In this document: positions 1 through 64,000 of the stretch, piece after piece
How the letters are laid out: every line of letters starts with the position of its first letter
How positions within the stretch are numbered: the first letter of the stretch is position 1
From: Cognatishimia activa
Lineage (GTDB): Bacteria; Pseudomonadota; Alphaproteobacteria; Rhodobacterales; Rhodobacteraceae
Reading direction: 5' to 3'
NCBI RefSeq assembly: GCF_017798205.1
Contig: NZ_CP060010.1
Coordinates: 62,001 to 126,000, forward strand
Length of the DNA: 64,000 nucleotides
Made by a program: the position numbers and the translations under genes
Notes under the pieces: generated by a model
Told to the model about the DNA's origin: nothing
What the model saw: only the letters and a program-made list of their open reading frames with translations
Database searches by the model: none

Positions 1-16
1 TCCCTCTAGGGGTCCA

Positions 17-502
17 ATGTCCATCAATCCCATCCTTGATGCATCCAGCGCAATTAAAGTCCACACTCTTGCGGCGAGTTTCGCGTTGACACTGGGTCCC
101 TTCATATTCACCCCGAAAGCAAGGGGGAAATTGCACAAATTCCTCGGCTACATCTGGATCCTGGCTATGGCGACGACGGCGATTTCGTCGTTTTTCATTC
201 ACGGATTCAAACTCATCTGGGTCTTTAGCCCGATTCACTTTTTGTCGATCTTTATTCTCTTCGGCCTGTGCCGCGCCTTTTGGTACATTCGAAATGGCAA
301 TGTCATTGGTCATGCCCGCACGATGCTTGGCATGTATTGGTACGGCGTACTGGCCGCGGGTATCTTCACCCTCTTGCCCGGACGCATGCTGAACCGCGCC
401 CTCTTCCCCGAGGCCCCCTGGCTTGGCTACCTGTTCATCGCCTGCGGCGCCCTTCTGATCATTTGCCACATTCGCCGCGAAGCCGCCGGACTTGTCGGAT
501 AA
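17..502 (+). CDS. DUF2306-like multi-pass membrane protein
   Basis: This 161-residue protein is almost entirely hydrophobic, with about four predicted membrane segments. Spaced charged residues (KARGKLHKFLGY near residue 35 and GHARTMLGMYW near 98) fit the DUF2306 family, an uncharacterised inner-membrane family with conserved His/Arg residues near membrane faces. The ATG start at 17 follows a short purine-rich stretch close to the window edge. The next feature downstream is tRNA-Leu on the same strand, and no operon partner is visible. The function is unknown; the family assignment is by motif memory only. Confidence 0.75.
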   Translation: MSINPILDASSAIKVHTLAASFALTLGPFIFTPKARGKLHKFLGYIWILAMATTAISSFFIHGFKLIWVFSPIHFLSIFILFGLCRAFWYIRNGNVIGHARTMLGMYWYGVLAAGIFTLLPGRMLNRALFPEAPWLGYLFIACGALLIICHIRREAAGLVG

Positions 503-577
503 ATTCACCCGAGTGCATTTTCCTCTTGAGCCTGCCCGTGGCTTGGTCTAGTGACCCGCTACCAAGTCTATGACAGT

Positions 578-664
578 GCGGTCGTGGCGGAATTGGTAGA
601 CGCGCAGCGTTGAGGTCGCTGTTCCTTAACCGGAGTGGAAGTTCGAGTCTTCTCGACCGCACCA
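578..664 (+). tRNA. trnL: tRNA-Leu (GAG anticodon)
   Basis: The 7-bp acceptor stem GCGGTCG (578-584) pairs with CGACCGC (654-660). It is followed by discriminator A and an encoded CCA (661-664). The anticodon stem CAGCG/CGCTG holds the loop TTGAGGT, giving anticodon GAG, which reads CUC and CUU. A long variable arm lies between the anticodon and T arms, as expected for a class II leucine tRNA. The T loop GTTCGAGTC is canonical. Confidence 0.96.
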
Positions 665-780
665 ATAGACTAGGTTCCCAAGACATCTCGTGCAGAAACG
701 ATAGGCTTTGGCTGAACCCGAACACTCGCGCGTCCGGTGCGTAGCACACGTCTTCGCAAGAGGTAGAAAATCTCGACATT

Positions 781-2490
781 CTATGAGTCGAGACGGCAAT
801 CCAGCACGCTCACATCACGTTCAAGGAAGAGTGGCTTGCGTGCCGAAAAGACCTGAACGCTTTTGCATTCTGTTTCCACTTGCTGAAAGAATGCCTGCAT
901 AATCGGTGCATTGTCTTTGCCGAGCCATCCCTCCAAATCGCTAATCACAAAAAGATCGACTCCATCCGCGCGCCAGTTTGCGAGGTTCCAGTCATCCGGT
1001 TGGGGTGGCCAAGCGAATGGGGCGACGCTGCCCTCAAGATCAGCATCCGTGGAGCCCTCAAGGCCGAACATGACCTCGGGCATTGGCACGACAAAATAGG
1101 CGTCAGGAAGGCCCTCGGGGATGCGGCGCTCTGCAGCAATTTCTGGCATGGTCAGATCGTATTTTTCGGCCGTGCGCGTCACCCGCGCCCATTCAAAATC
1201 CTGCGCCGCGCGGGTTTGTTGGATTGGCAGATCCAGCGACGTCATCACCTTGCGATCTGGGTGCACCGTCTCGATGTAAGAGGCCACATCCACATTCACC
1301 GGACGCACGATGGCCTGCTTCCAAATCATGATGTCTCCGACCACGCAAAAGCCTAAAGCGGCTGCCGCGGACAGAGTTCCAAGAGCGCGCGAGACGCGGA
1401 ACAGGCAGGCGATGCTGATCGCTCCGAAAAGTTGGACCACCATAAAATGCGCGATCCAAAGTTGTTCGGGTTGGCGCAGGCCAACCAGATAGGCCAGCCC
1501 CAGAGTCGACAAGATCGTCGCGCCCCAAACGCCCAGCAACATGCCGGGCTTTTCCATGCCCAGCGCAAAGATCGGAAACAGCAAAAACGCATAGGGCATC
1601 AAAAGACCGATCCCAAATTCCAAATCCATCGCCGCCCGAAGCATTTTGCCAACAGAGTCAACGAAGCTCACGTTTTCGGCGATCGACATTACGGACTGAA
1701 TTTCCTGAAATTTCAGGAAGTTAACGAAGTCCAGGATGATGCCAATATTCAACGGAGGCCAGAGGATCACTGCCGTTAAAAAGATCCTTAGGATCGACGC
1801 CATGGTGGTTTTGAACCCGATCTGCGCACTCATCACGCCGACATAGGCCAAGGCAAATGGCACCATCAAAAGCACGAAGGAATGCTTAAAGCTCAACCCC
1901 AGAACAACGGCGATCCCCAAGAAGATATCGATGCGTTTGAGGCTAGGGCTTTGCACCTTGCGGATCATCAAAAGCACGATCCATATCGAGGCTGCAGCGA
2001 TCCCGACGTCGCCTTTAAAGATGTAGGAGAGGAAGACGGACAAAGGCGCGAAAACTGCAAAGAGCGCGATTACGAAACTCTCGCCTTTCGTGAACCCAAG
2101 CAGCCGTCCGATACGGTAAAACAAGGGGGCCATCAAAGCCGAGATCGCGCCGGTCATGGCCCGTGCTGTCAGATAGAAAATGGTCGGGTCATTGAAGTAC
2201 TGCGCGCGAAACTCCTGCGTGCCGGACCACATATCCAGCCCTCGACCAACGACATAGAGGACGCCATAAAGTACCGCCGCCATATAGTGCATCAAAGGGG
2301 GATAGAAATGCTGGTCCGGGATCAGCTCTCCGGCCAGAACTTTGGCGGCTTGGTTCACACGCTCGTCGCCATGCAGGTAGCCCCAATCAAGGCCAATGAC
2401 CCTGAGGCCCCAAGCAACAAAAAACAAAAGAAACAGGATGCCCCAATCCATCTTGGGGACAGCTTTGATCGGTAAATTGGATGTCTGCAC
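781..2490 (-). CDS. GT39/ArnT-like polyprenyl-phosphate-sugar glycosyltransferase
   Basis: This 569-residue integral membrane protein has about ten membrane helices in its first 400 residues and a soluble C-terminal domain. An acidic motif (YLHGDERVNQ, about residue 38-47) sits just after the first helix, in the first periplasmic loop, where GT-C enzymes such as PMT and ArnT keep their catalytic Asp/Glu. Such enzymes move a sugar from a polyprenyl-phosphate donor to an acceptor on the periplasmic side. The start is GTG at 2490, preceded by AAGGA at 6-nt spacing; an ATG 13 codons in is an alternative. It is transcribed divergently from the HAD-UbiA gene, which may supply a lipid-linked sugar. 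Donor and acceptor are unknown. Confidence 0.75.
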   Translation of the reverse strand: MQTSNLPIKAVPKMDWGILFLLFFVAWGLRVIGLDWGYLHGDERVNQAAKVLAGELIPDQHFYPPLMHYMAAVLYGVLYVVGRGLDMWSGTQEFRAQYFNDPTIFYLTARAMTGAISALMAPLFYRIGRLLGFTKGESFVIALFAVFAPLSVFLSYIFKGDVGIAAASIWIVLLMIRKVQSPSLKRIDIFLGIAVVLGLSFKHSFVLLMVPFALAYVGVMSAQIGFKTTMASILRIFLTAVILWPPLNIGIILDFVNFLKFQEIQSVMSIAENVSFVDSVGKMLRAAMDLEFGIGLLMPYAFLLFPIFALGMEKPGMLLGVWGATILSTLGLAYLVGLRQPEQLWIAHFMVVQLFGAISIACLFRVSRALGTLSAAAALGFCVVGDIMIWKQAIVRPVNVDVASYIETVHPDRKVMTSLDLPIQQTRAAQDFEWARVTRTAEKYDLTMPEIAAERRIPEGLPDAYFVVPMPEVMFGLEGSTDADLEGSVAPFAWPPQPDDWNLANWRADGVDLFVISDLEGWLGKDNAPIMQAFFQQVETECKSVQVFSARKPLFLERDVSVLDCRLDS

Positions 2491-2599
2491 GGCTAATCCT
2501 TACGCGCCCCTCGTGAATACCGCAGGAAAACCACATTTGTGTCAATATTTCATATTAACAAATCTGTGTTGGTATTGGTTATCCGTACAGTGAGACCGC

Positions 2600-4057
2600 A
2601 TGTATAATAGGCAAATAAAAGAGCAGCTTCCCCTCTATGTTGATTTAGACGGGACACTTATTAAGTCAGATGTTGCGCAGGAATTGATCGTGCAACTGAT
2701 CGCCCGCCCGGATTTGTGGCGCGCGGGACGTCGCGCGATGGCACAAGGTCGCGCTGCGCTGAAACGCTTCCTGTCGGAAAACCTGTCCTTTGATGCCGCC
2801 GCCCTGCCCTATACCGAGGCGGTTCTGGACTACATCAAAGCCGAAAAAGAAAAAGGCCGTCGCGTGGTGTTGGCGACCGCTGCAGACCAGCTTGTCGCCG
2901 ATCAAGTGGCCGAACATCTTGGCTGTTTTGACGGGATTATCGCCTCAAGTGCGGATCACAACCTGAAAGGGGGCGCGAAACTCGACGCCATTCGCGCCGA
3001 CGCCGATGGAGACTTTGAATATCTCGGCAATGACACCCCTGATCTGGTCATCTGGAAAGACGCAGCCCGCGTCGGGATCGTCAATGCCCCAAGCCGCGTC
3101 AAGGCGCGCGCTTTGAAAGACGCCGAGGCCTCGCTGGTGGTTGAAGATCGCCCCTCTGTGGCGCGAGGCATCATCAAGGCGATGCGCCCTCATCAATGGG
3201 CCAAGAACGTGCTGGTGCTATTGCCGCTGTTCTTTTCGCACAGCTACCTGAACCCAGGCATGCTGGGCGCCGCGCTTTTGGCAATGGCGGTGTTTTCCAT
3301 GTGTGCTTCGGCGATCTACATCATCAATGACCTTCTGGACATCGAAGCCGACCGAAAGCACGAACGCAAACGCAACCGGCCGTTTGCAGCGGGCATTTTG
3401 TCGCCTAAACACGGGCTTCTTGCGTCGGGCGGGCTTTTGGCCACAGCCTTTGCCGTCAGTCTTTGGCAGTTCAACCCCATGGTGACCGCGCTTTTTGCGC
3501 TCTATATCCTGACGACGACGCTCTATTCGACCTGGTTCAAACATAAAGCGGCGATCGATATCGTTGTTCTGACCTGCCTCTATGCCCTGCGCATCTTTGT
3601 AGGCGGCGTCGTGATCGGCGTCATAGTCTCCCCCAGCCTTCTGAACTTCTCGCTGTTTTTCTTTGCAAGCCTCGCGTTGATGAAACGCTTCACCGAGATC
3701 CAAAAGCTTGAGAAGAACAAAACCAAGGACAAGGTGCGCGGCTATTACCTCTTGGACAATCAAACCATCCTGCCAATGGGCATCACCGCAGGCGGTCTCT
3801 CTGTCCTGACGCTGACGCAGTATTTCGGCACAGAGTTTGTGGCCACGACCTACGGAGCGCCAGAGCTTCTGTGGCTGACGGCTCCGCTGGTCCTGTTCTG
3901 GATCTTCCGCGCCTGGCTCTTGGCGATGCGCGCGCAGATTGATGACGATCCTGTGGTCTTTGCCCTGCGCGACAAAGTCAGCCGCATCGCGATCCTGATG
4001 TCTGTGGGCCTTGTGATTGCGGCGAAGTTCCTCACGATTGAAGGGCTTTTGGTATGA
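2600..4057 (+). CDS. HAD phosphatase-UbiA prenyltransferase fusion
   Basis: This is a 485-residue two-part protein. Residues 10-190 form a HAD-type phosphatase domain: motif I YVDLDGTL has D15 and D17, a Thr at 93 fits motif II, and GNDTPD near 143 fits motif IV. From about residue 195 there is a UbiA-type membrane domain with eight to nine helices. Its first Mg-prenyl-diphosphate motif is NDLLDIEAD (243-251), followed by RKHERKRNRP, which resembles decaprenyl-phosphate phosphoribosyltransferases more than quinone enzymes. Known relatives join a polyprenyl phosphate to phosphoribose; the HAD part could then remove the 5'-phosphate, but this is inference. The stop overlaps the downstream SMR gene by ATGA, so the two are translationally coupled. 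Confidence 0.85.
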   Translation: MYNRQIKEQLPLYVDLDGTLIKSDVAQELIVQLIARPDLWRAGRRAMAQGRAALKRFLSENLSFDAAALPYTEAVLDYIKAEKEKGRRVVLATAADQLVADQVAEHLGCFDGIIASSADHNLKGGAKLDAIRADADGDFEYLGNDTPDLVIWKDAARVGIVNAPSRVKARALKDAEASLVVEDRPSVARGIIKAMRPHQWAKNVLVLLPLFFSHSYLNPGMLGAALLAMAVFSMCASAIYIINDLLDIEADRKHERKRNRPFAAGILSPKHGLLASGGLLATAFAVSLWQFNPMVTALFALYILTTTLYSTWFKHKAAIDIVVLTCLYALRIFVGGVVIGVIVSPSLLNFSLFFFASLALMKRFTEIQKLEKNKTKDKVRGYYLLDNQTILPMGITAGGLSVLTLTQYFGTEFVATTYGAPELLWLTAPLVLFWIFRAWLLAMRAQIDDDPVVFALRDKVSRIAILMSVGLVIAAKFLTIEGLLV

Positions 4058-4419
4058 CGCTGAACAGTTTTATTCTGGTCGTGATCTCGGTCACCCTTTC
4101 GGCCTTTGGCCAGACGGCCTTTAAGATCGGTGTCGAGCGAGTGCATTTCGCGCCGGACGCCGCTGTCATGGGTAAAGTCATGGGCTTTGCTGCCTCGCCA
4201 CATATTATTGGCGGCTTGCTTTTTTATGGTATTGGCACGCTGTTCTGGCTCTTTGCCCTACGCACTCTGGATCTGTCGCTGGCCTATCCCTTTGTGGCAA
4301 TCAGCTTTATCGTAGTGTTCCTGATTGGGATCTTTGGCCTGGGCGAGCCGTTCAATGCCACGCGTCTTGCGGGGCTTTTGATCATCACCCTTGGACTGGT
4401 GGTTATGGCCCGCGCCTGA
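4054..4419 (+). CDS. SMR/EamA-type small flippase subunit (ArnE/ArnF-like)
   Basis: A 121-residue protein with four hydrophobic helices and the layout of half-size drug/metabolite transporters. The pattern LALRTLDLSLAYPF and the C-terminal half resemble ArnE/ArnF, which flip undecaprenyl-phosphate-aminoarabinose across the inner membrane. The start overlaps the stop of the HAD-UbiA gene (ATGA), so it is probably co-translated with it and may flip that enzyme's lipid-linked sugar. A strong bidirectional terminator lies 24 nt downstream. A small-molecule exporter cannot be excluded. Confidence 0.75.
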   Translation: MTLNSFILVVISVTLSAFGQTAFKIGVERVHFAPDAAVMGKVMGFAASPHIIGGLLFYGIGTLFWLFALRTLDLSLAYPFVAISFIVVFLIGIFGLGEPFNATRLAGLLIITLGLVVMARA

Positions 4420-4443
4420 CCCTCGAAACAGGGCAACAAAAAA

Positions 4444-4469
4444 GGGTCGGCGGGATGCCGACCCTTTTT
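4444..4469. terminator. Bidirectional rho-independent terminator
   Basis: A perfect 8-bp stem, GGGTCGGC (4444-4451) with GCCGACCC (4457-4464), carries a 5-nt loop. It is followed by five T on the plus strand and preceded by six A, giving a U-run on the other strand. It separates the convergent SMR gene and the BY-kinase-like gene and can end both transcripts. Confidence 0.9.
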
Positions 4470-4487
4470 GTTTTTGATCTCGGTGCG

Positions 4488-5240
4488 TTAGACCAGAATG
4501 CCTTCGGATTTATTCAGCACGACGCCCAGCAATTGGGTGCGATCCCCTAGGGCTTGCTCAGCCCTCAGAACGTCTTGCGGCTGTGTTTGACCGCCGCCAA
4601 CGACCAGCAAAACGCCGTCAACATTTGGCAAAAAGCTCAAGAGTTCATCGCTCTCAAGAACCGGCGGCAAATCATAGATCACGATGTCAGGGGCCAAAAC
4701 ATCTTGCAGCTCTGCAAGGACATCCACCATCATCGCCTCCTGGAAAAGCTCCGCAGAGTTCAGATCACGGGTTTCATTCAGCCCCAGCGCAAGTCCACGT
4801 CCAGCACGCAGGAAATAGTCCTCAGGAGGGATGTGCCCGCGCAAATAGTCCGCGATATCCGTCGGGTCAGAGACCCCTAGAATACGCGACAGGCTCGGTG
4901 CAGACAGGTTCATGTCCAACAGAACCGTCCGCAGGCTCTCCATCCGCGCGAAGGAAATCGCCAGGTTGGACGCCACAAAGCTTGACCCACAACCTTCGGT
5001 CGGCGCAGTCACCGCAACACGGCTCCAGCCGTTTTCACGCATCGCCAGCAAAAGCCGTGTGCGCAGCATGTCGAACTGTTTATGCAGCGGATCGCTTTTA
5101 TTCGCGGTCACGATCCGGTTGCGCCGCAGATGTCCCGGGTCCAGCCCGATTTGCTCCATGGAATCCCATAGAACCTGCGCCTCATCAACATTGGGCGCAT
5201 AGACGTCGCGGTTCTTGCTTGGAACCAATTGTCTGTTCAT
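4488..5240 (-). CDS. CpsD/Wzc-type ATPase domain protein with degenerate Walker motifs
   Basis: The 250-residue protein matches the cytoplasmic half of bacterial tyrosine kinases that control polysaccharide chain length. The pre-Walker region (SDPLHKQFDMLRTRL) and the VAVTAPTEGCG...NLAISFA block are recognisable. The Walker A loop reads TEGCGSS (81-87), with no lysine where GxGK(T/S) is expected. Walker A' is LLDMN (107-111), keeping only the first Asp. The C-terminus (VLNKSEGILV) has no tyrosine cluster. The matching Wzz-like membrane partner is encoded separately at 14461-15726. The likely role is regulatory or structural, with ATP binding and kinase activity doubtful. An SD-like GAGGA precedes the ATG. 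Confidence 0.8.
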   Translation of the reverse strand: MNRQLVPSKNRDVYAPNVDEAQVLWDSMEQIGLDPGHLRRNRIVTANKSDPLHKQFDMLRTRLLLAMRENGWSRVAVTAPTEGCGSSFVASNLAISFARMESLRTVLLDMNLSAPSLSRILGVSDPTDIADYLRGHIPPEDYFLRAGRGLALGLNETRDLNSAELFQEAMMVDVLAELQDVLAPDIVIYDLPPVLESDELLSFLPNVDGVLLVVGGGQTQPQDVLRAEQALGDRTQLLGVVLNKSEGILV

Positions 5241-5330
5241 GCTCGTATCCTCTCTCGGATCCGTTTTGGACGGTTTTTCGGCCCTTTCCGCGCAGAATAG
5301 CCCCCAAATGCGGGCAAATTATGGCAGGGG

Positions 5331-7430
5331 TTAAAAGCCAAGCAGATCGGCCTCTTTGATGGCGCGACGAATGAAATCGGCGCGACTGGGTTCTGGGAGC
5401 CAGCCCAAAAGCTCTTTGGTCTGGCGGTTATCAAAGGGCGAGAAATGCGCGCGGGATTTCCAATCGGCCAGCGACGGGCGGATCGCGCCCTTGCGACCCA
5501 GAGCATAGCGTTTCAGCAGGTATTTCACCGCATCAGAGGCCCAAAAGACGTTCAGGTTGCCAGTCGACACCGAGATTTTCGCACCCAACTGTTTGTGGAT
5601 CGCGGCGAAATAGTCCCGCCCCGACAGCATCGGATCGCCAATGAGGTTAAAGCTCTGCCCGACCGCTTTGTCGTGATCCATCATCGTGACGAGCGCATCA
5701 GCCACATCGTCAATCAGCACGAACGGCAGAATATTCGTCCCCGGCCCCCAAATGCGAACCGCCCCTGCCCCATGCCAGCGCCCAATGCCCCAATGTTGCA
5801 GCGGACCACCTTTGCCAACGACAATACCCGGGCGCGCAATCACGAGTGGCAGGCCCTCGGCATCGTGCAGCTTCAACAATTCTTCTTCGCACTTCGCTTT
5901 CGAGCGCGCATAGAGGTTGCGGTCGCTCATGTCCTCGCCAAAACCAGTGCTTTCGGTGATCACGGTCGCGGGATCGCTCATGTCATAAGAGGCAATCGTG
6001 CCGGTATAGACAAAGCGGTTCACATCAGCCGCCATCGCCGCGCGGGCAAGGTTCAGCGTCACGCCTACGTCATTCTTAAGGCACTCTTCCCAAGTGCCAT
6101 CCAGCGATTTGCCAAGGTGATAGACCGCCTCAATACCCTCCATCGCGCCCGCAAGCGCCTCGGGATCATGCAGCGAGGCCGAGTAGAGCTCGACATGTTT
6201 GGCGATATCCGCAAAGGGACCGGATTTACCGCGGCTCAGGACACGTACGTCTTTACCTTCGGCGACCAATTTTCGGGTTAAGGCGCGACCGATAAAGCCC
6301 GTACCACCAACCACAAGCACCGTCGGTTTGGGTTTGCGTTGGCGTTTGGGTTTCGGCGCGTGCTCGACCTCTGGCATCAGCGCCAAAGTGTCATCAATCG
6401 CCTGCATAACAGTCACCGCAGACGCGCCGTCAAACCGCGCATCCATCGGCGTTCCGTCTCTAAGGCTCTGATAAAAGGCCTTAAATGTGCCCTGAAAGCT
6501 TAGCCCATAGGCCGATTTCCGATTGAGCGATGAGACCTGGCGAAGAGCGTTCACCCCGCCCTCACGCAGATGCTGCCAAGCAAGCCCCATCTGTTTGCGG
6601 AACGGGTTCATAACGATGTCGCTGGCGTTTTCGCCCTCAATCACCAAAGTGTCCTCGGCATAGTTCAGCCGCGCCCGTGCGGTCGAGCCCAGCACAGTCA
6701 CCGAACGATCATCAGCCGTTTCCACCAGTGACAGGTTCAGCGTCACATCCACATCCCCGGCCCGCGCCAGAATGCGCCAGCTTTGAGGACGTGTGCCCGC
6801 GGAAGGGATTTCGATCTCTTTGCCAAGACTGAGGTGCTCAATCTGCAACGGCCCAAAGAGGTCCACCGCAAAGCCAAACAAATGCGGCCCCAGTTCCAGC
6901 AAGAGGTTCTTGGGCTCCCGCAACAGCCAAATCCCAAAGGGTCCAGAGCGCAGCGGAGCCAGCGGGAAATGCCAGTTAATCTCAGCGGAGCCAACGCGCC
7001 CCAACGCACCAGCCGCCATCTCAGATTTCAGGCGTTCATAGCTGGGCAGACCCATGAAGTTATGCCCGGCAACAAAGGATTTCCCCGCCTTTTCAGCGGC
7101 ATCCTGAATGTCTTGCGTCTCAGCTGCACTTAGCGCGACAGGTTTTTCAACCAGACAATGCACACCCGCCTCAAGGCATTTCTTCGCTAAAAATGCATGG
7201 CTGTCAGGCGGCGTCAGAATGTGAACAGCGTCGCAGACGCCTGCCGCCAGCATCTCATCCAAATCACCAAAAGCCTGCGCCCCATGCGCGCCCGCAAGCG
7301 CCTCGGCCGCGCCTTTTGACAGGTCGCACACGGCCGTCAGCTCGACTCCCGGTGTCATTTTCAGGCCCTCGGCATGCCAGTCAGCAATATAACCTGCGCC
7401 AATCAGAGCGGTGCGGATAGATGTCGTCAT
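5331..7430 (-). CDS. Gfo/Idh/MocA oxidoreductase-SDR epimerase fusion
   Basis: This 699-residue protein joins two NAD(P)-dependent enzymes. Residues 1-355 are a Gfo/Idh/MocA oxidoreductase, with nucleotide motif LIGAGYIAD (9-17) and the signature EKP at 95-97. A short Lys/Pro/Arg-rich linker (about 356-370) leads to an extended SDR of the sugar-nucleotide epimerase/dehydratase type, with GGTGFIG at 375-381 and the catalytic pair YARSK (Y507, K511). The SDR C-terminus is full length, so this is a true fusion and not a readthrough. Its place at the head of a run of glycosyltransferases suggests work on an activated sugar in polysaccharide synthesis; the substrate is unknown. The next gene upstream ends 1 nt from its start. 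Confidence 0.85.
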   Translation of the reverse strand: MTTSIRTALIGAGYIADWHAEGLKMTPGVELTAVCDLSKGAAEALAGAHGAQAFGDLDEMLAAGVCDAVHILTPPDSHAFLAKKCLEAGVHCLVEKPVALSAAETQDIQDAAEKAGKSFVAGHNFMGLPSYERLKSEMAAGALGRVGSAEINWHFPLAPLRSGPFGIWLLREPKNLLLELGPHLFGFAVDLFGPLQIEHLSLGKEIEIPSAGTRPQSWRILARAGDVDVTLNLSLVETADDRSVTVLGSTARARLNYAEDTLVIEGENASDIVMNPFRKQMGLAWQHLREGGVNALRQVSSLNRKSAYGLSFQGTFKAFYQSLRDGTPMDARFDGASAVTVMQAIDDTLALMPEVEHAPKPKRQRKPKPTVLVVGGTGFIGRALTRKLVAEGKDVRVLSRGKSGPFADIAKHVELYSASLHDPEALAGAMEGIEAVYHLGKSLDGTWEECLKNDVGVTLNLARAAMAADVNRFVYTGTIASYDMSDPATVITESTGFGEDMSDRNLYARSKAKCEEELLKLHDAEGLPLVIARPGIVVGKGGPLQHWGIGRWHGAGAVRIWGPGTNILPFVLIDDVADALVTMMDHDKAVGQSFNLIGDPMLSGRDYFAAIHKQLGAKISVSTGNLNVFWASDAVKYLLKRYALGRKGAIRPSLADWKSRAHFSPFDNRQTKELLGWLPEPSRADFIRRAIKEADLLGF

Positions 7431-7431
7431 G

Positions 7432-8412
7432 TCACTTGTACTCGATAATTTGCATCCGCCGTCCCTTAAGACGCCGGTAGTGGAACATCCCCATGCCGAG
7501 GATGTTTGGGAATTTGGAAAGGGTCAGCAAAACGCCATGGCGGCGCGCGCGGGCAGAGGCCATGCCTGCCCCGGTCAAACCTTTGACGGAGCGGAGATAG
7601 TTCATCAGGTAAATACCTAGAATAAGGATCAATGCAATCGGCAGAACCATCCACAAAAACAATGCGATAAGCGGGATCACCCCGCCGTAGATCAGAACGC
7701 GCTTCTGTTCGGTCGCAAAATACGGCGGGTGCATATAGCCCACCTGCGCGAAACCATGGCCGGATCGGATCGCTCGTTGCCACCACTGCGAAAACCGTGT
7801 CATGGCCGCGTCGTGAAACGTCATCTCAAAGGGGATACGTTTCAAAACCCAACCCGCCTTGCGAAGACGCACACAGAACTCGTCGTCCTCGGCCGCAATC
7901 ACGGTCTCATCAAACCCGCCAGCTTCCTCATAGGCAGCCGGGCGCACCATCATATCTCCGCCACACGTCAGGATTTCACCTTCGGGACGATCCCATTCAT
8001 CCTGACATAAGTCATTGTAAACACTGGCATCGGGAAACCGCTCACGCCGCCAGCCGGTGACGAGCCCCAATTCCATATCCTGTTCCATCGCGGAGACTGC
8101 GCGCGCGATCCAGTCGGGATCGACAGAACAATCCCCATCGATGAACTGCACATAGTCAGGCATCTCGCCCGTCTTCAGATGTTCATACCCCGCAGCCCGT
8201 CCCCGCGCTGCTGTGAAGGGGCGATCTGAGGACAGCTCTACCACCTCAGCCCCGGCATCCCGCGCGTTTTGCACAGACATATCGAGCGAGCCGCTGTCCA
8301 CATAGACCACGCGATCCACCTTGCCTTTCAGCGATGCCAGGCAATCGACCAACCGCTGACCTTCATTGCGGCCAATGGCGACGACGGCGACTGTTGGGAT
8401 ATCGGACGTCAT
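7432..8412 (-). CDS. Family 2 glycosyltransferase with C-terminal membrane anchor
   Basis: A GT2 enzyme of 326 residues. It shows the N-terminal nucleotide-binding strand VVAIGRNE, DSGS near residue 43, the metal-binding DGDCS near 96, an acidic EDDE near 180 and QWWQRA near 225. Two hydrophobic helices near 250-290 anchor it to the inner membrane. The ATG at 8412 is chosen because it overlaps the upstream gene's stop as ATGA; a longer reading from 8451 would overlap that gene by 43 nt. It is probably co-translated with the GT4 gene. Donor and acceptor sugars cannot be read from sequence. Confidence 0.85.
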   Translation of the reverse strand: MTSDIPTVAVVAIGRNEGQRLVDCLASLKGKVDRVVYVDSGSLDMSVQNARDAGAEVVELSSDRPFTAARGRAAGYEHLKTGEMPDYVQFIDGDCSVDPDWIARAVSAMEQDMELGLVTGWRRERFPDASVYNDLCQDEWDRPEGEILTCGGDMMVRPAAYEEAGGFDETVIAAEDDEFCVRLRKAGWVLKRIPFEMTFHDAAMTRFSQWWQRAIRSGHGFAQVGYMHPPYFATEQKRVLIYGGVIPLIALFLWMVLPIALILILGIYLMNYLRSVKGLTGAGMASARARRHGVLLTLSKFPNILGMGMFHYRRLKGRRMQIIEYK

Positions 8413-9656
8413 GCCAGAGCCTCCGTCGGACGCAGATCCAACGCAGCGCATTTTTCCGGGCGTTGATAGGATTCAATCAAATCCGACAACCATTTCGCTT
8501 CATCAACGGCGCGGTAGTCAAGTTCGACCTTGGCGCGGCCAGCTCGCCCCATTTTCTGTTGTAATTCAACATCCTGCGAGACAGAGCTAATGGCGCCCGA
8601 CAAAGCATCCACATCACCGGGCGGCACTAAAACACCCGAGACACCGTCCTCGACCAGTTCCGGCACACCCGCGATACGCGTGGTGATGACAGGGCGCGCG
8701 GCGGCCATGGCCTCCATCAGAACGACGGGCACGCCTTCGGCAAAGCTTGGCAGGACAAAGACATCATGCGATTTCAGGGCCTCGGCCACCTCGGTTTGGG
8801 ATTGATACCCCAAGAAACGCACGCGCTCGCGGAACGGCGCAGCCTGCTCTTCTAAAGCCGTCCGATCAGGGCCGTCGCCGATGACCGTCAATGTGACATC
8901 CTTTGGCAGACGTTTCATCGCGTCCAAAAGTACAGGCATGCCTTTGACAGCGGCTAAGCGCCCGACGAACAATAGCTTTTTGCCGCCCGCGGGCGCTCCG
9001 GCATAGCGTTCGGGTTCGACGCCGCAATGCACGATATGCAGCTTGCGCCAGTCCTCCATCGGCGAAAAAGACATCGCCTGAGAGCGGCAGAAATGGCTGA
9101 TACAGGCGACAAAACGCGCCTTCTCGATCTTTTTGTCCAAGCGCCAGTGATCTGGGGCGAAAAAGATGTCTGGGCCATGCAACGTAAAGCTAAAAGGAAT
9201 GCCCGAGATTTCGCTGGCGAGCATGGCAACTGTGCAACTGGACTTGGCGATATGGTTGTGAAGATGGGTGACACCCTGCCGGCGCATCTCATCGGCCAGC
9301 ACACCGGCCTCTGCGAAATAGAACATTTGGTAGGCCAAGGCTTTGAGGCCGCCCGGCGACGTCTGAAAGGCCAGTTTCAGCCCTTTCCAATAGGAAGACG
9401 ACCGGCGGCCAAGCCACCCGATATGGCTTTTGACAAGCCGCCCCAGGGATTTCGCGTGGCGCAGAACATAAAAGGTGCGGGCCGCCTCTTGGCGTTGCTC
9501 ATCGCCAACCAGATGCTCGACACCGGTCTCGCGTATGGAATAGGTCATGACCTCATGGCCATGCGTGCGCAGAGCCGCGACTTCGCGTTGGATAAAAGTA
9601 TCCGTCGCGCGGGGATATTCCCCCGTCAGATAGGCGATTTTGCTTAGGTGGCCCAT
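8409..9656 (-). CDS. Family 4 glycosyltransferase
   Basis: A 415-residue GT-B fold enzyme. The N-terminal domain opens with IAYLTGEYPRATDTFIQREV, typical of exopolysaccharide GT4 enzymes. The C-terminal domain has LLFVGRLAAVKG and VIGDGP. The retaining-enzyme EX7E region is EGVPVVLMEAM, followed by ITTRIAGVPELVEDG. It would transfer a sugar from a nucleotide donor in the cytoplasm. The start lies 13 nt inside the upstream oxidoreductase gene, and its stop overlaps the next GT2 gene by ATGA, so the three are one transcription unit. Confidence 0.9.
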   Translation of the reverse strand: MGHLSKIAYLTGEYPRATDTFIQREVAALRTHGHEVMTYSIRETGVEHLVGDEQRQEAARTFYVLRHAKSLGRLVKSHIGWLGRRSSSYWKGLKLAFQTSPGGLKALAYQMFYFAEAGVLADEMRRQGVTHLHNHIAKSSCTVAMLASEISGIPFSFTLHGPDIFFAPDHWRLDKKIEKARFVACISHFCRSQAMSFSPMEDWRKLHIVHCGVEPERYAGAPAGGKKLLFVGRLAAVKGMPVLLDAMKRLPKDVTLTVIGDGPDRTALEEQAAPFRERVRFLGYQSQTEVAEALKSHDVFVLPSFAEGVPVVLMEAMAAARPVITTRIAGVPELVEDGVSGVLVPPGDVDALSGAISSVSQDVELQQKMGRAGRAKVELDYRAVDEAKWLSDLIESYQRPEKCAALDLRPTEALA

Positions 9657-10801
9657 GGCATCGGCTCCATTGGATCGCAGCGGGTTGTCATGTCTTGAGG
9701 GCCAGTCGAGTCCCCAGCATTCTGGATCGCCAGTGTGACCTCATTGAGGTGCAGGGCGAAGTCATTGCTTAGACGGCAGGAGCGGTTTTCCTTAAGGCTT
9801 TCCAGCATTTCCACAGGACCCAGCGCGAAGTTCATATTCGCAGCGCCCCATTTGCCCGCAAAAGGATGGGTTTGACCGGACAGACGAATGCGACGTCCGA
9901 ACGGCAGTTCCAACAAACGACGACGCACCCGCATACGGCGGTAAAATTTTACAGGAGCTCGATTGTCCCAAGCGCGTTTTAGCCCCAACACACCATTATC
10001 GCCGATCACTCGGATCTGATGATCATGTGGCGCGACAATCGAACAGGTCAGTCGCGTCACCGGACCGTTTTCAAAATAGAGCGTCGCCGAGGAGTAATCC
10101 GGCGTCCCTGCCCCGCTTGGATCCTTGTCAGGGATCACTTCAGCCGAAGCCGCAACCACGCGGCGCACGCTGCCGAAGTAAGAAATCAACCAAGCCAGAT
10201 AATAGCCTGCGTGTTCCAAAGTGCAGCCCACGCGGAACTCGTCCTCTGCAGGCCAAGCCGCACCGCTTTCGCTCTTCCAGTCCTCGACAGGAGCTTGGGG
10301 AATAAACCCGTCATCCAGTTCTGCGTAAATCAAGCGGGGCGCCCCAGCGACACCGTCGCGCAGGGCTTTGCCGAGCGTCTGCGCCGCTTCGCCCAAAACA
10401 CTGCAAGGGGCCGAGGCCAGCATCAGACCCTTGGCTGCCGCAAGGTCATAAAGCGCACGCGCCTCATCCATACCCACCGCCAAAGGTTTTTCGGAATAGA
10501 CATGATGCCCGGCCTCAAGACAGGCTTTGTTGATTTCAAAATGGCTTTTGGGGTTTGTGAGATTCAGCACCAGCGAGCCTGATGGCAGCCCCTGAAAGAA
10601 GGCATCCAACGTGTCGCGAGTGGGCACCGACCAGTGATCGGCAAAGGCCTTCAATCGATCCACGTCGCGGTCATACACACGATCTACCGAGACATGCGGA
10701 AAACACGCCAATGACCTCATATAAAGGTCGGCGACAAAGCCACATCCGATGATGGATACGCGCGTCATAGTCGGTTCTGCTCGTTCTTTTATGGGGGACA
10801 C
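9644..10801 (-). CDS. Gfo/Idh/MocA family oxidoreductase
   Basis: The 385-residue protein has the Rossmann motif VSIIGCGFVAD near its start and the family signature YSEKPLAVG about 95 residues into the Rossmann domain, then the usual alpha/beta C-terminal domain. These enzymes oxidise, reduce or epimerise sugars or inositols with NAD(P). GTG at 10801 is the called start because AAGGA lies 6 nt before it; ATG at 10768, directly at the Rossmann strand, is a fair alternative. It is the second Gfo/Idh/MocA enzyme in this locus, the other being the fusion at 5331-7430. It probably helps make an unusual sugar for the polysaccharide. Confidence 0.85.
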   Translation of the reverse strand: MSPIKERAEPTMTRVSIIGCGFVADLYMRSLACFPHVSVDRVYDRDVDRLKAFADHWSVPTRDTLDAFFQGLPSGSLVLNLTNPKSHFEINKACLEAGHHVYSEKPLAVGMDEARALYDLAAAKGLMLASAPCSVLGEAAQTLGKALRDGVAGAPRLIYAELDDGFIPQAPVEDWKSESGAAWPAEDEFRVGCTLEHAGYYLAWLISYFGSVRRVVAASAEVIPDKDPSGAGTPDYSSATLYFENGPVTRLTCSIVAPHDHQIRVIGDNGVLGLKRAWDNRAPVKFYRRMRVRRRLLELPFGRRIRLSGQTHPFAGKWGAANMNFALGPVEMLESLKENRSCRLSNDFALHLNEVTLAIQNAGDSTGPQDMTTRCDPMEPMPWAT

Positions 10802-10921
10802 ATTGGTCCTTTAGCGCCAATTAAACCGAGAAATGGGACAAGAATAAGTCGGTGCTCGGGCAAAGCTGGCACCAGCGGGCAAAAAATCGTATGGCTTGAA
10901 CAGGCAAAGACCGAGGGACGC

Positions 10922-11671
10922 GTGCAGTATCAAACAAAGAACGGCGACATCCGTGTGAATATTGGATCCAAAGCGGATCTGGAAGCACGTGTACGCGACA
11001 AGTTCAAACAAAAACAGGGCTTTAGCCTTGCGACCATCAATCTGGATCACTTGGTCAAAATGGACCGGGACTCAGGGTTCTATGAGGCCTATCGCAAACA
11101 GGACTTTGTTGTTGCCGATGGGAATCCAATCGTTTGGACCTCGAAATTGGCGCATAAACCGGTGGATTTGCTGCCTGGATCAGATCTGGTTCTGCCATTG
11201 TGTGAATGGGCGGCCTCTGAGGGACGCTCGATTGCCTTGTTGGGCAGCACAGAGGCGGCTTTGAACGAGGCGGGAAATGCTTTGGCAACCAAGGTGTCTG
11301 GCTTGCATGTTGCCTGTATGATCGCCCCCCCGTTTGGGTTTGACCCGAACTCTGACGACGCGGCAGACATTTTGAAAACTGTCGAAGCCTCGGGCGCATC
11401 GCTCTGTTTTCTAGCCCTCGGCGCGCCCAAGCAAGAGCTGTTGGCAGCCAGAGGTGCAGACTTTGCGCCATCCGTTGGCTTTGCCAGCATTGGCGCGGGG
11501 CTCGATTTTCTGGCTGGCACGCAAACCCGCGCGCCGCGCTGGGTACGGGCGATGGCGATCGAATGGGTCTGGCGTTTGATGCTGAATCCAAAACGTCTTT
11601 GGAAACGCTACTTCGACAGCGGATTGATTATGCCACGACTGGTTTTCCAAGCAATCAGAGACCGCGACTAG
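10922..11671 (+). CDS. WecG/TagA/CpsF-family glycosyltransferase
   Basis: A 249-residue GT26 enzyme. It contains the family marks ATINLDHL near residue 40, VVADGNPIV near 65 with the conserved Asp, LLPGSDLV, and LALGAPKQE near 167. Family members add N-acetylmannosamine(uronate) or similar sugars to a lipid-linked acceptor as the second step of polymer assembly. The start is GTG. It is the only plus-strand gene in this part of the locus and converges on the O-antigen ligase gene, overlapping it by 4 nt at the stops. The last 60 residues carry basic and Trp/Arg residues that may bind the membrane. Confidence 0.85.
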   Translation: MQYQTKNGDIRVNIGSKADLEARVRDKFKQKQGFSLATINLDHLVKMDRDSGFYEAYRKQDFVVADGNPIVWTSKLAHKPVDLLPGSDLVLPLCEWAASEGRSIALLGSTEAALNEAGNALATKVSGLHVACMIAPPFGFDPNSDDAADILKTVEASGASLCFLALGAPKQELLAARGADFAPSVGFASIGAGLDFLAGTQTRAPRWVRAMAIEWVWRLMLNPKRLWKRYFDSGLIMPRLVFQAIRDRD

Positions 11672-13161
11672 AGAACCGTGCGTGGTCGCGCCGTTGCTTG
11701 CGGCACCGGCGGGTCTACCTCGGGTTTAGGTGCATTTTTTGGCACCAAATAAGCCTCTGCATAGCCCAAGAGCGCGCCTGCGATGAGCCAGGTCATCGTG
11801 GTCAGCGTTGCGTTAGGTAGCAAGTCTACTGTATTGATTGCCAACAACAAACTCAGACCGCCGACGATGGGTGTAATTTCACGGCGATGCACTGATTTGC
11901 TTAAGCCGCCTTCCGTTGGAAACAAGTTCATTTCGCGCTGATGTTTGCGCCAGCTTTCCTCAGATGGCATGCGGACTGACATCCGGTAAACAAGGAAGAT
12001 CGGCAGGATCAAAAGCCCGAACTCTCCGACAAACCCCAACCATCCGAGCATGCCCAATGTCAGAACCCAACGCCCATCGGCCACCGAGGTCATGCGGCCT
12101 GTGACCGGATCATGAATCTGGTTGCGTCCCCAAATCCCCCATCCGAAATATGGCTTCTCTTGCGCGCGATTTAGAAGCGCTCCCTCATGTTCAAAGCGGA
12201 ATTCCAGCGATTGCGCGCGGTCGTCACTGACACGAGAGGCCATCTCGAGCAGGCGCTCTTCGGGCACCAAATGCGCACCCTTGGCGATCGGGTAAGCCAG
12301 GGCCAAACAAGCCAAGACCATCGCAACTTTGGCCTGCGTACGCCAATTGGTGAACAGCACCATGCCGATGATAAACGTCGCATAAATCAGTGCGCTCAGT
12401 GTCTTGGCCAGAACCAGAACCCCCACCAGAAACAACGCGGTCCAGATCAGCTTTGTGCGCAAACGCCCTTCCGTGTTTGCGATCAGGATCACGGCAGCGC
12501 TTAGGCTCATCATCGTCAGCATAGCGGCCCAAATACCATGTGACAGGAAGACAATCGGGCGGAACCCATCGCCTCGGATCATTTGATCAAACATATGCTG
12601 GAAGAACCCATAGACCCAGATATTGATCTGAGGGCTCAGGCGCACTTCGACCAGCATCGGGAAGGCATAGGCCGTACCTGCGATCACCATAGCCAATAGC
12701 AGATCACGCAGGTCTTTCTCGGATGTCAGCAGGTTTCGCGCCAAGGCGAAATTCGCAAGCAGGATGCACTGCATCACCATCATGGCGAAGATATCCTGCG
12801 CATAGAGGCCGCGCAGCATGTCCATCACAAAGACGATGGGTTCAGGATTGGTTAGAACTGTCGGAATTGGCGCAAAGACAAAGATCGCTACCAAGATCTT
12901 TCCCAACAAAGTATCCGGCAGCCATTTGATCTTTTCCTTTGCATAGAACACCGTCAACAAGATCGCCATCACGTTGGGGATGGTTGTCTTATCCAGCGCC
13001 GGGAACAGCGGGAAATCGAACTCTGTCGGATAAGGCGGCAGTAACAGATAGCTTGCCAGAACAGACCAAATCAAAGCACGCCCGGGCGGCAGGGCACGGT
13101 AAATGCCCAGCATGACCAACGGCCATAGCGCCAGTACCAGATGAGCGAATAGATTTGGCAT
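11668..13161 (-). CDS. O-antigen ligase/Wzy-like polysaccharide polymerase
   Basis: A 497-residue integral membrane protein with about eleven helices and a large external loop near residues 300-370. That loop contains RAQSLEFRFEHEGALLNRA and FGWGIWGRN, a pattern typical of the O-antigen ligase/polymerase (Wzy_C) fold. It would polymerise repeat units, or ligate the chain, on the periplasmic side. The tail (about residues 470-497) is proline-rich and probably disordered. It is followed, after 94 nt, by the priming transferase gene further upstream on the same strand. Confidence 0.8.
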   Translation of the reverse strand: MPNLFAHLVLALWPLVMLGIYRALPPGRALIWSVLASYLLLPPYPTEFDFPLFPALDKTTIPNVMAILLTVFYAKEKIKWLPDTLLGKILVAIFVFAPIPTVLTNPEPIVFVMDMLRGLYAQDIFAMMVMQCILLANFALARNLLTSEKDLRDLLLAMVIAGTAYAFPMLVEVRLSPQINIWVYGFFQHMFDQMIRGDGFRPIVFLSHGIWAAMLTMMSLSAAVILIANTEGRLRTKLIWTALFLVGVLVLAKTLSALIYATFIIGMVLFTNWRTQAKVAMVLACLALAYPIAKGAHLVPEERLLEMASRVSDDRAQSLEFRFEHEGALLNRAQEKPYFGWGIWGRNQIHDPVTGRMTSVADGRWVLTLGMLGWLGFVGEFGLLILPIFLVYRMSVRMPSEESWRKHQREMNLFPTEGGLSKSVHRREITPIVGGLSLLLAINTVDLLPNATLTTMTWLIAGALLGYAEAYLVPKNAPKPEVDPPVPQATARPRTVL

Positions 13162-13255
13162 GCTCGATAAGGTGTCCTTAGTTACCCGCGCAGCCTAGGA
13201 TCACAAATGGCCGATTTTGAGGCGGCTTTCGGATTATTTCATATCCAAAAAGGCT

Positions 13256-13921
13256 TTAGTGCCCCGTCGCATTCACGACCACGCCCACAGTTTTGAACAT
13301 GATGCGCACGTCAGAGGCAAAGCTGAGGTCGTTCAGATAGTCGCCGTCGAAATCCGCGCGCTCGACAAAAGAGCTCTCGTTACGACTGGAAATCTGCCAA
13401 GGGCCGGTGATGCCTGGACGCAAATCATAATAAGCATCGCTCGGGTAGATCTTCTTTTGATCGACCATGATCGGGCGCGGGCCCACCAGAGACATGTCAC
13501 CGATCAGAACATTCCAAAGCTGAGGCAGTTCGTCCAAAGAGGTCTTGCGGATCAGGTGGCCAACTTTCGTGATGCGTGGATCATTCATCAGCTTTTGCTT
13601 CTCGTTCCACTCACGTGCCTCAGCTGGGTTTGCCGCCAGATAATCCGCAAGGATTGCGTCCGCATTGGCAACCATGCTGCGCAGTTTCACCATCTTAAAG
13701 CTGCGACCTTGGCGACCCAGACGTTTTTGAAAATAAAAAGGGTTTTTCCCATCCAGCGCCACAAAAGCCGCGAGAACCAGAACAACGATAGTTACCGGGA
13801 CTGCCAGCACTGCTACGGCGGTAATATCCAGAGCGCGTTTGAACAGACCGCGATAGAGGCCCAAAGGCTCTTGGCTGCGGTCTTGTACAAATTCAAAGCT
13901 TCCGTGGTCTTGAAACGCCAT
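13256..13921 (-). CDS. ExoY/WcaJ-type priming sugar-phosphate transferase
   Basis: The 221-residue protein carries the complete bacterial sugar transferase signature. There is a single hydrophobic segment near residue 40, KRALDI before it, FKMVKLRSM, then RKTSLDELPQLWNVL, DMSLVGPRP and RPGITGPWQIS. Such enzymes move hexose- or N-acetylhexosamine-1-phosphate to undecaprenyl phosphate and so start each repeat unit. The short form, with one membrane segment, is like ExoY. The ATG at 13921 is chosen for its GGAG at 8-nt spacing and because upstream codons add only non-family residues. A long AT-rich region lies upstream and probably holds its promoter. Confidence 0.9.
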   Translation of the reverse strand: MAFQDHGSFEFVQDRSQEPLGLYRGLFKRALDITAVAVLAVPVTIVVLVLAAFVALDGKNPFYFQKRLGRQGRSFKMVKLRSMVANADAILADYLAANPAEAREWNEKQKLMNDPRITKVGHLIRKTSLDELPQLWNVLIGDMSLVGPRPIMVDQKKIYPSDAYYDLRPGITGPWQISSRNESSFVERADFDGDYLNDLSFASDVRIMFKTVGVVVNATGH

Positions 13922-14409
13922 GTTTTCAACTCCAAAACAAGAACAGACAAAGCTCCGCCATCGCACCCGAAGGGCACGCTTGAAAAGAACTTGCTGAAGG
14001 GGGCCGTTGCCAGTTTCGGATCCCTTCGGATCCTGGAACTTTTGGTCCGCTATTTCAGCGCCTGTGGAATGTGTTCAACTTGTGTCTATTTTTACCAAAA
14101 ATGGCGCAATTCGTCCATGAATGCGGAAACAAGGGTAATTTATAAGTTATTGATTTTATTTGATTTTACGAAAATTGACGCAAATTTCATGACAAAATCG
14201 TCAAATTCCCTGATTTTTTGTCCCAAACCGCGAACCAATCCACAGTTTTAGTGAAATTTGTTCACCCAAGCGAACCAAAACTGTTTCGCGAGAAAGATCA
14301 ATTTTCGAACAATTTGAACTTTGTTTGCCGAAATTTCCGGTCAAATTTCGCCCTTCAATCCAGCGTTGAATTTGATTCGCGAATTACGCGCAAGCGGGCC
14401 AATAAAAAA
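13922..14409. promoter_or_regulatory. AT-rich intergenic region upstream of the priming transferase
   Basis: About 490 bp without a supportable gene. The part from 14090 to 14390 is far richer in A/T than its surroundings and repeats AAATTT/AATTTG-like words. It contains the inverted repeat GTGAA-N5-TTCAC (14251-14265), the palindrome ATTCGCGAAT (14375-14384) and a tandem TTCGGATCC pair (14015-14023 and 14025-14033). The layout suggests regulation of exopolysaccharide initiation, perhaps by an AT-binding protein. No confident -35/-10 pair was found. Confidence 0.5.
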
Positions 14410-14425
14410 CCCCGCGAATGCGGGG
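14404..14425 (-). terminator. Rho-independent terminator after the Wzz-like gene
   Basis: CCCCGC (14410-14415) and GCGGGG (14420-14425) form a perfect 6-bp stem with a 4-nt loop. On the minus strand it is followed by a run of six T (from 14404-14409). It would end the long minus-strand transcript after the Wzz-like gene and shield the AT-rich region beyond. Confidence 0.85.
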
Positions 14426-14460
14426 TTTTGAAAGGCTCGAAGGCTTGTCATCAATTGACG

Positions 14461-15726
14461 TCAAGAGCTTGAAATCACGACAACTATTGCCATTGCTAGC
14501 AAAATAGCCACAAAAGCACCGGTCACCCAGATCATCCGTTTTAGCACACGCTCACGTTTGACCTGAACATTGGGAATAACTGCGACCGCACGCAGTCCCA
14601 AGAGGCGTTCCAGCTGCGCTTCCGTGCGGATCACTGGATTGCGTAATTCCATCAAGTAGACCAAGCCAACGCCAACCATCATCGCCAAAATACAGCCCGC
14701 CAAGGCAATCTTTTTGCGATTGGGCGACACAGGCTCATCCGGAGCAACCGCGCGTTCCAGAATAAAGAAGCTTTCAGACCGCTCGGTTTCCTGCAGCATC
14801 AGCCGCATTTCGGCCTCTGCCCTGCCCCGCGTGATGGCTTGATATTGTTCCGTCAATTGACGCAACTCGCGCTCAAATCCGGTCAACTGGCGTTCCAGCT
14901 CGGGGGCTGCTGCAATAACCACTTCGACCTGATCGATACGGGCGCGCAGCAGATTGCGCTGCTCTTCCAGGCGGGACACACGGTTGGCAAAAACCGTACT
15001 GTTGGCGCGCTGGCCAGAGTTCAGTTCCAGGATTTCGCGCGACACGACAAGTTCTGCATCCCGCAGCGTCCGCAACTCTTCGCGTTGTGCCGTGATGCCG
15101 GTCCCCAGTGAGGCCGAGTTCTTTTGTCGGAAGTCCGCGATCTGGCTTTCATATTCACGGATAGCCGCGCCGATACGCTCTTCTTCACCCTCAAAAAACG
15201 CCATAGTTTCGCGCGCACGCATTTCGCGGCGGGCGCGGTTCTGATCAACCACGTTGTCGACAAGCTCATTGGCGACCGCTGCCGCCAAGTCGGGATTGCC
15301 GAGGGCAACGGTAATACTCAGCGCCGTTGGAATGACATCCGGACGCCAGGCCAATGCCGGATCCGAGATCTGCGACACAGAGGCCGCCTCGCGCAGTGCC
15401 GTAATTTTCTTATTCGGCGTCATCGAAGGGAGATCGTCAAAAAGATCAAACTCATCGATGATGCCTTGCAGGTTTTCCCGCGCCATCACGCGTTGCTCGA
15501 TGATCTGCAATTGCTGCAGGATCTGCCCGTTGGCCGTCGCCGTCGAAGACGCCGTTTCGATGTCAGGCTGCTCGATCTGGATAACTGCCATGGTTTCATA
15601 GGTGCGTGGCAGGCTCAGGGCAAAAACCAAAGAGGCAATCACGCCGACAAACACCACGAACACCAATAGCGTCACGTGGCGCAGAAACGCACGAAGGATC
15701 TCGTCTAGGATGGCAAGCCTGATCAT
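14461..15726 (-). CDS. Wzz/GumC-type polysaccharide chain-length protein
   Basis: A 421-residue protein with one membrane helix near residues 18-37 and another near 395-415, enclosing a periplasmic region rich in Glu, Arg and Gln heptads (about 150-330), probably a long coiled coil. The motif PDEPVSPNRKKIALAG just before the second helix is the usual PxxP-type Wzz C-terminal motif. It lacks a fused kinase domain. The separate CpsD-like protein at 4488-5240 may be its cytoplasmic partner. The gene follows the PPTase after 84 nt and is the last of the NRPS/PKS-containing run before a strong terminator. Confidence 0.88.
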   Translation of the reverse strand: MIRLAILDEILRAFLRHVTLLVFVVFVGVIASLVFALSLPRTYETMAVIQIEQPDIETASSTATANGQILQQLQIIEQRVMARENLQGIIDEFDLFDDLPSMTPNKKITALREAASVSQISDPALAWRPDVIPTALSITVALGNPDLAAAVANELVDNVVDQNRARREMRARETMAFFEGEEERIGAAIREYESQIADFRQKNSASLGTGITAQREELRTLRDAELVVSREILELNSGQRANSTVFANRVSRLEEQRNLLRARIDQVEVVIAAAPELERQLTGFERELRQLTEQYQAITRGRAEAEMRLMLQETERSESFFILERAVAPDEPVSPNRKKIALAGCILAMMVGVGLVYLMELRNPVIRTEAQLERLLGLRAVAVIPNVQVKRERVLKRMIWVTGAFVAILLAMAIVVVISSS

Positions 15727-15810
15727 ATCTCGTTACCTAATCTGCTCTTCCCAATGTGTTCGGGCACATCTTTTGCGGGTGTTGAAGCGCAAGATGCACC
15801 CGTAATGTGT

Positions 15811-16536
15811 TTATCCTGTGACCGAATCTTGGAAATCCGCGTCACTGTGATGGCCCTCGCCAATCCAGCAGAGGCTGAGGATCTGATCGCCCACGAGCGC
15901 TGTCATGCCTTTGAAAATCGTGCCGGCTTCAAACGGGCCCGCATCCTTCATCAGACGTGCATCAAAACGACCCTGGCGGTCAAAGACGACGCTGAGATTG
16001 TCAAAACCAAAGATCTTGCGGCTGATGGTGTACTGGCATTTATAGACCGCCTCTTTGGCGGCAAAGAAACGACGGGCCACCATGCCACGGCTTTCAAACG
16101 GCAGCTGGCGCAGCCAGGCCAGTTCTTCGGGGCGGCAGATTTCCTGAAATAGTTCGGCTTCGACTGGGATGGATGGTTCAATGTCCACGCCCAGCGCTTT
16201 AAAGCGGTCACGTTCTGCGGTCACGGCGATACAAGCAGTGTCGTCATGCGCAATGCTGCCAACAATGGCGCGTGGCCAAATCGGTGCGCGGTCATCCCCG
16301 ACGGGAATAGCAGAAGGCGCACGGCCCAAGGCCAAAAGCGCACGGCGCGCAGCCATACGGCCCGCCGCGAACTCGCGCTGACGCGCGGGCACAGCTTTGG
16401 AAATGGCTTGTTCTTCGACCGGCCAAAGCGGATCTGGCTCGGCTGTCGGAGAGGTTACAGAAACTGCGACACCTGTGGGCAGCACCGCACGTGCGGCCAG
16501 TTCCAGGCGTGAATTATGTCGCATCATCATCGTCAT
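15811..16536 (-). CDS. 4'-phosphopantetheinyl transferase (EntD/Sfp type)
   Basis: This 241-residue enzyme transfers phosphopantetheine from coenzyme A to a serine of carrier domains. It shows SIAHDD near 94-99, the Mg-binding GVDIEP (116-121, D118 and E120) and the second signature FFAAKEAVYK (157-166, with E162). The pattern IWPRAIVGSIAHDD and CRPEELAWL is closer to EntD than to AcpS. Its start overlaps the NRPS stop as ATGA, so it is made with the synthetases it most likely activates: the carrier domains at NRPS S1476 and PKS S1788. Confidence 0.93.
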   Translation of the reverse strand: MTMMMRHNSRLELAARAVLPTGVAVSVTSPTAEPDPLWPVEEQAISKAVPARQREFAAGRMAARRALLALGRAPSAIPVGDDRAPIWPRAIVGSIAHDDTACIAVTAERDRFKALGVDIEPSIPVEAELFQEICRPEELAWLRQLPFESRGMVARRFFAAKEAVYKCQYTISRKIFGFDNLSVVFDRQGRFDARLMKDAGPFEAGTIFKGMTALVGDQILSLCWIGEGHHSDADFQDSVTG

Positions 16537-19500
16537 AGCTGGTTCTCCTTACGAGTGGCACGTAATGCGCGCCGTTTGGACATGGCAGCGTGACGAGCGA
16601 GAGACCGCTCGTTCGTTGTTTCCAACACGCGGGTCTCAGGCGCCTGAGCAGAAGGTGGCATTGCCTGAGGATGTGTCGGAGTCTTGGTGGTTGTGCGCCC
16701 GGATTCCCTCGAGCCGGTCAGGCTCTCCAGGCGCGCAACGAGGTCTCCCAGGACCGGGAAACGGAAGATGTCGGTGATGGACAGCGCTTTGAAGCCCAGC
16801 GCATCGCGGAGTTCACGATGGGTTTGCACGGCCAAGAGGCTATGCCCGCCAAGGTCAAAGAAGTTGTCCTTAAGGCTGACCGCATCCGTCCCAAGGACAC
16901 GGCACCACACCGAAGAGATCGCCGCGCCAATGTCTGTGTCCGAGGAGGGTACGGCGTCAGACACTGGCGCAGGATCTGGTGTCGAGGCCTGAGCCGCCTG
17001 TGGCGCTGGGGCGTGGGCCTCGGGTTTTGCGGACCGTTTTGCAGGCTTTGGCAAAGCCTTACGGTCCACTTTTTTATTCGGCGTCAGGGGAAATTCCGTC
17101 ACCTGAACAAAATGGCTTGGCACCATATAGTCGGGCACCTCGGCGTCGAGATGCTGGCGCATGGTGGTTTCATTAGCGTCACCGCGGACATAGGCGACAA
17201 GACGGACATCGCCGGGCGTGTCTTCGCGGGCGATGACGACGGCTTGTGCGACATCGGCAAGCGCTTCTAGGCGGGTTTCGATCTCGCCCAGCTCTATGCG
17301 ATGGCCGCGGATTTTCACTTGGTGATCGGCACGACCGATAAAGTCGAGGCCTCCGTCCAGACGCGCGCGCACCAGATCGCCGGTGCGATACATGCGCCCT
17401 TCTCCGCAGAACGGATCGGCGCGATAACGATCTTCGGTCAGATCCTCGCGCTCCCAATAACCGCGCGTGACCCCTGCCCCGCCGATCCACAATTCGCCAG
17501 CCGCGCCCAACGCGACAGGGTTTTGCGCATCGTCCAGAACATAAAGCTGCGTGTTCGCGATAGGTTTGCCAATGCCGACGATGCCCTCATCGGTCTTGGC
17601 CTCTTCGGTCGAGGACCAGATCGTGGTCTCGGTCGGCCCGTACATATTGGTGATCCGCGCATCCGTGAGCGCTTTTAGATCTCGCACAAGCTGACCCGGC
17701 AGAGCTTCGCCGCCAACCATCATATGCTTGATCTGCACCAGCGCCGTGCTGGCCTCATCGTTCATGGTGAACATGCGGGCCATGGATGGGGTGCATTGCA
17801 GATGCGTCACCTCATGGCGGATGATCTGCCCTGCGATCGACACATCGCTGTCAGCAACCCCCTGCATGTTGGCCGAGGCCGCAACGACTTGTGCCAAAGG
17901 ACGCAGGCCCTCCAGAACCACATCGGTGGCAATGCCATAGTCGATCAGGCAGGCAATTTCTGTCACGCCGATGGCTTTGACCTGCTCAACCCGCGCCAGA
18001 CAGTCTTCGACGGTGCCAAAGAGGCCGGATTCCTCGAAATAGCGGTGGAAGGCATAGTCCAGAATGCCCTCAAGCTCGTCTTCGGTCAGAGAGCCAAGGT
18101 CGATCTCGAATGCGTTGCTGGCCCCTTCAGGCTTTTTGAACGCAGGGAAGGCCCAGGCGTATTGCTTGATCAGCCCCGCGGCTGAACGCAGATAGTCTTT
18201 CATCGGGCCGCGTGCGATTTCCCGCGCTGTTTCGCGATCCTCAGCCACAAAGCTGTGCAACATCAGCGTGACCTTATAGTCCGCCGGATCAAAGCCCGCC
18301 TCACGCAGCGCCTCATGGTAAATCTTGATCTTGCCCGCGACCTCATCAACCGACTGGCCCAACAAATGGGTCAGAACGTGACAGCCATTCCGGCCGGCCT
18401 CGCGCCAGGTTTCAGGGTTACCAGCAGTCGTGACCCAGAGGTCGATGTCCTTGGACACCGGGCGCGGTTGGGTCAGAACCGCGTGCATTTCGCCATCTTT
18501 CCGCGGGAAAGACACCTCTTCGCCGCGCCATAGCTTGCGCAGCTCTTGCATCTGTTCAAACATCGCCGGTTTGTTGGCAGGCGGCGTGTTTTCCGGGCGC
18601 AGGACAAAGTCATCCGGCTGCCAGCCGCTGGCAATCGCAAGGCCTGCTTTGCCGTTGGTCAGATTGTCGATGACGGACCACTCTTCGGCGATGCGCGCCG
18701 TATGGTGAAGGGGCGCAACACAGCTCCCTGCTCTGACACCTATGTTCTTGGTGACAGCCGCAACCGCCGCACCCGTCACCGAAGGGTTCGGGTAAGGACC
18801 GCCAAAGGCGTGAAAATGACGTTCCGGCGTCCAGACTGCGCAAAACCCATTGTTGTCGGCAAACTTCGCACCTTCCAGCAGCAATTCATATTTGCCGCGC
18901 CCAATGCCATCGTCATTGCCCCAGTAAAACAGGCTAAAGTCCATGCCGCCCGCACCAGACCCAATCGGCCCGTCAGAAATCTGAGCCGCCCCTTCATCGC
19001 CCGCAATCACAACCTTGAAGCCGCGCGAGAGGGTGTAGAAGAGCTCCAGCACCGAGATATCAAAGCTGAGGCTGGTGACCGCGAGCCAAGTGCCCGGGTC
19101 TTTGTGGTCGATCTGGGCATCCATGCCCGCAAAGAAATTCACCACATTGCGATGCTCGACCATGACGCCTTTGGGGCGACCGGTGGAGCCTGACGTGAAG
19201 ATCAGATAGGCGAGGTCTTCGCCTGTGGCTTGGGTCTCAACAGGCTCTTTGGAGGCCGCCGTGAAGGCCGGGTCGCTGTCGATTTTAAGAACTTTTGCGT
19301 CACTTGCAGGCAAGCTTTCGGCAATCGCGTCTTGGGACAGGATGAACTTGGCCCGGCTGTCCTCAACATAGATCGCGATGCGGTCCGCCGGGAATGCGGG
19401 ATCAAGCGGCAAATAGGTGCCGCCCGCTTTCAGAATGCCAAGACAGGCCACGACCAGATCATGACCCCGACGGCAATGCACGCCTACGACGTCCCCTCGG

Positions 19501-21266
19501 GACATGCCATTGGACAGCAAGACATGCGCGCATTGGTTGGCGCGGGCCTCAAGGTCAGCGTAGCTCAGAGTGTCATGCTCAAAGACCAGAGCCGTTGCAT
19601 CCGGCGTCTTGGCGGCTTGGTCGGCAATCAGTGCATGGATAGTCGCGGACAGGTCTACGTCGCAGTCCGTTGCGTTCCACTCGGTCAATAGATGCGCCTT
19701 TTCCGCAGGCGGCAAGAGATCCAGATCGGCGACGTCCGCTTCGGTGCTAGAAAGCTGCTCGGCCATCCATTCCAAACGCGCAACAAGCCGTCCCGCATGG
19801 GTTTCGTCCACGCGGTTGGCGTCATAGCGCAGCCGCATGCGCGACCCAGAAATCATCAAATTCAGAGCAACACCGTCGATGGCTCCCGCATCAGGATCAG
19901 TGATCACGGCCAGATCAGGCACTTCCAGCGCCGCGAGGTCTGGCGCGCGGGCGATCAAGTCCAGTGGATAGGTGTCGCGACGCGTCACGGCATCCATGTC
20001 TGTGGCAGTGGCTTTCACTGCGGCGCCAGCGGGTTGATCTTTGGCAACCTCGACGGAAAACGGAACCCAAGAGGGCAGATAGCCCGCGGACCGCGTCATG
20101 CCCTCATGGACAATGGCGATTTGCGCGCCCTCTTCACAGCCGCTCATCGACGCAAACAGGCGTGCGATGGTCAGTTGTTCGGCGGCATCAAGCTCTGAAG
20201 AGACAGACAAGCTGGCCCAATCCGCAGGCTCTGACATAGGTTTGATCAGTGGCAGGCGTGCGGGTGCATAGTTGCGCAGAGTGTCTCGCCAGTATGCCTC
20301 GTGTTTTGCAACCTTAGACAAGGCGCGTTCCAGTCGGTCGCCGTTCTTGGGTGCAGATAGGACAGACCCGACACTAAGCGCCTGAACATCAGTCACCGCA
20401 TGCCCATTGAGATCGCAGAAATCAGAGAGCACGACACCCCCCTTGGCACAGGCAACGGTCAGCTTGCCATCTGCACTGGCAAGAACCTCACCAGGACGGC
20501 CTTGCGCATCTGTCAATTCAGCGGCCCGCACGGCCAGAATATCGCCTGCAACTGAGATTTTCGGCAAAGTCAGCGGGTTCCAGTAATCCCCGTGATCGAG
20601 CGCTTTGATTAGGGAAACGACCTCAGCGGCTGGGCGATCAAAATCGATCCGCCCCCCGGCACCCGGCCGATCCGCCGCGCCAAAGTAACGGCGCGCAGAA
20701 AGATCCTGTTTGCGGCGCGGCTTTCCGCCCGCCTCAAGCGCTTGGATCACCTCGGGAAAGCTGTCCATCGCAGCTTCAAAACATTTTGTGTTAAGCGCCA
20801 AAGCGGTGTCTTCGCGCGCGATGTCAAAGCCGCGCTGCACAAGGATGTCTCCCTCGTCGACGCCGTTTTCAATCAAATGCCAGGTGATCCCGTGTTTGGT
20901 TTCTCCGTTCAACCGCGCCCAAACCGGCGCGTTCAATCCGGCGTAATCCGGCAGAGGCCCGTCGTGGAAATTCACCACACCCTCGGCCTTTGCCAAAAGC
21001 ACTTCCGGAACGATCTGCAAATTCGCAATGCTCAAGAGCCAGTCAAACTCGCCCTCAACAGCCACATCCTTCAGCGCACCATCATGCAAAACCACGGCAT
21101 AACCTTGCGCCTTAGCCCAATCGGCAATCACTTTAGAGCGCGTCACGACCTGCGCCACTTCGTGCCCAGCGGATTGCCAGGCCTCGGCACATTGGATCAA
21201 AAGCGTTTCATTTCCGATGAAAAGACCGGACAATGGGGCTGCGACGGATTTGCTCTGAAAATTCAT
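16533..21266 (-). CDS. NRPS: formyltransferase-half C-adenylation (embedded luciferase-like monooxygenase)-carrier
   Basis: A 1577-residue one-module synthetase. Residues 10-300 are a formyltransferase with the triad N99, H101 and D137 intact. About 310-520 matches only the C-terminal lobe of a condensation domain (HEAYWRDTL onward), with no HHxxxDG. The adenylation domain has A3 TSGSTGRPKG (691-700), A4 FDIS (735-738), A5 YGPTE (1209-1213), A7 YRTGD (1293-1297) and A10 NKKVDRKAL. Between A4 and A5, at about 765-1128, sits an FMN luciferase-like monooxygenase of the MupA/Atu3671 kind. The carrier serine is S1476 in DLGGHS. There is no thioesterase; the last 55 residues are basic and may dock. 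The ATG at 21266 overlaps the upstream stop (ATGA). Confidence 0.92.
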   Translation of the reverse strand: MNFQSKSVAAPLSGLFIGNETLLIQCAEAWQSAGHEVAQVVTRSKVIADWAKAQGYAVVLHDGALKDVAVEGEFDWLLSIANLQIVPEVLLAKAEGVVNFHDGPLPDYAGLNAPVWARLNGETKHGITWHLIENGVDEGDILVQRGFDIAREDTALALNTKCFEAAMDSFPEVIQALEAGGKPRRKQDLSARRYFGAADRPGAGGRIDFDRPAAEVVSLIKALDHGDYWNPLTLPKISVAGDILAVRAAELTDAQGRPGEVLASADGKLTVACAKGGVVLSDFCDLNGHAVTDVQALSVGSVLSAPKNGDRLERALSKVAKHEAYWRDTLRNYAPARLPLIKPMSEPADWASLSVSSELDAAEQLTIARLFASMSGCEEGAQIAIVHEGMTRSAGYLPSWVPFSVEVAKDQPAGAAVKATATDMDAVTRRDTYPLDLIARAPDLAALEVPDLAVITDPDAGAIDGVALNLMISGSRMRLRYDANRVDETHAGRLVARLEWMAEQLSSTEADVADLDLLPPAEKAHLLTEWNATDCDVDLSATIHALIADQAAKTPDATALVFEHDTLSYADLEARANQCAHVLLSNGMSRGDVVGVHCRRGHDLVVACLGILKAGGTYLPLDPAFPADRIAIYVEDSRAKFILSQDAIAESLPASDAKVLKIDSDPAFTAASKEPVETQATGEDLAYLIFTSGSTGRPKGVMVEHRNVVNFFAGMDAQIDHKDPGTWLAVTSLSFDISVLELFYTLSRGFKVVIAGDEGAAQISDGPIGSGAGGMDFSLFYWGNDDGIGRGKYELLLEGAKFADNNGFCAVWTPERHFHAFGGPYPNPSVTGAAVAAVTKNIGVRAGSCVAPLHHTARIAEEWSVIDNLTNGKAGLAIASGWQPDDFVLRPENTPPANKPAMFEQMQELRKLWRGEEVSFPRKDGEMHAVLTQPRPVSKDIDLWVTTAGNPETWREAGRNGCHVLTHLLGQSVDEVAGKIKIYHEALREAGFDPADYKVTLMLHSFVAEDRETAREIARGPMKDYLRSAAGLIKQYAWAFPAFKKPEGASNAFEIDLGSLTEDELEGILDYAFHRYFEESGLFGTVEDCLARVEQVKAIGVTEIACLIDYGIATDVVLEGLRPLAQVVAASANMQGVADSDVSIAGQIIRHEVTHLQCTPSMARMFTMNDEASTALVQIKHMMVGGEALPGQLVRDLKALTDARITNMYGPTETTIWSSTEEAKTDEGIVGIGKPIANTQLYVLDDAQNPVALGAAGELWIGGAGVTRGYWEREDLTEDRYRADPFCGEGRMYRTGDLVRARLDGGLDFIGRADHQVKIRGHRIELGEIETRLEALADVAQAVVIAREDTPGDVRLVAYVRGDANETTMRQHLDAEVPDYMVPSHFVQVTEFPLTPNKKVDRKALPKPAKRSAKPEAHAPAPQAAQASTPDPAPVSDAVPSSDTDIGAAISSVWCRVLGTDAVSLKDNFFDLGGHSLLAVQTHRELRDALGFKALSITDIFRFPVLGDLVARLESLTGSRESGRTTTKTPTHPQAMPPSAQAPETRVLETTNERSLARHAAMSKRRALRATRKENQL

Positions 21267-22291
21267 GACTGCTCTCCATTCAGGATCGGCACGCCTTTCG
21301 GGTCCGTGATCTGCCTCTGTTTGCGACCGGCACTCGAACACGCGGCCTTTAAGCCATGGAGTGCCATGTCAATGAGGAAGAATTTGGGCGTGGATGCGGG
21401 TTTTCTTTGGAGGATCTCTCGACATCTCGCAAAGCTGCCTCCTGCCAAATGCAGGAGCGTGGCCGCCACCGTATAGGCGCGACCGTGGTTTCTGAGGAAG
21501 TAGTAGAGGCGGCTGTCAAACCAATAGCTCGGCATGCGTTTGTGGGTCTTCATGCCTGTGGACACAGACCCAATATGGGTCACAACGCTCTCGCGGACAT
21601 AGGTCATTTTATGGCCCGCAAGGACTGCACGCAGACAGAGGTCGGTTTCTTCGAAATAAAGGAAGAAGCTCTCGTCAAAGAGGCCGATGTCGTCCAGAAC
21701 TTCGCGGCGGATCATAAGGGATGCGCCGGCCAGCCAACCCACATGGCAGGTCGCGTCGGGAATAGGCAGCGCGACGATTTTGTTGCGCAAAAGACGACTG
21801 ACCGGGCCGAATTTGATCGCACCCTCAAATTCGCTGGATATCGTGGGGAAGCGAAACGCGGTTTGATGCGGCACCCCATCGTCTCCGATAGTCAGACTGC
21901 CAGCAAACCCGGTTTCCGCGTTTTCTTCCATATGCTTAAGCAGATAAGAGATCGCATGGGGTTCGGGGAAAGCGTCGGAATTCAAGATGTAGATGTAGTC
22001 GGGGCGTTCGTCCGGCATGGTCTGAAAGCCAGCCCGAATGCCAAAATTATTGCCCGCGCCATAGCCGCCATTACGGCCCGATTGCAGCACGCTGACCATG
22101 GGCCAGTCCTGCCGCGCCACAGCATTGCGCATCATCTCAAACGAGCCATCCTGACTATCATTGTCCACGATCAGGATCTCACCACGAATGCCATCCATCG
22201 CGGCCACAGCGGCCTCAGCGGCATCCAGCGTCATCTGCGGCGTGCGCCAGTTCAGGATGACGGTCAGAACTGTTGGATCTGTCTTGCTCAT
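21263..22291 (-). CDS. Family 2 glycosyltransferase between the PKS and NRPS genes
   Basis: A 342-residue GT2 enzyme of the rhamnosyltransferase-like type. It has VILNWRTPQMTLD at the N-terminus, IVDNDSQDGS, the loop GGYGAGNNFGIR, ILNSDAFPEP with the metal-binding Asp, and FDESFFLYFEETDLCLR near residue 215. No membrane helix is evident. The gene overlaps the PKS stop by ATGA at its start and the NRPS start by ATGA at its end, so a glycosyltransferase is translationally locked between two synthetases. This suggests that it glycosylates the PKS/NRPS product or puts that product on a sugar; both are inference. Confidence 0.88.
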   Translation of the reverse strand: MSKTDPTVLTVILNWRTPQMTLDAAEAAVAAMDGIRGEILIVDNDSQDGSFEMMRNAVARQDWPMVSVLQSGRNGGYGAGNNFGIRAGFQTMPDERPDYIYILNSDAFPEPHAISYLLKHMEENAETGFAGSLTIGDDGVPHQTAFRFPTISSEFEGAIKFGPVSRLLRNKIVALPIPDATCHVGWLAGASLMIRREVLDDIGLFDESFFLYFEETDLCLRAVLAGHKMTYVRESVVTHIGSVSTGMKTHKRMPSYWFDSRLYYFLRNHGRAYTVAATLLHLAGGSFARCREILQRKPASTPKFFLIDMALHGLKAACSSAGRKQRQITDPKGVPILNGEQS

Positions 22292-25200
22292 CCTGCGGCC
22301 CTCCGGAATGGAACAATGACCTGATCGGCCTCTTCGGCGTCCTCGATGGCTTTGCGGATATGGGCGGCAAGCACCCGCACGTTGGGTTCCAGAACCATGC
22401 TGTCATGGTCGCCTGGCACCTCCAGCACCGAAAGATCAGACACAAATTGGCCCCAATCGTTATCCGCCAGCACATAAGCGCGGTCCTTGTCGACCAGACG
22501 GTCCTCGGCCACCTGCCATTTGCCAACCATTGGCGGGCGATACAGCGCGACGCGGCCGGACCATGGGCGCACCTGATAACTGGCGACCGCCTTCAAGAAG
22601 GCCGCTTCGATCTCGGCATTGTGGAAATGCGCCTCGCCATCATCCGCTTGCGTTTCAGCCTGTGGGCGACGTTTCTCGATCTCCCAGGCGATGCGGTTCT
22701 TGGCCCAGCGCGTGACATAACCGATGCCACCGGATTTCAGCTCTTGCAGCTGGATCTTCACGCGATCCTCGCGGCTGAGCGGGCGGCGTTGCGGCAAGGG
22801 CGTGTCCAGCATCACAACAAGCGAGACCTCTTCGCCCATGGCCTCAAGCTGATGGGCGATCTCATAGGCCGTGATGCCTCCGCCAGAGAAACCACCGAAC
22901 ATATAAGGCCCATGCGGCTGCACCTGCTGCATTTCGGCAATGTAATCCCGCGCGGCTTTTACGATGGAGTCATGCGGAGCAACGTCGCCAAACAATCCCC
23001 GCGCCTGCAGCCCATAGAAGGGCCGATCCGAGCCGATCAGATGCCCCAGATGGCGCAGGTTCAGGACGTTGCCATACATGCCCGCGACCAAGAAGAATGG
23101 CGTTTTGTCGGAATGCAAAGCGCCATGCATCGGCACCAGATGCGTGTAACGACGTTCCGGCGCGCTTGGGCCGGGGATGATCTCGGCGCTCTCGGCCTCT
23201 TGGGGGCCGATACGCTCCTCGATCAGGGCGGCGCAGCTCTCGATGGTCGGCGCTTCAAACAGGACTGAGATCGGGAATGACACGCGATAGGCTTTCTTGA
23301 CCATCGCAAAGAGGCGCACGGCGATCAGGCTGTGACCACCAAGGTCAAAGAAACTGTCGTGAATGCCGATTTGCTCGATGCCCAGAAGCTCGGACCAGAA
23401 GCCCGCCAGAGTGCGTTGAACATCGGTTTCCGGTGCCACGAAATCAGCATCAAGATCCGGGCGCTCAAAGCCCGCGGTGTCTTCAGGCTCGTCTCCTTCC
23501 GCCGCCGCCTGATCCATCAATCCATGCAGATCCAACGAAGACACCACAACGCGCGGCAAGCCCGTTGCCAGAGCACGCCTCAGCGCTTCGCCCCCCAGTT
23601 CGGCCGGAATGCCCTCGGCGATATTGTCAGCCAACCGTTGCTCGCCTGGCGAGAGCGTTTGTGGCGCGTCTTCCTGATCGCGACGAATGTCTTTCGCGGA
23701 CACAGGTGGAGTTGACCCCAGCGAGCCACCAACTGGTAGCTGTTTGATCGTCAACCCGTCGACTTCGACGCAAACACGGCCATCCAGATCCGCTAGGATT
23801 ACGTCAAACGACGCGGTCCCCTCAGTTACCGAGCCGCTGGTCAAGGTCACATGGCTGATGATGTCTGCTGGCAGCGTCGCGAAATGGCGCAGTGCCCCGT
23901 AGCTCATGGGCACCCAGAGGGAATCCGCCTGATAGCCCTCAATCAGATCCATCGCCCAGCCGGTCCCGATATCCAGCAAGCCCGGATGCAAGGACATGTT
24001 CTTTGCCTCGCTGGAAAGCGCGTTTTGCAGGCTGAGGCACGCAAGACCTTCGCTTCCGCTAAAGCTCTGAGACACAAGTGTTTTCCAATGCGGCCCAAAG
24101 TTCAAATGAGCCTCCTGACGGGTCACCAAGGTCTGACCAACCGGTGCGTCTTCGACAGAGGTAAACCGCGTGCTCAGGGATTTGACGTCCAAATCCTTGG
24201 GCATCGACAGAGCGACCATGGAAATGCGCCCTTCGGCATGCAGAACAAACCCGTCCTGATGGTTGCCAAGGATCTCAAACTCGTATCCGGCATCGGTTTC
24301 TTTCAGGCTGATCCGCAGCTTGCGAGACTGGCCGTCCTCGACATGGAACGGGCGCAGGAACAACAGATCACGCACCTCATAGGCGCGGGTTTCGTCCAGC
24401 GCCTGCATCGCTTCGGAAATCAGCTCCAGATACCCCGTGCCCGGCAGGATCGCCGCCCCATCCCAAGTGCGGTGCTGATCCAACATCCAGCAATTTTCCG
24501 CGCTGAGCTCGGCGGAAAACACGATTTCATTGCCCGGCAACACCCGCAGGCGCTTTAAAACAGGGGCGGAAATGATCCGATCCTGCGGTTTCTGAACCAC
24601 CTCTTGGCCAAGGCTATCCACAGCCATACCCACATCGGCCCAGACGCCCCAATTCACAGACATCACCTGCGTCTTGTCGCCCTTACGCGCGGCGGCATAG
24701 GCATTCAGGAATTCATTGGCGGCGACATAATCCACCTGCCCCGCCGGCGTCGTTACCGTCGAGGTCGAGGAGAAGAGAACCAGCCAATTCAGCTCTCCAT
24801 CCGCGAAAAGCTGATCCAGAACCAGCGTGCCATGCAGCTTTGGCGCCATGACATCCGCCACATCCACCGAGGATTTCGCCAGCATCGGCCCATCGTTGAT
24901 CACACCAGCCGCATGCACGACGCCGTTGATCTTGCCAAACCGCGCATCAACTTCGCGCACAGCGCGTTGCATATCGTCCAGATTGCAGACATCAGCGGCC
25001 ACGATCATCAACTGACCCGGCAGTTTTTCCAGATCCTCGACCAGACGTACACGGCGCGCCAGCGGATCACTTGCCGCGCGGAAGGCTTTGATTTTATACC
25101 AATTTTCACGATCCGGCAGCGCCGAGCGGCTTTGCAACACGACATTCGCGCCCTCAGCCAGCATCTCGCGCGCAACGGTTGCGCCAATGCCACCAAGACC

Positions 25201-28200
25201 GCCGGTGATCAAATAAGTCTCGCCCATGCGCCATTTGACCGGCTCTTGCGTCAGGGCATGCGGCTTGGCCACTTGGGTGAACCGTTTTACGCCGCGATAG
25301 GCGATTGTGCCCTCGCTGGGATCGGCCAAAAGCTCTTCGAATAGGCGATCTGTGAGACCCTCTGTGAGTTCGACATCAATAGAGGCCCCGCTCACACCGG
25401 GCACCTCGCGAGGCAGCACACCCAGAGGTCCTTTGATCACCGATTTCTCGGGATATGGCAGCGCCTCACCCGCGACTTTCGCCGCGCCATTGGTGACGCT
25501 CATCACATGGACGGGACGCGGCAGGTTTTCTTCAACTATCGCTTGGGCGAGATAGAGCAGCGTGTGAAAGCCCATCTCGAGGTTGCGGTGAAAGAAACTA
25601 CTGCCTGGACGGAAGGTCTCGGCCTCGGTCACAAGCCACAGATGCAGGATGCGATCTGGTGCTCGACCATTGGCGATCAAATCGGCAATCAGTTGATCAT
25701 AGCCCTCACGACCACGTTCCGGTGCCAGCACATAGCGATCTGCAGCCAGTTTTCCAAAAGCATCGCCGGTAGACACTTCGGTCACAGAATGCCCTGCAGC
25801 GCGCAGCTTATCAGACAGATCGCGTCCCAAACCGGTGTCATCCATAAAGATCAGCCAACTGTGTGGCGCGCTCAGGCTTGGATCGGTCAAAAGATCTGGA
25901 TCGCAATCGGCAAGCTCTGGTTTCCAGGCCATGCGATAGCCCCAATCGACAATATTTTCCTGATGCATCAAGGCCTGAGGCGCAGTCGCCGCGGACTCAC
26001 TTGGCGCAATGAAATACGGCGCCTTTTGGAAAGCATATGTCGGCATCACAACGCGATTGCGCCGCGCCTCGCCCCAGATCTGAGACCAGTCGAACTCGAC
26101 GCCACAGGCCCAAAGGCGGCCAAGGACCTCCATAAAGAACTTGTCGTCTTCGATCTCTTCTTTCGGATGGCGCAGGCTCGACAGAACCTTGCCACCCGCG
26201 ATGTCGGAATGCATGCGTGCGAGAGAACTCAGCGCTTTGCCGGGACCGACTTCGAGATACACGCGACCGGGGATTTGTGCCGCCGTCGCAAGGCAATCAG
26301 CGAACATCACCGTGCCACGCAGGTGGCCAACCCAATAGTCTGGATCTTGCGCGTCCTCAGCGCTCAGCACCTGACCCGAGCGGTTCGAGATGATCGGCAT
26401 CTGCGGTGCGTTCAATGTGATGCCGGCGAGATAGGCGCGGAAGTCGTCCAGAATGGGTTCCAACATCCGGCTATGGGCCGCGATATCGATCTGGATGCGT
26501 TGGGCTTCGATCTCGTCCTTGGCAAGGCGCGAGTGCAAGGCATCAAGCGCCTGTTGAGGGCCGGAGACGACAGTAAGGTCACTCGCGTTCTTCGCTGCAA
26601 TATCAAGGGTTTGATCTATGTAAGGCGCAAGCGCCTCAATAGACAGAGGTACGCTTAACATGCCGCCCGCAGGCACTGTGTCAAAAAGCTGGCCGCGTAG
26701 CAGGACGAGCCCGATACAGTCCTCAAAGCTCATTACACCTGCGAGGCAAGCCGCGGTGTTTTCGCCCATTGAATGGCCAACCAGAGCCGCAGGTTTCACC
26801 CCCCAGCTCATCCAAAGCTGCGCCAGCGCGTATTCCGTGATCATAATCAGCGGCAATTGCACCGAAGGTTGCGTCAGCTTGGCATCAGCCTCTTCGCGCA
26901 ACATATCCTCGGCCAGCCAGATCGCGCGGGGATCATAATCAACCTTGGTCCGCAGAATATCGAGGCCCTTGTCCATCCATTCCTGAAACACCGGTTCGGT
27001 TTCATAGAGATCCTGCGCCATGCCCGCGAATTGCGCGCCGCCGCCGGGGAACATGAAGACCACTTCGGGCGCATCAGACTCTGCGGCGTGATCAAAGACC
27101 CGCGCTTTGTCGCCGCTTTCCACCAGGGCAATGGCTTGTTCATGGCTTTCGGCCACGACGACACGGCGTTTCTCAAAGGCGCGGCGACCTTCTTGCAGGG
27201 TGTAGGCCACATCCGCCAAAGGCACATCAGGGTTATCGCGCAAATAACTGGCAAGGCGTGCAGAATTACCGTCCAGAGCTTTGGATGTCCGCCCCGAAAT
27301 CGTCAGCAAATGAAACGGCCACTCGGCCTCTTCCGACGGGGTTTGCGCGGGAGCCTCTTCGATCACCACATGCGCGTTGGTCCCGCCAACACCCAACGAA
27401 TTCACACCTGCACGGCGCGGGCCTTTGTGGCTGACCCAATTCGTCAGACGGTCGTTCACTTTGAACGGCGAGGTTTCAAAATCAATCGCAGGGTTTGGCG
27501 CCTCGTAGCCCAAGGACGGCGGCAGTTGTTTATTATGCAAGCTCAGCGCGGTCTTGATCAGGCTCGCGGCCCCTGCGGCAGTGTCCAGATGGCCGATATT
27601 GGTTTTGACCGATCCGATCCGGCAATAGCCCGCATCGTTAGTGGTTGCGCGAAAGGCTTCAGTCAAAGCCGCGACCTCAATCGGGTCGCCCAGATAGGTG
27701 CCGGTGCCGTGGCATTCTACGTAGTCGATGGTGTCAGCCGAGATATCCGCGATGCCATGCGCCTCGGCAATCGCGCCAGCCTGCCCGTCCACGGAGGGCG
27801 CGAGGTAGCCTGCCTTGTCCGACCCATCGTTGTTCACCGCCGTCGCGCGGATCACGCCCCAAATGTGATCATTGTCTGCCAATGCATCGGACATGCGGCG
27901 CAACACCACGACGCCCGCGCCAGAACCAAAAACAGTCCCCTGCGCGCGATGGTCAAAGGCGTGGCAATGGCCGTCTGGGGACAGGATCTCTCCGTCCTCA
28001 AAGATATAGCCGCGACCATGCGGCATCTCGATGGTCACGCCGCCCGCAAGCGCCATGTCACATTCGCCGTTCAACAGCGACTGCACCGCATAGTGCGTTG
28101 CCACCAATGATGTGGAACAGGCGGTCTGTACCGAGAGGCTAGGGCCTTTCAGATCCAGAAAGTGGCTCAGGCGCGTGGACAGGAAATCCTTATCATTGCC

Positions 28201-28692
28201 CGTGTGGCGCAGCAGGAACATGCCCGTGTTGTCGACCAGATCACGATTGCTGCAGACGTTGAAATAGAAATAGCTGCCCATGCCGCAGCCTGCGAAGACC
28301 CCAATCGGTCCGCCGAATTTCTCGGGCATGTGGCCTGCGGTTTCCAAGGCCTCCCAGCTGACTTCAAGGAATTTGCGATGCTGAGGGTCCATGATCGCGG
28401 CCTCTTTGGGGCTGAGGCCAAAGAACTCTGCGTCGAATTTTTCGTAGTCTTTCAGGATCGCGGCGGATGGCACGTAGTTCTTGTGGCGCATGCGCGCTGC
28501 GGACTCGCCTGCCTCGGCGAGGTCGGCCTCGCTGAGTTGCGTGATGCTTTCAACGCCGTCGCGCAGGTTGGCCCAATAATCGTCCAGCGTATCAGACCCC
28601 GGCAAATGGGCTGCCATACCAACGATGGCAATATCATTTTCCGACCATGTATCTTGCGCGTTTTCTTTGACCATTTGACCACTCGTCTGCAC
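22288..28692 (-). CDS. Type I PKS module KS-AT-KR-DH-ACP-TE
   Basis: About 2134 residues. The ketosynthase (20-450) has TACSTS (C192), H328 in ECHGTGT and H368 in KTNIGHL. The acyltransferase (545-860) has GHSMG (S641), favouring malonyl-CoA. The ketoreductase (1150-1360) has TGGLGGIG and the Tyr in VDYVAAN. The dehydratase (1400-1670) has H1407 in DQHRTWDG and D1574, but lacks the usual Gln four residues on. The carrier is DLGGHS (S1788); the thioesterase has GFSGGG (S1936). There is no enoylreductase. KR before DH reverses the usual order. The GTG at 28692 is preferred for its GGGGGAGGA site 4-5 nt before; TTG 28755 and ATG 28674 are alternatives. Confidence 0.93.
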   Translation of the reverse strand: MQTSGQMVKENAQDTWSENDIAIVGMAAHLPGSDTLDDYWANLRDGVESITQLSEADLAEAGESAARMRHKNYVPSAAILKDYEKFDAEFFGLSPKEAAIMDPQHRKFLEVSWEALETAGHMPEKFGGPIGVFAGCGMGSYFYFNVCSNRDLVDNTGMFLLRHTGNDKDFLSTRLSHFLDLKGPSLSVQTACSTSLVATHYAVQSLLNGECDMALAGGVTIEMPHGRGYIFEDGEILSPDGHCHAFDHRAQGTVFGSGAGVVVLRRMSDALADNDHIWGVIRATAVNNDGSDKAGYLAPSVDGQAGAIAEAHGIADISADTIDYVECHGTGTYLGDPIEVAALTEAFRATTNDAGYCRIGSVKTNIGHLDTAAGAASLIKTALSLHNKQLPPSLGYEAPNPAIDFETSPFKVNDRLTNWVSHKGPRRAGVNSLGVGGTNAHVVIEEAPAQTPSEEAEWPFHLLTISGRTSKALDGNSARLASYLRDNPDVPLADVAYTLQEGRRAFEKRRVVVAESHEQAIALVESGDKARVFDHAAESDAPEVVFMFPGGGAQFAGMAQDLYETEPVFQEWMDKGLDILRTKVDYDPRAIWLAEDMLREEADAKLTQPSVQLPLIMITEYALAQLWMSWGVKPAALVGHSMGENTAACLAGVMSFEDCIGLVLLRGQLFDTVPAGGMLSVPLSIEALAPYIDQTLDIAAKNASDLTVVSGPQQALDALHSRLAKDEIEAQRIQIDIAAHSRMLEPILDDFRAYLAGITLNAPQMPIISNRSGQVLSAEDAQDPDYWVGHLRGTVMFADCLATAAQIPGRVYLEVGPGKALSSLARMHSDIAGGKVLSSLRHPKEEIEDDKFFMEVLGRLWACGVEFDWSQIWGEARRNRVVMPTYAFQKAPYFIAPSESAATAPQALMHQENIVDWGYRMAWKPELADCDPDLLTDPSLSAPHSWLIFMDDTGLGRDLSDKLRAAGHSVTEVSTGDAFGKLAADRYVLAPERGREGYDQLIADLIANGRAPDRILHLWLVTEAETFRPGSSFFHRNLEMGFHTLLYLAQAIVEENLPRPVHVMSVTNGAAKVAGEALPYPEKSVIKGPLGVLPREVPGVSGASIDVELTEGLTDRLFEELLADPSEGTIAYRGVKRFTQVAKPHALTQEPVKWRMGETYLITGGLGGIGATVAREMLAEGANVVLQSRSALPDRENWYKIKAFRAASDPLARRVRLVEDLEKLPGQLMIVAADVCNLDDMQRAVREVDARFGKINGVVHAAGVINDGPMLAKSSVDVADVMAPKLHGTLVLDQLFADGELNWLVLFSSTSTVTTPAGQVDYVAANEFLNAYAAARKGDKTQVMSVNWGVWADVGMAVDSLGQEVVQKPQDRIISAPVLKRLRVLPGNEIVFSAELSAENCWMLDQHRTWDGAAILPGTGYLELISEAMQALDETRAYEVRDLLFLRPFHVEDGQSRKLRISLKETDAGYEFEILGNHQDGFVLHAEGRISMVALSMPKDLDVKSLSTRFTSVEDAPVGQTLVTRQEAHLNFGPHWKTLVSQSFSGSEGLACLSLQNALSSEAKNMSLHPGLLDIGTGWAMDLIEGYQADSLWVPMSYGALRHFATLPADIISHVTLTSGSVTEGTASFDVILADLDGRVCVEVDGLTIKQLPVGGSLGSTPPVSAKDIRRDQEDAPQTLSPGEQRLADNIAEGIPAELGGEALRRALATGLPRVVVSSLDLHGLMDQAAAEGDEPEDTAGFERPDLDADFVAPETDVQRTLAGFWSELLGIEQIGIHDSFFDLGGHSLIAVRLFAMVKKAYRVSFPISVLFEAPTIESCAALIEERIGPQEAESAEIIPGPSAPERRYTHLVPMHGALHSDKTPFFLVAGMYGNVLNLRHLGHLIGSDRPFYGLQARGLFGDVAPHDSIVKAARDYIAEMQQVQPHGPYMFGGFSGGGITAYEIAHQLEAMGEEVSLVVMLDTPLPQRRPLSREDRVKIQLQELKSGGIGYVTRWAKNRIAWEIEKRRPQAETQADDGEAHFHNAEIEAAFLKAVASYQVRPWSGRVALYRPPMVGKWQVAEDRLVDKDRAYVLADNDWGQFVSDLSVLEVPGDHDSMVLEPNVRVLAAHIRKAIEDAEEADQVIVPFRRAAG

Positions 28693-28772
28693 TGCTTCCT
28701 CCCCCGAAATCCAGACAGACTCGGGGCGTTGGTTAACGGATAGACCGCAAACCAAGCGTTAAATGGGAGAGA

Positions 28773-30161
28773 TCAAGGCGAATTTAGGGCGACCAAAGCG
28801 GTGACAGCGGGCCAGTTCACCCAAAAGGCGAGTAGCACCAATATCACCCCGAGCGCCCCAAAGACCCCATCGTGCAGAGGATCCCAGGTGCCCTGATGGC
28901 GTGCCAGCCACACCACGACAGGGTAAATCAGAATGCCTGCAAGGGTCGCACCGATGAGGGCACCGAAGAGGCCCCCGAGCACTACACCCGCCCAAAGCCC
29001 CGCGATCATCAGGACCGCCCGGGCGGCATTCAAAACAAAGAAACGACGGCTGTCGCCTGCCGCCAAAGCCGCCTGATCATAGGTCAGCAGGATCAGATGC
29101 GTGATTTGAGAAACGGCGACAAAGACAAGAACGCCTCCGGACAGCATATATCTGGAATCATAGAGAAAACCGATGATCCAATTGCCGGAAAGTGCAAGGA
29201 TCCCCGACATTCCCAGCAAGGCCGCCGACACCAAAAACCGCATCTTGCGCAGTTTGGCGAAGTTCTCAGGTGACTCTTTGGGTGGGCGTTCTCGATAGAT
29301 CGGAATGAGCACCTTCTGGATCGCAAGATTGCCCAATAGGAACGGGAAACTCGCGAGGAAAAACCCGATATTATAGATCCCCAGCATCTCGATGCTGAGG
29401 AATTTCCCAAGGATGATCTTGTCGCCCTGATAGAGGAAGAACCCCGCGATCGTAGAGAGGAATATCCAGCGACCGAAGTTTATCAACTCTGAGACCGCCG
29501 ACTTGTCCCAACCAAACCGATTATGATCACCCGGCAAAAACAGCGTATAGAGCACCAGATGCGCGACCGATGTCGCCAGCCCACTAATCACCAGCGCCCA
29601 GATAGAGCCCGTCAGCCACGCCAATACCACGCCGACGACAATCCCAAAACTCTGCCCCGCCAGTTCCAAGAGCGTCACGCGCCCCATCATCAGGTGGCGA
29701 TTGGCCGTATCCTTGCGCGTTGGGAACAGGCCGGACAGCACCAGAGTGATCCCCAACACTGGCAGGATCTGCGCCAGTTGAGGGGCCTCATAGAACGCCG
29801 CCAAAGGCCAAGACAAGGCAATCGCGCAGAGCCAAAGGATCACACCGCGCCCGACCTGCAGCGTCCACGCTGTATTGAGGAACTTGGGATCATCGCCCCG
29901 TTTGCTCTGCATGATAGCGGGGGTGACGCCTGCGTCAGAAAACATGTTGAGGCCCTGGATGACCATATAGACCAAGGCCATCATGCCGAAGGCTTCAGGG
30001 AACAAAAGCCGCGTCAGGATCAGGTTGGACGCCAGTCGCAGGGCTTGTTGCGTGCCATAGCTGCCGACCGTGAGCGCCGAACTCCGCATCGCCCGCGCGC
30101 CAAGGCCAGAGCCTGTAAACAGCCCCCTCACCCGTCCGCGCAAGCCGCCCGCGTTATTCAT
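28773..30161 (-). CDS. Wzx-like polysaccharide/lipid-linked oligosaccharide flippase
   Basis: A 462-residue membrane protein with about twelve to fourteen helices of the MVF/polysaccharide-export fold. It starts with the typical RSSALTVGSYGTQQALRLASNLILTR block, followed by FPEAFGMMALVYM. Such proteins flip lipid-linked oligosaccharides or similar molecules to the periplasmic face. The ATG at 30161 overlaps the upstream GT2 stop as ATGA and is chosen over an ORF start 5 codons earlier. The PKS gene follows after 80 nt. It could serve the exopolysaccharide or the PKS/NRPS product. Confidence 0.88.
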   Translation of the reverse strand: MNNAGGLRGRVRGLFTGSGLGARAMRSSALTVGSYGTQQALRLASNLILTRLLFPEAFGMMALVYMVIQGLNMFSDAGVTPAIMQSKRGDDPKFLNTAWTLQVGRGVILWLCAIALSWPLAAFYEAPQLAQILPVLGITLVLSGLFPTRKDTANRHLMMGRVTLLELAGQSFGIVVGVVLAWLTGSIWALVISGLATSVAHLVLYTLFLPGDHNRFGWDKSAVSELINFGRWIFLSTIAGFFLYQGDKIILGKFLSIEMLGIYNIGFFLASFPFLLGNLAIQKVLIPIYRERPPKESPENFAKLRKMRFLVSAALLGMSGILALSGNWIIGFLYDSRYMLSGGVLVFVAVSQITHLILLTYDQAALAAGDSRRFFVLNAARAVLMIAGLWAGVVLGGLFGALIGATLAGILIYPVVVWLARHQGTWDPLHDGVFGALGVILVLLAFWVNWPAVTALVALNSP

Positions 30162-30985
30162 CGTCCACGTTTCCATTCATCGCCAGACTGATCCTGCGTG
30201 AGCCGCACGATCAAGCTCACGCCCGCATAGGCGATGAACCCAAACGGATCGCCCAGCGCGTATCCAAGGATGCGCAATTTGGAAAAATCGCCCTTGTCTT
30301 CGTTCTTCATGAGCTCGGGATACAGTTCTTCAAGCTGGGCGACGCCCCTATTCTGGCGTCGGCGGACTTTAATTAGATTTTCCCAGCCTTCGGCCACGGG
30401 CCAGACATAGGAGCTGGGCACGGCAATGCGCTCGCGCCCCGTGAAATGCAGGCGCACATACATGTCGTCCGAGATGATCTCGGGGAATTTACCCCAACGG
30501 GCGCGCCCAGCGCGGTTGACGGCAAAGAGGCCGGATCCGGGCACAGAATTCGACATAAAAGGCGTTTTCATCCAAAACCGTGCATAGGCCTTGCTCACAC
30601 TACTCGCCGCGGCCATTTGCAACTGGCCACTGGCCCAGGCAGGCTCTTCTTTGTCCAGAACCCGTGTGATTTGGAAAATGACCCTCTCGGACACACGCAC
30701 ATCGGCGTCCAGATAGATCAGAACATTGCCCTCAGCTGCACGTTCGCCGACGTTCAACGCATGCAGCTTGTCGCCGCGTTCAAGGTCGATGATTTTAAGA
30801 CCCCACCCGAGTTCAGCCGCCAGAACCTGGTACTTGCTGGCAACCTCAACGGTGCGATCCTCGCAGCCATTGGCGACGACAATCACCTCGGCTTCCTCAA
30901 CGCGCTTGGATTTGAACAGCGCGTCCAGACAATAGCCCATCCAGGCTTCTTCATTATTTGCGGGGATGATGATGCTTGTCTTCAT
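30158..30985 (-). CDS. Family 2 glycosyltransferase
   Basis: A 275-residue GT2 enzyme with IIIPANNEEAWMGYCLDAL at the N-terminus, VVANGCEDRT, a KLHALNVG donor-site block and the metal motif YLDADVRVS near residue 95. The expected acidic acceptor motif is SDDMYVR near 168, followed by KVRRRQNRG, a QxxRW-like region. A weak hydrophobic stretch lies near the C-terminus. It is the first gene of the minus-strand run that continues with flippase, PKS, GT2, NRPS, PPTase and Wzz. Substrate unknown. Confidence 0.87.
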   Translation of the reverse strand: MKTSIIIPANNEEAWMGYCLDALFKSKRVEEAEVIVVANGCEDRTVEVASKYQVLAAELGWGLKIIDLERGDKLHALNVGERAAEGNVLIYLDADVRVSERVIFQITRVLDKEEPAWASGQLQMAAASSVSKAYARFWMKTPFMSNSVPGSGLFAVNRAGRARWGKFPEIISDDMYVRLHFTGRERIAVPSSYVWPVAEGWENLIKVRRRQNRGVAQLEELYPELMKNEDKGDFSKLRILGYALGDPFGFIAYAGVSLIVRLTQDQSGDEWKRGR

Positions 30986-31081
30986 CCTATGTCCTGCTCG
31001 TGTCGCTCTGTTTCAGTGGCGAGTTTCAAACAGTATTACCGCATTTTGAAGCGGAAACCCAGAGCCGGATTGCCTGCAGGC

Positions 31082-33895
31082 CTAGAAGAAATCCGCGAAG
31101 CCCACATTCACACCGGGCATTTTGGAAAATGACATGGTCTCAACCGAGCTGATCTGGACGGTGCCATATTGGGATTCCGCCCGCAGGGTCTGACCATCGC
31201 GGAAGAACCGGTATTCCTCCATAAAGCCTTGCAGTTCGACATGGTCGACGCCTTCTCCGCCATCGACAATGTCGCTGCCGCCGTGACTGACCAGAGTGTC
31301 ATCCCCCGCGCCGCCCAAGAGGATATCGGCATAGACCGAGCCATCAAGCATCTCGCCCTCAGGGGCTGCCGAGAGCTGCACACCGTTGGCAAAGACCTCG
31401 CGTCCGCGCCCATCGGGTTGACCCACGCCAGAGGTATTATAGGCCAGCAAGGCCTCAAACCGCGCGTTGCTGTCGTTCAGGCTACGCAACGCACCCCAGC
31501 TGCCCCATTTGCTGGTCGGGGCCACGTCGACAAAAGCGTTGAAAAGCTTGCCGCCGGCTTTGGTCCACTCCGCGATGACCTCTTGATATAGCGCGCCCAT
31601 TTCTGGCGAGTAATTCAGAACTTCAAAGAAGGCTGTCAGTTTCTTGTCATTCACCCAATCTCCGTGGCCGACAACATGGGTGCCGCCCTCATACATGATC
31701 AGATCCAGCCCGTAAGACTGAGACACCCGCGCATGATGCGGCCAAGCTTCTTTCGTCAGGAACGCCACAGAGGTCTTGCGGATCTCTTCCACAGATTTCT
31801 CGATCGCAACCTGCTCACCTTGCTTGAGCCAACGGCGGACTTGTGCGGGGCCGTCTTCGTCGCCCAGCTCATGACCGAAATAGCCGGTGATCGCATAGGC
31901 GTCGAAATGATCGGCGGGGCGCATTGGGTCCAGGTCTGCCTCAAGGAAAGGTTCCTCCAATCCAACCCATCCGGTGTGAACGGCTGCCACACGCACGATG
32001 CGATCCTCTTGGCCTGCGAAAACGCGGCTCCAGCCCTGCATCACCTTAGCCGCATTCAGCCCAGCCAGTTGGAACCACGCATTGTCCGGTGCGCGTGATC
32101 CCCATTTGGCTTTGGCTTCATCGACCGCCCATTGGGTTTGCGGAAAGATGAAATTCCAAAGCTCATTGGAATATTCCACATAGGCCTTCAAACTTGGACG
32201 CATCTGATCGCGCACAAGGGTCGCGAAGCCTTCGATGTAACTGTCATCCGCCATATGAGGCATGTTGAACCACGCGTCGGTGCCGATCTGGTTCACAAGC
32301 TCGATCATCACTTCGGCGGGAGCGCCGCGGCGCATGTAGGTATAATCGGAAACCAATGGGCGTTCTGACCAAGAGCCGATTTCGGTTTCGTTGGTCTCCA
32401 TCCAATCCATGAAGCGCACGAGGCGCATGTCTTGGATCAGCTTCAGCCACTTGGGATTGAAGGTCACGCCCATGTCGTAAAGCGGGATATGGTTTTCATG
32501 CACGACCGCGATATTGCGAATGTAGTCGCCGGTCTTGTCAGGGTCCGTCTTAGTGATCTTGATCCCAACCGAGCCTTCGCCCGGCGCATATCGGAACCAA
32601 ATCTCTCCGGCATTATAGCGCACAGGCCGCGCGAGGCCGGTAAAATCGATGCGCCCCTGCCCCTCGTAGGTCAGGCGATACAGCCCGCCGAGTTCGGTGA
32701 GCTCTTCCGGCATATCGGTCAAGATGAACGTCTCAACCCCATCCATGCGGAAGGGGAACTCTTTGGGCCAGCCATTGGCGTCCAGAATGCCGTCGGCCTC
32801 GAGTTCGTCAGCTTCAAAGCCACCCCATTGGCCGCGTCGGTGCCCAACCCAAGGGCGGGCAGATTTCATCAGGTCCAGAAATGGGAGTTGCGTCGACCAA
32901 TCCGAAATCGCGTTCAGACCAATCCCAAGGCTTGGCGCGTCGGTGGCGACGACCGTTACGACCTTTGCCGCGTCCTTTGCCACAGATGTCTTCACCCGCT
33001 TGATCATCGCCTGTGCTTGCGTATCTGCAATGTTCATTTCCTCGGCAATGATCCCTTTGAGGGCGTTGAAATAAGGTTCCACCATCGGGTCAACTTCAGG
33101 AGGCAGCCCGCCGAAGGTCGGCATTTCATTAAATAGACCCGCATAGGTCACCGCGGCGGCCAGATAATAGAGCGTCGCACTGCCGTGGGTCATGTCATCG
33201 GCGTAGATGTCCAGCGTGCCAATCTTGGACAGACCCGTCTCGCGGAAAGCGCGCGACAGAACGCGGGCGACGGGGATCAGTTCGACCTGCATGTCTGGGC
33301 GTTCGCGCTGAATGCGCTCGGCAAACTCAAGATACCACTCGTGGTATTCGCCAATATTATATTCGTGATACTTCCGCAGCTTGCGGCGAGACGGCGGATA
33401 GCCATAGGGCTCCATATCCGCCCAGCCTTCATAGATAACAACGCGTTTGCCGTCTGCGGTGCGATCCAGCAGATCCAGCGCAGCCGTCACTGGAGACCAG
33501 TTGTCCGGATTGTCCCAACGATAGGGAATGCTTGGGCCGCGATGTTGCACGAAGTTCGTCGGGTTAAAAACGATCGTGTCATAGCCGATACCGTCAAATG
33601 TCTGGTTCTCTCCCCATGCAGATTTCACATCCGCGAATTTCCACTGCGGCTCTGGAGGCAACTTGGCGGGGAACTCCTTGAGAAAGCCAAAATGACCATC
33701 CAGCTCGAACTCCCGCCCCGACTGTTCGGCAAAATGCGCAAGCCAATGGGGCACGGTCGTGGTGTCCGTGTCGGTCAAATGGTGGATCAGGCTATTGCCA
33801 AAAAAGAACAGCTTCTTGGACTCGGCACGCGCGAAACCCGCGGCCAAAGCCACCAAAATAAAACTCAGCCAAACGCGGCGAAGTAGTTTTCTCAT
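31082..33895 (-). CDS. Secreted SGNH/GH-A-like multidomain protein with RTX-like C-terminus
   Basis: A 937-residue exported protein. Residues 1-24 form a Sec signal peptide ending in ARA. Next comes an SGNH-like region with FFGNSLIHH (S35) and DDMTH (233-237). The middle (about 480-800) resembles a clan GH-A glycosidase, with YVEYSNELWN (E578 as candidate acid/base). Near the C-terminus, GGAGDDTLV and GGSDIVDGGEGVD look like two calcium-binding RTX nonapeptides. I do not know a named family for the whole. It lies 96 nt upstream of the first GT2, on the same strand, so it may modify or trim the exopolysaccharide outside the cell. Confidence 0.65.
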   Translation of the reverse strand: MRKLLRRVWLSFILVALAAGFARAESKKLFFFGNSLIHHLTDTDTTTVPHWLAHFAEQSGREFELDGHFGFLKEFPAKLPPEPQWKFADVKSAWGENQTFDGIGYDTIVFNPTNFVQHRGPSIPYRWDNPDNWSPVTAALDLLDRTADGKRVVIYEGWADMEPYGYPPSRRKLRKYHEYNIGEYHEWYLEFAERIQRERPDMQVELIPVARVLSRAFRETGLSKIGTLDIYADDMTHGSATLYYLAAAVTYAGLFNEMPTFGGLPPEVDPMVEPYFNALKGIIAEEMNIADTQAQAMIKRVKTSVAKDAAKVVTVVATDAPSLGIGLNAISDWSTQLPFLDLMKSARPWVGHRRGQWGGFEADELEADGILDANGWPKEFPFRMDGVETFILTDMPEELTELGGLYRLTYEGQGRIDFTGLARPVRYNAGEIWFRYAPGEGSVGIKITKTDPDKTGDYIRNIAVVHENHIPLYDMGVTFNPKWLKLIQDMRLVRFMDWMETNETEIGSWSERPLVSDYTYMRRGAPAEVMIELVNQIGTDAWFNMPHMADDSYIEGFATLVRDQMRPSLKAYVEYSNELWNFIFPQTQWAVDEAKAKWGSRAPDNAWFQLAGLNAAKVMQGWSRVFAGQEDRIVRVAAVHTGWVGLEEPFLEADLDPMRPADHFDAYAITGYFGHELGDEDGPAQVRRWLKQGEQVAIEKSVEEIRKTSVAFLTKEAWPHHARVSQSYGLDLIMYEGGTHVVGHGDWVNDKKLTAFFEVLNYSPEMGALYQEVIAEWTKAGGKLFNAFVDVAPTSKWGSWGALRSLNDSNARFEALLAYNTSGVGQPDGRGREVFANGVQLSAAPEGEMLDGSVYADILLGGAGDDTLVSHGGSDIVDGGEGVDHVELQGFMEEYRFFRDGQTLRAESQYGTVQISSVETMSFSKMPGVNVGFADFF

Positions 33896-34042
33896 CTCGA
33901 ACTCTCAATAACTGCTGGCCCTAAGCTCTGTGCCAAACCCGCCATTTTTCAAGCGTGACTGTGGTATTACTGGGGAAAGCGGTGCGAGATTGGAAACAAA
34001 CTCGAGGTCTGTCGCGATTGTTTAATGCACGCGAACAATGAC

Positions 34043-35701
34043 CTAGCGGTTCGCGCGCGCCAGCAAAAGCACCGCAACAAGGCCGACAAGCACGATCATC
34101 AGTGCTCCGGGGCTTGCGTCGCCGATGTTCTCAAGGCTCGCTTGGTCGTGCACCCGTGTGGCCAAGGTCTCGTAGTTAAAGGGCCGCAAGAGCATCGTCG
34201 CCGGCAGTTCTTTGACGCAATCAACAAAGACCAACAGAAGCGCGGAGCCAATAGAGCCACGGATCAGAGGGAAATAGACCTCGGCCAAAACCCGCGCTTT
34301 GCTGCGCCCCAAGGAGCGCGCGGCCAAGGCCAGATTGGGCGGCACGCGCCCCATCGCGGCGTCAGCTGCGCCCTGAGCAATCGCAAAGAAGCGCACGCAA
34401 TAGGCCAGGACCAAAGCAAAGGCCGATCCGGTCAGTATAAGCGGGAATCGCCCGCCAAAGATGCTTTCCAACAGCTCGGCCAAACGGTGGTCCAAGAACG
34501 CGAGGGGAATAAGGATACCAACCCCCAAAACCGCCCCCGGTGCGGCATAGCCAATGGTGGTCAAAGGCAAGAGCAGCTTGGGCAGGCTCTGCCCTGACAG
34601 GCGGACGCCATAGACCAAAAACACGCCCGCGAGCACGGTGATGACGGCGGCAATTGCTCCGACCGTGACCGTGTTGCTCAGCGCGCGGATCAGCCCTTCG
34701 TCCGTCCAACTTTCCATATTCGCCAGCGCGTGATCGCCCATAACACCAACGGGCAGAACAAATCCGATCAGGAAGGGCAGCAAACAGACCAAAGTCGCAA
34801 GGATCGCATTGCCACCTTTCAACGTCACGCGCGTTACAGGACGCGTGGATTTTCCAAGGTTAAAGAACTTGATCCGTCGGCGGCTGATCTTTTCCGAGGT
34901 GACCAGAAAGATCACCAAAATCAAAATCACGCAGGAAATCTGCGCCGCCCCACCGGCGTTGTTGCTTTCCAGCCAGACGCTGAAAATGCCTGTCGTCAGA
35001 GTTTGCACTGCGAAATAGTCAACTGTGCCGAAATCATTGACGGTCTCCATCATCACAATGGCCATACCTGCCGCAATCGCGGGGCGCGCCAAAGGCAAAG
35101 CGACGCGCATAAAGCGCCCCCAAGCCCCTGCGCCCAAAGATCGCGCGACCTCGTCGCTGGTGGCGGATTGCTCGCGAAACGTGGCGCGGGCGAGGATGTA
35201 GATGTAGGGATAAAGCGCTGCGGACAAAACGATGATTGCTGCCCCCAAAGAGCGCACCTCTGGGAACCAGTAATCGCGCGAGGTTTGCCAGCCAAATATG
35301 CCCCGCAACCACGTCTGCACCGGCCCCGCATATTCCAGAAAATCCACCAGCGCATAGGCCCCAACATAGGCCGGAATCGCCAAGGGCAGCAGAAGCGCCC
35401 ACTCCAGCAATCGCCTCAGGGGAAATTGATACCGGCTAACCAGCCATGCGGTACTTGTTCCGATGACTGCGGACAGCACCCCGACCGAGACCATCAAAAT
35501 CAACGTCGTACGCAGATATCGCGGCAAAGTGGTCGACAACAGATGCGGCCAGATGTTCTCGGTTGGAAAAAACGCGAGCGCCGCCACGGCACAAATCGGC
35601 GCAAGGACGATCGCCGCAATGGCAATAGCGCCCAGAGACCAAGGGCTAAATGCGCCCTTCAGGCCTTGGCCCTTGGCTGTGACTGTCTCTGCGCTGCTCA
35701 T
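34043..35701 (-). CDS. FbpB/ThiP-type ABC transporter permease (iron-like)
   Basis: This 552-residue inner-membrane protein has about twelve helices in two similar halves, the fused double-permease architecture of ferric-iron importers (FbpB/SfuB). The EAA-like loop occurs in each half: EVARSLGAGAWGRFMRVALPLARPAI near residue 205 and LAARSLGRSKARVLAEVYFPLIRGSI near 475. The start is taken as ATG 35701, where the membrane protein begins; a longer reading to 36097 only runs antisense into the divergent gene. No binding protein or ATPase is encoded beside it, so its partners must be elsewhere. Confidence 0.85.
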   Translation of the reverse strand: MSSAETVTAKGQGLKGAFSPWSLGAIAIAAIVLAPICAVAALAFFPTENIWPHLLSTTLPRYLRTTLILMVSVGVLSAVIGTSTAWLVSRYQFPLRRLLEWALLLPLAIPAYVGAYALVDFLEYAGPVQTWLRGIFGWQTSRDYWFPEVRSLGAAIIVLSAALYPYIYILARATFREQSATSDEVARSLGAGAWGRFMRVALPLARPAIAAGMAIVMMETVNDFGTVDYFAVQTLTTGIFSVWLESNNAGGAAQISCVILILVIFLVTSEKISRRRIKFFNLGKSTRPVTRVTLKGGNAILATLVCLLPFLIGFVLPVGVMGDHALANMESWTDEGLIRALSNTVTVGAIAAVITVLAGVFLVYGVRLSGQSLPKLLLPLTTIGYAAPGAVLGVGILIPLAFLDHRLAELLESIFGGRFPLILTGSAFALVLAYCVRFFAIAQGAADAAMGRVPPNLALAARSLGRSKARVLAEVYFPLIRGSIGSALLLVFVDCVKELPATMLLRPFNYETLATRVHDQASLENIGDASPGALMIVLVGLVAVLLLARANR

Positions 35702-35786
35702 GAGGCTGACTTGCCCGAAATAGGTTTCACTGTCCAGAAAGGAAGTTATACTAAGGTCTAAGAAGACAAAGAACCACAGGCAAACA

Positions 35787-36662
35787 ATGCAGGTCGCACT
35801 CCATTTCGGCGCGCCATATACGGATGAGAACAGGCTGCAAATGTGCCTGGGCAAAAACCGTGAGCTTTTGGCTGGCATGGACACCGTCGTGCCCCGCCCT
35901 GGCCAGTTTCGCAAACAGCTGCGCCCTTTGATGTCCGAGGTTCTGAATTCGTCTAACCCGATCCCTCTGCAACAGGATTTCCTGCATGGGATCACCGGAG
36001 GCGACCGCCCCAACCGTATCATCTTTTCGGCCGACAATTTTCTGGGTTTCCCGCGCACCTCAATCAGCGAGAATGAGTTTTTTCCCGGCCCTTTCAATCG
36101 CTTGGTCAGTTTTCTTCGCCTGTTTGAAGACGCCGAGGTCGAGCTGTTCTATGCGATCCGCAACCCGGCCACCTTTATGCAAGCGCTTATGGTGGCGCAT
36201 AAGGGCGATGACTTTAGCGCCCTTACGGGACACAGCGATCCGATGGCGCTGCGGTGGTCCAGCTATTTCGAACGGGTGATAGAGGATTGCCCGAACACTC
36301 AGATCACGGCTTGGTGCAACGAAGACACGCCTCTGATCTGGGAGGAAATCCTGCGCGAAATCGCAGGCGTAGACCCAACGATCCCATTGAAGGCTCAATA
36401 TGATCTATTGCAGGACATCTTGACCAAAGAAGGGTTTGAAAGGTTTGAGGAATACCTCAAGGCACGACCAGATCTGACCCAAGTGCAAAAACGCCGCGTG
36501 ATTGCGGCGTTCTTGGAAAAATTTGCGGACGAAGATGCTTTAGAAGAAGAGCTCGAAGTGCCCGGCTGGACAGATGATCTAGTTGAGGCGATGACGGATA
36601 TCTATGACGATGACGTCTATCTGATCCAAGCCATGCCAGAGATCAATTTTATCGAGCCCTAA
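35787..36662 (+). CDS. Conserved hypothetical protein, sulfotransferase-like
   Basis: The 291-residue soluble protein begins MQVALHFGAPYTDENRLQMCL and has an acidic last third (DEDALEEELEVPGW). I recognise it as a type common in roseobacters but with no established role. The N-terminal strand-loop and later VELFYAIRNPATFMQAL and ALRWSSYFERV are reminiscent of sulfotransferase or kinase-like folds, yet no full PAPS-binding motif is present. It is divergent from the ABC permease and convergent with gapR, 4 nt from its end. Function unknown. Confidence 0.7.
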   Translation: MQVALHFGAPYTDENRLQMCLGKNRELLAGMDTVVPRPGQFRKQLRPLMSEVLNSSNPIPLQQDFLHGITGGDRPNRIIFSADNFLGFPRTSISENEFFPGPFNRLVSFLRLFEDAEVELFYAIRNPATFMQALMVAHKGDDFSALTGHSDPMALRWSSYFERVIEDCPNTQITAWCNEDTPLIWEEILREIAGVDPTIPLKAQYDLLQDILTKEGFERFEEYLKARPDLTQVQKRRVIAAFLEKFADEDALEEELEVPGWTDDLVEAMTDIYDDDVYLIQAMPEINFIEP

Positions 36663-36666
36663 GCAC

Positions 36667-36927
36667 TTAGTGCATACCAAGCGCTTCTTTGTACATTTCC
36701 AGCACCGCTTCTTCTTCGGCGATGTCGTTCTGGTCGCGTTTGCGCAGCGCGATGATCTTGCGCATCACCTTGACGTCATAGCCCCGGCCTTTCGCCTCAG
36801 CCATCACCTCTTTCTGGTGATCCATGATGTCTTTTTTCTCTTGTTCCAGACGCTCGAAACGTTCGATGAACTGGCGCAACTCGTCTGCGGTGACGCGGTA
36901 GCTTGAGTCGGTGACTTGCTCGGACAT
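36667..36927 (-). CDS. gapR: GapR-family nucleoid-associated protein (DUF2312)
   Basis: An 86-residue protein matching the DUF2312/UPF0335 family: LRQFIERFERLEQEKKDI, EVMAEAKGRGYDVKVMRKII and LRKRDQNDIAEEEAVLEMYKEALGM. It is mostly helical and basic in the middle. In Caulobacter, GapR is a DNA-binding protein that favours overtwisted DNA ahead of polymerases and aids topology control. The ATG at 36927 has a strong AGGAGG 6 nt upstream, so the longer ORF reading is rejected. Confidence 0.92.
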   Translation of the reverse strand: MSEQVTDSSYRVTADELRQFIERFERLEQEKKDIMDHQKEVMAEAKGRGYDVKVMRKIIALRKRDQNDIAEEEAVLEMYKEALGMH

Positions 36928-37071
36928 AGGGCCTCCTATTGGTGTTGGCGCGCACCCTATCGCCCGTTTTCGCGGGCCACAAGCGGCCAATGTTGCCCCG
37001 CGTGGATTTCACCTTGCGACAGGCGACGCGATGGTCTAGTACCGAGGCGGTTTTGACGTAAGGAGACGGCC

Positions 37072-37287
37072 ATGGACTGGCTCATCTGGGTAGGCGCTGC
37101 GATTTCACTGGTTGGTTTGGTTGGGCTTGTTGCCTCGATCCTGCGTGTGAACCGTGCGCGCAAAGCCGGTCTCAGCGACGAAGAGCTGCGCGCCGCCGTT
37201 CAAGCCGCGATGCCGCTTAATCTGGGGTCGTTGTTTCTGTCCGTCATTGGCTTGATGGTGGTTATGCTGGGGCTGGCGTTCGCCTAG
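37072..37287 (+). CDS. Small two-helix membrane protein
   Basis: A 71-residue protein with hydrophobic helices at about 4-23 and 50-70, separated by a basic then acidic loop (RVNRARKAGLSDEELRAAVQ). An AAGGAGA site lies 6 nt before the ATG. Its stop is 4 nt from the convergent FadJ-like gene. I do not recognise a named family; small proteins like this are seen in Rhodobacteraceae, and its function is unknown. Confidence 0.75.
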   Translation: MDWLIWVGAAISLVGLVGLVASILRVNRARKAGLSDEELRAAVQAAMPLNLGSLFLSVIGLMVVMLGLAFA

Positions 37288-37290
37288 GGT

Positions 37291-39315
37291 TTAAACCCAA
37301 TCGCCAAACGTCTGACCATTCTTGATCAGGTCATCAAAGACCGGTGATGGTGTCCAGAAGTCATCGACTTCAGCCAGAGCCCGCATTTTCTTGCGCAATG
37401 TCAGCAATCCATAGAGGTCAGCCGCTTTCATTGGCCCACCGCGATGGCGCGGGAAGCCGTGCCCTAGGGTCATCACCAGATCAATGTCACTGCCCGATTG
37501 CGCTACCCCTTCTGACAGGAGGCGCGCGCCTTCGTTGGCCATCGCTGCGACGCAATAAAACTGAATGTCCTCGGCGCTTAGATATACGTCGGGGCCCTCT
37601 TTGCCCTCTCGAAGAGCATGCACAATGCGGACCGCTTGTTTGTTTGGTGCGCGGCGCGTTTGCCCTGCTTCGTAGGTATAAAACCCGGCCCCGTTCGCCC
37701 GTCCGGTCAGCCCCTGCTCGGCCATAGCTTGCGCCAGCCGTCCCGACCTCGGCCCGCGCCCCAAATCCCAGAGCCGAAACGGGCCAAGATTGAACCCATA
37801 GGCGCGCATGGCGTCGTCGATTTCTTCGAATTCGACGCCGAGATACAGCAAGTGTTCCGACGCCCTGAATAGAGCAGTCTGCACAGCTTTGCCAATCAAC
37901 CCCGGCGCATCGGCGGCAAACACGCAGTATTTTTCAAGCCTTGACACAAAGCGCGCCATGGCTGCCACCACGACTTGTGACGTCATAGGCGATTGCGCCA
38001 CTTCGATCAGCGGAAGCACCTCGACAGGCGCATAAGCGTAGAGGCCCACGACTTGCCGCGACCGCTGCGCTTGGCGTCCCAATTCCGCCAAACCACCCTG
38101 AGCCGTACCCGTGGCCAGAACCGAATGGCCTGGCATGAATTCTCCGAGCTGACGGAACCGGTCAAGTTGGTCCTCTTTGCTGCCCCCGGCCAGATCAAGC
38201 ACCATATCGCTGTTGACGCAATCTTCGATGCGGGGGGCAAGTTCAAAGCCCTCGATCACCTGATCCAAGGTCTGGGAGGTACTGCCAGCACGTTGCAATA
38301 TCCGGTCGACCTGTTTGCGCACCCCTGCCCGCACGCGCACCATATCTTCGCCCGGGGCGATGACGATGACGCCCATGCTGGCGCAGAGGCAAACAGCAGC
38401 CAATCCGATTGCATTGGCTGAGGTCCCAATGATTGCGAGCTTGTGCACATCCCAAGCGCCTTCATCCATCGTTGCGACCTGCGCGCGCACTCGTGCCTCC
38501 GCGCGCAATAGATGCCGGTAGGATTGCGATACATGCGAGTTCAGGGATTCCTCAAAAGCATCCGCTTCCAGCGCCATGCCCGCCTCAAACGGCAAGAGCC
38601 CCGCAGCCTCTACACAACGGATCATATCCAAAGTTGCGCGCCCTGCTCCTTTCGCGGAAGCTCTCGCATCGGCGATAGATGCCTGAAACGCCATCGGATC
38701 CTGTAGGCCCAAGGTCAGCTCGCTGGTTTGACGTTTTGGTTTGCCTTCAGAGATGATCGCTTCGGCAAAGGCCTGAAATTGCGCCTCAAACTGCCCCAGA
38801 ACGATTGCGTCAAACACCAATCCCAGCGATTTCACCGGCAGGCGTCGCCCGCCCAACAACACCTTGAGGCTGTTTTCAGCCCCGATCAGGCGCGGCAGCC
38901 GTTGCGTCGCGCCGCCACAAGGCGTGAGGCCGAGGTTGATGCCTTCAAAGCCAACTTTTGCCGTGCCCGACGCAATCCGGTAGTGCGCAGCCAGAGCCAG
39001 CTCAAAGCCCGCGTCATAGGCCGGTCCTTGAAGGGCTGCGATGACCGGCAACTCAAACTCTTCGATGGTGCGGGCTACATCTGCCACAGTTGGCGAGATC
39101 TGCGCATCTTCGAGTTCTTCAAGTTCAAGTCCGGATGAAAAATACGCGCCCCTCGCGGTCAGAACCACAGCACGTATGCCCCCCAGACGTCGCACCTGGC
39201 GGAATGCATTAATCAGATCAGACCGAAGTGTCAGCGTGAGCGGATTACGGCCGCCGGAGGACATCCGCAGCACAGCAACTTCGCCGTTGGTTTCGACGTC
39301 AACCGTTCCTTGCAT
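37291..39315 (-). CDS. FadJ/FadB-like enoyl-CoA hydratase-3-hydroxyacyl-CoA dehydrogenase, catalytically divergent
   Basis: A 674-residue two-domain protein. Residues 1-190 are a crotonase fold and 290-600 a 3-hydroxyacyl-CoA dehydrogenase fold, as in beta-oxidation multienzymes. Several key residues differ from the active forms. The second hydratase glutamate (normally PE) is FEG (G125), though E105 in GFELALAA remains. The NAD motif reads IIGTSANAIG rather than GxGxMGxGI. The dehydrogenase His (GLHFFNP) is Y426 in GLYAYAP, while E438 is kept. It is therefore likely weak, altered or non-catalytic for at least the dehydrogenase step. It is next to the persulfide operon but transcribed away from it. 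Confidence 0.85.
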   Translation of the reverse strand: MQGTVDVETNGEVAVLRMSSGGRNPLTLTLRSDLINAFRQVRRLGGIRAVVLTARGAYFSSGLELEELEDAQISPTVADVARTIEEFELPVIAALQGPAYDAGFELALAAHYRIASGTAKVGFEGINLGLTPCGGATQRLPRLIGAENSLKVLLGGRRLPVKSLGLVFDAIVLGQFEAQFQAFAEAIISEGKPKRQTSELTLGLQDPMAFQASIADARASAKGAGRATLDMIRCVEAAGLLPFEAGMALEADAFEESLNSHVSQSYRHLLRAEARVRAQVATMDEGAWDVHKLAIIGTSANAIGLAAVCLCASMGVIVIAPGEDMVRVRAGVRKQVDRILQRAGSTSQTLDQVIEGFELAPRIEDCVNSDMVLDLAGGSKEDQLDRFRQLGEFMPGHSVLATGTAQGGLAELGRQAQRSRQVVGLYAYAPVEVLPLIEVAQSPMTSQVVVAAMARFVSRLEKYCVFAADAPGLIGKAVQTALFRASEHLLYLGVEFEEIDDAMRAYGFNLGPFRLWDLGRGPRSGRLAQAMAEQGLTGRANGAGFYTYEAGQTRRAPNKQAVRIVHALREGKEGPDVYLSAEDIQFYCVAAMANEGARLLSEGVAQSGSDIDLVMTLGHGFPRHRGGPMKAADLYGLLTLRKKMRALAEVDDFWTPSPVFDDLIKNGQTFGDWV

Positions 39316-39477
39316 CCCCGACTGCCCGATGGTCTTTTTGCGTCTCGTCGCCCCATACTACGCTCAGTTCTTGGTGAGGCAAGAGGCAGCAGCTGTGACA
39401 CGCGTTCCGAATTTGCGACGTTACGTCGATTGGTGATTTATTGTACGCTGACTGCGTTGAAATGTTTGACACACATC

Positions 39478-39501
39478 ACACATTCATTAAGCTGAATGTG
39501 T
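39478..39501. promoter_or_regulatory. SqrR/BigR-type operator upstream of the persulfide operon
   Basis: ACACATTCA (39478-39486) and TGAATGTGT (39493-39501) are perfect inverted 9-bp arms around TTAAGC. The core is ATTC-N8-GAAT, which matches the reported binding pattern of the persulfide-sensing ArsR-family repressors SqrR/BigR. TTGACA (39466-39471) directly upstream would be the -35 box, so a bound repressor would block the core promoter. The operator ends 19 nt before the blh ATG. Confidence 0.8.
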
Positions 39502-39520
39502 AATAGTAGGGATACGATAG

Positions 39521-40384
39521 ATGACTCCTGACGTTAAAGCCTTTTTCGATACCGCCACCAATACAGTCTCTTATGTCGTTCAAGACCCAGCAGGCAGTTC
39601 CTGCGCGATTATCGATAGTGTTTTGGACTTCGACTACGCCGCCGGTGCAACCAACACCAAATCCGCAGATGAGGTCATTGCCTACATCAAAGCCAATGAC
39701 CTGCGCGTGGATTGGATCCTAGAGACCCATGTGCACGCGGATCACCTATCGGCTGCCCCCTATCTGCAAGAGCAGATCGGAGGCAAGATCGGGATCGGCA
39801 ATCAAATCACAGTGGTGCAAGACACATTCGGCAAGGTCTTTAACGAAGGCACAGAGTTCCAACGGGACGGCAGCCAGTTTGATCAACTGTTCAGCGACGG
39901 AGATACGCTAATGATCGGCCAAATGCGCTGTGACGTTATGCACACGCCGGGCCATACGCCGGCGTGCCTTACCTATGTGATTGGCGATGCGGCCTTTGTG
40001 GGTGACACTCTGTTCATGCCCGACTTTGGGACCGCGCGCTGTGATTTCCCCGGTGGGTCCTCAGAAAAACTATATGAGTCCATTCAGCGCATTCTGTCCC
40101 TGCCCGATGAAACACGCATTTTTGTGGGCCACGACTACAAAGCGCCCGGCCGTGACGAATTCGCGTGGGAAACCACTGTGGCCGAAGAAAAATCGCGCAA
40201 TGTGCATATTGGCGGTGACGCCTCGAAAGAGGCCTTTATGGAGATGCGGGACGCGCGGGACGCAACTTTGAAAAAACCGGCGCTGATCATTCCGTCGCTT
40301 CAAGTGAATATGCGCGCGGGTAAAATGCCTGAACCTGACGATCAGGGCGATGTCGTCCTCAAAGTCCCTCTGAACAAACTCTAG
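39521..40384 (+). CDS. blh: Blh-type MBL-fold persulfide dioxygenase-like protein
   Basis: A 287-residue metallo-beta-lactamase-fold protein. The metal-binding set is present: THVHADH (H70, H72, D74, H75), MHTPGHTPACL, FVGDTLFMPDFG and FVGHDYKAP. Relatives (Blh, ETHE1) oxidise glutathione persulfide to sulfite with a mononuclear iron. It is the first gene after a SqrR/BigR-like operator and heads blh-yeeE-yeeE-DUF442. This matches known sulfide-responsive operons, except that no bigR or sqr is adjacent. Confidence 0.9.
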   Translation: MTPDVKAFFDTATNTVSYVVQDPAGSSCAIIDSVLDFDYAAGATNTKSADEVIAYIKANDLRVDWILETHVHADHLSAAPYLQEQIGGKIGIGNQITVVQDTFGKVFNEGTEFQRDGSQFDQLFSDGDTLMIGQMRCDVMHTPGHTPACLTYVIGDAAFVGDTLFMPDFGTARCDFPGGSSEKLYESIQRILSLPDETRIFVGHDYKAPGRDEFAWETTVAEEKSRNVHIGGDASKEAFMEMRDARDATLKKPALIIPSLQVNMRAGKMPEPDDQGDVVLKVPLNKL

Positions 40385-40394
40385 GAGATCGAGC

Positions 40395-40820
40395 ATGCCA
40401 ATGGATTGGATAATGGGCCTTGTCGGAGGCCTGATGATCGGCGTCGGTGGCGCCGTGTATTTGTTGATCAACGGACGCATCATGGGGGCCAGCGGCATTT
40501 TGGGCGGCCTCATTGATGGCAGTGGCAAAGCCACAGCGGGCGAACGCCTTTGGTTTGTTGCAGGCGTTTTTGGCGTACCAACAGTGATTTATCTGCTAAG
40601 CGGCCCCATCAACACGCATGCGACCACAAATGTCGCGGTTTTGATCGCCGCGGGCCTTTTGGTCGGCGTTGGAACGCGGCTGGCGAACGGCTGCACTTCG
40701 GGTCACGGCGTCTGCGGGATCTCGCGGTTTAACCTGCGCGGGATCGTGGCGACTGTTTTCTATATTTTGGCGGGTGGTCTGACTGTTGTGCTGTTCCGCC
40801 ATATGCTTGGAGCAATCTGA
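40395..40820 (+). CDS. YeeE/YedE-family membrane transporter half (sulfur transport)
   Basis: A 141-residue inner-membrane protein with about four helices. It carries the YeeE signature GTRLANGCTSGHGVCGISR near residues 93-111, including the paired cysteines that contact thiosulfate or similar sulfur compounds in the family. Its partner half follows immediately, and the two probably form a single transport unit. It lies 10 nt after blh. Confidence 0.88.
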   Translation: MPMDWIMGLVGGLMIGVGGAVYLLINGRIMGASGILGGLIDGSGKATAGERLWFVAGVFGVPTVIYLLSGPINTHATTNVAVLIAAGLLVGVGTRLANGCTSGHGVCGISRFNLRGIVATVFYILAGGLTVVLFRHMLGAI

Positions 40821-40821
40821 T

Positions 40822-41250
40822 ATGTCTCGGAACCTATATGCATTTATCGCTGGCGGTATTTTCGGTGCAGGCCTTTTGGTGTCCGGCATGACGGACACGT
40901 CCAAAGTGCAGGGATGGCTGGATATCTTTGGCGCATGGGACCCAACCCTCGCCTTTGTTATGGGCGGCGCGATCATCCCGATGGCCATTGCCTGGAGGCT
41001 CACAGAAGGGCGTGCACCTGTCTTGGGCGGCACCTTTCCGGCCAAACCAGATGCACGATTTGACCGAAACCTCGTTTTGGGCTCTGTGCTCTTTGGTATG
41101 GGCTGGGGGCTTGCGGGCCTATGTCCCGGCCCTGCGATTGCGTCTCTGGCCTTCGGCGGATGGCCGCACATTTTGTTCTTTGTGGCGATGCTTGCGGGCA
41201 TGTTAGCGACACCAAGGATCAGGACTCGTCTGGACAGCCTCGCAACCTAG
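40822..41250 (+). CDS. YeeE/YedE second half (DUF6691-like)
   Basis: A 142-residue protein with four helices. It starts MSRNLYAFIAGGIFGAGLLVSGMTD, a family hallmark, and ends with GLAGLCPGPAIASLAFGG, which contains the conserved cysteine. The ATG at 40822, 1 nt after the previous stop, is chosen over a longer ORF starting inside that gene. Together with the previous gene it forms the split YeeE found in persulfide operons. Confidence 0.88.
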   Translation: MSRNLYAFIAGGIFGAGLLVSGMTDTSKVQGWLDIFGAWDPTLAFVMGGAIIPMAIAWRLTEGRAPVLGGTFPAKPDARFDRNLVLGSVLFGMGWGLAGLCPGPAIASLAFGGWPHILFFVAMLAGMLATPRIRTRLDSLAT

Positions 41251-41265
41251 AGGTAATCACCTCCT

Positions 41266-41697
41266 ATGGATATTCGTGAGATCACACCCCGCTATTACGT
41301 TGCGCCTCAGATTGATGCAAAAGACCTGAGCGAACTGAAAGCCCAGGGCTTTACCTGCGTCATTTGCAACCGCCCGGATGAAGAGGTTCCTCCTTCGCAC
41401 CATGCGGTCGCGATGGAGAAAGCCGCAAAGGACGCGGGGCTTGATTTTGTGATCAATCCTTTGACCCACGACACAATGACCGACGACCGGCTGGCGCTGC
41501 AACGCGCCACGCTTGAAGGCGCAAAGGGCAAGGTTCTGGCCTATTGTGCCTCTGGGACTCGATCGACCGTGGCCTGGGTTCTCGGACATGCGGATAGCGA
41601 ACCAGCAGATGCGCTTTTGGGCGCTGCGGCACAGGGGGGATACCACCTTGACGCGCTGCGTGGACGTATCGACTTCATCGCGTCCCAGAAACGTTAA
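41266..41697 (+). CDS. TIGR01244/DUF442 sulfurtransferase-like phosphatase-fold protein
   Basis: A 143-residue protein of the family often fused to or co-encoded with Blh. It contains a PTP-like active-site loop YCASGTRST (CxxGxRS) and ITPRYYVAPQIDAKDL at the start. Predicted activity is sulfur transfer or persulfide handling, not proven here. GAGGT (41250-41254) and ACCTC (41259-41263) surround a 4-nt loop, so the SD-like GAGG is in a hairpin 11 nt before the ATG, hinting at translational control. Confidence 0.85.
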   Translation: MDIREITPRYYVAPQIDAKDLSELKAQGFTCVICNRPDEEVPPSHHAVAMEKAAKDAGLDFVINPLTHDTMTDDRLALQRATLEGAKGKVLAYCASGTRSTVAWVLGHADSEPADALLGAAAQGGYHLDALRGRIDFIASQKR

Positions 41698-41700
41698 GCC

Positions 41701-44376
41701 TTATTGAACGGGCGGCGTCGCCGACTCTGGCAGTATCACGCGAAACGCAGCACCGCCCTGACCTGGCAGATAAGTAATCTCGCCGCCAAGGCTGGTCATG
41801 ACTTCCCGACAAATCGAAAGGCCAAGACCGGCCCCGCCCGCCTTTGACGCATTCACGCGCACGAACTTGTCAAAGATCCCTTCCTGGGATTTGCGCGCGA
41901 TGCCGGATCCATTGTCGATGAAATCGATGGTCAGCCGCGCGTCCGATTGCGCGACTTTGATGCGCAATTCGGGTTTTTCCGCATCGCAATATTTCTGCGC
42001 ATTGCGGATTACATTGATAAAGACCTGACGCAGGCGTTCCACGTCCGAATAGATCTCGATGTTTTCAGAGGCACGGTTGCGGCGGACCCTGAGGTCGACC
42101 TCCTCTCCGGACAAAGCCACCGTCGCGGAATCATCCAAAAGGTCCGAGAGTGTCGCACGCTCATAGTTCAGCTTTACACGCCGGTTTTCCAGCATGCTCA
42201 GGTCAAGCAAGTCATCCAACAGACGCGTCAGGCGCATGGCTTCGCTGTGGATGATGTCGCTGTATTTCAGTTTGTCCTTGGTGCTCAGCTTTTCAGAGTC
42301 GCGCAGGATCTCGGAGAAGGCCCGAATAGAGGTCATCGGCGTGCGCAGCTCGTGACTGATCTGGGACAGGAAGTCGTCTTTCTGTTCAGACACTTGCGTG
42401 ATTTTTTCATTCGCCCGACGTAACTGGCGGGCCGTGCGTTGAAGTGCTTCGGATTTTGCCTCAAGCTGGCTGGAGTATTCCATGATCTGGGCGGTTTCAT
42501 TGGCCACGGCCAAAAGATCCTGAACAGAAACAGACGCCCGCCCAACAAGTTGCGACACCATCGCATGGGCGGTTGCCGCGCCGACAACACCCGAAAATTG
42601 TCGCTCCAAAACTTGCAGGAATTCGGGATCAGGGTCGGGCAAGTATCCGTTTACGCCCTGCCTGCGCGCTTCTCGTTCAAACAGATCTTGCGTCTCACGC
42701 GCGCCGAGGATCCTCTGGGCCATGACCATCAAATCTTCGCTCTGCGCGACCCCGCCGGACCAGCTTGGCGCCTGCGTCGAATGGTCAAACACATTGACAA
42801 ATTGCGCGCCCTGCAGCCGTTCGATTGGAGTTGGGAAAGACCCCAGCGACACCACAACGAAGGTCAGGGTATTCAGGGAAATCGACCAAAGCACCGCATG
42901 CAGCAACGGATCCATACCGTTGATGCCGAACATGGCCTGAGGACGCAGCCATAGGATGCCAAAGAGGCCTTCGTTCATAATGAAAGGCGACCAGGCTCCG
43001 AAACTGGGCAACAAGAGCGTATACATCCAGATCGCAAAGCCCACGGTCATGCCGGCAAAGGCTCCGATCCGCGTAGCACCGCGCCAGAACACCCCGCCGA
43101 TCAACACCGGCAGAACCTGAGCCACGCCAGCAAAGGCGATGAGGCCAATCGCAGCCAGTGCCGAGCCGCCACCGCTGAGTTGGAAATAGAGGTACCCCAG
43201 AAGCGTAATCCCAACGATGGAAAACCGGCGTGACAAGAGCATCACATGGCGCACGTCGCCCGAGAGGGTCACTTGCTCCATCCGGTTCGCCCACAGCCAG
43301 ATCGGGAGAACGATGTGGTTAGACACCATGGTCGACACAGCGATCACAGCCACAATCACCATCGAGGAGGCGGATGAAAACCCGCCGATGAAGGACAACA
43401 TCGCAAGGGCTTCGTTGCCGGTGGCAAGGGGCACGGTCAAAACGAAGAGGTCAGGGTTGGATCCCTCAGGCAAGAGCTCAAGACCCACGACCGCGATAGG
43501 TACAACAAAGAGGCTCATCACCATCAGATAGGTCGGAAAGGCCCAACTCGCGGTGCGTAAATGGTCTTCGTTGTCGTTTTCCACGACCATGACCTGAAAC
43601 ATCCGCGGCAAGCAAAGGAAGGCCGCCGCTGACAGGAAAATAAGCCCTGCCCAGCGCCCGCCGGAAATATGCCAGCCGGAAATCGGAGAGGCCTCGATGC
43701 GTTCCAGAATATCGGCCGGACCGTCTGCCACGAACCAGACCACAAAGACCCCAACGGCCAATAGCGCGAAAAGTTTCACCACCGCTTCAACCGCAATGGC
43801 CATGACCACGCCATAGTGGCGTTCGTTCACGTCCAGATTTCGCGTGCCAAAGAGGATGGTAAAGATCGCAAGGCCAATGGCGACATATAAAGCAACAGAG
43901 GTCAGCTCGACATCTTGCCCGCCAGAGGCCCCGACAAAGACTGAAGAACTCAGCGCAACCGATTGAAGTTGCAGCGCAATATAGGGCGTCGTTCCAATCA
44001 CAGCGAGGATCGTCACACCTGCCGCAACCACATTGGACTTGCCATAGCGAGAGGAAATCATATCGGCAATCGAGGTGATCCGCTGCGTGCGCCCAATACG
44101 CACCATCCGCCGCAAAAGCCACCACCACCCGATCATGACAAGTGAGGGCCCGATATAGATGGTCAGATACTCAAGACCGGATCGCGCGGCATAGCCTACC
44201 GCGCCGTAAAACGTCCAGGCTGTACAATAGATCGAGAGGGACAGTGTATAGACGACAGGCATCCGCAAAAAGCCGCCCTGCCCGCGCTTGTTGGCGCGTT
44301 CGGCCAGAAATGCCACGCCAAAAAGAAAGATCACATAGGCAATACTCACCGCGATCAGGACGTTTAACGCGCCCAT
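41701..44376 (-). CDS. Sodium-solute symporter-histidine kinase (CrbS-like)
   Basis: An 891-residue sensor. The first about 510 residues hold some thirteen membrane helices of the SLC5/SSS transporter fold. A helical cytoplasmic linker (about 510-650) leads to the DHp helix FLSQISHELRTPMTSIRAF, with the phospho-accepting His. The ATPase has NVIRNAQKYC (N box), DNGSGI (G1) and GAGLGLSIC (G2). This layout matches CrbS, which, with CrbR, controls acetyl-CoA synthetase in other bacteria. A response regulator is encoded nearby at 44651, and acs lies 7.5 kb away. The ligand here is not proven; acetate is a reasonable guess. Confidence 0.9.
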   Translation of the reverse strand: MGALNVLIAVSIAYVIFLFGVAFLAERANKRGQGGFLRMPVVYTLSLSIYCTAWTFYGAVGYAARSGLEYLTIYIGPSLVMIGWWWLLRRMVRIGRTQRITSIADMISSRYGKSNVVAAGVTILAVIGTTPYIALQLQSVALSSSVFVGASGGQDVELTSVALYVAIGLAIFTILFGTRNLDVNERHYGVVMAIAVEAVVKLFALLAVGVFVVWFVADGPADILERIEASPISGWHISGGRWAGLIFLSAAAFLCLPRMFQVMVVENDNEDHLRTASWAFPTYLMVMSLFVVPIAVVGLELLPEGSNPDLFVLTVPLATGNEALAMLSFIGGFSSASSMVIVAVIAVSTMVSNHIVLPIWLWANRMEQVTLSGDVRHVMLLSRRFSIVGITLLGYLYFQLSGGGSALAAIGLIAFAGVAQVLPVLIGGVFWRGATRIGAFAGMTVGFAIWMYTLLLPSFGAWSPFIMNEGLFGILWLRPQAMFGINGMDPLLHAVLWSISLNTLTFVVVSLGSFPTPIERLQGAQFVNVFDHSTQAPSWSGGVAQSEDLMVMAQRILGARETQDLFEREARRQGVNGYLPDPDPEFLQVLERQFSGVVGAATAHAMVSQLVGRASVSVQDLLAVANETAQIMEYSSQLEAKSEALQRTARQLRRANEKITQVSEQKDDFLSQISHELRTPMTSIRAFSEILRDSEKLSTKDKLKYSDIIHSEAMRLTRLLDDLLDLSMLENRRVKLNYERATLSDLLDDSATVALSGEEVDLRVRRNRASENIEIYSDVERLRQVFINVIRNAQKYCDAEKPELRIKVAQSDARLTIDFIDNGSGIARKSQEGIFDKFVRVNASKAGGAGLGLSICREVMTSLGGEITYLPGQGGAAFRVILPESATPPVQ

Positions 44377-44658
44377 TTAGTGCTCCTCCGGCCTTTGACC
44401 GTCTTCGGAGATCTCCCTGTCTCCGCCTTTTCCCAAAACAGTGGCCGCAATCGCGGACAAAAGGATCAACACAAACCAGACCAGAAAGATATAAACCGTC
44501 GCGCTAGATGTACTGATCGTCGAGGGGCCTTCGCGTTCCCACGTCAAAGGCAGCATCCAAAGGATCAGGCCCAGAAACGGTAGAATACGGATAGCGTCGA
44601 CCAACCGGTGACGCCGGTACATCTGGCGTTCAAGAAAGACGATTCGCCGCTCAGACAT
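44377..44658 (-). CDS. Small two-helix membrane protein between sensor kinase and regulator
   Basis: A 93-residue protein with two hydrophobic helices (about 23-42 and 55-75) and a charged C-terminus. It is encoded directly between the response regulator and the symporter-kinase, overlapping the first by 8 nt and touching the second. No known motif is seen. It may stabilise or modulate the symporter-kinase. Confidence 0.75.
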   Translation of the reverse strand: MSERRIVFLERQMYRRHRLVDAIRILPFLGLILWMLPLTWEREGPSTISTSSATVYIFLVWFVLILLSAIAATVLGKGGDREISEDGQRPEEH

Positions 44659-45016
44659 TGGCCGTCAATGAACGCACCGCGTCCAAGACCTCGGAATTGG
44701 CGAAAGGCTTGGTCATGAACATGCTAACACCCAGCTTTTCCGCCAACTCGCGATCGCGCGTTTGGCCACGCGCGGTCAGCATTAGAACAGGCGTTTCAGC
44801 ATAAGCCGCGTCCGCGCGCAGATCTTCGAGAATCTCGAAACCGCTTCGACCCGGCAGCATCACATCCAGAATGATCATATCGGGCGAACGCTCTCGTACA
44901 GCGTCCATCGCGTCATGCCCGTTTGCATGGGTGACGACGTCATATCCTTCGCGAGACAGGATAAAATTGATGGCCTCAATGATATTTGGCTCATCTTCAA
45001 TCAGCAATACACGCAT
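44651..45016 (-). CDS. Single-domain response regulator
   Basis: The 121-residue CheY-like receiver has the acidic pair near D8, phospho-acceptor D51 in IILDVMLPG, T81 in MLTARG and K103 in MTKPF. It lacks a DNA-binding output domain, so any output must go through another protein. It is encoded just ahead of the small membrane protein and the CrbS-like kinase, its probable phosphodonor. Confidence 0.9.
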   Translation of the reverse strand: MRVLLIEDEPNIIEAINFILSREGYDVVTHANGHDAMDAVRERSPDMIILDVMLPGRSGFEILEDLRADAAYAETPVLMLTARGQTRDRELAEKLGVSMFMTKPFANSEVLDAVRSLTANV

Positions 45017-45084
45017 GCGTCACTTCCTCCCGTCGTAAGCAACCGCGTTCGGCTATTTGTAGCGACACCTACGCAAAATCCAAG

Positions 45085-46377
45085 CTAAATGCCATCGACA
45101 AGGATCGAGGGTTCTCGGCGGGCGTTGCATTTTTCCACGGAGCAGATGCGGCAAGCGGCCCCAACTTGCCCTTCTGGCGGCAGTCTTTCGCGGTTTGGCG
45201 TTATCAACATGGTGGCTGTGAACGTCGTGTTTTGACCAAACTGTGGACGCCCCTGCGGCTCTGAAACTGCGAAGCATTTGAACTGCTCCATTTCGCGCGC
45301 CGCAAATTCCACGACTTGCATCAAAGGTTGTCCCGGTTGCTGTAATGCGCGGAACAAAGGCCAGCGCGGACAGGCGGAACTGTAGCGCGGCAAGCTAAAG
45401 CCCTTGATCTCTTTGCGATAGATCATCGTGCCCGCCATGTCGCATTTCACCAGACCATAGTCCTGATCCAAAACGCCTTTGGGCAGAAACGCAATGCGAC
45501 GCATGGTGGCCCCGAGCGAGACTTTAAACCGTTCGGCCAAAGCTGCGACGTCGCCGTCACACTCGCGATGTGCGGCCTCAAATTCATCGAGAGGCATGGC
45601 GCGGGCGTTTGCCGCATAGTCTTCGAGCAATTCCTGCGCGAGGAATTTTGCGCCCTTGCTTCTCAGAAGCTCAGACTTTTCGATGACCGCCTCTACCTCC
45701 GCGCCGTCTTCTATCTCGGGAAAGAAGTACGCGGCCTGCCCCAAAAAGCTGTGCAACTCATCTCTTGGCGAAGCCAGTCGGGTCTCGGCTTCTTTGGCGC
45801 CATCCAGATAATTTACAAGAAGCTGCGAACTTTCGGCCAATCGTTGACTGTCCTCAGAGAGGTTGCGGTGAAACCGCGCGCGCCACTCCGGTTCGAGTTC
45901 GCGGTTTTCGTGCAGAATGCCAGCGGTCGCATGAACCGCTGTGACCATCGAGAGCACCTCGTGCATGGCCGCAGCAAGTTCGGGGTCATGCGCCAGCCGA
46001 TCACTCAGCGTTTCAACTGTGCGTTCCAGCTTGAGACCCAGCTGATGTTGAGACCGGATGATATTGGCCCAACCGGGGAAGCGCGCGGCGAATTCATCAA
46101 TCCGTTCCAGCTCTGGATCCGCCTCTGTCGTGACGTTTGCGGCTTCTCGAAGGGCTGAAATAAGGGTGGCTTCTGCACCTTCGCTCAGCAACGTTGCCTC
46201 GACCCCAAGAACATTGGCGATATCGACTACGAGTTTGCCGCCGATTCTGCGCTTGTCATGTTCGATCAAATTCAAATAAGACGCAGAAATTCCGACGCGG
46301 GAAGCAAGGTCAGCCTGCCGCATTTTCATAGCCATACGTCGTTCGCGAACACGGCTTCCGATAGAGCGATCTTTCAT
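45085..46377 (-). CDS. ScfR/RamB-like XRE transcriptional regulator
   Basis: A 430-residue regulator. An XRE helix-turn-helix (RMAMKMRQADLASRVGISAS, about residues 12-60) is followed by the large ImmA/IrrE-like and DUF2083 region of short-chain fatty acyl regulators (RamB, PrpR, MccR, ScfR). A cysteine pair in GAACRICSVEKCNARREP near the end is typical. Family members sense acyl-CoA and control acetate or propionate genes. ATG 46377 has an AAGGA 9 nt upstream; a longer TTG start at 46401 is less likely. It is divergent from the SBP gene across the repeat-bearing region at 46422-46468, so it probably regulates itself and the transporter. Confidence 0.88.
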   Translation of the reverse strand: MKDRSIGSRVRERRMAMKMRQADLASRVGISASYLNLIEHDKRRIGGKLVVDIANVLGVEATLLSEGAEATLISALREAANVTTEADPELERIDEFAARFPGWANIIRSQHQLGLKLERTVETLSDRLAHDPELAAAMHEVLSMVTAVHATAGILHENRELEPEWRARFHRNLSEDSQRLAESSQLLVNYLDGAKEAETRLASPRDELHSFLGQAAYFFPEIEDGAEVEAVIEKSELLRSKGAKFLAQELLEDYAANARAMPLDEFEAAHRECDGDVAALAERFKVSLGATMRRIAFLPKGVLDQDYGLVKCDMAGTMIYRKEIKGFSLPRYSSACPRWPLFRALQQPGQPLMQVVEFAAREMEQFKCFAVSEPQGRPQFGQNTTFTATMLITPNRERLPPEGQVGAACRICSVEKCNARREPSILVDGI

Positions 46378-46421
46378 CTCGGCATATCCTTGCTTTTTCA
46401 ACGACTTGCTCAGCCGTGAAA

Positions 46422-46468
46422 ATTTTCTTTACAAAACCTGCTAGCACACCGTGATTTTCTTTACAAAA
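46422..46468. promoter_or_regulatory. Paired operator-like direct repeats in the divergent scfR-like/SBP region
   Basis: The 15-bp word ATTTTCTTTACAAAA occurs exactly twice, at 46422-46436 and 46454-46468, 32 bp apart (about three helix turns). Both copies are preceded by CCGTGA. The core CTTTACAAA differs at one base from the CTTTGCAAA core reported for RamB-type operators. These are probably binding sites of the adjacent ScfR-like regulator and lie close to its own start. Confidence 0.7.
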
Positions 46469-46602
46469 TTTTTATTACGACAAAGGCGCTTGTTGCGAAA
46501 TTTTCAACTTCCCACTGATACTCGAAGGGCACGTAAAGTGTAATGTGTGTGCCGCGGAGGAGGCGGTCATGCACAATAATCTGTTTAAACGGGAGGAATA
46601 TA

Positions 46603-47940
46603 ATGTCCAAATCGACATTGACTCGTCGCGGCGTCCTGAAATCCGGTGCAGTTGCCGGTGCAGGTCTCGCGCTGCCAACATATCTGGCCGCTGGTAGCCA
46701 TGCTGGTTACACCAACGCGCCAACTGGCAGCACTGTGACGCTTGGTTTCAACGTACCACAGACTGGTCCTTACGCGGACGAGGGTGCGGACGAACTGCGC
46801 GCGTTCCAGCTTGCGGTCGAGCACCTGAATGGCGGCGGCGACGGCGGCATGATCAACACCTTTAGCTCTAAGACGCTGGACGGTACCGGCATCCTGGGCA
46901 AAAAGGTTGAGTTCGTCACCGGCGACACCCAAACCAAATCTGACGCGGCACGCGCATCTGCACGTTCCATGATCGAAAAAGACGGCGCAGTTATGATCTC
47001 CGGTGGTTCGTCCTCTGGTGTGGCTGTTGCGGTTCAAGCGCTCTGCCAAGAAGCAGGCGTTATCTTCATGGCGGGTCTGACCCACTCCAACGACACCACC
47101 GGTAAGGACAAGAAGGCCAACGGTTTCCGTCACTTCTTTAACTCCTACATGTCCGGTGCGGCGCTGGCGCCAATCTTGGCCAACAACTACGGCACCGACC
47201 GTAAGGCGTATCACCTGACCGCGGACTACAACTGGGGCTACACCACTGAAGAAGCGGTTCGTACCTCGACTGAAGCAATGGGTTGGGAAACAGTTGCAGC
47301 GGTGAAAACACCACTGACACAGACTGACTTCTCTTCCTACATCGCGCCTGTTCTCCAGTCCGGTGCTGACGTTCTGGTTCTGAACCACTACGGCGGCAAC
47401 ATGGTGAACTCGCTGACCAACGCGGTTCAATTCGGCCTGCGCGACAAGCTGGTGAACAACAAGAACTTTGAAATCGTTGTTCCACTGTACTCTCGCCTGA
47501 TGGCGAAGGGTGCGGGTGCCAACGTTAAAGGCATCTACGGTTCCACTAACTGGCACTGGTCCCTGCAGGACGAAGGTTCCAAAGCGTTCGTTCGTTCCTT
47601 CGGTGAGAAGTATGGCTTCCCACCATCCCAGGCGGCACACACCTGCTACGTACAGACCCTTCTGTATGCAGACGCGTGTAACCGCGCAGGCACCTTTAAC
47701 CCATGTGGCGTTGCAGAAGCTCTTGAAGGCTTTGAGTTCGACGGCATGGGCAACGGTAAAACTCTGTACCGTGCCGAAGACCACCAGTGCTTCAAAGACG
47801 TTCTGGTTGTGCGTGGTAAAGAGAACCCAACTTCCGAATTCGACCTTCTCGAAATCGTTGAAGTTACTCCTGTCGATCAGGTTACCTACGACGCTTCCAT
47901 CTTTGGTGGCGAACTGGGTTCCTGTAACCCAGGCGCGTAA
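46603..47940 (+). CDS. ABC transporter substrate-binding protein (periplasmic-binding type 6) with Tat signal
   Basis: A 445-residue periplasmic protein. The N-terminus LTRRGVLKSG contains the twin-arginine Tat motif (R8, R9) before a hydrophobic stretch and AGSHA, so it is probably exported folded. The mature part starts TVTLGFNVPQTGPYADEG, as in branched-chain amino acid or urea-like binding proteins. GGAGG lies 8 nt before the ATG. Codon use is unusually uniform (CTG, GGT, GGC, CCA), suggesting high expression. It heads the SBP-LivHMGF-acs operon and is followed by two hairpins. The ligand is unknown; the linked acs and regulator favour a short-chain carboxylate or an acetate-yielding compound. 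Confidence 0.88.
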   Translation: MSKSTLTRRGVLKSGAVAGAGLALPTYLAAGSHAGYTNAPTGSTVTLGFNVPQTGPYADEGADELRAFQLAVEHLNGGGDGGMINTFSSKTLDGTGILGKKVEFVTGDTQTKSDAARASARSMIEKDGAVMISGGSSSGVAVAVQALCQEAGVIFMAGLTHSNDTTGKDKKANGFRHFFNSYMSGAALAPILANNYGTDRKAYHLTADYNWGYTTEEAVRTSTEAMGWETVAAVKTPLTQTDFSSYIAPVLQSGADVLVLNHYGGNMVNSLTNAVQFGLRDKLVNNKNFEIVVPLYSRLMAKGAGANVKGIYGSTNWHWSLQDEGSKAFVRSFGEKYGFPPSQAAHTCYVQTLLYADACNRAGTFNPCGVAEALEGFEFDGMGNGKTLYRAEDHQCFKDVLVVRGKENPTSEFDLLEIVEVTPVDQVTYDASIFGGELGSCNPGA

Positions 47941-47952
47941 GCGAACCTCCCA

Positions 47953-48016
47953 GAATGGGGCGCTGATCGCCCCATTCCCTTTAAAGTATCACGCAGCCCT
48001 CCCGAGGGTTGCGTGA
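47953..48016 (+). other. Two tandem hairpins between the SBP and permease genes
   Basis: The first hairpin is a perfect 10-bp stem, GAATGGGGCG (47953-47962) with CGCCCCATTC (47968-47977). The second is a 12-bp stem with one G-T pair, 47989-48000 with 48005-48016, around the loop CCCG. Neither is followed by a clear T-run. The likely role is to stabilise the highly expressed SBP mRNA or to reduce readthrough into the transporter genes, a common layout in ABC operons. Confidence 0.7.
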
Positions 48017-48034
48017 CCTAATACGGTGGGACCA

Positions 48035-49066
48035 ATGGAAGCAATTATCCTACAAATTCTCAATGGCTTAGATAAGGGATCCGCCTATGCGTTGATCGCT
48101 CTGGGCCTTACGCTGATCTTCGGCACACTTGGGGTTGTGAACTTTGCACACGGCGCGCTCTTTATGATCGGCGCATTCTGTGCGGTGACCCTCAGCCGGA
48201 TCTTGACCCTGTCACATACAGTCATCGATGAAACCCGCACTGACTTTCTCGGCAATCCGCTGAAGGTCGAAGTCCCCTATGTGCATGACATATTCGGGGT
48301 CTCGACGGGGGATGCAATCATCGATTGGGCGGTCCCTCTGTCCATCCTTTTCGCGATCCCAGTGATGATCGGTATCGGCATCATCATGGAACGCGGCCTT
48401 ATCAAGCACTTCTACAAGCGCCCGCATGCGGACCAGATCCTCGTGACCTTTGGTCTCGCGATCGTTTTGCAGGAGATTATCAAATACTATTTTGGTGCAA
48501 ACCCGATCCCAACCCCTGCGCCTGATGCCTTCAAAGGCTCTTTCGACTTTGGCCAAGCGCTAGGATTTGATCCGAACCTGATCATCTACCCCTACTGGCG
48601 GATCGTCTACTTTGCCTTTGCGATCGTGATCATCGGTGCCGTCTTTGCCTTCTTGCAGTTCACCACCTTCGGGATGGTTGTACGGGCCGGCATGGCGGAT
48701 CGTGAAACCGTGCAGCTTTTGGGCATCAACATCGACCGTCGCTTCACACTGATGTTCGGCATGGCCGCCGCCGTCGCGGGGCTTGCAGGTGTCATGTACA
48801 CGCCGATCAACTCTCCAAACTATCACATGGGTATGGACTTCCTTGTCCTTAGCTTTGTTGTGGTTGTTGTGGGCGGCATGGGCTCTTTGCCAGGCGCGGT
48901 TCTTGCAGGCTTCCTCTTGGGAGTTCTTGAGAGCTTTGCATCTATGCGCGAAGTCCTCGCAGTCCTGCCCGGCCTAAACCAAATTATCATCTACCTCGTC
49001 GCCATCGTGATCCTTCTGACCCGTCCACGCGGTCTGATGGGACGCAAAGGCGTGATGGAGGAGTAA
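48035..49066 (+). CDS. livH: LivH-family ABC transporter permease
   Basis: A 343-residue inner-membrane protein with about eight helices. It carries [27 protein letters not shown] near residue 20, the LivH hallmark, and the ABC-contact loop [19 protein letters not shown] near 215. The ATG at 48035 is preferred because GGTGGGA lies just before it; GTG 48026 has no such site. It pairs with LivM. Confidence 0.9.
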
Positions 49067-49070
49067 GACT

Positions 49071-50261
49071 ATGTTCGGACTTGAAAAGAAAGACTGGAAC
49101 CTCCTGCTGTTCGTCGCAGCACTCGTGGCCCTCGCGCCGTTTATCCTAAACCCCTTCCCGGAAAACTCTGCGATGGCTCAGTTCAACGCAGGTTACCCGG
49201 ACCTGATGCAGCGCTTTGTGATCTTTGGCATCTTTGCCATTGGCTTTAACATCCTCTTTGGCCTCACCGGCTACCTCTCCTTCGGCCACGCGGCTTTCCT
49301 CGGAGTGGGGTCTTACGCGGCGATCTGGATGATGAAGCTTCTGACAATGAACGTGATCCCTGCGATCATCCTTTCGGTCATCGTTGCGGGTATCTTCAGT
49401 GTGCTTGTGGGCTATGTGACCCTGCGCCGCTCGGGCATCTACTTCTCGATCCTGACGTTGGCTTTCGCGCAGATGTCTTACTCCCTAGCCTACTCGGTTT
49501 TGACGCCCATCACTGGCGGTGAAACTGGTCTGCAGCCAAAAGTCAGCGATCCACGCATTCTGGACGGAGCCATCGCGGATGGGACAATCCCAAAAGCCAA
49601 CCTCTTTGGTCTGGAGATGGGCGCCAGCTTTGATCTGAGCATCGCGGGCTGGGTCTTTACCTTCAACGCAGGCTATTACATCGCAGCCATCGTTATGCTG
49701 GCGAGCTTCTATCTGGCGATCCGCATCTTCCGCAGCCCCTTCGGTCTGATGATGCGCGCCGTGAAGTCCAACCAACAGCGGATGAACTATACCGGTCTGA
49801 ACACCAAGCCTTACACCCTCGCAGCCTTTGTGATCTCTGGAATGTATGCGGGTCTGGCCGGTGGTCTGATGGTGGCCATGGACACCCAAGCGGGTCCCGA
49901 GCGGATGTTCTGGACAGCCTCTGGCGAGGTGGTTCTGATGACTATCCTTGGCGGTGCCGGCACGCTGATCGGTCCGGTTCTGGGCGCAGGTGTGATCAAG
50001 TACATGGAAAACATCCTGTCCAAGATCAACTCTGACATCCTGCACGGCTGGTTCGCCTTTATGCCAGACGGCATGGAAGACTTCACAGTCGCGATCCTTT
50101 ACCCCTTCATCGGTAAAGGCTGGCACCTGACCCTGGGCATTCTGTTCATGCTCGTGGTGATCTTCCTTCCGGGTGGTCTTGTTGAAGGTGGCCAACGTAT
50201 CCGAGCCTTGTTCGGACGTGGCAAAGCCGAAGACAAACCCTCTACCGAACCTGCAGAATAA
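49071..50261 (+). CDS. livM: LivM-family ABC transporter permease
   Basis: A 396-residue permease with about nine to ten helices. It has [24 protein letters not shown] near residue 60 and the cytoplasmic contact loop [23 protein letters not shown] near 223, as in LivM. The C-terminal 25 residues are charged and may be disordered. It starts 5 nt after livH and belongs to the same operon. The substrate is set by the SBP. Confidence 0.9.
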
Positions 50262-50273
50262 GGAGACTGACCT

Positions 50274-51029
50274 ATGGGAATTCTCGAAGTCAAAGACGTC
50301 GGCAAACGGTTCGGTGGCCTGCAGGCCCTCGGCGATGTGAACCTCAGCGTCAAAGAAAACTCTGTTCACGCCATCATCGGCCCGAACGGAGCTGGCAAAT
50401 CCACCCTGCTGAACTGCTTTGTGGGAAAACTGATCCCGGACACAGGCTCGGTCACTTTTGACGGCCAGTCCGTGCTGGGACGCACGCCATACGAAATCAA
50501 CCAGATGGGCATCAGCCGCGTGTTCCAGACCCCCGAGATCTTTGGCGATCTCTCGGTGATGGAAAACATGATGATCCCGATCTTTGCCAAGCGTGATGGT
50601 GCTTTCCGTCTGCAGGCCATCCCACACATGATGGAAGAAAAAGACATCGTGGAAGCCGCGGAAAAGCAGCTGGTTGATATGAATATGGCTGACAAACGTA
50701 ACATGCACGCCGCAGCCATGTCCCGCGGGGACAAGCGGCGTCTCGAGATCGGCATGTGCCTCGCTCAGGAACCTCGTCTCTTGCTTCTTGACGAACCCAC
50801 CGCTGGCATGGCGCGTGCCGATACCAACAACACGATCGACCTTTTGAAACAGATCAAGGAAGAGCGTGACATCACCATCGCCATCATTGAGCACGACATG
50901 CATGTGGTGTTCTCGCTGGCAGAGCGCATCACGGTTCTGGCCCAGGGCACGCCTCTTGTTGAGGACACGCCTGACAATATCAAAGGCCATCCAAAAGTGC
51001 GCGAAGCCTACCTCGGCGAAGCGGCGTAA
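50274..51029 (+). CDS. livG: LivG-family ABC transporter ATPase
   Basis: A 251-residue ATPase with Walker A GPNGAGKST (near 38-46), the Q-loop region, a signature-like AAAMSRGDKRRLEIGM in place of the usual LSGGQQ, Walker B LLLLDEPTAGM and the H-loop IEHDM. The signature deviates from LSGGQ (MSRGDKRR), a feature of some LivG members. It pairs with LivF and the LivH/LivM permeases. Confidence 0.9.
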   Translation: MGILEVKDVGKRFGGLQALGDVNLSVKENSVHAIIGPNGAGKSTLLNCFVGKLIPDTGSVTFDGQSVLGRTPYEINQMGISRVFQTPEIFGDLSVMENMMIPIFAKRDGAFRLQAIPHMMEEKDIVEAAEKQLVDMNMADKRNMHAAAMSRGDKRRLEIGMCLAQEPRLLLLDEPTAGMARADTNNTIDLLKQIKEERDITIAIIEHDMHVVFSLAERITVLAQGTPLVEDTPDNIKGHPKVREAYLGEAA

Positions 51030-51041
51030 GGAGAAATCACA

Positions 51042-51797
51042 ATGAACGATAAACCCGATTTTTCCAAAGGCGTGAACCGCGCGGAAACGGCCCCCGCCTA
51101 TCTCTCGGTGTGGAACCTCGAGAGTTATTATGGCGAGAGCTACATCGTGCAGAACATCAGCTTCAACGTGCACGAAGGCGAAATTTTGGCTCTGCTCGGC
51201 CGGAACGGCGCTGGCAAAACCTCGACCCTGCGTTCGATCGCGCGGATGGATGAGCCACAGGTGCAAGGGGGCGAGATCTGGCTGGATCACAAACCGCTGC
51301 ACTCTTGTGCAAGCCATGAAGCCAGCCAGATGGGCATCGGCCTTGTGCCAGAAGACCGCTCAATCATCCCCGGCCTGACCGTGGAAGAAAACCTGAAGCT
51401 GGCGCAGATCGCGCCGCCAATTGGTTGGTCGCTGGAACGTCTCTACTCGCTTTTCCCGCGTTTGGGCGAGCGTCGCACCCAAGAAGGCGTCACGCTTTCG
51501 GGCGGTGAGCAGCAGATGTTGGCGATTGCACGCGCCTTGGCGCGGGACATCAAAGTCCTTTTGCTGGACGAGCCTTACGAAGGTCTGGCCCCTGTGATCG
51601 TGGACGAGATCGAAAAGACTCTGCGCATCATTAAGGAACAGGGCATCACCACGATCATCGTGGAACAAAACGCGGTGCGGGCGCTGGAATTGGCGGATCG
51701 CGCGGTGATCTTGGATACCGGTGGAATCGTCTTTGACGGCACCGCGCAGGAAGTGCTTGAAAACGAGCAGCTCCGTGCTGAATATCTGGCTATCTAA
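51042..51797 (+). CDS. livF: LivF-family ABC transporter ATPase
   Basis: A 251-residue ATPase with Walker A GRNGAGKTST (near 53-62), the classic signature LSGGEQQMLAIAR, Walker B VLLLDEPYEGL and the H-loop VEQNAVRAL. A leader of about 20 residues before the fold is longer than usual. It forms the second nucleotide-binding subunit with LivG. The gene is followed by a hairpin and then acs on the same strand. Confidence 0.9.
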   Translation: MNDKPDFSKGVNRAETAPAYLSVWNLESYYGESYIVQNISFNVHEGEILALLGRNGAGKTSTLRSIARMDEPQVQGGEIWLDHKPLHSCASHEASQMGIGLVPEDRSIIPGLTVEENLKLAQIAPPIGWSLERLYSLFPRLGERRTQEGVTLSGGEQQMLAIARALARDIKVLLLDEPYEGLAPVIVDEIEKTLRIIKEQGITTIIVEQNAVRALELADRAVILDTGGIVFDGTAQEVLENEQLRAEYLAI

Positions 51798-51809
51798 GTC
51801 GCAACTGGC

Positions 51810-51833
51810 GCGCCCTACCCTTCGGTGGGGCGC
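51810..51833 (+). other. Hairpin between livF and acs
   Basis: A 10-bp stem with one G-T pair, GCGCCCTACC (51810-51819) with GGTGGGGCGC (51824-51833), encloses the loop CTTC. It is not followed by a T-run, so it is probably a mRNA structure or weak attenuator rather than a terminator. Confidence 0.6.
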
Positions 51834-51857
51834 TGCCTTGCAAAATAGGATTACAAC

Positions 51858-53804
51858 ATGACTTCACCTACATATGCGCCGTCTGCGGAACTGGCGTCCA
51901 AAGCACACGTGGACGCAGCCAAATATGAGGAAATGTATGCCGCCTCGATCAAAGACCCCGACGGGTTCTGGCGCGAGCAAGGCGCGCGGATCGATTGGAT
52001 CAAGCCTTTTACCCAAGTCAAAGACGTCAGCTATGATTTCGGCAATGTGAATATCAACTGGTATGCGGATGGCACGCTGAATGTCTCGGCCAACTGCATC
52101 GACCGTCATCTGGCGACGCGCGGTGATCAAACCGCGATCATCTGGGAACCTGACAGCCCAGAAGAGGCCGCGCAGCACATCACCTATCAAGAGCTGCATG
52201 ACAACACCTGCCGCATGGCCAATGTGCTCAAAGACATGGGTGTGGGCAAAGGCGACCGTGTCGTCCTTTATATCCCGATGATCCCAGAGGCCGCCTATGC
52301 GATGCTGGCCTGTACCCGCATCGGTGCGATCCATTCGATTGTTTTCGCTGGCTTCTCGCCTGACGCTTTGGCGGCCCGGGTGAATGGCTCTGAGGCGAAA
52401 GTCGTGATCACTGCGGATGAGGCCCCTCGTGGCGGCCGCAATACCCCGCTGAAAACAAATGCCGACAAGGCGTTGGAGTCCTGTTCAGACAGCGTGAAAT
52501 CCTTGGTAGTCCGCCGCACCGGCAGCGATGTGCCTTGGAATGATGCGCAGGATTATGATTACAACGCTCTGGCGGCTGAGGCCGCGACCACCTGCGCTCC
52601 GGAAGAGATGGGTGCGGAAGATCCGCTGTTCATTCTCTATACCTCGGGCTCTACGGGTCAGCCGAAGGGCGTTGTCCACACCACCGGCGGCTATATCGTT
52701 TACGCGAGCCTCACCCACCAGATGACCTTTGACTACCACGACGGGGATATCTTCTGGTGTACGGCGGATGTGGGCTGGGTCACGGGCCACAGCTATATCG
52801 TCTATGGTCCGCTCGCGAATGGTGCGACGACCGTCATGTTTGAAGGCACTCCGACCTATCCAGACGCTTCCCGTTTCTGGCAAGTCTGTGAAAAGCACAA
52901 GGTCAATCAGTTCTATACCGCACCAACCGCGATCCGCGCGCTGATGGGGCAAGGTGATGAGTTCGTGAAGAAAGCCGACCTGTCCTCGCTGCGCATCCTT
53001 GGCACCGTGGGCGAGCCGATCAACCCAGAGGCCTGGAACTGGTACAACGACGTTGTCGGCGGCGGCAATTGCCCGATCGTGGACACGTGGTGGCAGACGG
53101 AAACCGGCGGTCACCTGATGACTCCCCTGCCCGGCGCCCATGCGACCAAACCGGGCTCTGCGATGAAACCGTTCTTCGGCATTGAACCTGTGGTTTTGGA
53201 ACCTGCGTCCGGTGAGATCATCGAAGGCAATGGCGTCGAAGGCGTGCTTTGCATCCGTGACAGCTGGCCCGGTCAGATGCGCACCGTCTGGGGCGATCAT
53301 GAGCGGTTCGAGAAAACCTATTTCAGCGACTACAAAGGCTATTACTTCACCGGTGACGGCTGTCGCCGCGATGAAGACGGCGACTACTGGATCACAGGCC
53401 GCGTTGACGACGTAATCAACGTCTCCGGTCACCGTATGGGCACCGCCGAAGTCGAAAGCGCGCTTGTGGCCCATGAAAAGGTCGCTGAGGCCGCCGTGGT
53501 GGGCTATCCGCACGATATCAAAGGTCAGGGCATTTATTGCTATGTCACTCTGATGTCGGGCGAAGAACCAACGGAAGAACTGCGTAAAGAGCTGCGCACT
53601 TGGGTGCGCACCGAAATCGGCCCCATCGCCAGCCCGGATCTGATCCAATGGGCGCCTGGCCTGCCGAAAACCCGCTCTGGTAAGATCATGCGCCGTATCC
53701 TGCGCAAGATCGCGGAAAACGACTATGGGTCTCTTGGAGACACCTCCACACTCGCGGAACCTGCAGTCGTTGATGACCTCATCGAAAATCGTATGAATCG
53801 ATGA
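51858..53804 (+). CDS. acs: Acetyl-CoA synthetase
   Basis: A 648-residue enzyme forming acetyl-CoA from acetate, ATP and CoA via acetyl-AMP. It shows the ATP-loop [19 protein letters not shown] (about residue 258-276), WWQTETGG near 412 and the catalytic/acetylatable lysine in [10 protein letters not shown] near 609. Its length is normal for Acs. It sits at the end of the SBP-LivHMGF operon and near the CrbS-like kinase, response regulator and ScfR-like regulator, all known in other organisms to be linked to acs control. Confidence 0.96.
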
Positions 53805-53840
53805 GGTTAGACTGAGGGGCTCTGCCTTTTGGTTGAAATG

Positions 53841-53874
53841 CAAAGGCTGGGAGGGTCCCAACTCCCGGCCTTTG
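53841..53874 (+). terminator. Terminator-like hairpin after acs
   Basis: A 13-bp stem with one G-T pair, CAAAGGCTGGGAG (53841-53853) with CTCCCGGCCTTTG (53862-53874), has an 8-nt loop. The following sequence TTCTGT has only a weak T-run, so termination may be partial. Confidence 0.7.
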
Positions 53875-53929
53875 TTCTGTCTGGCGATGATTGATTGACG
53901 CGTGGGGCCATCGCGCCTAGCGTCGCGGC

Positions 53930-54841
53930 ATGACAGGTGATCGTCCGTTTCTTGGTATTCTTTTGATGTTGGGCTTTTGCCTGATCGTCCCTTTGGGCGA
54001 TTCATTGGCGAAACTGATTGGCCCTGTGTCGACCCTGGCCACGCTCATCGTCGCGCGGTTTGTGTTTCAGCTCGTGATCCTAACGCCAATGGCGCTTGCC
54101 ATGAAACAGAAGATCTTTCTGTCAGGCCGCCTCTTTTGGCTCGCCTATGCGCGCACGCTTTTGCAGATCGCGGGGCTTGGATGCATGTTCACCGCCCTGC
54201 TTTATTTGCCGCTGGCTGACGCGGTGGCGATTGCCTTTGTGATGCCCTTCATCATGCTCCTGCTGGGGTGGTTCTTTTTGAACGAGACCGTCGGCACGCG
54301 GCGGATCATTGCCTGCTCTGTTGGCTTTGTCGGGACGTTGATGGTGATCCAGCCGAACTTCCTAGACGTCGGCTGGCCGGTGCTCTACCCACTGGCGGTG
54401 GCGGTAATCTTTGCCTTTTACATGCTGGTCACACGCCAGATCGCCAAGGACACAGAGGCCATTGCCCTGCAAGCACAGAACGGAATAACGGGCTGTCTGA
54501 CCCTGATCCCGATCCTGGCTGTGTCGCATTGGCTAGAGTTCCGCCCATTTACATTTGAATGGCCAAGCTCGGACCTCTACTTCGCATTCATCATCATGGG
54601 GGTTGGCGGCACGGTCGCGCATCTCTTGATGACGCTGTCTCTCAGGTTCGCCCCTTCAGCCACGCTTGCGCCGATGCAATACCTCGAGATCCCCGTGGCG
54701 ACACTCTACGGCTATCTGATGTTTAATGAGCTGCCCAACGGGCTCGCCGCGGCAGGAATTGTCGTCACCATCGCCGCGGGGCTCTATATTATCTATCGAG
54801 AGCAGGCCAGCGCGAGGAGCACGCAAGCAGCGCCTCAGTAG
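53930..54841 (+). CDS. EamA/DMT-family transporter
   Basis: The 303-residue protein has about ten membrane helices in two EamA repeats. Conserved glycines and the proline-rich loops FVMPFIMLLLGWFFLNET (near 105) and APSATLAPMQYLEIPVATLYGYLMFNE (near 240) are typical of 10-TMS drug/metabolite exporters. The substrate is unknown. Its last 53 nt overlap the end of the convergent thiN gene. Confidence 0.88.
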   Translation: MTGDRPFLGILLMLGFCLIVPLGDSLAKLIGPVSTLATLIVARFVFQLVILTPMALAMKQKIFLSGRLFWLAYARTLLQIAGLGCMFTALLYLPLADAVAIAFVMPFIMLLLGWFFLNETVGTRRIIACSVGFVGTLMVIQPNFLDVGWPVLYPLAVAVIFAFYMLVTRQIAKDTEAIALQAQNGITGCLTLIPILAVSHWLEFRPFTFEWPSSDLYFAFIIMGVGGTVAHLLMTLSLRFAPSATLAPMQYLEIPVATLYGYLMFNELPNGLAAAGIVVTIAAGLYIIYREQASARSTQAAPQ

Positions 54842-55469
54842 CGGCTTCAAGCTCGGCCTCGGGCATGATCATCAAAAGCTTGGGCGCAGTTACCGAGATC
54901 TCTATGTCGCCTTCCGCCTCATTGGAGGTTCCGACCATCCCGTCAGGCGCGAAACTTAGGCCGGATATGGGCCACTTCAGACCGTCTGATGTGCCTTCGA
55001 CCAAACCCATGGGAAACAATGACACGCGTGTCCGCGCCGCAAGCTCCATTTGGAAGTGTGGTGGAAGCAAAAAGGCAATGTCGGTATCACCCAACAGGAT
55101 GCAGCGCCGATCAGGCCGTCGCACCAATGTGTTCAGACAGGCAAGGTAGTGATCCACCCGCAATCCGGTGAAACCAGCGCCCAAAACCAATGGCGCGTCG
55201 ATAGACCGAAGGGCTTTGTCAAAGTCGGTGGACTCTTGTTCTTCGATCCGGTGAACAACCTCTGCAGGCAACGAGGAAATACTTGCAAGACTGTCCAAAT
55301 CGCCAAACACCGCCTCGGGCATGACACCCGCGTCCAGACAGTGCTGCGCACCGCCATCGGCGGCAATCAACTTAGGTGCGATTTTCAAACAACGCAGGAT
55401 TGCGTCGGGCGTCGCCAATCCAGCGCCCACAAGCGTCACTGTTTCGCTGCTGTGAACAATGGCTGTCAT
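54789..55469 (-). CDS. thiN: Thiamine pyrophosphokinase
   Basis: A 226-residue enzyme that makes thiamine pyrophosphate from thiamine and ATP. It has LIAADGGAQHCLDAGVMPEAVFGDLDS (about residues 34-60), ESTDFDKALR and the thiamine-binding C-terminal sandwich. All conserved acidic residues of the family (DGG, GDLDS, D-FDKA) are present. The 3' end overlaps the EamA gene by 53 nt in opposite orientation. No riboswitch was seen upstream. Confidence 0.88.
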   Translation of the reverse strand: MTAIVHSSETVTLVGAGLATPDAILRCLKIAPKLIAADGGAQHCLDAGVMPEAVFGDLDSLASISSLPAEVVHRIEEQESTDFDKALRSIDAPLVLGAGFTGLRVDHYLACLNTLVRRPDRRCILLGDTDIAFLLPPHFQMELAARTRVSLFPMGLVEGTSDGLKWPISGLSFAPDGMVGTSNEAEGDIEISVTAPKLLMIMPEAELEAATEALLACSSRWPALDR

Positions 55470-55609
55470 ACGCCTATATCACCTATCCTTATTAACCAAT
55501 TGCCCCATTTTAGCCTCAAAATGATACGCTGAAAGGCACAGAATCGATAACGTTTGGCCACCCTCCGTGTGGTAAACAAGTTTCTGAGTAGTGCAAAGGA
55601 ACCGGAAAC

Positions 55610-57433
55610 ATGGTTACCAATAATAAAGTACTGACAGTATCGTATGGGACATTCTCCTGCACGCTAGAGGGTTTCGAAGACAACTTCGAGACCATGAAAG
55701 CGATTGCGGAATACTTCCGGGACTTGGCCGCGGACGACCGTTATTTCGGAGCAGAGCCCCCAACCCCAGATGCTGAAATGCTGGCGCGGATCGCAGAACG
55801 CGAGATCGAACGCCGGGTGCAAGCACGCACCGATCAAGGGACATTGGTTCTGACCGCTGGCGACGCAATTGCAGAGCCTCAGGAAGACATCGAAGAAGAG
55901 ATCACAGAGGCCCCCAAGGCCGAGCTTGAAGATCACACCCCTGAGGGCGAAGAAACCGTCGCAATCGACGAGGACCAGCTGGCGCAAGAACGTGAAGCCT
56001 TCTTCGCGGAAGTTGACACGGTCGCTGAGGAACACGCAGCTGAGGTTGCAGATGATGTCGCGGCGCATGAAGCCGAGGCTAAAGACGCGGCAGAGATCGA
56101 AGAGGCACCTGTTGAGGAAACTCCAGAGGTCGCCCAAGAAACTGTCGAAGACGAAATGATCGAAACCGCAGAGGCCGAAGAGAGCATCGAAGAGATCGAT
56201 GAGGCTCCTGAAGCTGAAATGCTTACCGACGCTCACGAAGAAGAGTCGTTTGATGACGAAGCAGAAGATGTCGACGATGCCGACAACTTCTTTGCTGACA
56301 GCAAGGCACAAAAGGACGCGGGCGTCAGCAGCATCGCTGCCAAACTGAGCCGCATTCGTGCCGTAGTTTCCAAAGCGGAACAGGACGAGGACAGCTCGCC
56401 TTACACCGAAGACGAACACGCAGAAAACCCAGCCGCGGATTTCCTGCGTAAATCTGCAAGCGACATCGAAGGGTCTTTGGAAGACGAAGACGATATCGAA
56501 GCCGCACCCGCTCCGGCAAAAGGCCGCGTGATCCGCATGCGTCGCTCCGAAAAGCAGGTCGAAGCAGAAGCGGAGCCAGTGGCGGAAGCCCCAATTCAAG
56601 AGCCAACTCCGCAACCCGCACCAGAACCCGAAGTATTCGCCGAGGAAGAGGTCGCCGAGTTTGAAAATGGCTATGCCCACACCGAGCTCGACGAAGAGGA
56701 ATACGACGAGGAGATCCTTGAAGAGACCCCTCCTGCCCCGCGTCAGCGCGCCAATCTGACCGAAGACGCACCACAACAGGATTCTGTTGATCGTCTGCTG
56801 GACGAGGCAAACACCAAACTGGAAGACCCTGACACCAGCCGCCGCCGCACTACTCTCGCGCATCTGCGCGCTGCTGTCGCTGCGACCCGTGCCGAGAAGA
56901 GCGCTGGCACATATGAGGGTAACAAGGATCAATCCGGTGCCTACCGTGAAGACCTCGCAGACGTCATGCGCCCGCGTCGCCGCGCAAGCTCTGCCGTCGC
57001 GGCCGAGGCTCCGATCGAAGATACCGATAGCGCAGCGCCATTGCGTCTGGTTGCGTCACAGCGCGTCGATGCCGTACCCGCCCGCGAAGAGGCCGTACGC
57101 CCGCGTCGCGTGTCTCCGGCGGATATCCAGTCCTTTGAACCTAAAGAAGAAGGCGACTTCGTAGCCTATGCAGAAGAAGTTGGTGCAACTGAGCTGCCAG
57201 ACATTCTAGAGGCCGCCGCATCCTACCTGACCTATGTCGAAGGCCGCCGTCGCTTCTCACGTCCGATGCTGATGCGTCTGGCTTATCAACTTGGCCCAGA
57301 CCGGTTCCAACGCGAAGCAGGCTTGCGGTCTTTCGGCCAATTGCTGCGTGACAAAAAGATCGAAAAGATCGCAGGTGGCCGGTTCACCGCCGCAGAGACC
57401 ATCGGGTTCAAACCGGCAACCGCTGTAGGCTAA
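55610..57433 (+). CDS. Large acidic protein with conserved N- and C-terminal domains
   Basis: A 607-residue protein with three parts. The N-terminal 80 residues (TVSYGTFSCTLEGFEDNFETMKAIAEYFRDL) form a compact conserved domain. Residues about 85-410 are extremely rich in Glu, Asp and Ala and probably disordered. The last about 100 residues (ILEAAASYLTYVEGRRRFSRPMLMRLAYQL) form a second conserved helical domain. Such proteins are common in Rhodobacteraceae and are sometimes annotated as CheA-like, but no kinase motif is present. An AAAGGA site lies just before ATG 55610, and a strong terminator follows. The function is unknown. Confidence 0.75.
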   Translation: MVTNNKVLTVSYGTFSCTLEGFEDNFETMKAIAEYFRDLAADDRYFGAEPPTPDAEMLARIAEREIERRVQARTDQGTLVLTAGDAIAEPQEDIEEEITEAPKAELEDHTPEGEETVAIDEDQLAQEREAFFAEVDTVAEEHAAEVADDVAAHEAEAKDAAEIEEAPVEETPEVAQETVEDEMIETAEAEESIEEIDEAPEAEMLTDAHEEESFDDEAEDVDDADNFFADSKAQKDAGVSSIAAKLSRIRAVVSKAEQDEDSSPYTEDEHAENPAADFLRKSASDIEGSLEDEDDIEAAPAPAKGRVIRMRRSEKQVEAEAEPVAEAPIQEPTPQPAPEPEVFAEEEVAEFENGYAHTELDEEEYDEEILEETPPAPRQRANLTEDAPQQDSVDRLLDEANTKLEDPDTSRRRTTLAHLRAAVAATRAEKSAGTYEGNKDQSGAYREDLADVMRPRRRASSAVAAEAPIEDTDSAAPLRLVASQRVDAVPAREEAVRPRRVSPADIQSFEPKEEGDFVAYAEEVGATELPDILEAAASYLTYVEGRRRFSRPMLMRLAYQLGPDRFQREAGLRSFGQLLRDKKIEKIAGGRFTAAETIGFKPATAVG

Positions 57434-57453
57434 CACCGACATCAACAAAAAAA

Positions 57454-57475
57454 GAGCCGCCCCACGGGGCGGCTC
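57454..57475. terminator. Bidirectional rho-independent terminator
   Basis: A perfect 10-bp stem, GAGCCGCCCC (57454-57463) with GGGGCGGCTC (57466-57475), is flanked by seven A before and four T after. It can end both the acidic-protein gene (plus strand) and DUF2842 (minus strand). Confidence 0.92.
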
Positions 57476-57483
57476 TTTTGTTT

Positions 57484-57729
57484 TCAGTCCTTGGGATCTG
57501 CATCCGGATCCGCTTGTCCTATCCCAAGAAATATGGATTTGAACGGCAGTATCCAAGCAACCCCTAGCCCGATATAGACAACGAGTTGCAGAATAAATGT
57601 CAAAGCGCTGTCGCCAAAAAAGCCTACCAGAGTCGTCGCAAGCACGGTGGCCAGGATGATATAGATCGGCAGGCCTACCACCAGAATGAGGATAGACCAG
57701 CGCCGACGGGCTTTGTAGCTGAGCGCCAT
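57484..57729 (-). CDS. DUF2842 family small membrane protein
   Basis: An 81-residue protein with two hydrophobic helices and the family pattern YKARRRWSILILVVGLPIYII and WILPFKSIFLGIGQADP. DUF2842 genes often follow purA in Rhodobacterales, as here. The ATG at 57729 shares one base with the purA stop (TAATG), so it is translationally coupled. Function unknown. Confidence 0.88.
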   Translation of the reverse strand: MALSYKARRRWSILILVVGLPIYIILATVLATTLVGFFGDSALTFILQLVVYIGLGVAWILPFKSIFLGIGQADPDADPKD

Positions 57730-59024
57730 TAGTCCGCGAACGGGTCGGTCACCAGAATGGTGTCGTCCCGCTCCGGGCTGGTGGACAAGAGTGCGACCGG
57801 GCAGTCGATCAGCTCTTCGACGCGTTTGACGTATTTGATTGCATTGGCCGGCAGGTCGTTCCAGCTGCGCGCGCCTTCGGTGCTCTCGGACCAACCGGGC
57901 ATCTCTTCATAGATCGGGGTGCAGCGCGCCTGTTGATCGGCGGCAGTTGGCAGATAGTCCAGCGTTTCGCCGTCCAGCTCATAGCCGACGCAGATCTTCA
58001 GGGTCTCAAACCCGTCCAAAACGTCGAGTTTGGTCAGAGAAATCCCGGTCACGCCCGAGGTCGCGCAGGTCTGGCGCACCAGAGCCGCATCAAACCAGCC
58101 ACAGCGGCGTTTACGACCTGTCGTGGTGCCAAACTCATGACCACGCTCGCCAAGGCGTTGGCCGTCTGCGTCTTCAAGCTCGGTTGGGAACGGGCCTTCG
58201 CCGACGCGGGTGGTATAGGCTTTGACGATGCCCAGAACATATTCGATAGAGCCCGGGCCGACGCCGACGCCAGTCGCGGCCTGCCCTGCGATCACGTTTG
58301 ACGAAGTCACAAATGGGTATGTGCCGAAATCGATGTCCAAAAGAGCGCCTTGCGCCCCTTCAAACAGGATCCGCTTACCGGCTTTGCGCTTTTCGTTCAG
58401 CACCTTCCAGACGGGGGCTGCGAAGGGCAGAATTTCAGCCGCAATCTCTTTGAGCTCAGCGATCAGCGCGTCGCGGTCGACAGGCTCGATGCCCAGACCT
58501 TTGCGCAGCGGATCGTGGTGCTGCAATGCACGGTCGACACGCGCTTCAAGGGTAGCTTCGTCCGCAAGGTCAGCGACGCGCACAGACCGGCGGCCCACCT
58601 TGTCTTCATAGGCCGGGCCAATGCCGCGACCTGTGGTGCCGATCTTTGTGCCTTTAGAGGCGGCTTCCTCACGGGCACGGTCCAACTCGCCATGGATCGG
58701 CAGGATCAGTGGCGTGTTTTCCGCGATCATCAGCGTCTCTGGCGTGATTTCGACGCCTTGCTCACGCACGGTCGCGATCTCTTTGACCAGATGCCATGGG
58801 TCCAGCACCACACCATTGCCGATGACAGACAGCTTGCCACCGCGCACAACACCAGACGGCAGCGCGTGCAGCTTGTAGACCTTGCCGTCAATCACGAGGG
58901 TATGGCCCGCGTTATGGCCCCCTTGGAATCGCGCGATGACGTCAGCACGCTCGCTGAGCCAATCGACGATCTTGCCTTTTCCCTCATCGCCCCATTGGGC
59001 GCCGACGACGACGACGTTTGCCAT
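57729..59024 (-). CDS. purA: Adenylosuccinate synthetase
   Basis: A 431-residue enzyme converting IMP and aspartate with GTP to adenylosuccinate in AMP synthesis. It begins [21 protein letters not shown] with the GTP-binding GDEGKGK, then [24 protein letters not shown] and [15 protein letters not shown]. The length is normal. The gene is followed by DUF2842 through a 1-nt overlap. Confidence 0.97.
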
Positions 59025-59244
59025 ATCTGGTCCTTTTCAGAGATCAAACCCGCGCCCTTTTAGCGATAGTCTTTGCCCAGTGAAACCGGAAAGTGCGTGA
59101 ATTTGGGGGATGCGTCGAAAAACCCACTTTTGCTGTTTGCTCGCCTCGCAAACCAAGAATTTGAATAAATTTGGTCAGCGATACTGGACAGCCCGCACCA
59201 TTTTGCGCATTTTTTACGGCAAACAAGCCCGAATGGGACGTGAT

Positions 59245-59643
59245 ATGGGTTTTTTCCTCCGCTGGCTCTTTGCCTTTTTGCTGCTTACGGCAACCTACAA
59301 TCCCACTGGATTTAACTATCTGGAATGGGCCGCGGTGAACTATGTCGAAGAGCTGCCGATGACGGTCTTTCTGGGACTGCTTCTGGCGATTGGCTATCTG
59401 ATCTATCTACGCGCCACCCTACGCTCGATTGGAGCGGGTGGGATGTTCTTGATCCTTATCGTTCTCAGCGCCTTGATGTGGGTGCTTTACGATTGGGGCC
59501 TGCTCGCGCCGACTGGTGAGGTTGCTTACACGTGGCTCGGGATTTTCGCACTGTCGATTGTGCTGGGCATTGGCCTGAGCTGGAGCATCGTGCGCCGGAA
59601 CCTCTCTGGCCAAGTCGATATGGACGACGTCGAAGAGGACTAA
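59245..59643 (+). CDS. Small integral membrane protein (DUF6524-like)
   Basis: A 132-residue protein with four hydrophobic helices and the conserved pattern MGFFLRWLFAFLLLTATYNPTGFNY. An ATG at 59233 in frame and the ORF start at 59110 are alternatives; 59245 is chosen because it starts the conserved family pattern. It resembles DUF6524 proteins of Rhodobacterales. The function is unknown. It ends 4 nt within the convergent nitrile hydratase accessory gene. Confidence 0.7.
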   Translation: MGFFLRWLFAFLLLTATYNPTGFNYLEWAAVNYVEELPMTVFLGLLLAIGYLIYLRATLRSIGAGGMFLILIVLSALMWVLYDWGLLAPTGEVAYTWLGIFALSIVLGIGLSWSIVRRNLSGQVDMDDVEED

Positions 59644-59960
59644 GCCGTGGCTTTGATCCGGACGGGCTGGCCATGCGGCGTGGCAAGATAGGCCTCGGTC
59701 CATGCCTGTTTGAGATCAGCAAGCAAAGCAGCCTCGGCGATCCCCACCCCGGTCAACAACGTTTCCAATGCGGTCAGCCAAGCGTTGAAGTAATCGTCCC
59801 CACCATTCAATTCCCGGCTCAACCCGTCGTGCTTGAGCTGCGCGGAAAACACCTCGACCCACTCAGCCCAGGCAAAATGCCCGGCTTCATTCATCGCAAC
59901 CGTCAGAGCAAAAAGCTCCGCATGCCAAGGGGCCTCAAAGACGGGCTTTGGGCGGTTCAT
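59640..59960 (-). CDS. Nitrile hydratase accessory protein
   Basis: A 106-residue protein resembling nitrile hydratase activators (TIGR03889 type), with FEAPWHAELFALTVAMNEAG and WAEWVEVFSAQL. These small proteins aid cobalt loading or maturation of the alpha subunit. The start overlaps the nthB stop as ATGA, completing the order alpha-beta-accessory. Confidence 0.88.
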   Translation of the reverse strand: MNRPKPVFEAPWHAELFALTVAMNEAGHFAWAEWVEVFSAQLKHDGLSRELNGGDDYFNAWLTALETLLTGVGIAEAALLADLKQAWTEAYLATPHGQPVRIKATA

Positions 59961-60628
59961 GCTGGCTCCAGATAGCTTTGCCAGAGATCGAGGATCACTT
60001 CGTCATTGGGGTTCTCAGGATGTTCCCAAAGCTCTGTGGCCTTGACCGCCACCGCATACAAAGGCTCTGGCGCTTCACCTAACCCATGCGCACTGGAGTC
60101 TGGCAAGATATGGGTGCCGTGGTAGATCACGACTTCCCCAACAGCACCCGCCGCATAAGCTGGCAAGCGCGTATGGCCTCCGTTCACCAAAGTATTGCCC
60201 GCCCGTGCGCGCAGCCTGACCTTATCGCCACGCTTGAAAGCGGGCGCGATATCGCTCGGCCGATCCGCTGGGCCTCCGGCGGCCAAGGCGGCGACGACCT
60301 TTTCGGCCAGCAACTTGCGATCCGCCAAGGGCGAGATCCCGTCGGCCTTGCCCGACTGCAGCTCTTCGCGGGTCACGATTCCTGCCTCGACCAGCAGTTC
60401 GGCCAAGCCTCCCATCCATTTCTCGTAATAGGAAAACCGCGTGTAGTCCTTCGGCGACAACCGCTCTCGAGCATGGCGCGAGATATCAATATTCCACTGC
60501 CCCAAGGCGCCCGCCGCCAGCGTCAGCGCAAGGGCGCGCGCGTGCCAGTCTTGCGCGAATGTGGCGTCGTCAGAGGCATTGACCGCACCGTCGCCAAAAC
60601 GCCCGCCCATGTCATGCACGCGGCTCAT
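59957..60628 (-). CDS. nthB: Nitrile hydratase beta subunit
   Basis: A 223-residue subunit beginning [15 protein letters not shown], which is the family hallmark, with [19 protein letters not shown] near 35 and [24 protein letters not shown] near 125. It pairs with the alpha subunit to hydrate nitriles to amides. ATG 60628 overlaps the alpha stop (ATGA). Known to occur with thiocyanate hydrolase subunits also, but the motif set fits nitrile hydratase. Confidence 0.92.
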
Positions 60629-61233
60629 GACTTTGGCTCCAAAGCCAGCCCCGTGCCGATCATCGCATCGCGCGTAACCAGAGCCGCAAGCTCCTCTTCG
60701 CTCATGTCCTCAGATCCTGCGGGGCGTTCAGGCACCACCAGATATCTTGTCTCGGCGGTCGAATCCCAAACCCGCACAGCTTTCCCTTCTGGCAGGGTCA
60801 CGCCAAAGTCGGCCAAGACAGCACGTGGCTCCCGCACCACCCGCGCGCGATAGGCGTCGGACTTGTACCACCCCGGCGGAATGCCCAGCAATGGCCAAGG
60901 ATAACAAGAGCATAGGGTGCAAACGACGACGTTATGTACCTCGGGCGTATTCTCGACAAAAATCATATGCTCGCCCTGCCGCCCATATAGATCCATCTCG
61001 CGCAACAAAGGCATAGGATCGCTCCGCATCGCCGCACGAAACGCGGGATCTACCCACATCTTTGCAACCACCTTCGCGCCGTTCTGCGGACCAACCTTAT
61101 GAGCATAGGTCTCGATGATTTCATCAAGCGCGGCGGGATCGACAAGACCTTTGTCGACCAAAAGCGTCTCAAGTGCTTTGACGCGCAGGGCGGGATCGGA
61201 CGGCAGGTCCGTGTGAGGATGATCATGTGGCAT
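60625..61233 (-). CDS. nthA: Nitrile hydratase alpha subunit (cobalt type)
   Basis: The 202-residue subunit carries the metal-binding loop [11 protein letters not shown], with C105, C108 and C110. The Thr after the first Cys (CTLCSC) favours low-spin cobalt over iron (CSLCSC). Downstream, [10 protein letters not shown] and PSKARV-like [14 protein letters not shown] fit the family. It is the first gene of a three-gene unit with nthB and the accessory protein; no amidase is nearby to use the amide product. Confidence 0.93.
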
Positions 61234-61337
61234 GGCCCCAAGCCAACACCAAAGACCCCACTTGTCCAGAAAATCTTAGTTTTTCGCGACGGAAAATTGC
61301 GCGCGCCCCGTTACACTCTCACCAACCGGAGGACATC

Positions 61338-62588
61338 ATGCGCAAAACCCTACTCGCCGCCGCCTTAAGCCTGACCCCACTGGCCGCAACTGCCAGCCCC
61401 AATGTGCTCTTGGTGATCGCAGATGACATGGGCGTAGACGCAAGCCCCTGTCACGCACAAGGATCAAACATGGTACGCATGCCAACACTTGAAGCGCTCT
61501 GTGACACAGGCCGCGTCTATGACAACGCCCATGCCTACCCGACCTGCTCGCCAACCCGCGCCTCAATCCTCACCGGCCTCTACGCCAGCCGCACCGGCGT
61601 CGGCAGTGCGGGCGCAGGGCTTGCGACCAACACCCCCAGCCTCTTTGATCGCCTCAACCAACAGGGCACTTATGCCTCCGCTGTCGTCGGCAAATGGCAC
61701 CTGTCTGAATCACGCCGAGACCTCACCCACCCCGAGAAACTTGGCGTCCCAACCTACTACGGCATCCCATCCGGTGGCGTGCAGGATTACGAAGACTGGC
61801 GCGTCGTGGAAAATGGCCGCACCTCAACCTCCTCGACCTATGTGACCACAGCCATCACAGACTACGCCATCGACTGGATCGAAGACCAAACCAAACCCTG
61901 GTTCCTTTGGCTTGCGTACACGGCACCACATACGCCATTCCATGCGCCGCCCAGCGATCTACACAGCTTTGGCACCCTCTCAGAGAACGCATCGGCAATC
62001 CGCAAAGACCCCCGCAAACACTACTTTGCCGCCCTAGAGGCGCTGGACATAGAACTCGGTCGCCTCCTGGACAGCCTCTCCCCTGCCGAGCGGCGCGACA
62101 CCGTCGTCATATTCACCGGAGACAATGGCACCACCCGCCAAGTCACCCGCCGCCTGAATTCGCAACGCGACGCCAAAGGCACGATCTACAACGGCGGCAC
62201 CCATGTGCCGATGGTGATCACAGGCCCCGGTGTCTCAAAGGGCCGTACCGAAGGCCCAGTCCAAGTCACCGACCTCTTTGACACGATCCTCGCTTTGACC
62301 GGTGCGCGCGGCCAAACTGCCGACAGCCACGACCTGACGCCGACCTTCACAGGCCGGTCCACAACCCGAGACGCCGCCTACATCGAGCATTTCTCCTCGC
62401 GCTCAGGCCGCGGCAAACCGGTCTATGGCTGGTCCATCATCAGCAAAGACTACAGCCTCATCGCCCCAGAAGACGCGCCGATGGAACTTTATGCAAGCAC
62501 GGACCAAAAACAGCGCAAGAACCTTATCAGCAAAGCCCAATCAGAGGCCGAGCAGCTGGTCGCGCTCCGCAAAGACTACCTGAACTGA
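61338..62588 (+). CDS. Exported sulfatase
   Basis: A 416-residue sulfatase. A signal peptide of about 19 residues (MRKTLLAAALSLTPLAATA) precedes the metal-binding LLVIADDMG (D29, D30). The formylglycine motif is CSPTR (C70-R74) in YPTCSPTRASILTG, so a Cys-type maturase is needed. GGAGGA lies 4-5 nt before ATG 61338. The substrate is unknown; arylsulfates or polysaccharide sulfates are possible. No maturase gene is in the window. Confidence 0.9.
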   Translation: MRKTLLAAALSLTPLAATASPNVLLVIADDMGVDASPCHAQGSNMVRMPTLEALCDTGRVYDNAHAYPTCSPTRASILTGLYASRTGVGSAGAGLATNTPSLFDRLNQQGTYASAVVGKWHLSESRRDLTHPEKLGVPTYYGIPSGGVQDYEDWRVVENGRTSTSSTYVTTAITDYAIDWIEDQTKPWFLWLAYTAPHTPFHAPPSDLHSFGTLSENASAIRKDPRKHYFAALEALDIELGRLLDSLSPAERRDTVVIFTGDNGTTRQVTRRLNSQRDAKGTIYNGGTHVPMVITGPGVSKGRTEGPVQVTDLFDTILALTGARGQTADSHDLTPTFTGRSTTRDAAYIEHFSSRSGRGKPVYGWSIISKDYSLIAPEDAPMELYASTDQKQRKNLISKAQSEAEQLVALRKDYLN

Positions 62589-62622
62589 TCCGCCTTCATC
62601 TTGCTATAAATACTCCGGGGGT

Positions 62623-62640
62623 TTGGGGGCTGGCCCCCAA
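62623..62640. repeat. GC-rich intergenic hairpin, possible family-wide repeat
   Basis: TTGGGGGC (62623-62630) and GCCCCCAA (62633-62640) form a perfect 8-bp stem with a 2-nt loop, preceded by TAAATACTCCGGGGG. I recall similar intergenic elements in Rhodobacteraceae genomes, but this needs a genome-wide count. It lies in the 168-nt gap between the sulfatase and secG. Confidence 0.55.
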
Positions 62641-62756
62641 TTCCCTCACATTTTCGCGCAAAGGCCTTTGCCTGCCGCCCAAGCCCCTTGCCTCGCCCCC
62701 AAAAACTGCATAGATAGCCCGCTGTAATCGCACACTACAGCCACGCAAAGGCCACC

Positions 62757-63125
62757 ATGGAAAACGTTGTCCTCATCATCCACCTTCTTCTGGCGCTTGG
62801 CCTGATCGGCATCGTTCTGATGCAACGTTCCGAAGGCGGAGGCTTGGGCATCGGTGGCGGTGGCGGCGGTGGCGCCGTTGCGGGCCGCTCAGCGGCGACT
62901 GCTCTGGGTAAAATCACCTGGGTTCTTGCGATTGCCTTCATCTGCACATCCATCACACTGACCATTCTGGCCGCGCGCAACGCAGCCGGCACATCGGTCA
63001 TCGATCAATTGGGCGTCGAAGTTCCTGCAGGCGAAGCCACCGTGCCGACCGCACCAACAGCCGAAGGCAGCCTGCTGCCACCTGCTGAAGGCGACGACGC
63101 ACCACTGGTTCCAATCGCAGAGTAA
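62757..63125 (+). CDS. secG: Preprotein translocase subunit SecG
   Basis: A 122-residue SecG with the two helices typical of the family (about 3-22 and 55-75), joined by the glycine-rich loop GGGLGIGGGGGGG. Its C-terminus is an extended Ala/Pro/Glu tail. It stabilises the SecYEG channel. It is followed, after 208 nt, by pyrG on the same strand. Confidence 0.93.
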   Translation: MENVVLIIHLLLALGLIGIVLMQRSEGGGLGIGGGGGGGAVAGRSAATALGKITWVLAIAFICTSITLTILAARNAAGTSVIDQLGVEVPAGEATVPTAPTAEGSLLPPAEGDDAPLVPIAE

Positions 63126-63201
63126 CCACTCGGGTCGATTTCGGCTCCACCACCAGTACTTGAGTATCCAACGGATGCCGCAACTGTATCTTGCGGTCAT
63201 C

Positions 63202-63230
63202 TTGCCAAGCTATTGCGAATCCTTTATATG
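63202..63230 (+). promoter_or_regulatory. Predicted pyrG promoter
   Basis: TTGCCA (63202-63207) and TATATG (63225-63230) are spaced by 17 nt and match 5/6 and 4/6 of the sigma-70 consensus. Downstream, a 7-bp hairpin (63248-63266) lies in the untranslated leader before pyrG, 67 nt from the ATG. Confidence 0.45.
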
Positions 63231-63333
63231 TGAACCCCCGTGATACATCGGCAGAATCGCTGCCGAGGGTGTTCATTTTGAATGCAAGTCGCGCCCGAAT
63301 TGCGCGCATCAACTCACGGGGGTCGCCAACTCT

Positions 63334-64000
63334 ATGGCACGATTTATCTTCATTACCGGCGGCGTGGTTTCTTCCCTTGGCAAAGGTCTGGCCTCTGCGG
63401 CTTTGGGCTCTTTGTTGCAGGCCCGCGGCTATTCGGTGCGCCTTCGGAAGCTCGACCCTTACCTAAACGTCGACCCCGGCACGATGAGCCCCTTTGAGCA
63501 CGGCGAAGTCTTTGTCACCGACGATGGCGCAGAGACCGACCTCGACCTCGGCCATTACGAACGCTTCACCGGCGTGCCTGCGCGGATGACCGATTCCGTC
63601 TCCTCTGGACGCATCTATTCCAACGTTCTGGAAAAAGAGCGTCGCGGCGACTACCTCGGCAAAACCATTCAGGTCGTTCCCCATGTGACCAACGCTATCA
63701 AAGCGTTCATCTCAATCGGTGAAGACGAAGTGGATTTCATGCTTTGTGAAATCGGCGGTACCGTGGGCGACATCGAAGGCCTGCCGTTTTTCGAAGCCAT
63801 CCGTCAGTTCAGCCACGACAAACCCCGCGGCGAATGTATCTTCATGCACCTGACCCTGCTGCCTTATCTGGCGGCCTCAGGAGAGCTGAAGACCAAGCCG
63901 ACGCAGCACTCTGTGAAAGAACTGCAATCCATCGGCATCGCGCCTGATGTTCTGGTCTGTCGTTCCGAACAGCCGATCCCCGAAAAAGAACGCGAGAAAA
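63334..64000 (+). CDS. pyrG: CTP synthase, partial (N-terminal part)
   Basis: The reading frame from ATG 63334 gives [20 protein letters not shown], the start of the CTP synthetase amidoligase domain, and continues with [28 protein letters not shown] and [14 protein letters not shown]. It is cut by the window edge after about 222 residues of some 545. The enzyme converts UTP to CTP with glutamine. No frameshift is seen in the visible part. Confidence 0.96.

Follow-up and report, generated by a model that had tools for sequence, protein, structure and literature searches.

Polyketide synthase (PKS) and nonribosomal peptide synthetase (NRPS) assembly lines are usually assumed to produce free small molecules, and the locus analyzed here would pass as a cryptic PKS-NRPS cluster. 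It lies among exopolysaccharide (EPS) genes in a stretch of 64,000 nucleotides from Cognatishimia activa (the window), which raises the question of whether its product is a free molecule or a part of the polysaccharide. The second answer is favored with moderate confidence: the locus is read as a branch dedicated to acyl decoration within a Wzx/Wzy-type EPS pathway.

A six-gene operon among exopolysaccharide genes

The minus strand carries all six genes, in the order GT2a, Wzx-like flippase, PKS, GT2b, NRPS and phosphopantetheinyl transferase (PPTase) (Table 1), and a search of the genome found one 4PPT_N place, the operon PPTase itself. The initial annotation had described this six-gene set with 4-nt ATGA overlaps at four junctions, and the junction sequences confirm the overlaps at PKS/GT2b (22288–22291), GT2b/NRPS (21263–21266) and NRPS/PPTase (16533–16536). 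The GT2a/flippase junction is an ATGA overlap only with the second ATG of the flippase; the first ATG gives an overlap of 19 nt. The longest NRPS ORF starts at GTG 21341, and ATG 21266 agrees with relatives. The PKS ORF does not overlap the flippase and opens with TTG 28755, an improbable start; the in-frame GTG 28692, which sits after the Shine-Dalgarno-like stretch GGGGGAGGAA, is probably the start codon. The other genomes of the genus in which the PKS was placed, except the near-identical G006, have PKS start codons ~40–105 nt past the flippase stop.

The locus resembles Wzx/Wzy-dependent EPS loci in having an initiating sugar transferase, glycosyltransferases, Wzx, Wzy-like and Wzz-like proteins and a BY-kinase-like gene, and differs from ordinary loci of this type by the added assembly line. 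The Wzy identity comes only from a weak Pfam match plus hydrophobic segments. The plus-strand ORF at 13217–14251, which overlaps the sugar-phosphate transferase and has no Pfam match, is probably spurious. The secreted 937-aa protein carries what we take to be an SGNH motif, and its AF2 model is poor (low confidence, 56.4), so the top Foldseek matches, to xylanases, are only a hint of a glycosidase.

Table 1. Features of the locus in window coordinates. Domains are listed below the protein that contains them.
Feature	Coordinates	Strand	Basis
P-loop ATPase, probable EPS BY-kinase part	4488..5240	-	PF10609; relative annotated CpsD/CapB tyrosine kinase
Gfo/Idh/MocA-epimerase fusion, probable sugar nucleotide enzyme	5331..7430	-	PF01408 + PF01370
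GT2 glycosyltransferase	7432..8451	-	PF00535
GT4 glycosyltransferase	8409..9656	-	PF00534
Gfo/Idh/MocA oxidoreductase	9644..10801	-	PF01408
WecG/TagA/CpsF glycosyltransferase	10922..11671	+	PF03808
Wzy-like polymerase/ligase	11668..13161	-	PF04932 E 5.4e-5, below cut-off; hydrophobic segments
Initiating sugar-phosphate transferase	13256..13966	-	PF02397 E 1.7e-57
Wzz-like chain length determinant	14461..15726	-	PF02706 just above cut-off; TIGR03007 below cut-off
Sfp-type phosphopantetheinyl transferase	15811..16536	-	PF17837, PF01648
NRPS initiation module, 1577 aa	16533..21266	-	FT - C-lobe remnant - A1-A4 - LLM - A5-A10 - PCP
Peptidyl carrier domain (PCP)	16728..16922	-	PF00550
MupA/Atu3671-type luciferase-like monooxygenase (LLM), embedded between A4 and A5	17886..18938	-	TIGR04020 475.6 bits, cut-off 244.45
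Probable condensation-domain C-lobe remnant, N-lobe absent	19662..20336	-	PF00668 positions 190-243, E 4.5e-5, below curated cut-off
Formyltransferase (FT) domain, boundaries approximate	20397..21233	-	PF00551 E 8.4e-15
GT2b, family 2 glycosyltransferase, 342 aa, between PKS and NRPS	21263..22291	-	PF00535 E 2.2e-12
Type I PKS, KS-AT-KR-DH-ACP-TE	22288..28692	-	Pfam domains; likely start GTG 28692
PKS thioesterase (TE) domain, end approximate	22306..23022	-	PF00975 E 2.6e-17
Wzx-like flippase, 467 aa	28773..30176	-	PF13440 E 6.6e-51
GT2a, family 2 glycosyltransferase, 275 aa, first in operon	30158..30985	-	PF00535 E 7e-18
Secreted 937-aa protein: SGNH-like N-terminus, glycoside-hydrolase-like middle, RTX end	31082..33895	-	PF00353 sole Pfam match
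Binding-protein-dependent ABC permease gene, just outside block	34043-36097

A probable formyl-glycine starter module and a single PKS module

The NRPS had been described as one module; its formyltransferase, its embedded monooxygenase and its lack of a condensation domain had gone unreported. Catalytic residues were assessed in alignments of 92 NRPS rows, 86 of them distinct, and 85 PKS rows, 79 of them distinct; from the 80 loci viewed (see below), fragments of ≤1400 aa (NRPS) or ≤2050 aa (PKS) were excluded. The FT residues Asn99, His101 and Asp137 are kept in 85 of 86 distinct relatives, with a gap in the other, and the AF2 model of the FT plus the adjoining remnant (mean pLDDT 90.7) has methionyl-tRNA formyltransferase and ArnA as top Foldseek matches. 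An N-terminal FT with catalytic Asn-His-Asp is shared with the FT-A-PCP initiation module of LgrA in linear gramicidin synthesis, whose FT is among the PDB matches. The A-domain specificity of LgrA is valine, and the present module differs from it by a glycine-type code, the embedded monooxygenase and ~220 extra residues between FT and A. These folded residues are probably a remnant of a condensation C-terminal lobe, judging from a weak, sub-threshold PF00668 match that is seen in 2 of 24 members.

In contrast to a canonical C-A-PCP module, no condensation domain with HHxxxDG was found; Pfam and NCBIfam profile searches gave none above cut-off in the NRPS, and none was found anywhere in the genome at E ≤ 1e-3. 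A peptide product was rejected on these grounds. The earlier proposal of an acyl-peptide is thus not borne out; the NRPS has the appearance of a starter module that supplies formyl-glycine to the PKS. The product is probably an N-formyl-(hydroxy)glycyl short acyl group.

The LLM occupies residues 777–1127 (TIGR04020), with A4 at 734 and the A5 side at about 1153. It is covered in all 86 distinct relatives and matches PuwE in the PDB (6ket, 335 bits). The PCP serine is present in 84 of 86, with a gap in two. The A-domain code, in a register that we take from GrsA and that was not computed against a solved structure, reads DILQ[MLFYA]GM[IV]WK in 84 of 86 distinct NRPSs (90 of 92 rows before removal of six duplicates); one of the others has DILQLGLIWK and one is incomplete. 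PMC12283262 gives DILQLGMIWK as the code of four Gly domains with MOX.

An A4–A5 monooxygenase insertion combined with a glycine-type code is also found in the glycine modules of myxothiazol and melithiazole synthesis, presumably MtaG and MelG. There the chain is released as a terminal amide by cleavage, whereas the present module starts a chain, has an FT and has no condensation domain. The alpha-hydroxylation by an FMO or LLM that is proposed for the present module would likewise be shared with the solanimycin and fabrubactin systems, fabrubactin chemistry being of the LLM type; those systems make secreted metabolites, and we know of no EPS locus with LLM systems of this type. According to PMC10204066, the FMO of myxothiazol and melithiazole lies between a4 and a5 and acts on glycyl, and the FMO of solanimycin also acts on glycyl (alpha-hydroxylation) and is located in SolF between a8 and a9, unlike the A4–A5 location seen here.

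The Pfam domain order KS-AT-KR-DH-ACP-TE bears out the description of the PKS as a single module with a thioesterase. Its catalytic residues are kept in 77–79 of 79 distinct relatives; in the TE, the Ser is kept in 79 of them, the Asp in 78 and the His in 77. A PKS-first order was rejected: the TE is on the PKS, and the NRPS precedes the PKS, in the same direction, in Methylobacterium (L039), Deinococcus (L040, in which a separate ORF encodes the FT), Aliiroseovarius (L043) and genome G438. Glycine probably starts the chain and the PKS ends it, because in the three named relatives the NRPS gene is followed in line by the PKS gene. No NCBIfam equivalog at cut-off was found among the best 25 of 126 families for the PKS and the best 25 of 124 for the NRPS.

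Conservation with exopolysaccharide genes

The FT part is encoded by 580 loci, and the surroundings were viewed for the best 80, a sample that therefore leans to close relatives. The PKS is upstream in 79 of these 80, GT2b directly precedes the NRPS in 78 and at least one core EPS gene is present in 73. The operon also occurs in all eight other genomes of the genus, with GT2a syntenic in each (8/8), and the two synteny counts overlap because six of the 80 loci come from sequences that also serve as genus genomes. EPS genes accompany 11 of the 12 plasmid loci viewed (11 of 17 records with ≥80% coverage, plus H18 at 77%). Of the best 80 loci, 42 offer a start codon at −4 for PKS/GT2b and 42 for GT2b/NRPS; for NRPS/PPTase the figure is 44/71. 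A 4-nt overlap by itself is a common operon feature, and the junction overlaps, being conserved only in part, were rejected as stand-alone evidence; the conservation of gene order is stronger evidence.

Co-occurrence was surveyed in 149 genomes of one family, C. activa included, at E-value limits of 1e-40 (NRPS and GT2b), 1e-100 (Gfo-epimerase), 1e-30 (Wzy, Wzx and SGNH/GH/RTX) and 1e-50 (control gene). The starter-module NRPS is present in 55 of the 149 sampled genera. NRPS-positive carriers number 52/59 for Wzy, 52/58 for Wzx, 53/58 for GT2b and 51/56 for the SGNH/GH/RTX protein, with Fisher tests counting related genomes as independent. All 26 carriers of the Gfo-epimerase are NRPS-positive, and its absence from 29 of the 55 NRPS-positive genomes indicates that the sugar part varies. 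A control gene from the same neighborhood (2600–4057) shows no positive association (16/60 NRPS-positive, odds ratio 0.47, p 0.04), and on this result we rejected the idea that EPS-side genes in general tend to accompany the NRPS. G096 and G112, where about 420 kb and 178 kb separate Wzy from the NRPS within one contig, make plain linkage a weaker explanation, but in G086, G093, G110, G120 and G123 the two are on separate contigs that could be neighbors. Synteny and co-occurrence together back the earlier claim that a coupled PKS-GT2-NRPS-PPTase unit goes with polysaccharide genes, and the product of the assembly line is probably a chemical decoration of the EPS, because relatives faithfully keep both together.

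The NRPS of G017 is in two frames and its PKS in three, either broken or mis-sequenced. When the search was widened to the class, 7 of 289 genomes had the NRPS: four of the same family (C. activa included), G438, and weakly G390, a multi-module NRPS, and G405, where the contig is cut.

Divergent sister EPS loci in the family have GT2 and Wzy relatives and no PKS/NRPS match. GT2b therefore probably serves EPS assembly as a polysaccharide glycosyltransferase and not as a glycosylator of a free small molecule. Five to seven carriers of each EPS gene (Wzy, Wzx, GT2b, SGNH/GH/RTX) are NRPS-negative, and several have a sister locus, so a related EPS can be made without the NRPS. PKS/NRPS genes without the glycosyltransferase and flippase, named at the outset as a refuting case, do occur and are rare: GT2b and Wzx are both missing from 2 of 55 NRPS-positive genomes (G046 and G168), whose visible locus is a different, larger NRPS/PKS cluster, on a contig of only 6.2 kb in G046. 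These two and Aliiroseovarius L043 hold the same starter/PKS pair inside a larger NRPS/PKS cluster. The queries found no EPS genes in the three clusters; L043 has an annotated GT2 ~16 kb away.

Such clusters bear on whether the product could be a free signal, siderophore-like compound or antibiotic that GT2b glycosylates and the flippase exports, with the genes merely traveling with the EPS locus. The FT-A(LLM)-PCP plus PKS pair recurs in larger NRPS/PKS clusters without EPS matches (L043, L135 and L137), the PKS carries its own TE and the ABC permease gene lies just past the block. Against a free molecule, the NRPS co-occurs across genera with a single family each of Wzy, Wzx and sugar enzyme, including the two genomes with a distant Wzy; GT2b relatives are found in EPS loci without PKS/NRPS matches; and the scanned operon genes include no exporter dedicated to small molecules. 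A free product is considered unlikely while still deserving some weight.

Proposed pathway of acyl decoration

The sequence itself gives the domains, their intact catalytic residues, the glycine-type code, the place of the FMO insertion, the conservation of gene order and the co-occurrence with specific EPS genes; the enzymatic steps, the identity of the product, how many rounds the PKS runs, whether and where the product is attached to sugar, and the step and time of transfer are inferred. The PPTase would arm both carrier domains, the A domain would load glycine onto the NRPS PCP and the FT would N-formylate the bound glycine. The embedded LLM would then hydroxylate the glycyl alpha carbon, as in myxothiazol and melithiazole. 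The PKS would accept this starter and add malonate, followed by reduction and dehydration by KR and DH, and the TE would release a short acyl group of the 4-formamido(-4-hydroxy)crotonyl type, perhaps by direct transfer to a sugar in the lipid-linked repeat unit. GT2b and the other glycosyltransferases would complete the repeat, Wzx would flip it and Wzy polymerize it. The TE could merely hydrolyze the product, and no acyltransferase for moving a free acid onto a sugar was identified in the operon.

A bolder form of EPS decoration, to which we give little credence, makes the assembly line an obligatory repeat-unit part in a widespread class of Rhodobacterales EPS. The N-formyl-alpha-hydroxyglycyl thioester would lose formamide, as in myxothiazol cleavage, FT and LLM together making a glyoxylyl starter, and the PKS would place 4-oxocrotonyl on the EPS; this reactive aldehyde-enoyl group would be a built-in cross-linker or anchor for biofilm.

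PKS-acylated glycolipids are known from mycobacteria (Pks13 and trehalose mycolates, Pks5 and lipooligosaccharides). The proposed transfer of a PKS chain to a saccharide resembles them, and the Pks13 TE is among the TE matches; the mycobacterial glycolipids carry long fatty chains, unlike the short glycine-started acyl group and Wzx/Wzy polysaccharide proposed here. This precedent and the adjoining GT2a and flippase would suit a product that is a lipid-like or terminal cap or anchor of the polysaccharide. Such a cap is doubtful: one PKS module without ER would give a short acyl group unless it iterates, and the co-occurrence with the polymerase favors a feature of the repeat unit. Several rounds on the glycine starter, giving a polyene or aromatic chain as an EPS-bound pigment or UV screen, are very improbable; a KS-AT-KR-DH-ACP-TE protein without ER could iterate, but evidence of iteration was not found and obvious tailoring genes are absent among the operon genes scanned.

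The component parts of the acyl-decoration branch are already known and their combination is new. A description of this locus or of such EPS decoration was not found in the largely open-access literature searched, which included passages of PMC12283262, PMC4359443, PMC8739492, PMC10204066 and PMC9396620. Should the EPS indeed carry this product, many "orphan" clusters would be polysaccharide genes, possibly hundreds given 580 FT loci with the best 80 viewed. The EPS would then bear an unrecognized substituent derived from formyl-glycine, with potential effects on metal binding, cross-linking, surface attachment and degradability.

Gene order, junctions and the secreted neighbor

The gene order, the shared strand and the junctions bear out the initial annotation of a coupled six-gene operon beside polysaccharide genes. 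The junction sequences have ATGA overlaps between the PKS and GT2b genes, the GT2b and NRPS genes, and the NRPS and PPTase genes. A fourth 4-nt ATGA overlap claimed there, between GT2a and the flippase, exists only if the second ATG of the flippase is its start. A gap separates the flippase from the PKS gene, which likely starts with a GTG at 28692 preceded by a Shine-Dalgarno-like stretch.

The N-terminus of the secreted 937-aa protein (SGNH/GH/RTX protein) is one we take to be SGNH-like by motif, and its middle is glycosidase-like in a low-confidence predicted model. An enzyme that trims decorated exopolysaccharide (EPS) would fit these features. The ABC permease gene just past the block is also found nearby in genomes G004, G006, G007 and G008, and several genomes of the genus have homologs of the 569-aa protein close to the EPS block.

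Features of the operon region (window coordinates)
Feature	Coordinates	Strand	Remarks
569-aa protein	781-2490		No Pfam family
Control gene	2600-4057		Just outside the block
GT2a, Wzx-like flippase, type I PKS, GT2b, NRPS-type protein, PPTase	15811-30985	minus	
Secreted 937-aa protein, SGNH-like/glycosidase-like/RTX	31082-33895		Pfam family: RTX only
Binding-protein-dependent ABC permease	34043-36097		
Downstream EPS genes			Wzz-like, sugar transferase PF02397, Wzy-like, WecG, Gfo/Idh/MocA, GT4, GT2, Gfo-epimerase fusion, kinase-like

Domain anatomy of the synthetases

The NRPS consists of an N-terminal formyltransferase (FT), a stretch of ~220 residues, an adenylation (A) domain interrupted by a monooxygenase, and a PCP. 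The ~220-residue stretch matches the condensation profile weakly and over positions 190-243 only, and a search of the organism's own genome at E ≤ 1e-3 found no condensation domain. A predicted model of the FT and this probable condensation remnant (mean pLDDT 90.7) has methionyl-tRNA formyltransferase and ArnA as its best Foldseek matches. The FT Asn-His-Asp residues are conserved in 85 of 86 distinct relatives, the remaining one having a gap. The embedded luciferase-like monooxygenase (TIGR04020) scores 475.6 bits (cut-off, 244.45). With the residue register assumed from GrsA, the A-domain code is DILQ[MLFYA]GM[IV]WK in 84/86 distinct relatives, DILQLGLIWK in one and incomplete in one. PMC12283262 gives DILQLGMIWK for four glycine domains with a monooxygenase. 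The insertion site between a4 and a5 is the same as that of the FMO in the myxothiazol and melithiazole adenylation domains, where the glycyl alpha carbon is hydroxylated, as described in PMC10204066. Two genomes (G150 and G156) have two FT-containing NRPS copies each. The G017 copy (L033-L034) has its NRPS in two and its PKS in three reading frames and is broken or mis-sequenced; its EPS genes are retained.

The PKS domain order is KS-AT-KR-DH-ACP-TE. Each of the catalytic residues checked is retained by 77-79 of the 79 distinct relatives, and one of two neighboring serine columns in the KR is variable (Ser 57, Ala 22). Both carrier domains are likely to depend on the operon PPTase because it is the only place in the organism's genome with a 4PPT_N match.

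Association with exopolysaccharide genes

The same block is present in 8/8 other genus genomes, the G006 contig extending no further than the Wzz gene. At least 580 loci were confirmed in a scan of named genomes, and the best 80 of them were kept; by title these are mostly Rhodobacterales, plus Hydrogenophaga/Burkholderiales and Hyphomicrobiales, and the sequences of several genus genomes recur among them as Cognatishimia records. Among these best 80, 79 have a same-strand PKS upstream of the NRPS, 78 have GT2b immediately before the NRPS and 71 have a PPTase after it. One or more core EPS genes accompany 73 of the 80, and two or more accompany 69. The seven loci without an EPS match (L067, L083, L088, L110, L118, L122, L126) are, except for L088, stretches shorter than 11 kb. 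All 12 plasmid loci viewed have the PKS; PKS-GT2b-NRPS are consecutive in five, the PKS is divergent from the NRPS in four, and the NRPS precedes the PKS in three. EPS genes are near 11 of the 12, the Methylobacterium evidence being Wzy_C and GT4 in 2/10 ORFs scanned; the exception, L043 from Aliiroseovarius, has one annotated GT2 ~16 kb away. On Paracoccus plasmids (L038:1-2531, L044:1-1593) a second NRPS-type gene is followed immediately by a WecB/TagA/CpsF glycosyltransferase gene.

The FT-containing NRPS occurs in 55 of 149 Rhodobacteraceae genomes, one per genus, and in 7 of 289 genomes of a class-wide sample, two of the seven being weak. Fisher tests of the EPS genes gave p values of 5e-14 to 7e-32 with relatedness of the genomes ignored; the control gene gave an odds ratio of 0.47 (p 0.04). 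Wzy and the NRPS are ~420 kb apart in G096 and ~178 kb apart in G112, within a single contig in each case; they are on different contigs in G086, G093, G110, G120 and G123.

Co-occurrence with the FT-containing NRPS in 149 genera
Gene	NRPS-positive carriers	NRPS-positive genomes without the gene (of 55)
Gfo-epimerase fusion	26/26	29
Wzy	52/59	3
SGNH/GH/RTX protein	51/56	4
GT2b	53/58	2
Wzx	52/58	3
Control gene	16/60	

In G168 and G046 the NRPS is present without any of the five EPS partners. The initial annotation had set PKS/NRPS genes without the glycosyltransferase and flippase against its reading, and these two genomes have that arrangement, in a larger NRPS/PKS cluster (L135, 19.9 kb read, and L137, 6.2 kb read, respectively). 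A larger NRPS/PKS cluster is also seen in Aliiroseovarius. Queries around the FT-A(LLM)-PCP starter in L043, L135 and L137 found no EPS genes. An exosortase XrtD gene lies near the Aliiroseovarius starter cluster. Single partners are missing from G122 (Wzy, contig cut), G086 (Wzx), and G047 and G171 (SGNH/GH/RTX protein).

Conversely, six genomes (G101, G104, G116, G128, G142, G161) have EPS partners without the NRPS. Their 10-20 kb stretches hold a divergent sister locus, in which relatives of Wzy and of GT2b, Wzx or both were matched and a PKS or NRPS was not. The sister locus is present in G171 and G150 too, likewise without a PKS/NRPS match in the stretch read, and these two genomes also have an NRPS (sister loci L127-L134 for all eight genomes). 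G052 is fragmentary, and G129 and G136 have an SGNH/GH/RTX relative only. The sister-locus GT2b is 31-38% identical to the window GT2b. Its presence there without a PKS/NRPS match points to a role of GT2b in polysaccharide assembly, with the assembly line either added to one branch of these EPS loci or lost from the other.

Proposed order of assembly and product

The NRPS is predicted to be the starter module because it has an FT and lacks a condensation domain, and the PKS would be terminal because it carries the TE. The NRPS gene immediately precedes the PKS gene, in the same orientation, in Methylobacterium (L039), Deinococcus (L040, where a separate ORF encodes the FT), Aliiroseovarius and G438, which is similar to L039. 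The starter would be an N-formylglycyl unit hydroxylated at the alpha carbon, which would be extended with malonate, then reduced and dehydrated. The resulting acyl group could be placed on the EPS repeat by the TE or after release. A PKS TE that acts on a sugar is known from Pks13, whose TE is among the matches to the TE of this PKS.

No description of the locus turned up in literature searches aimed at it; its component kinds are already known. Synteny and co-occurrence uphold one part of the initial proposal of a small acyl-peptide that is glycosylated, flipped or attached to the polysaccharide, namely a single unit that belongs with the polysaccharide genes. The operon is best read as a pathway that would decorate the EPS repeat with a short acyl group started from glycine.
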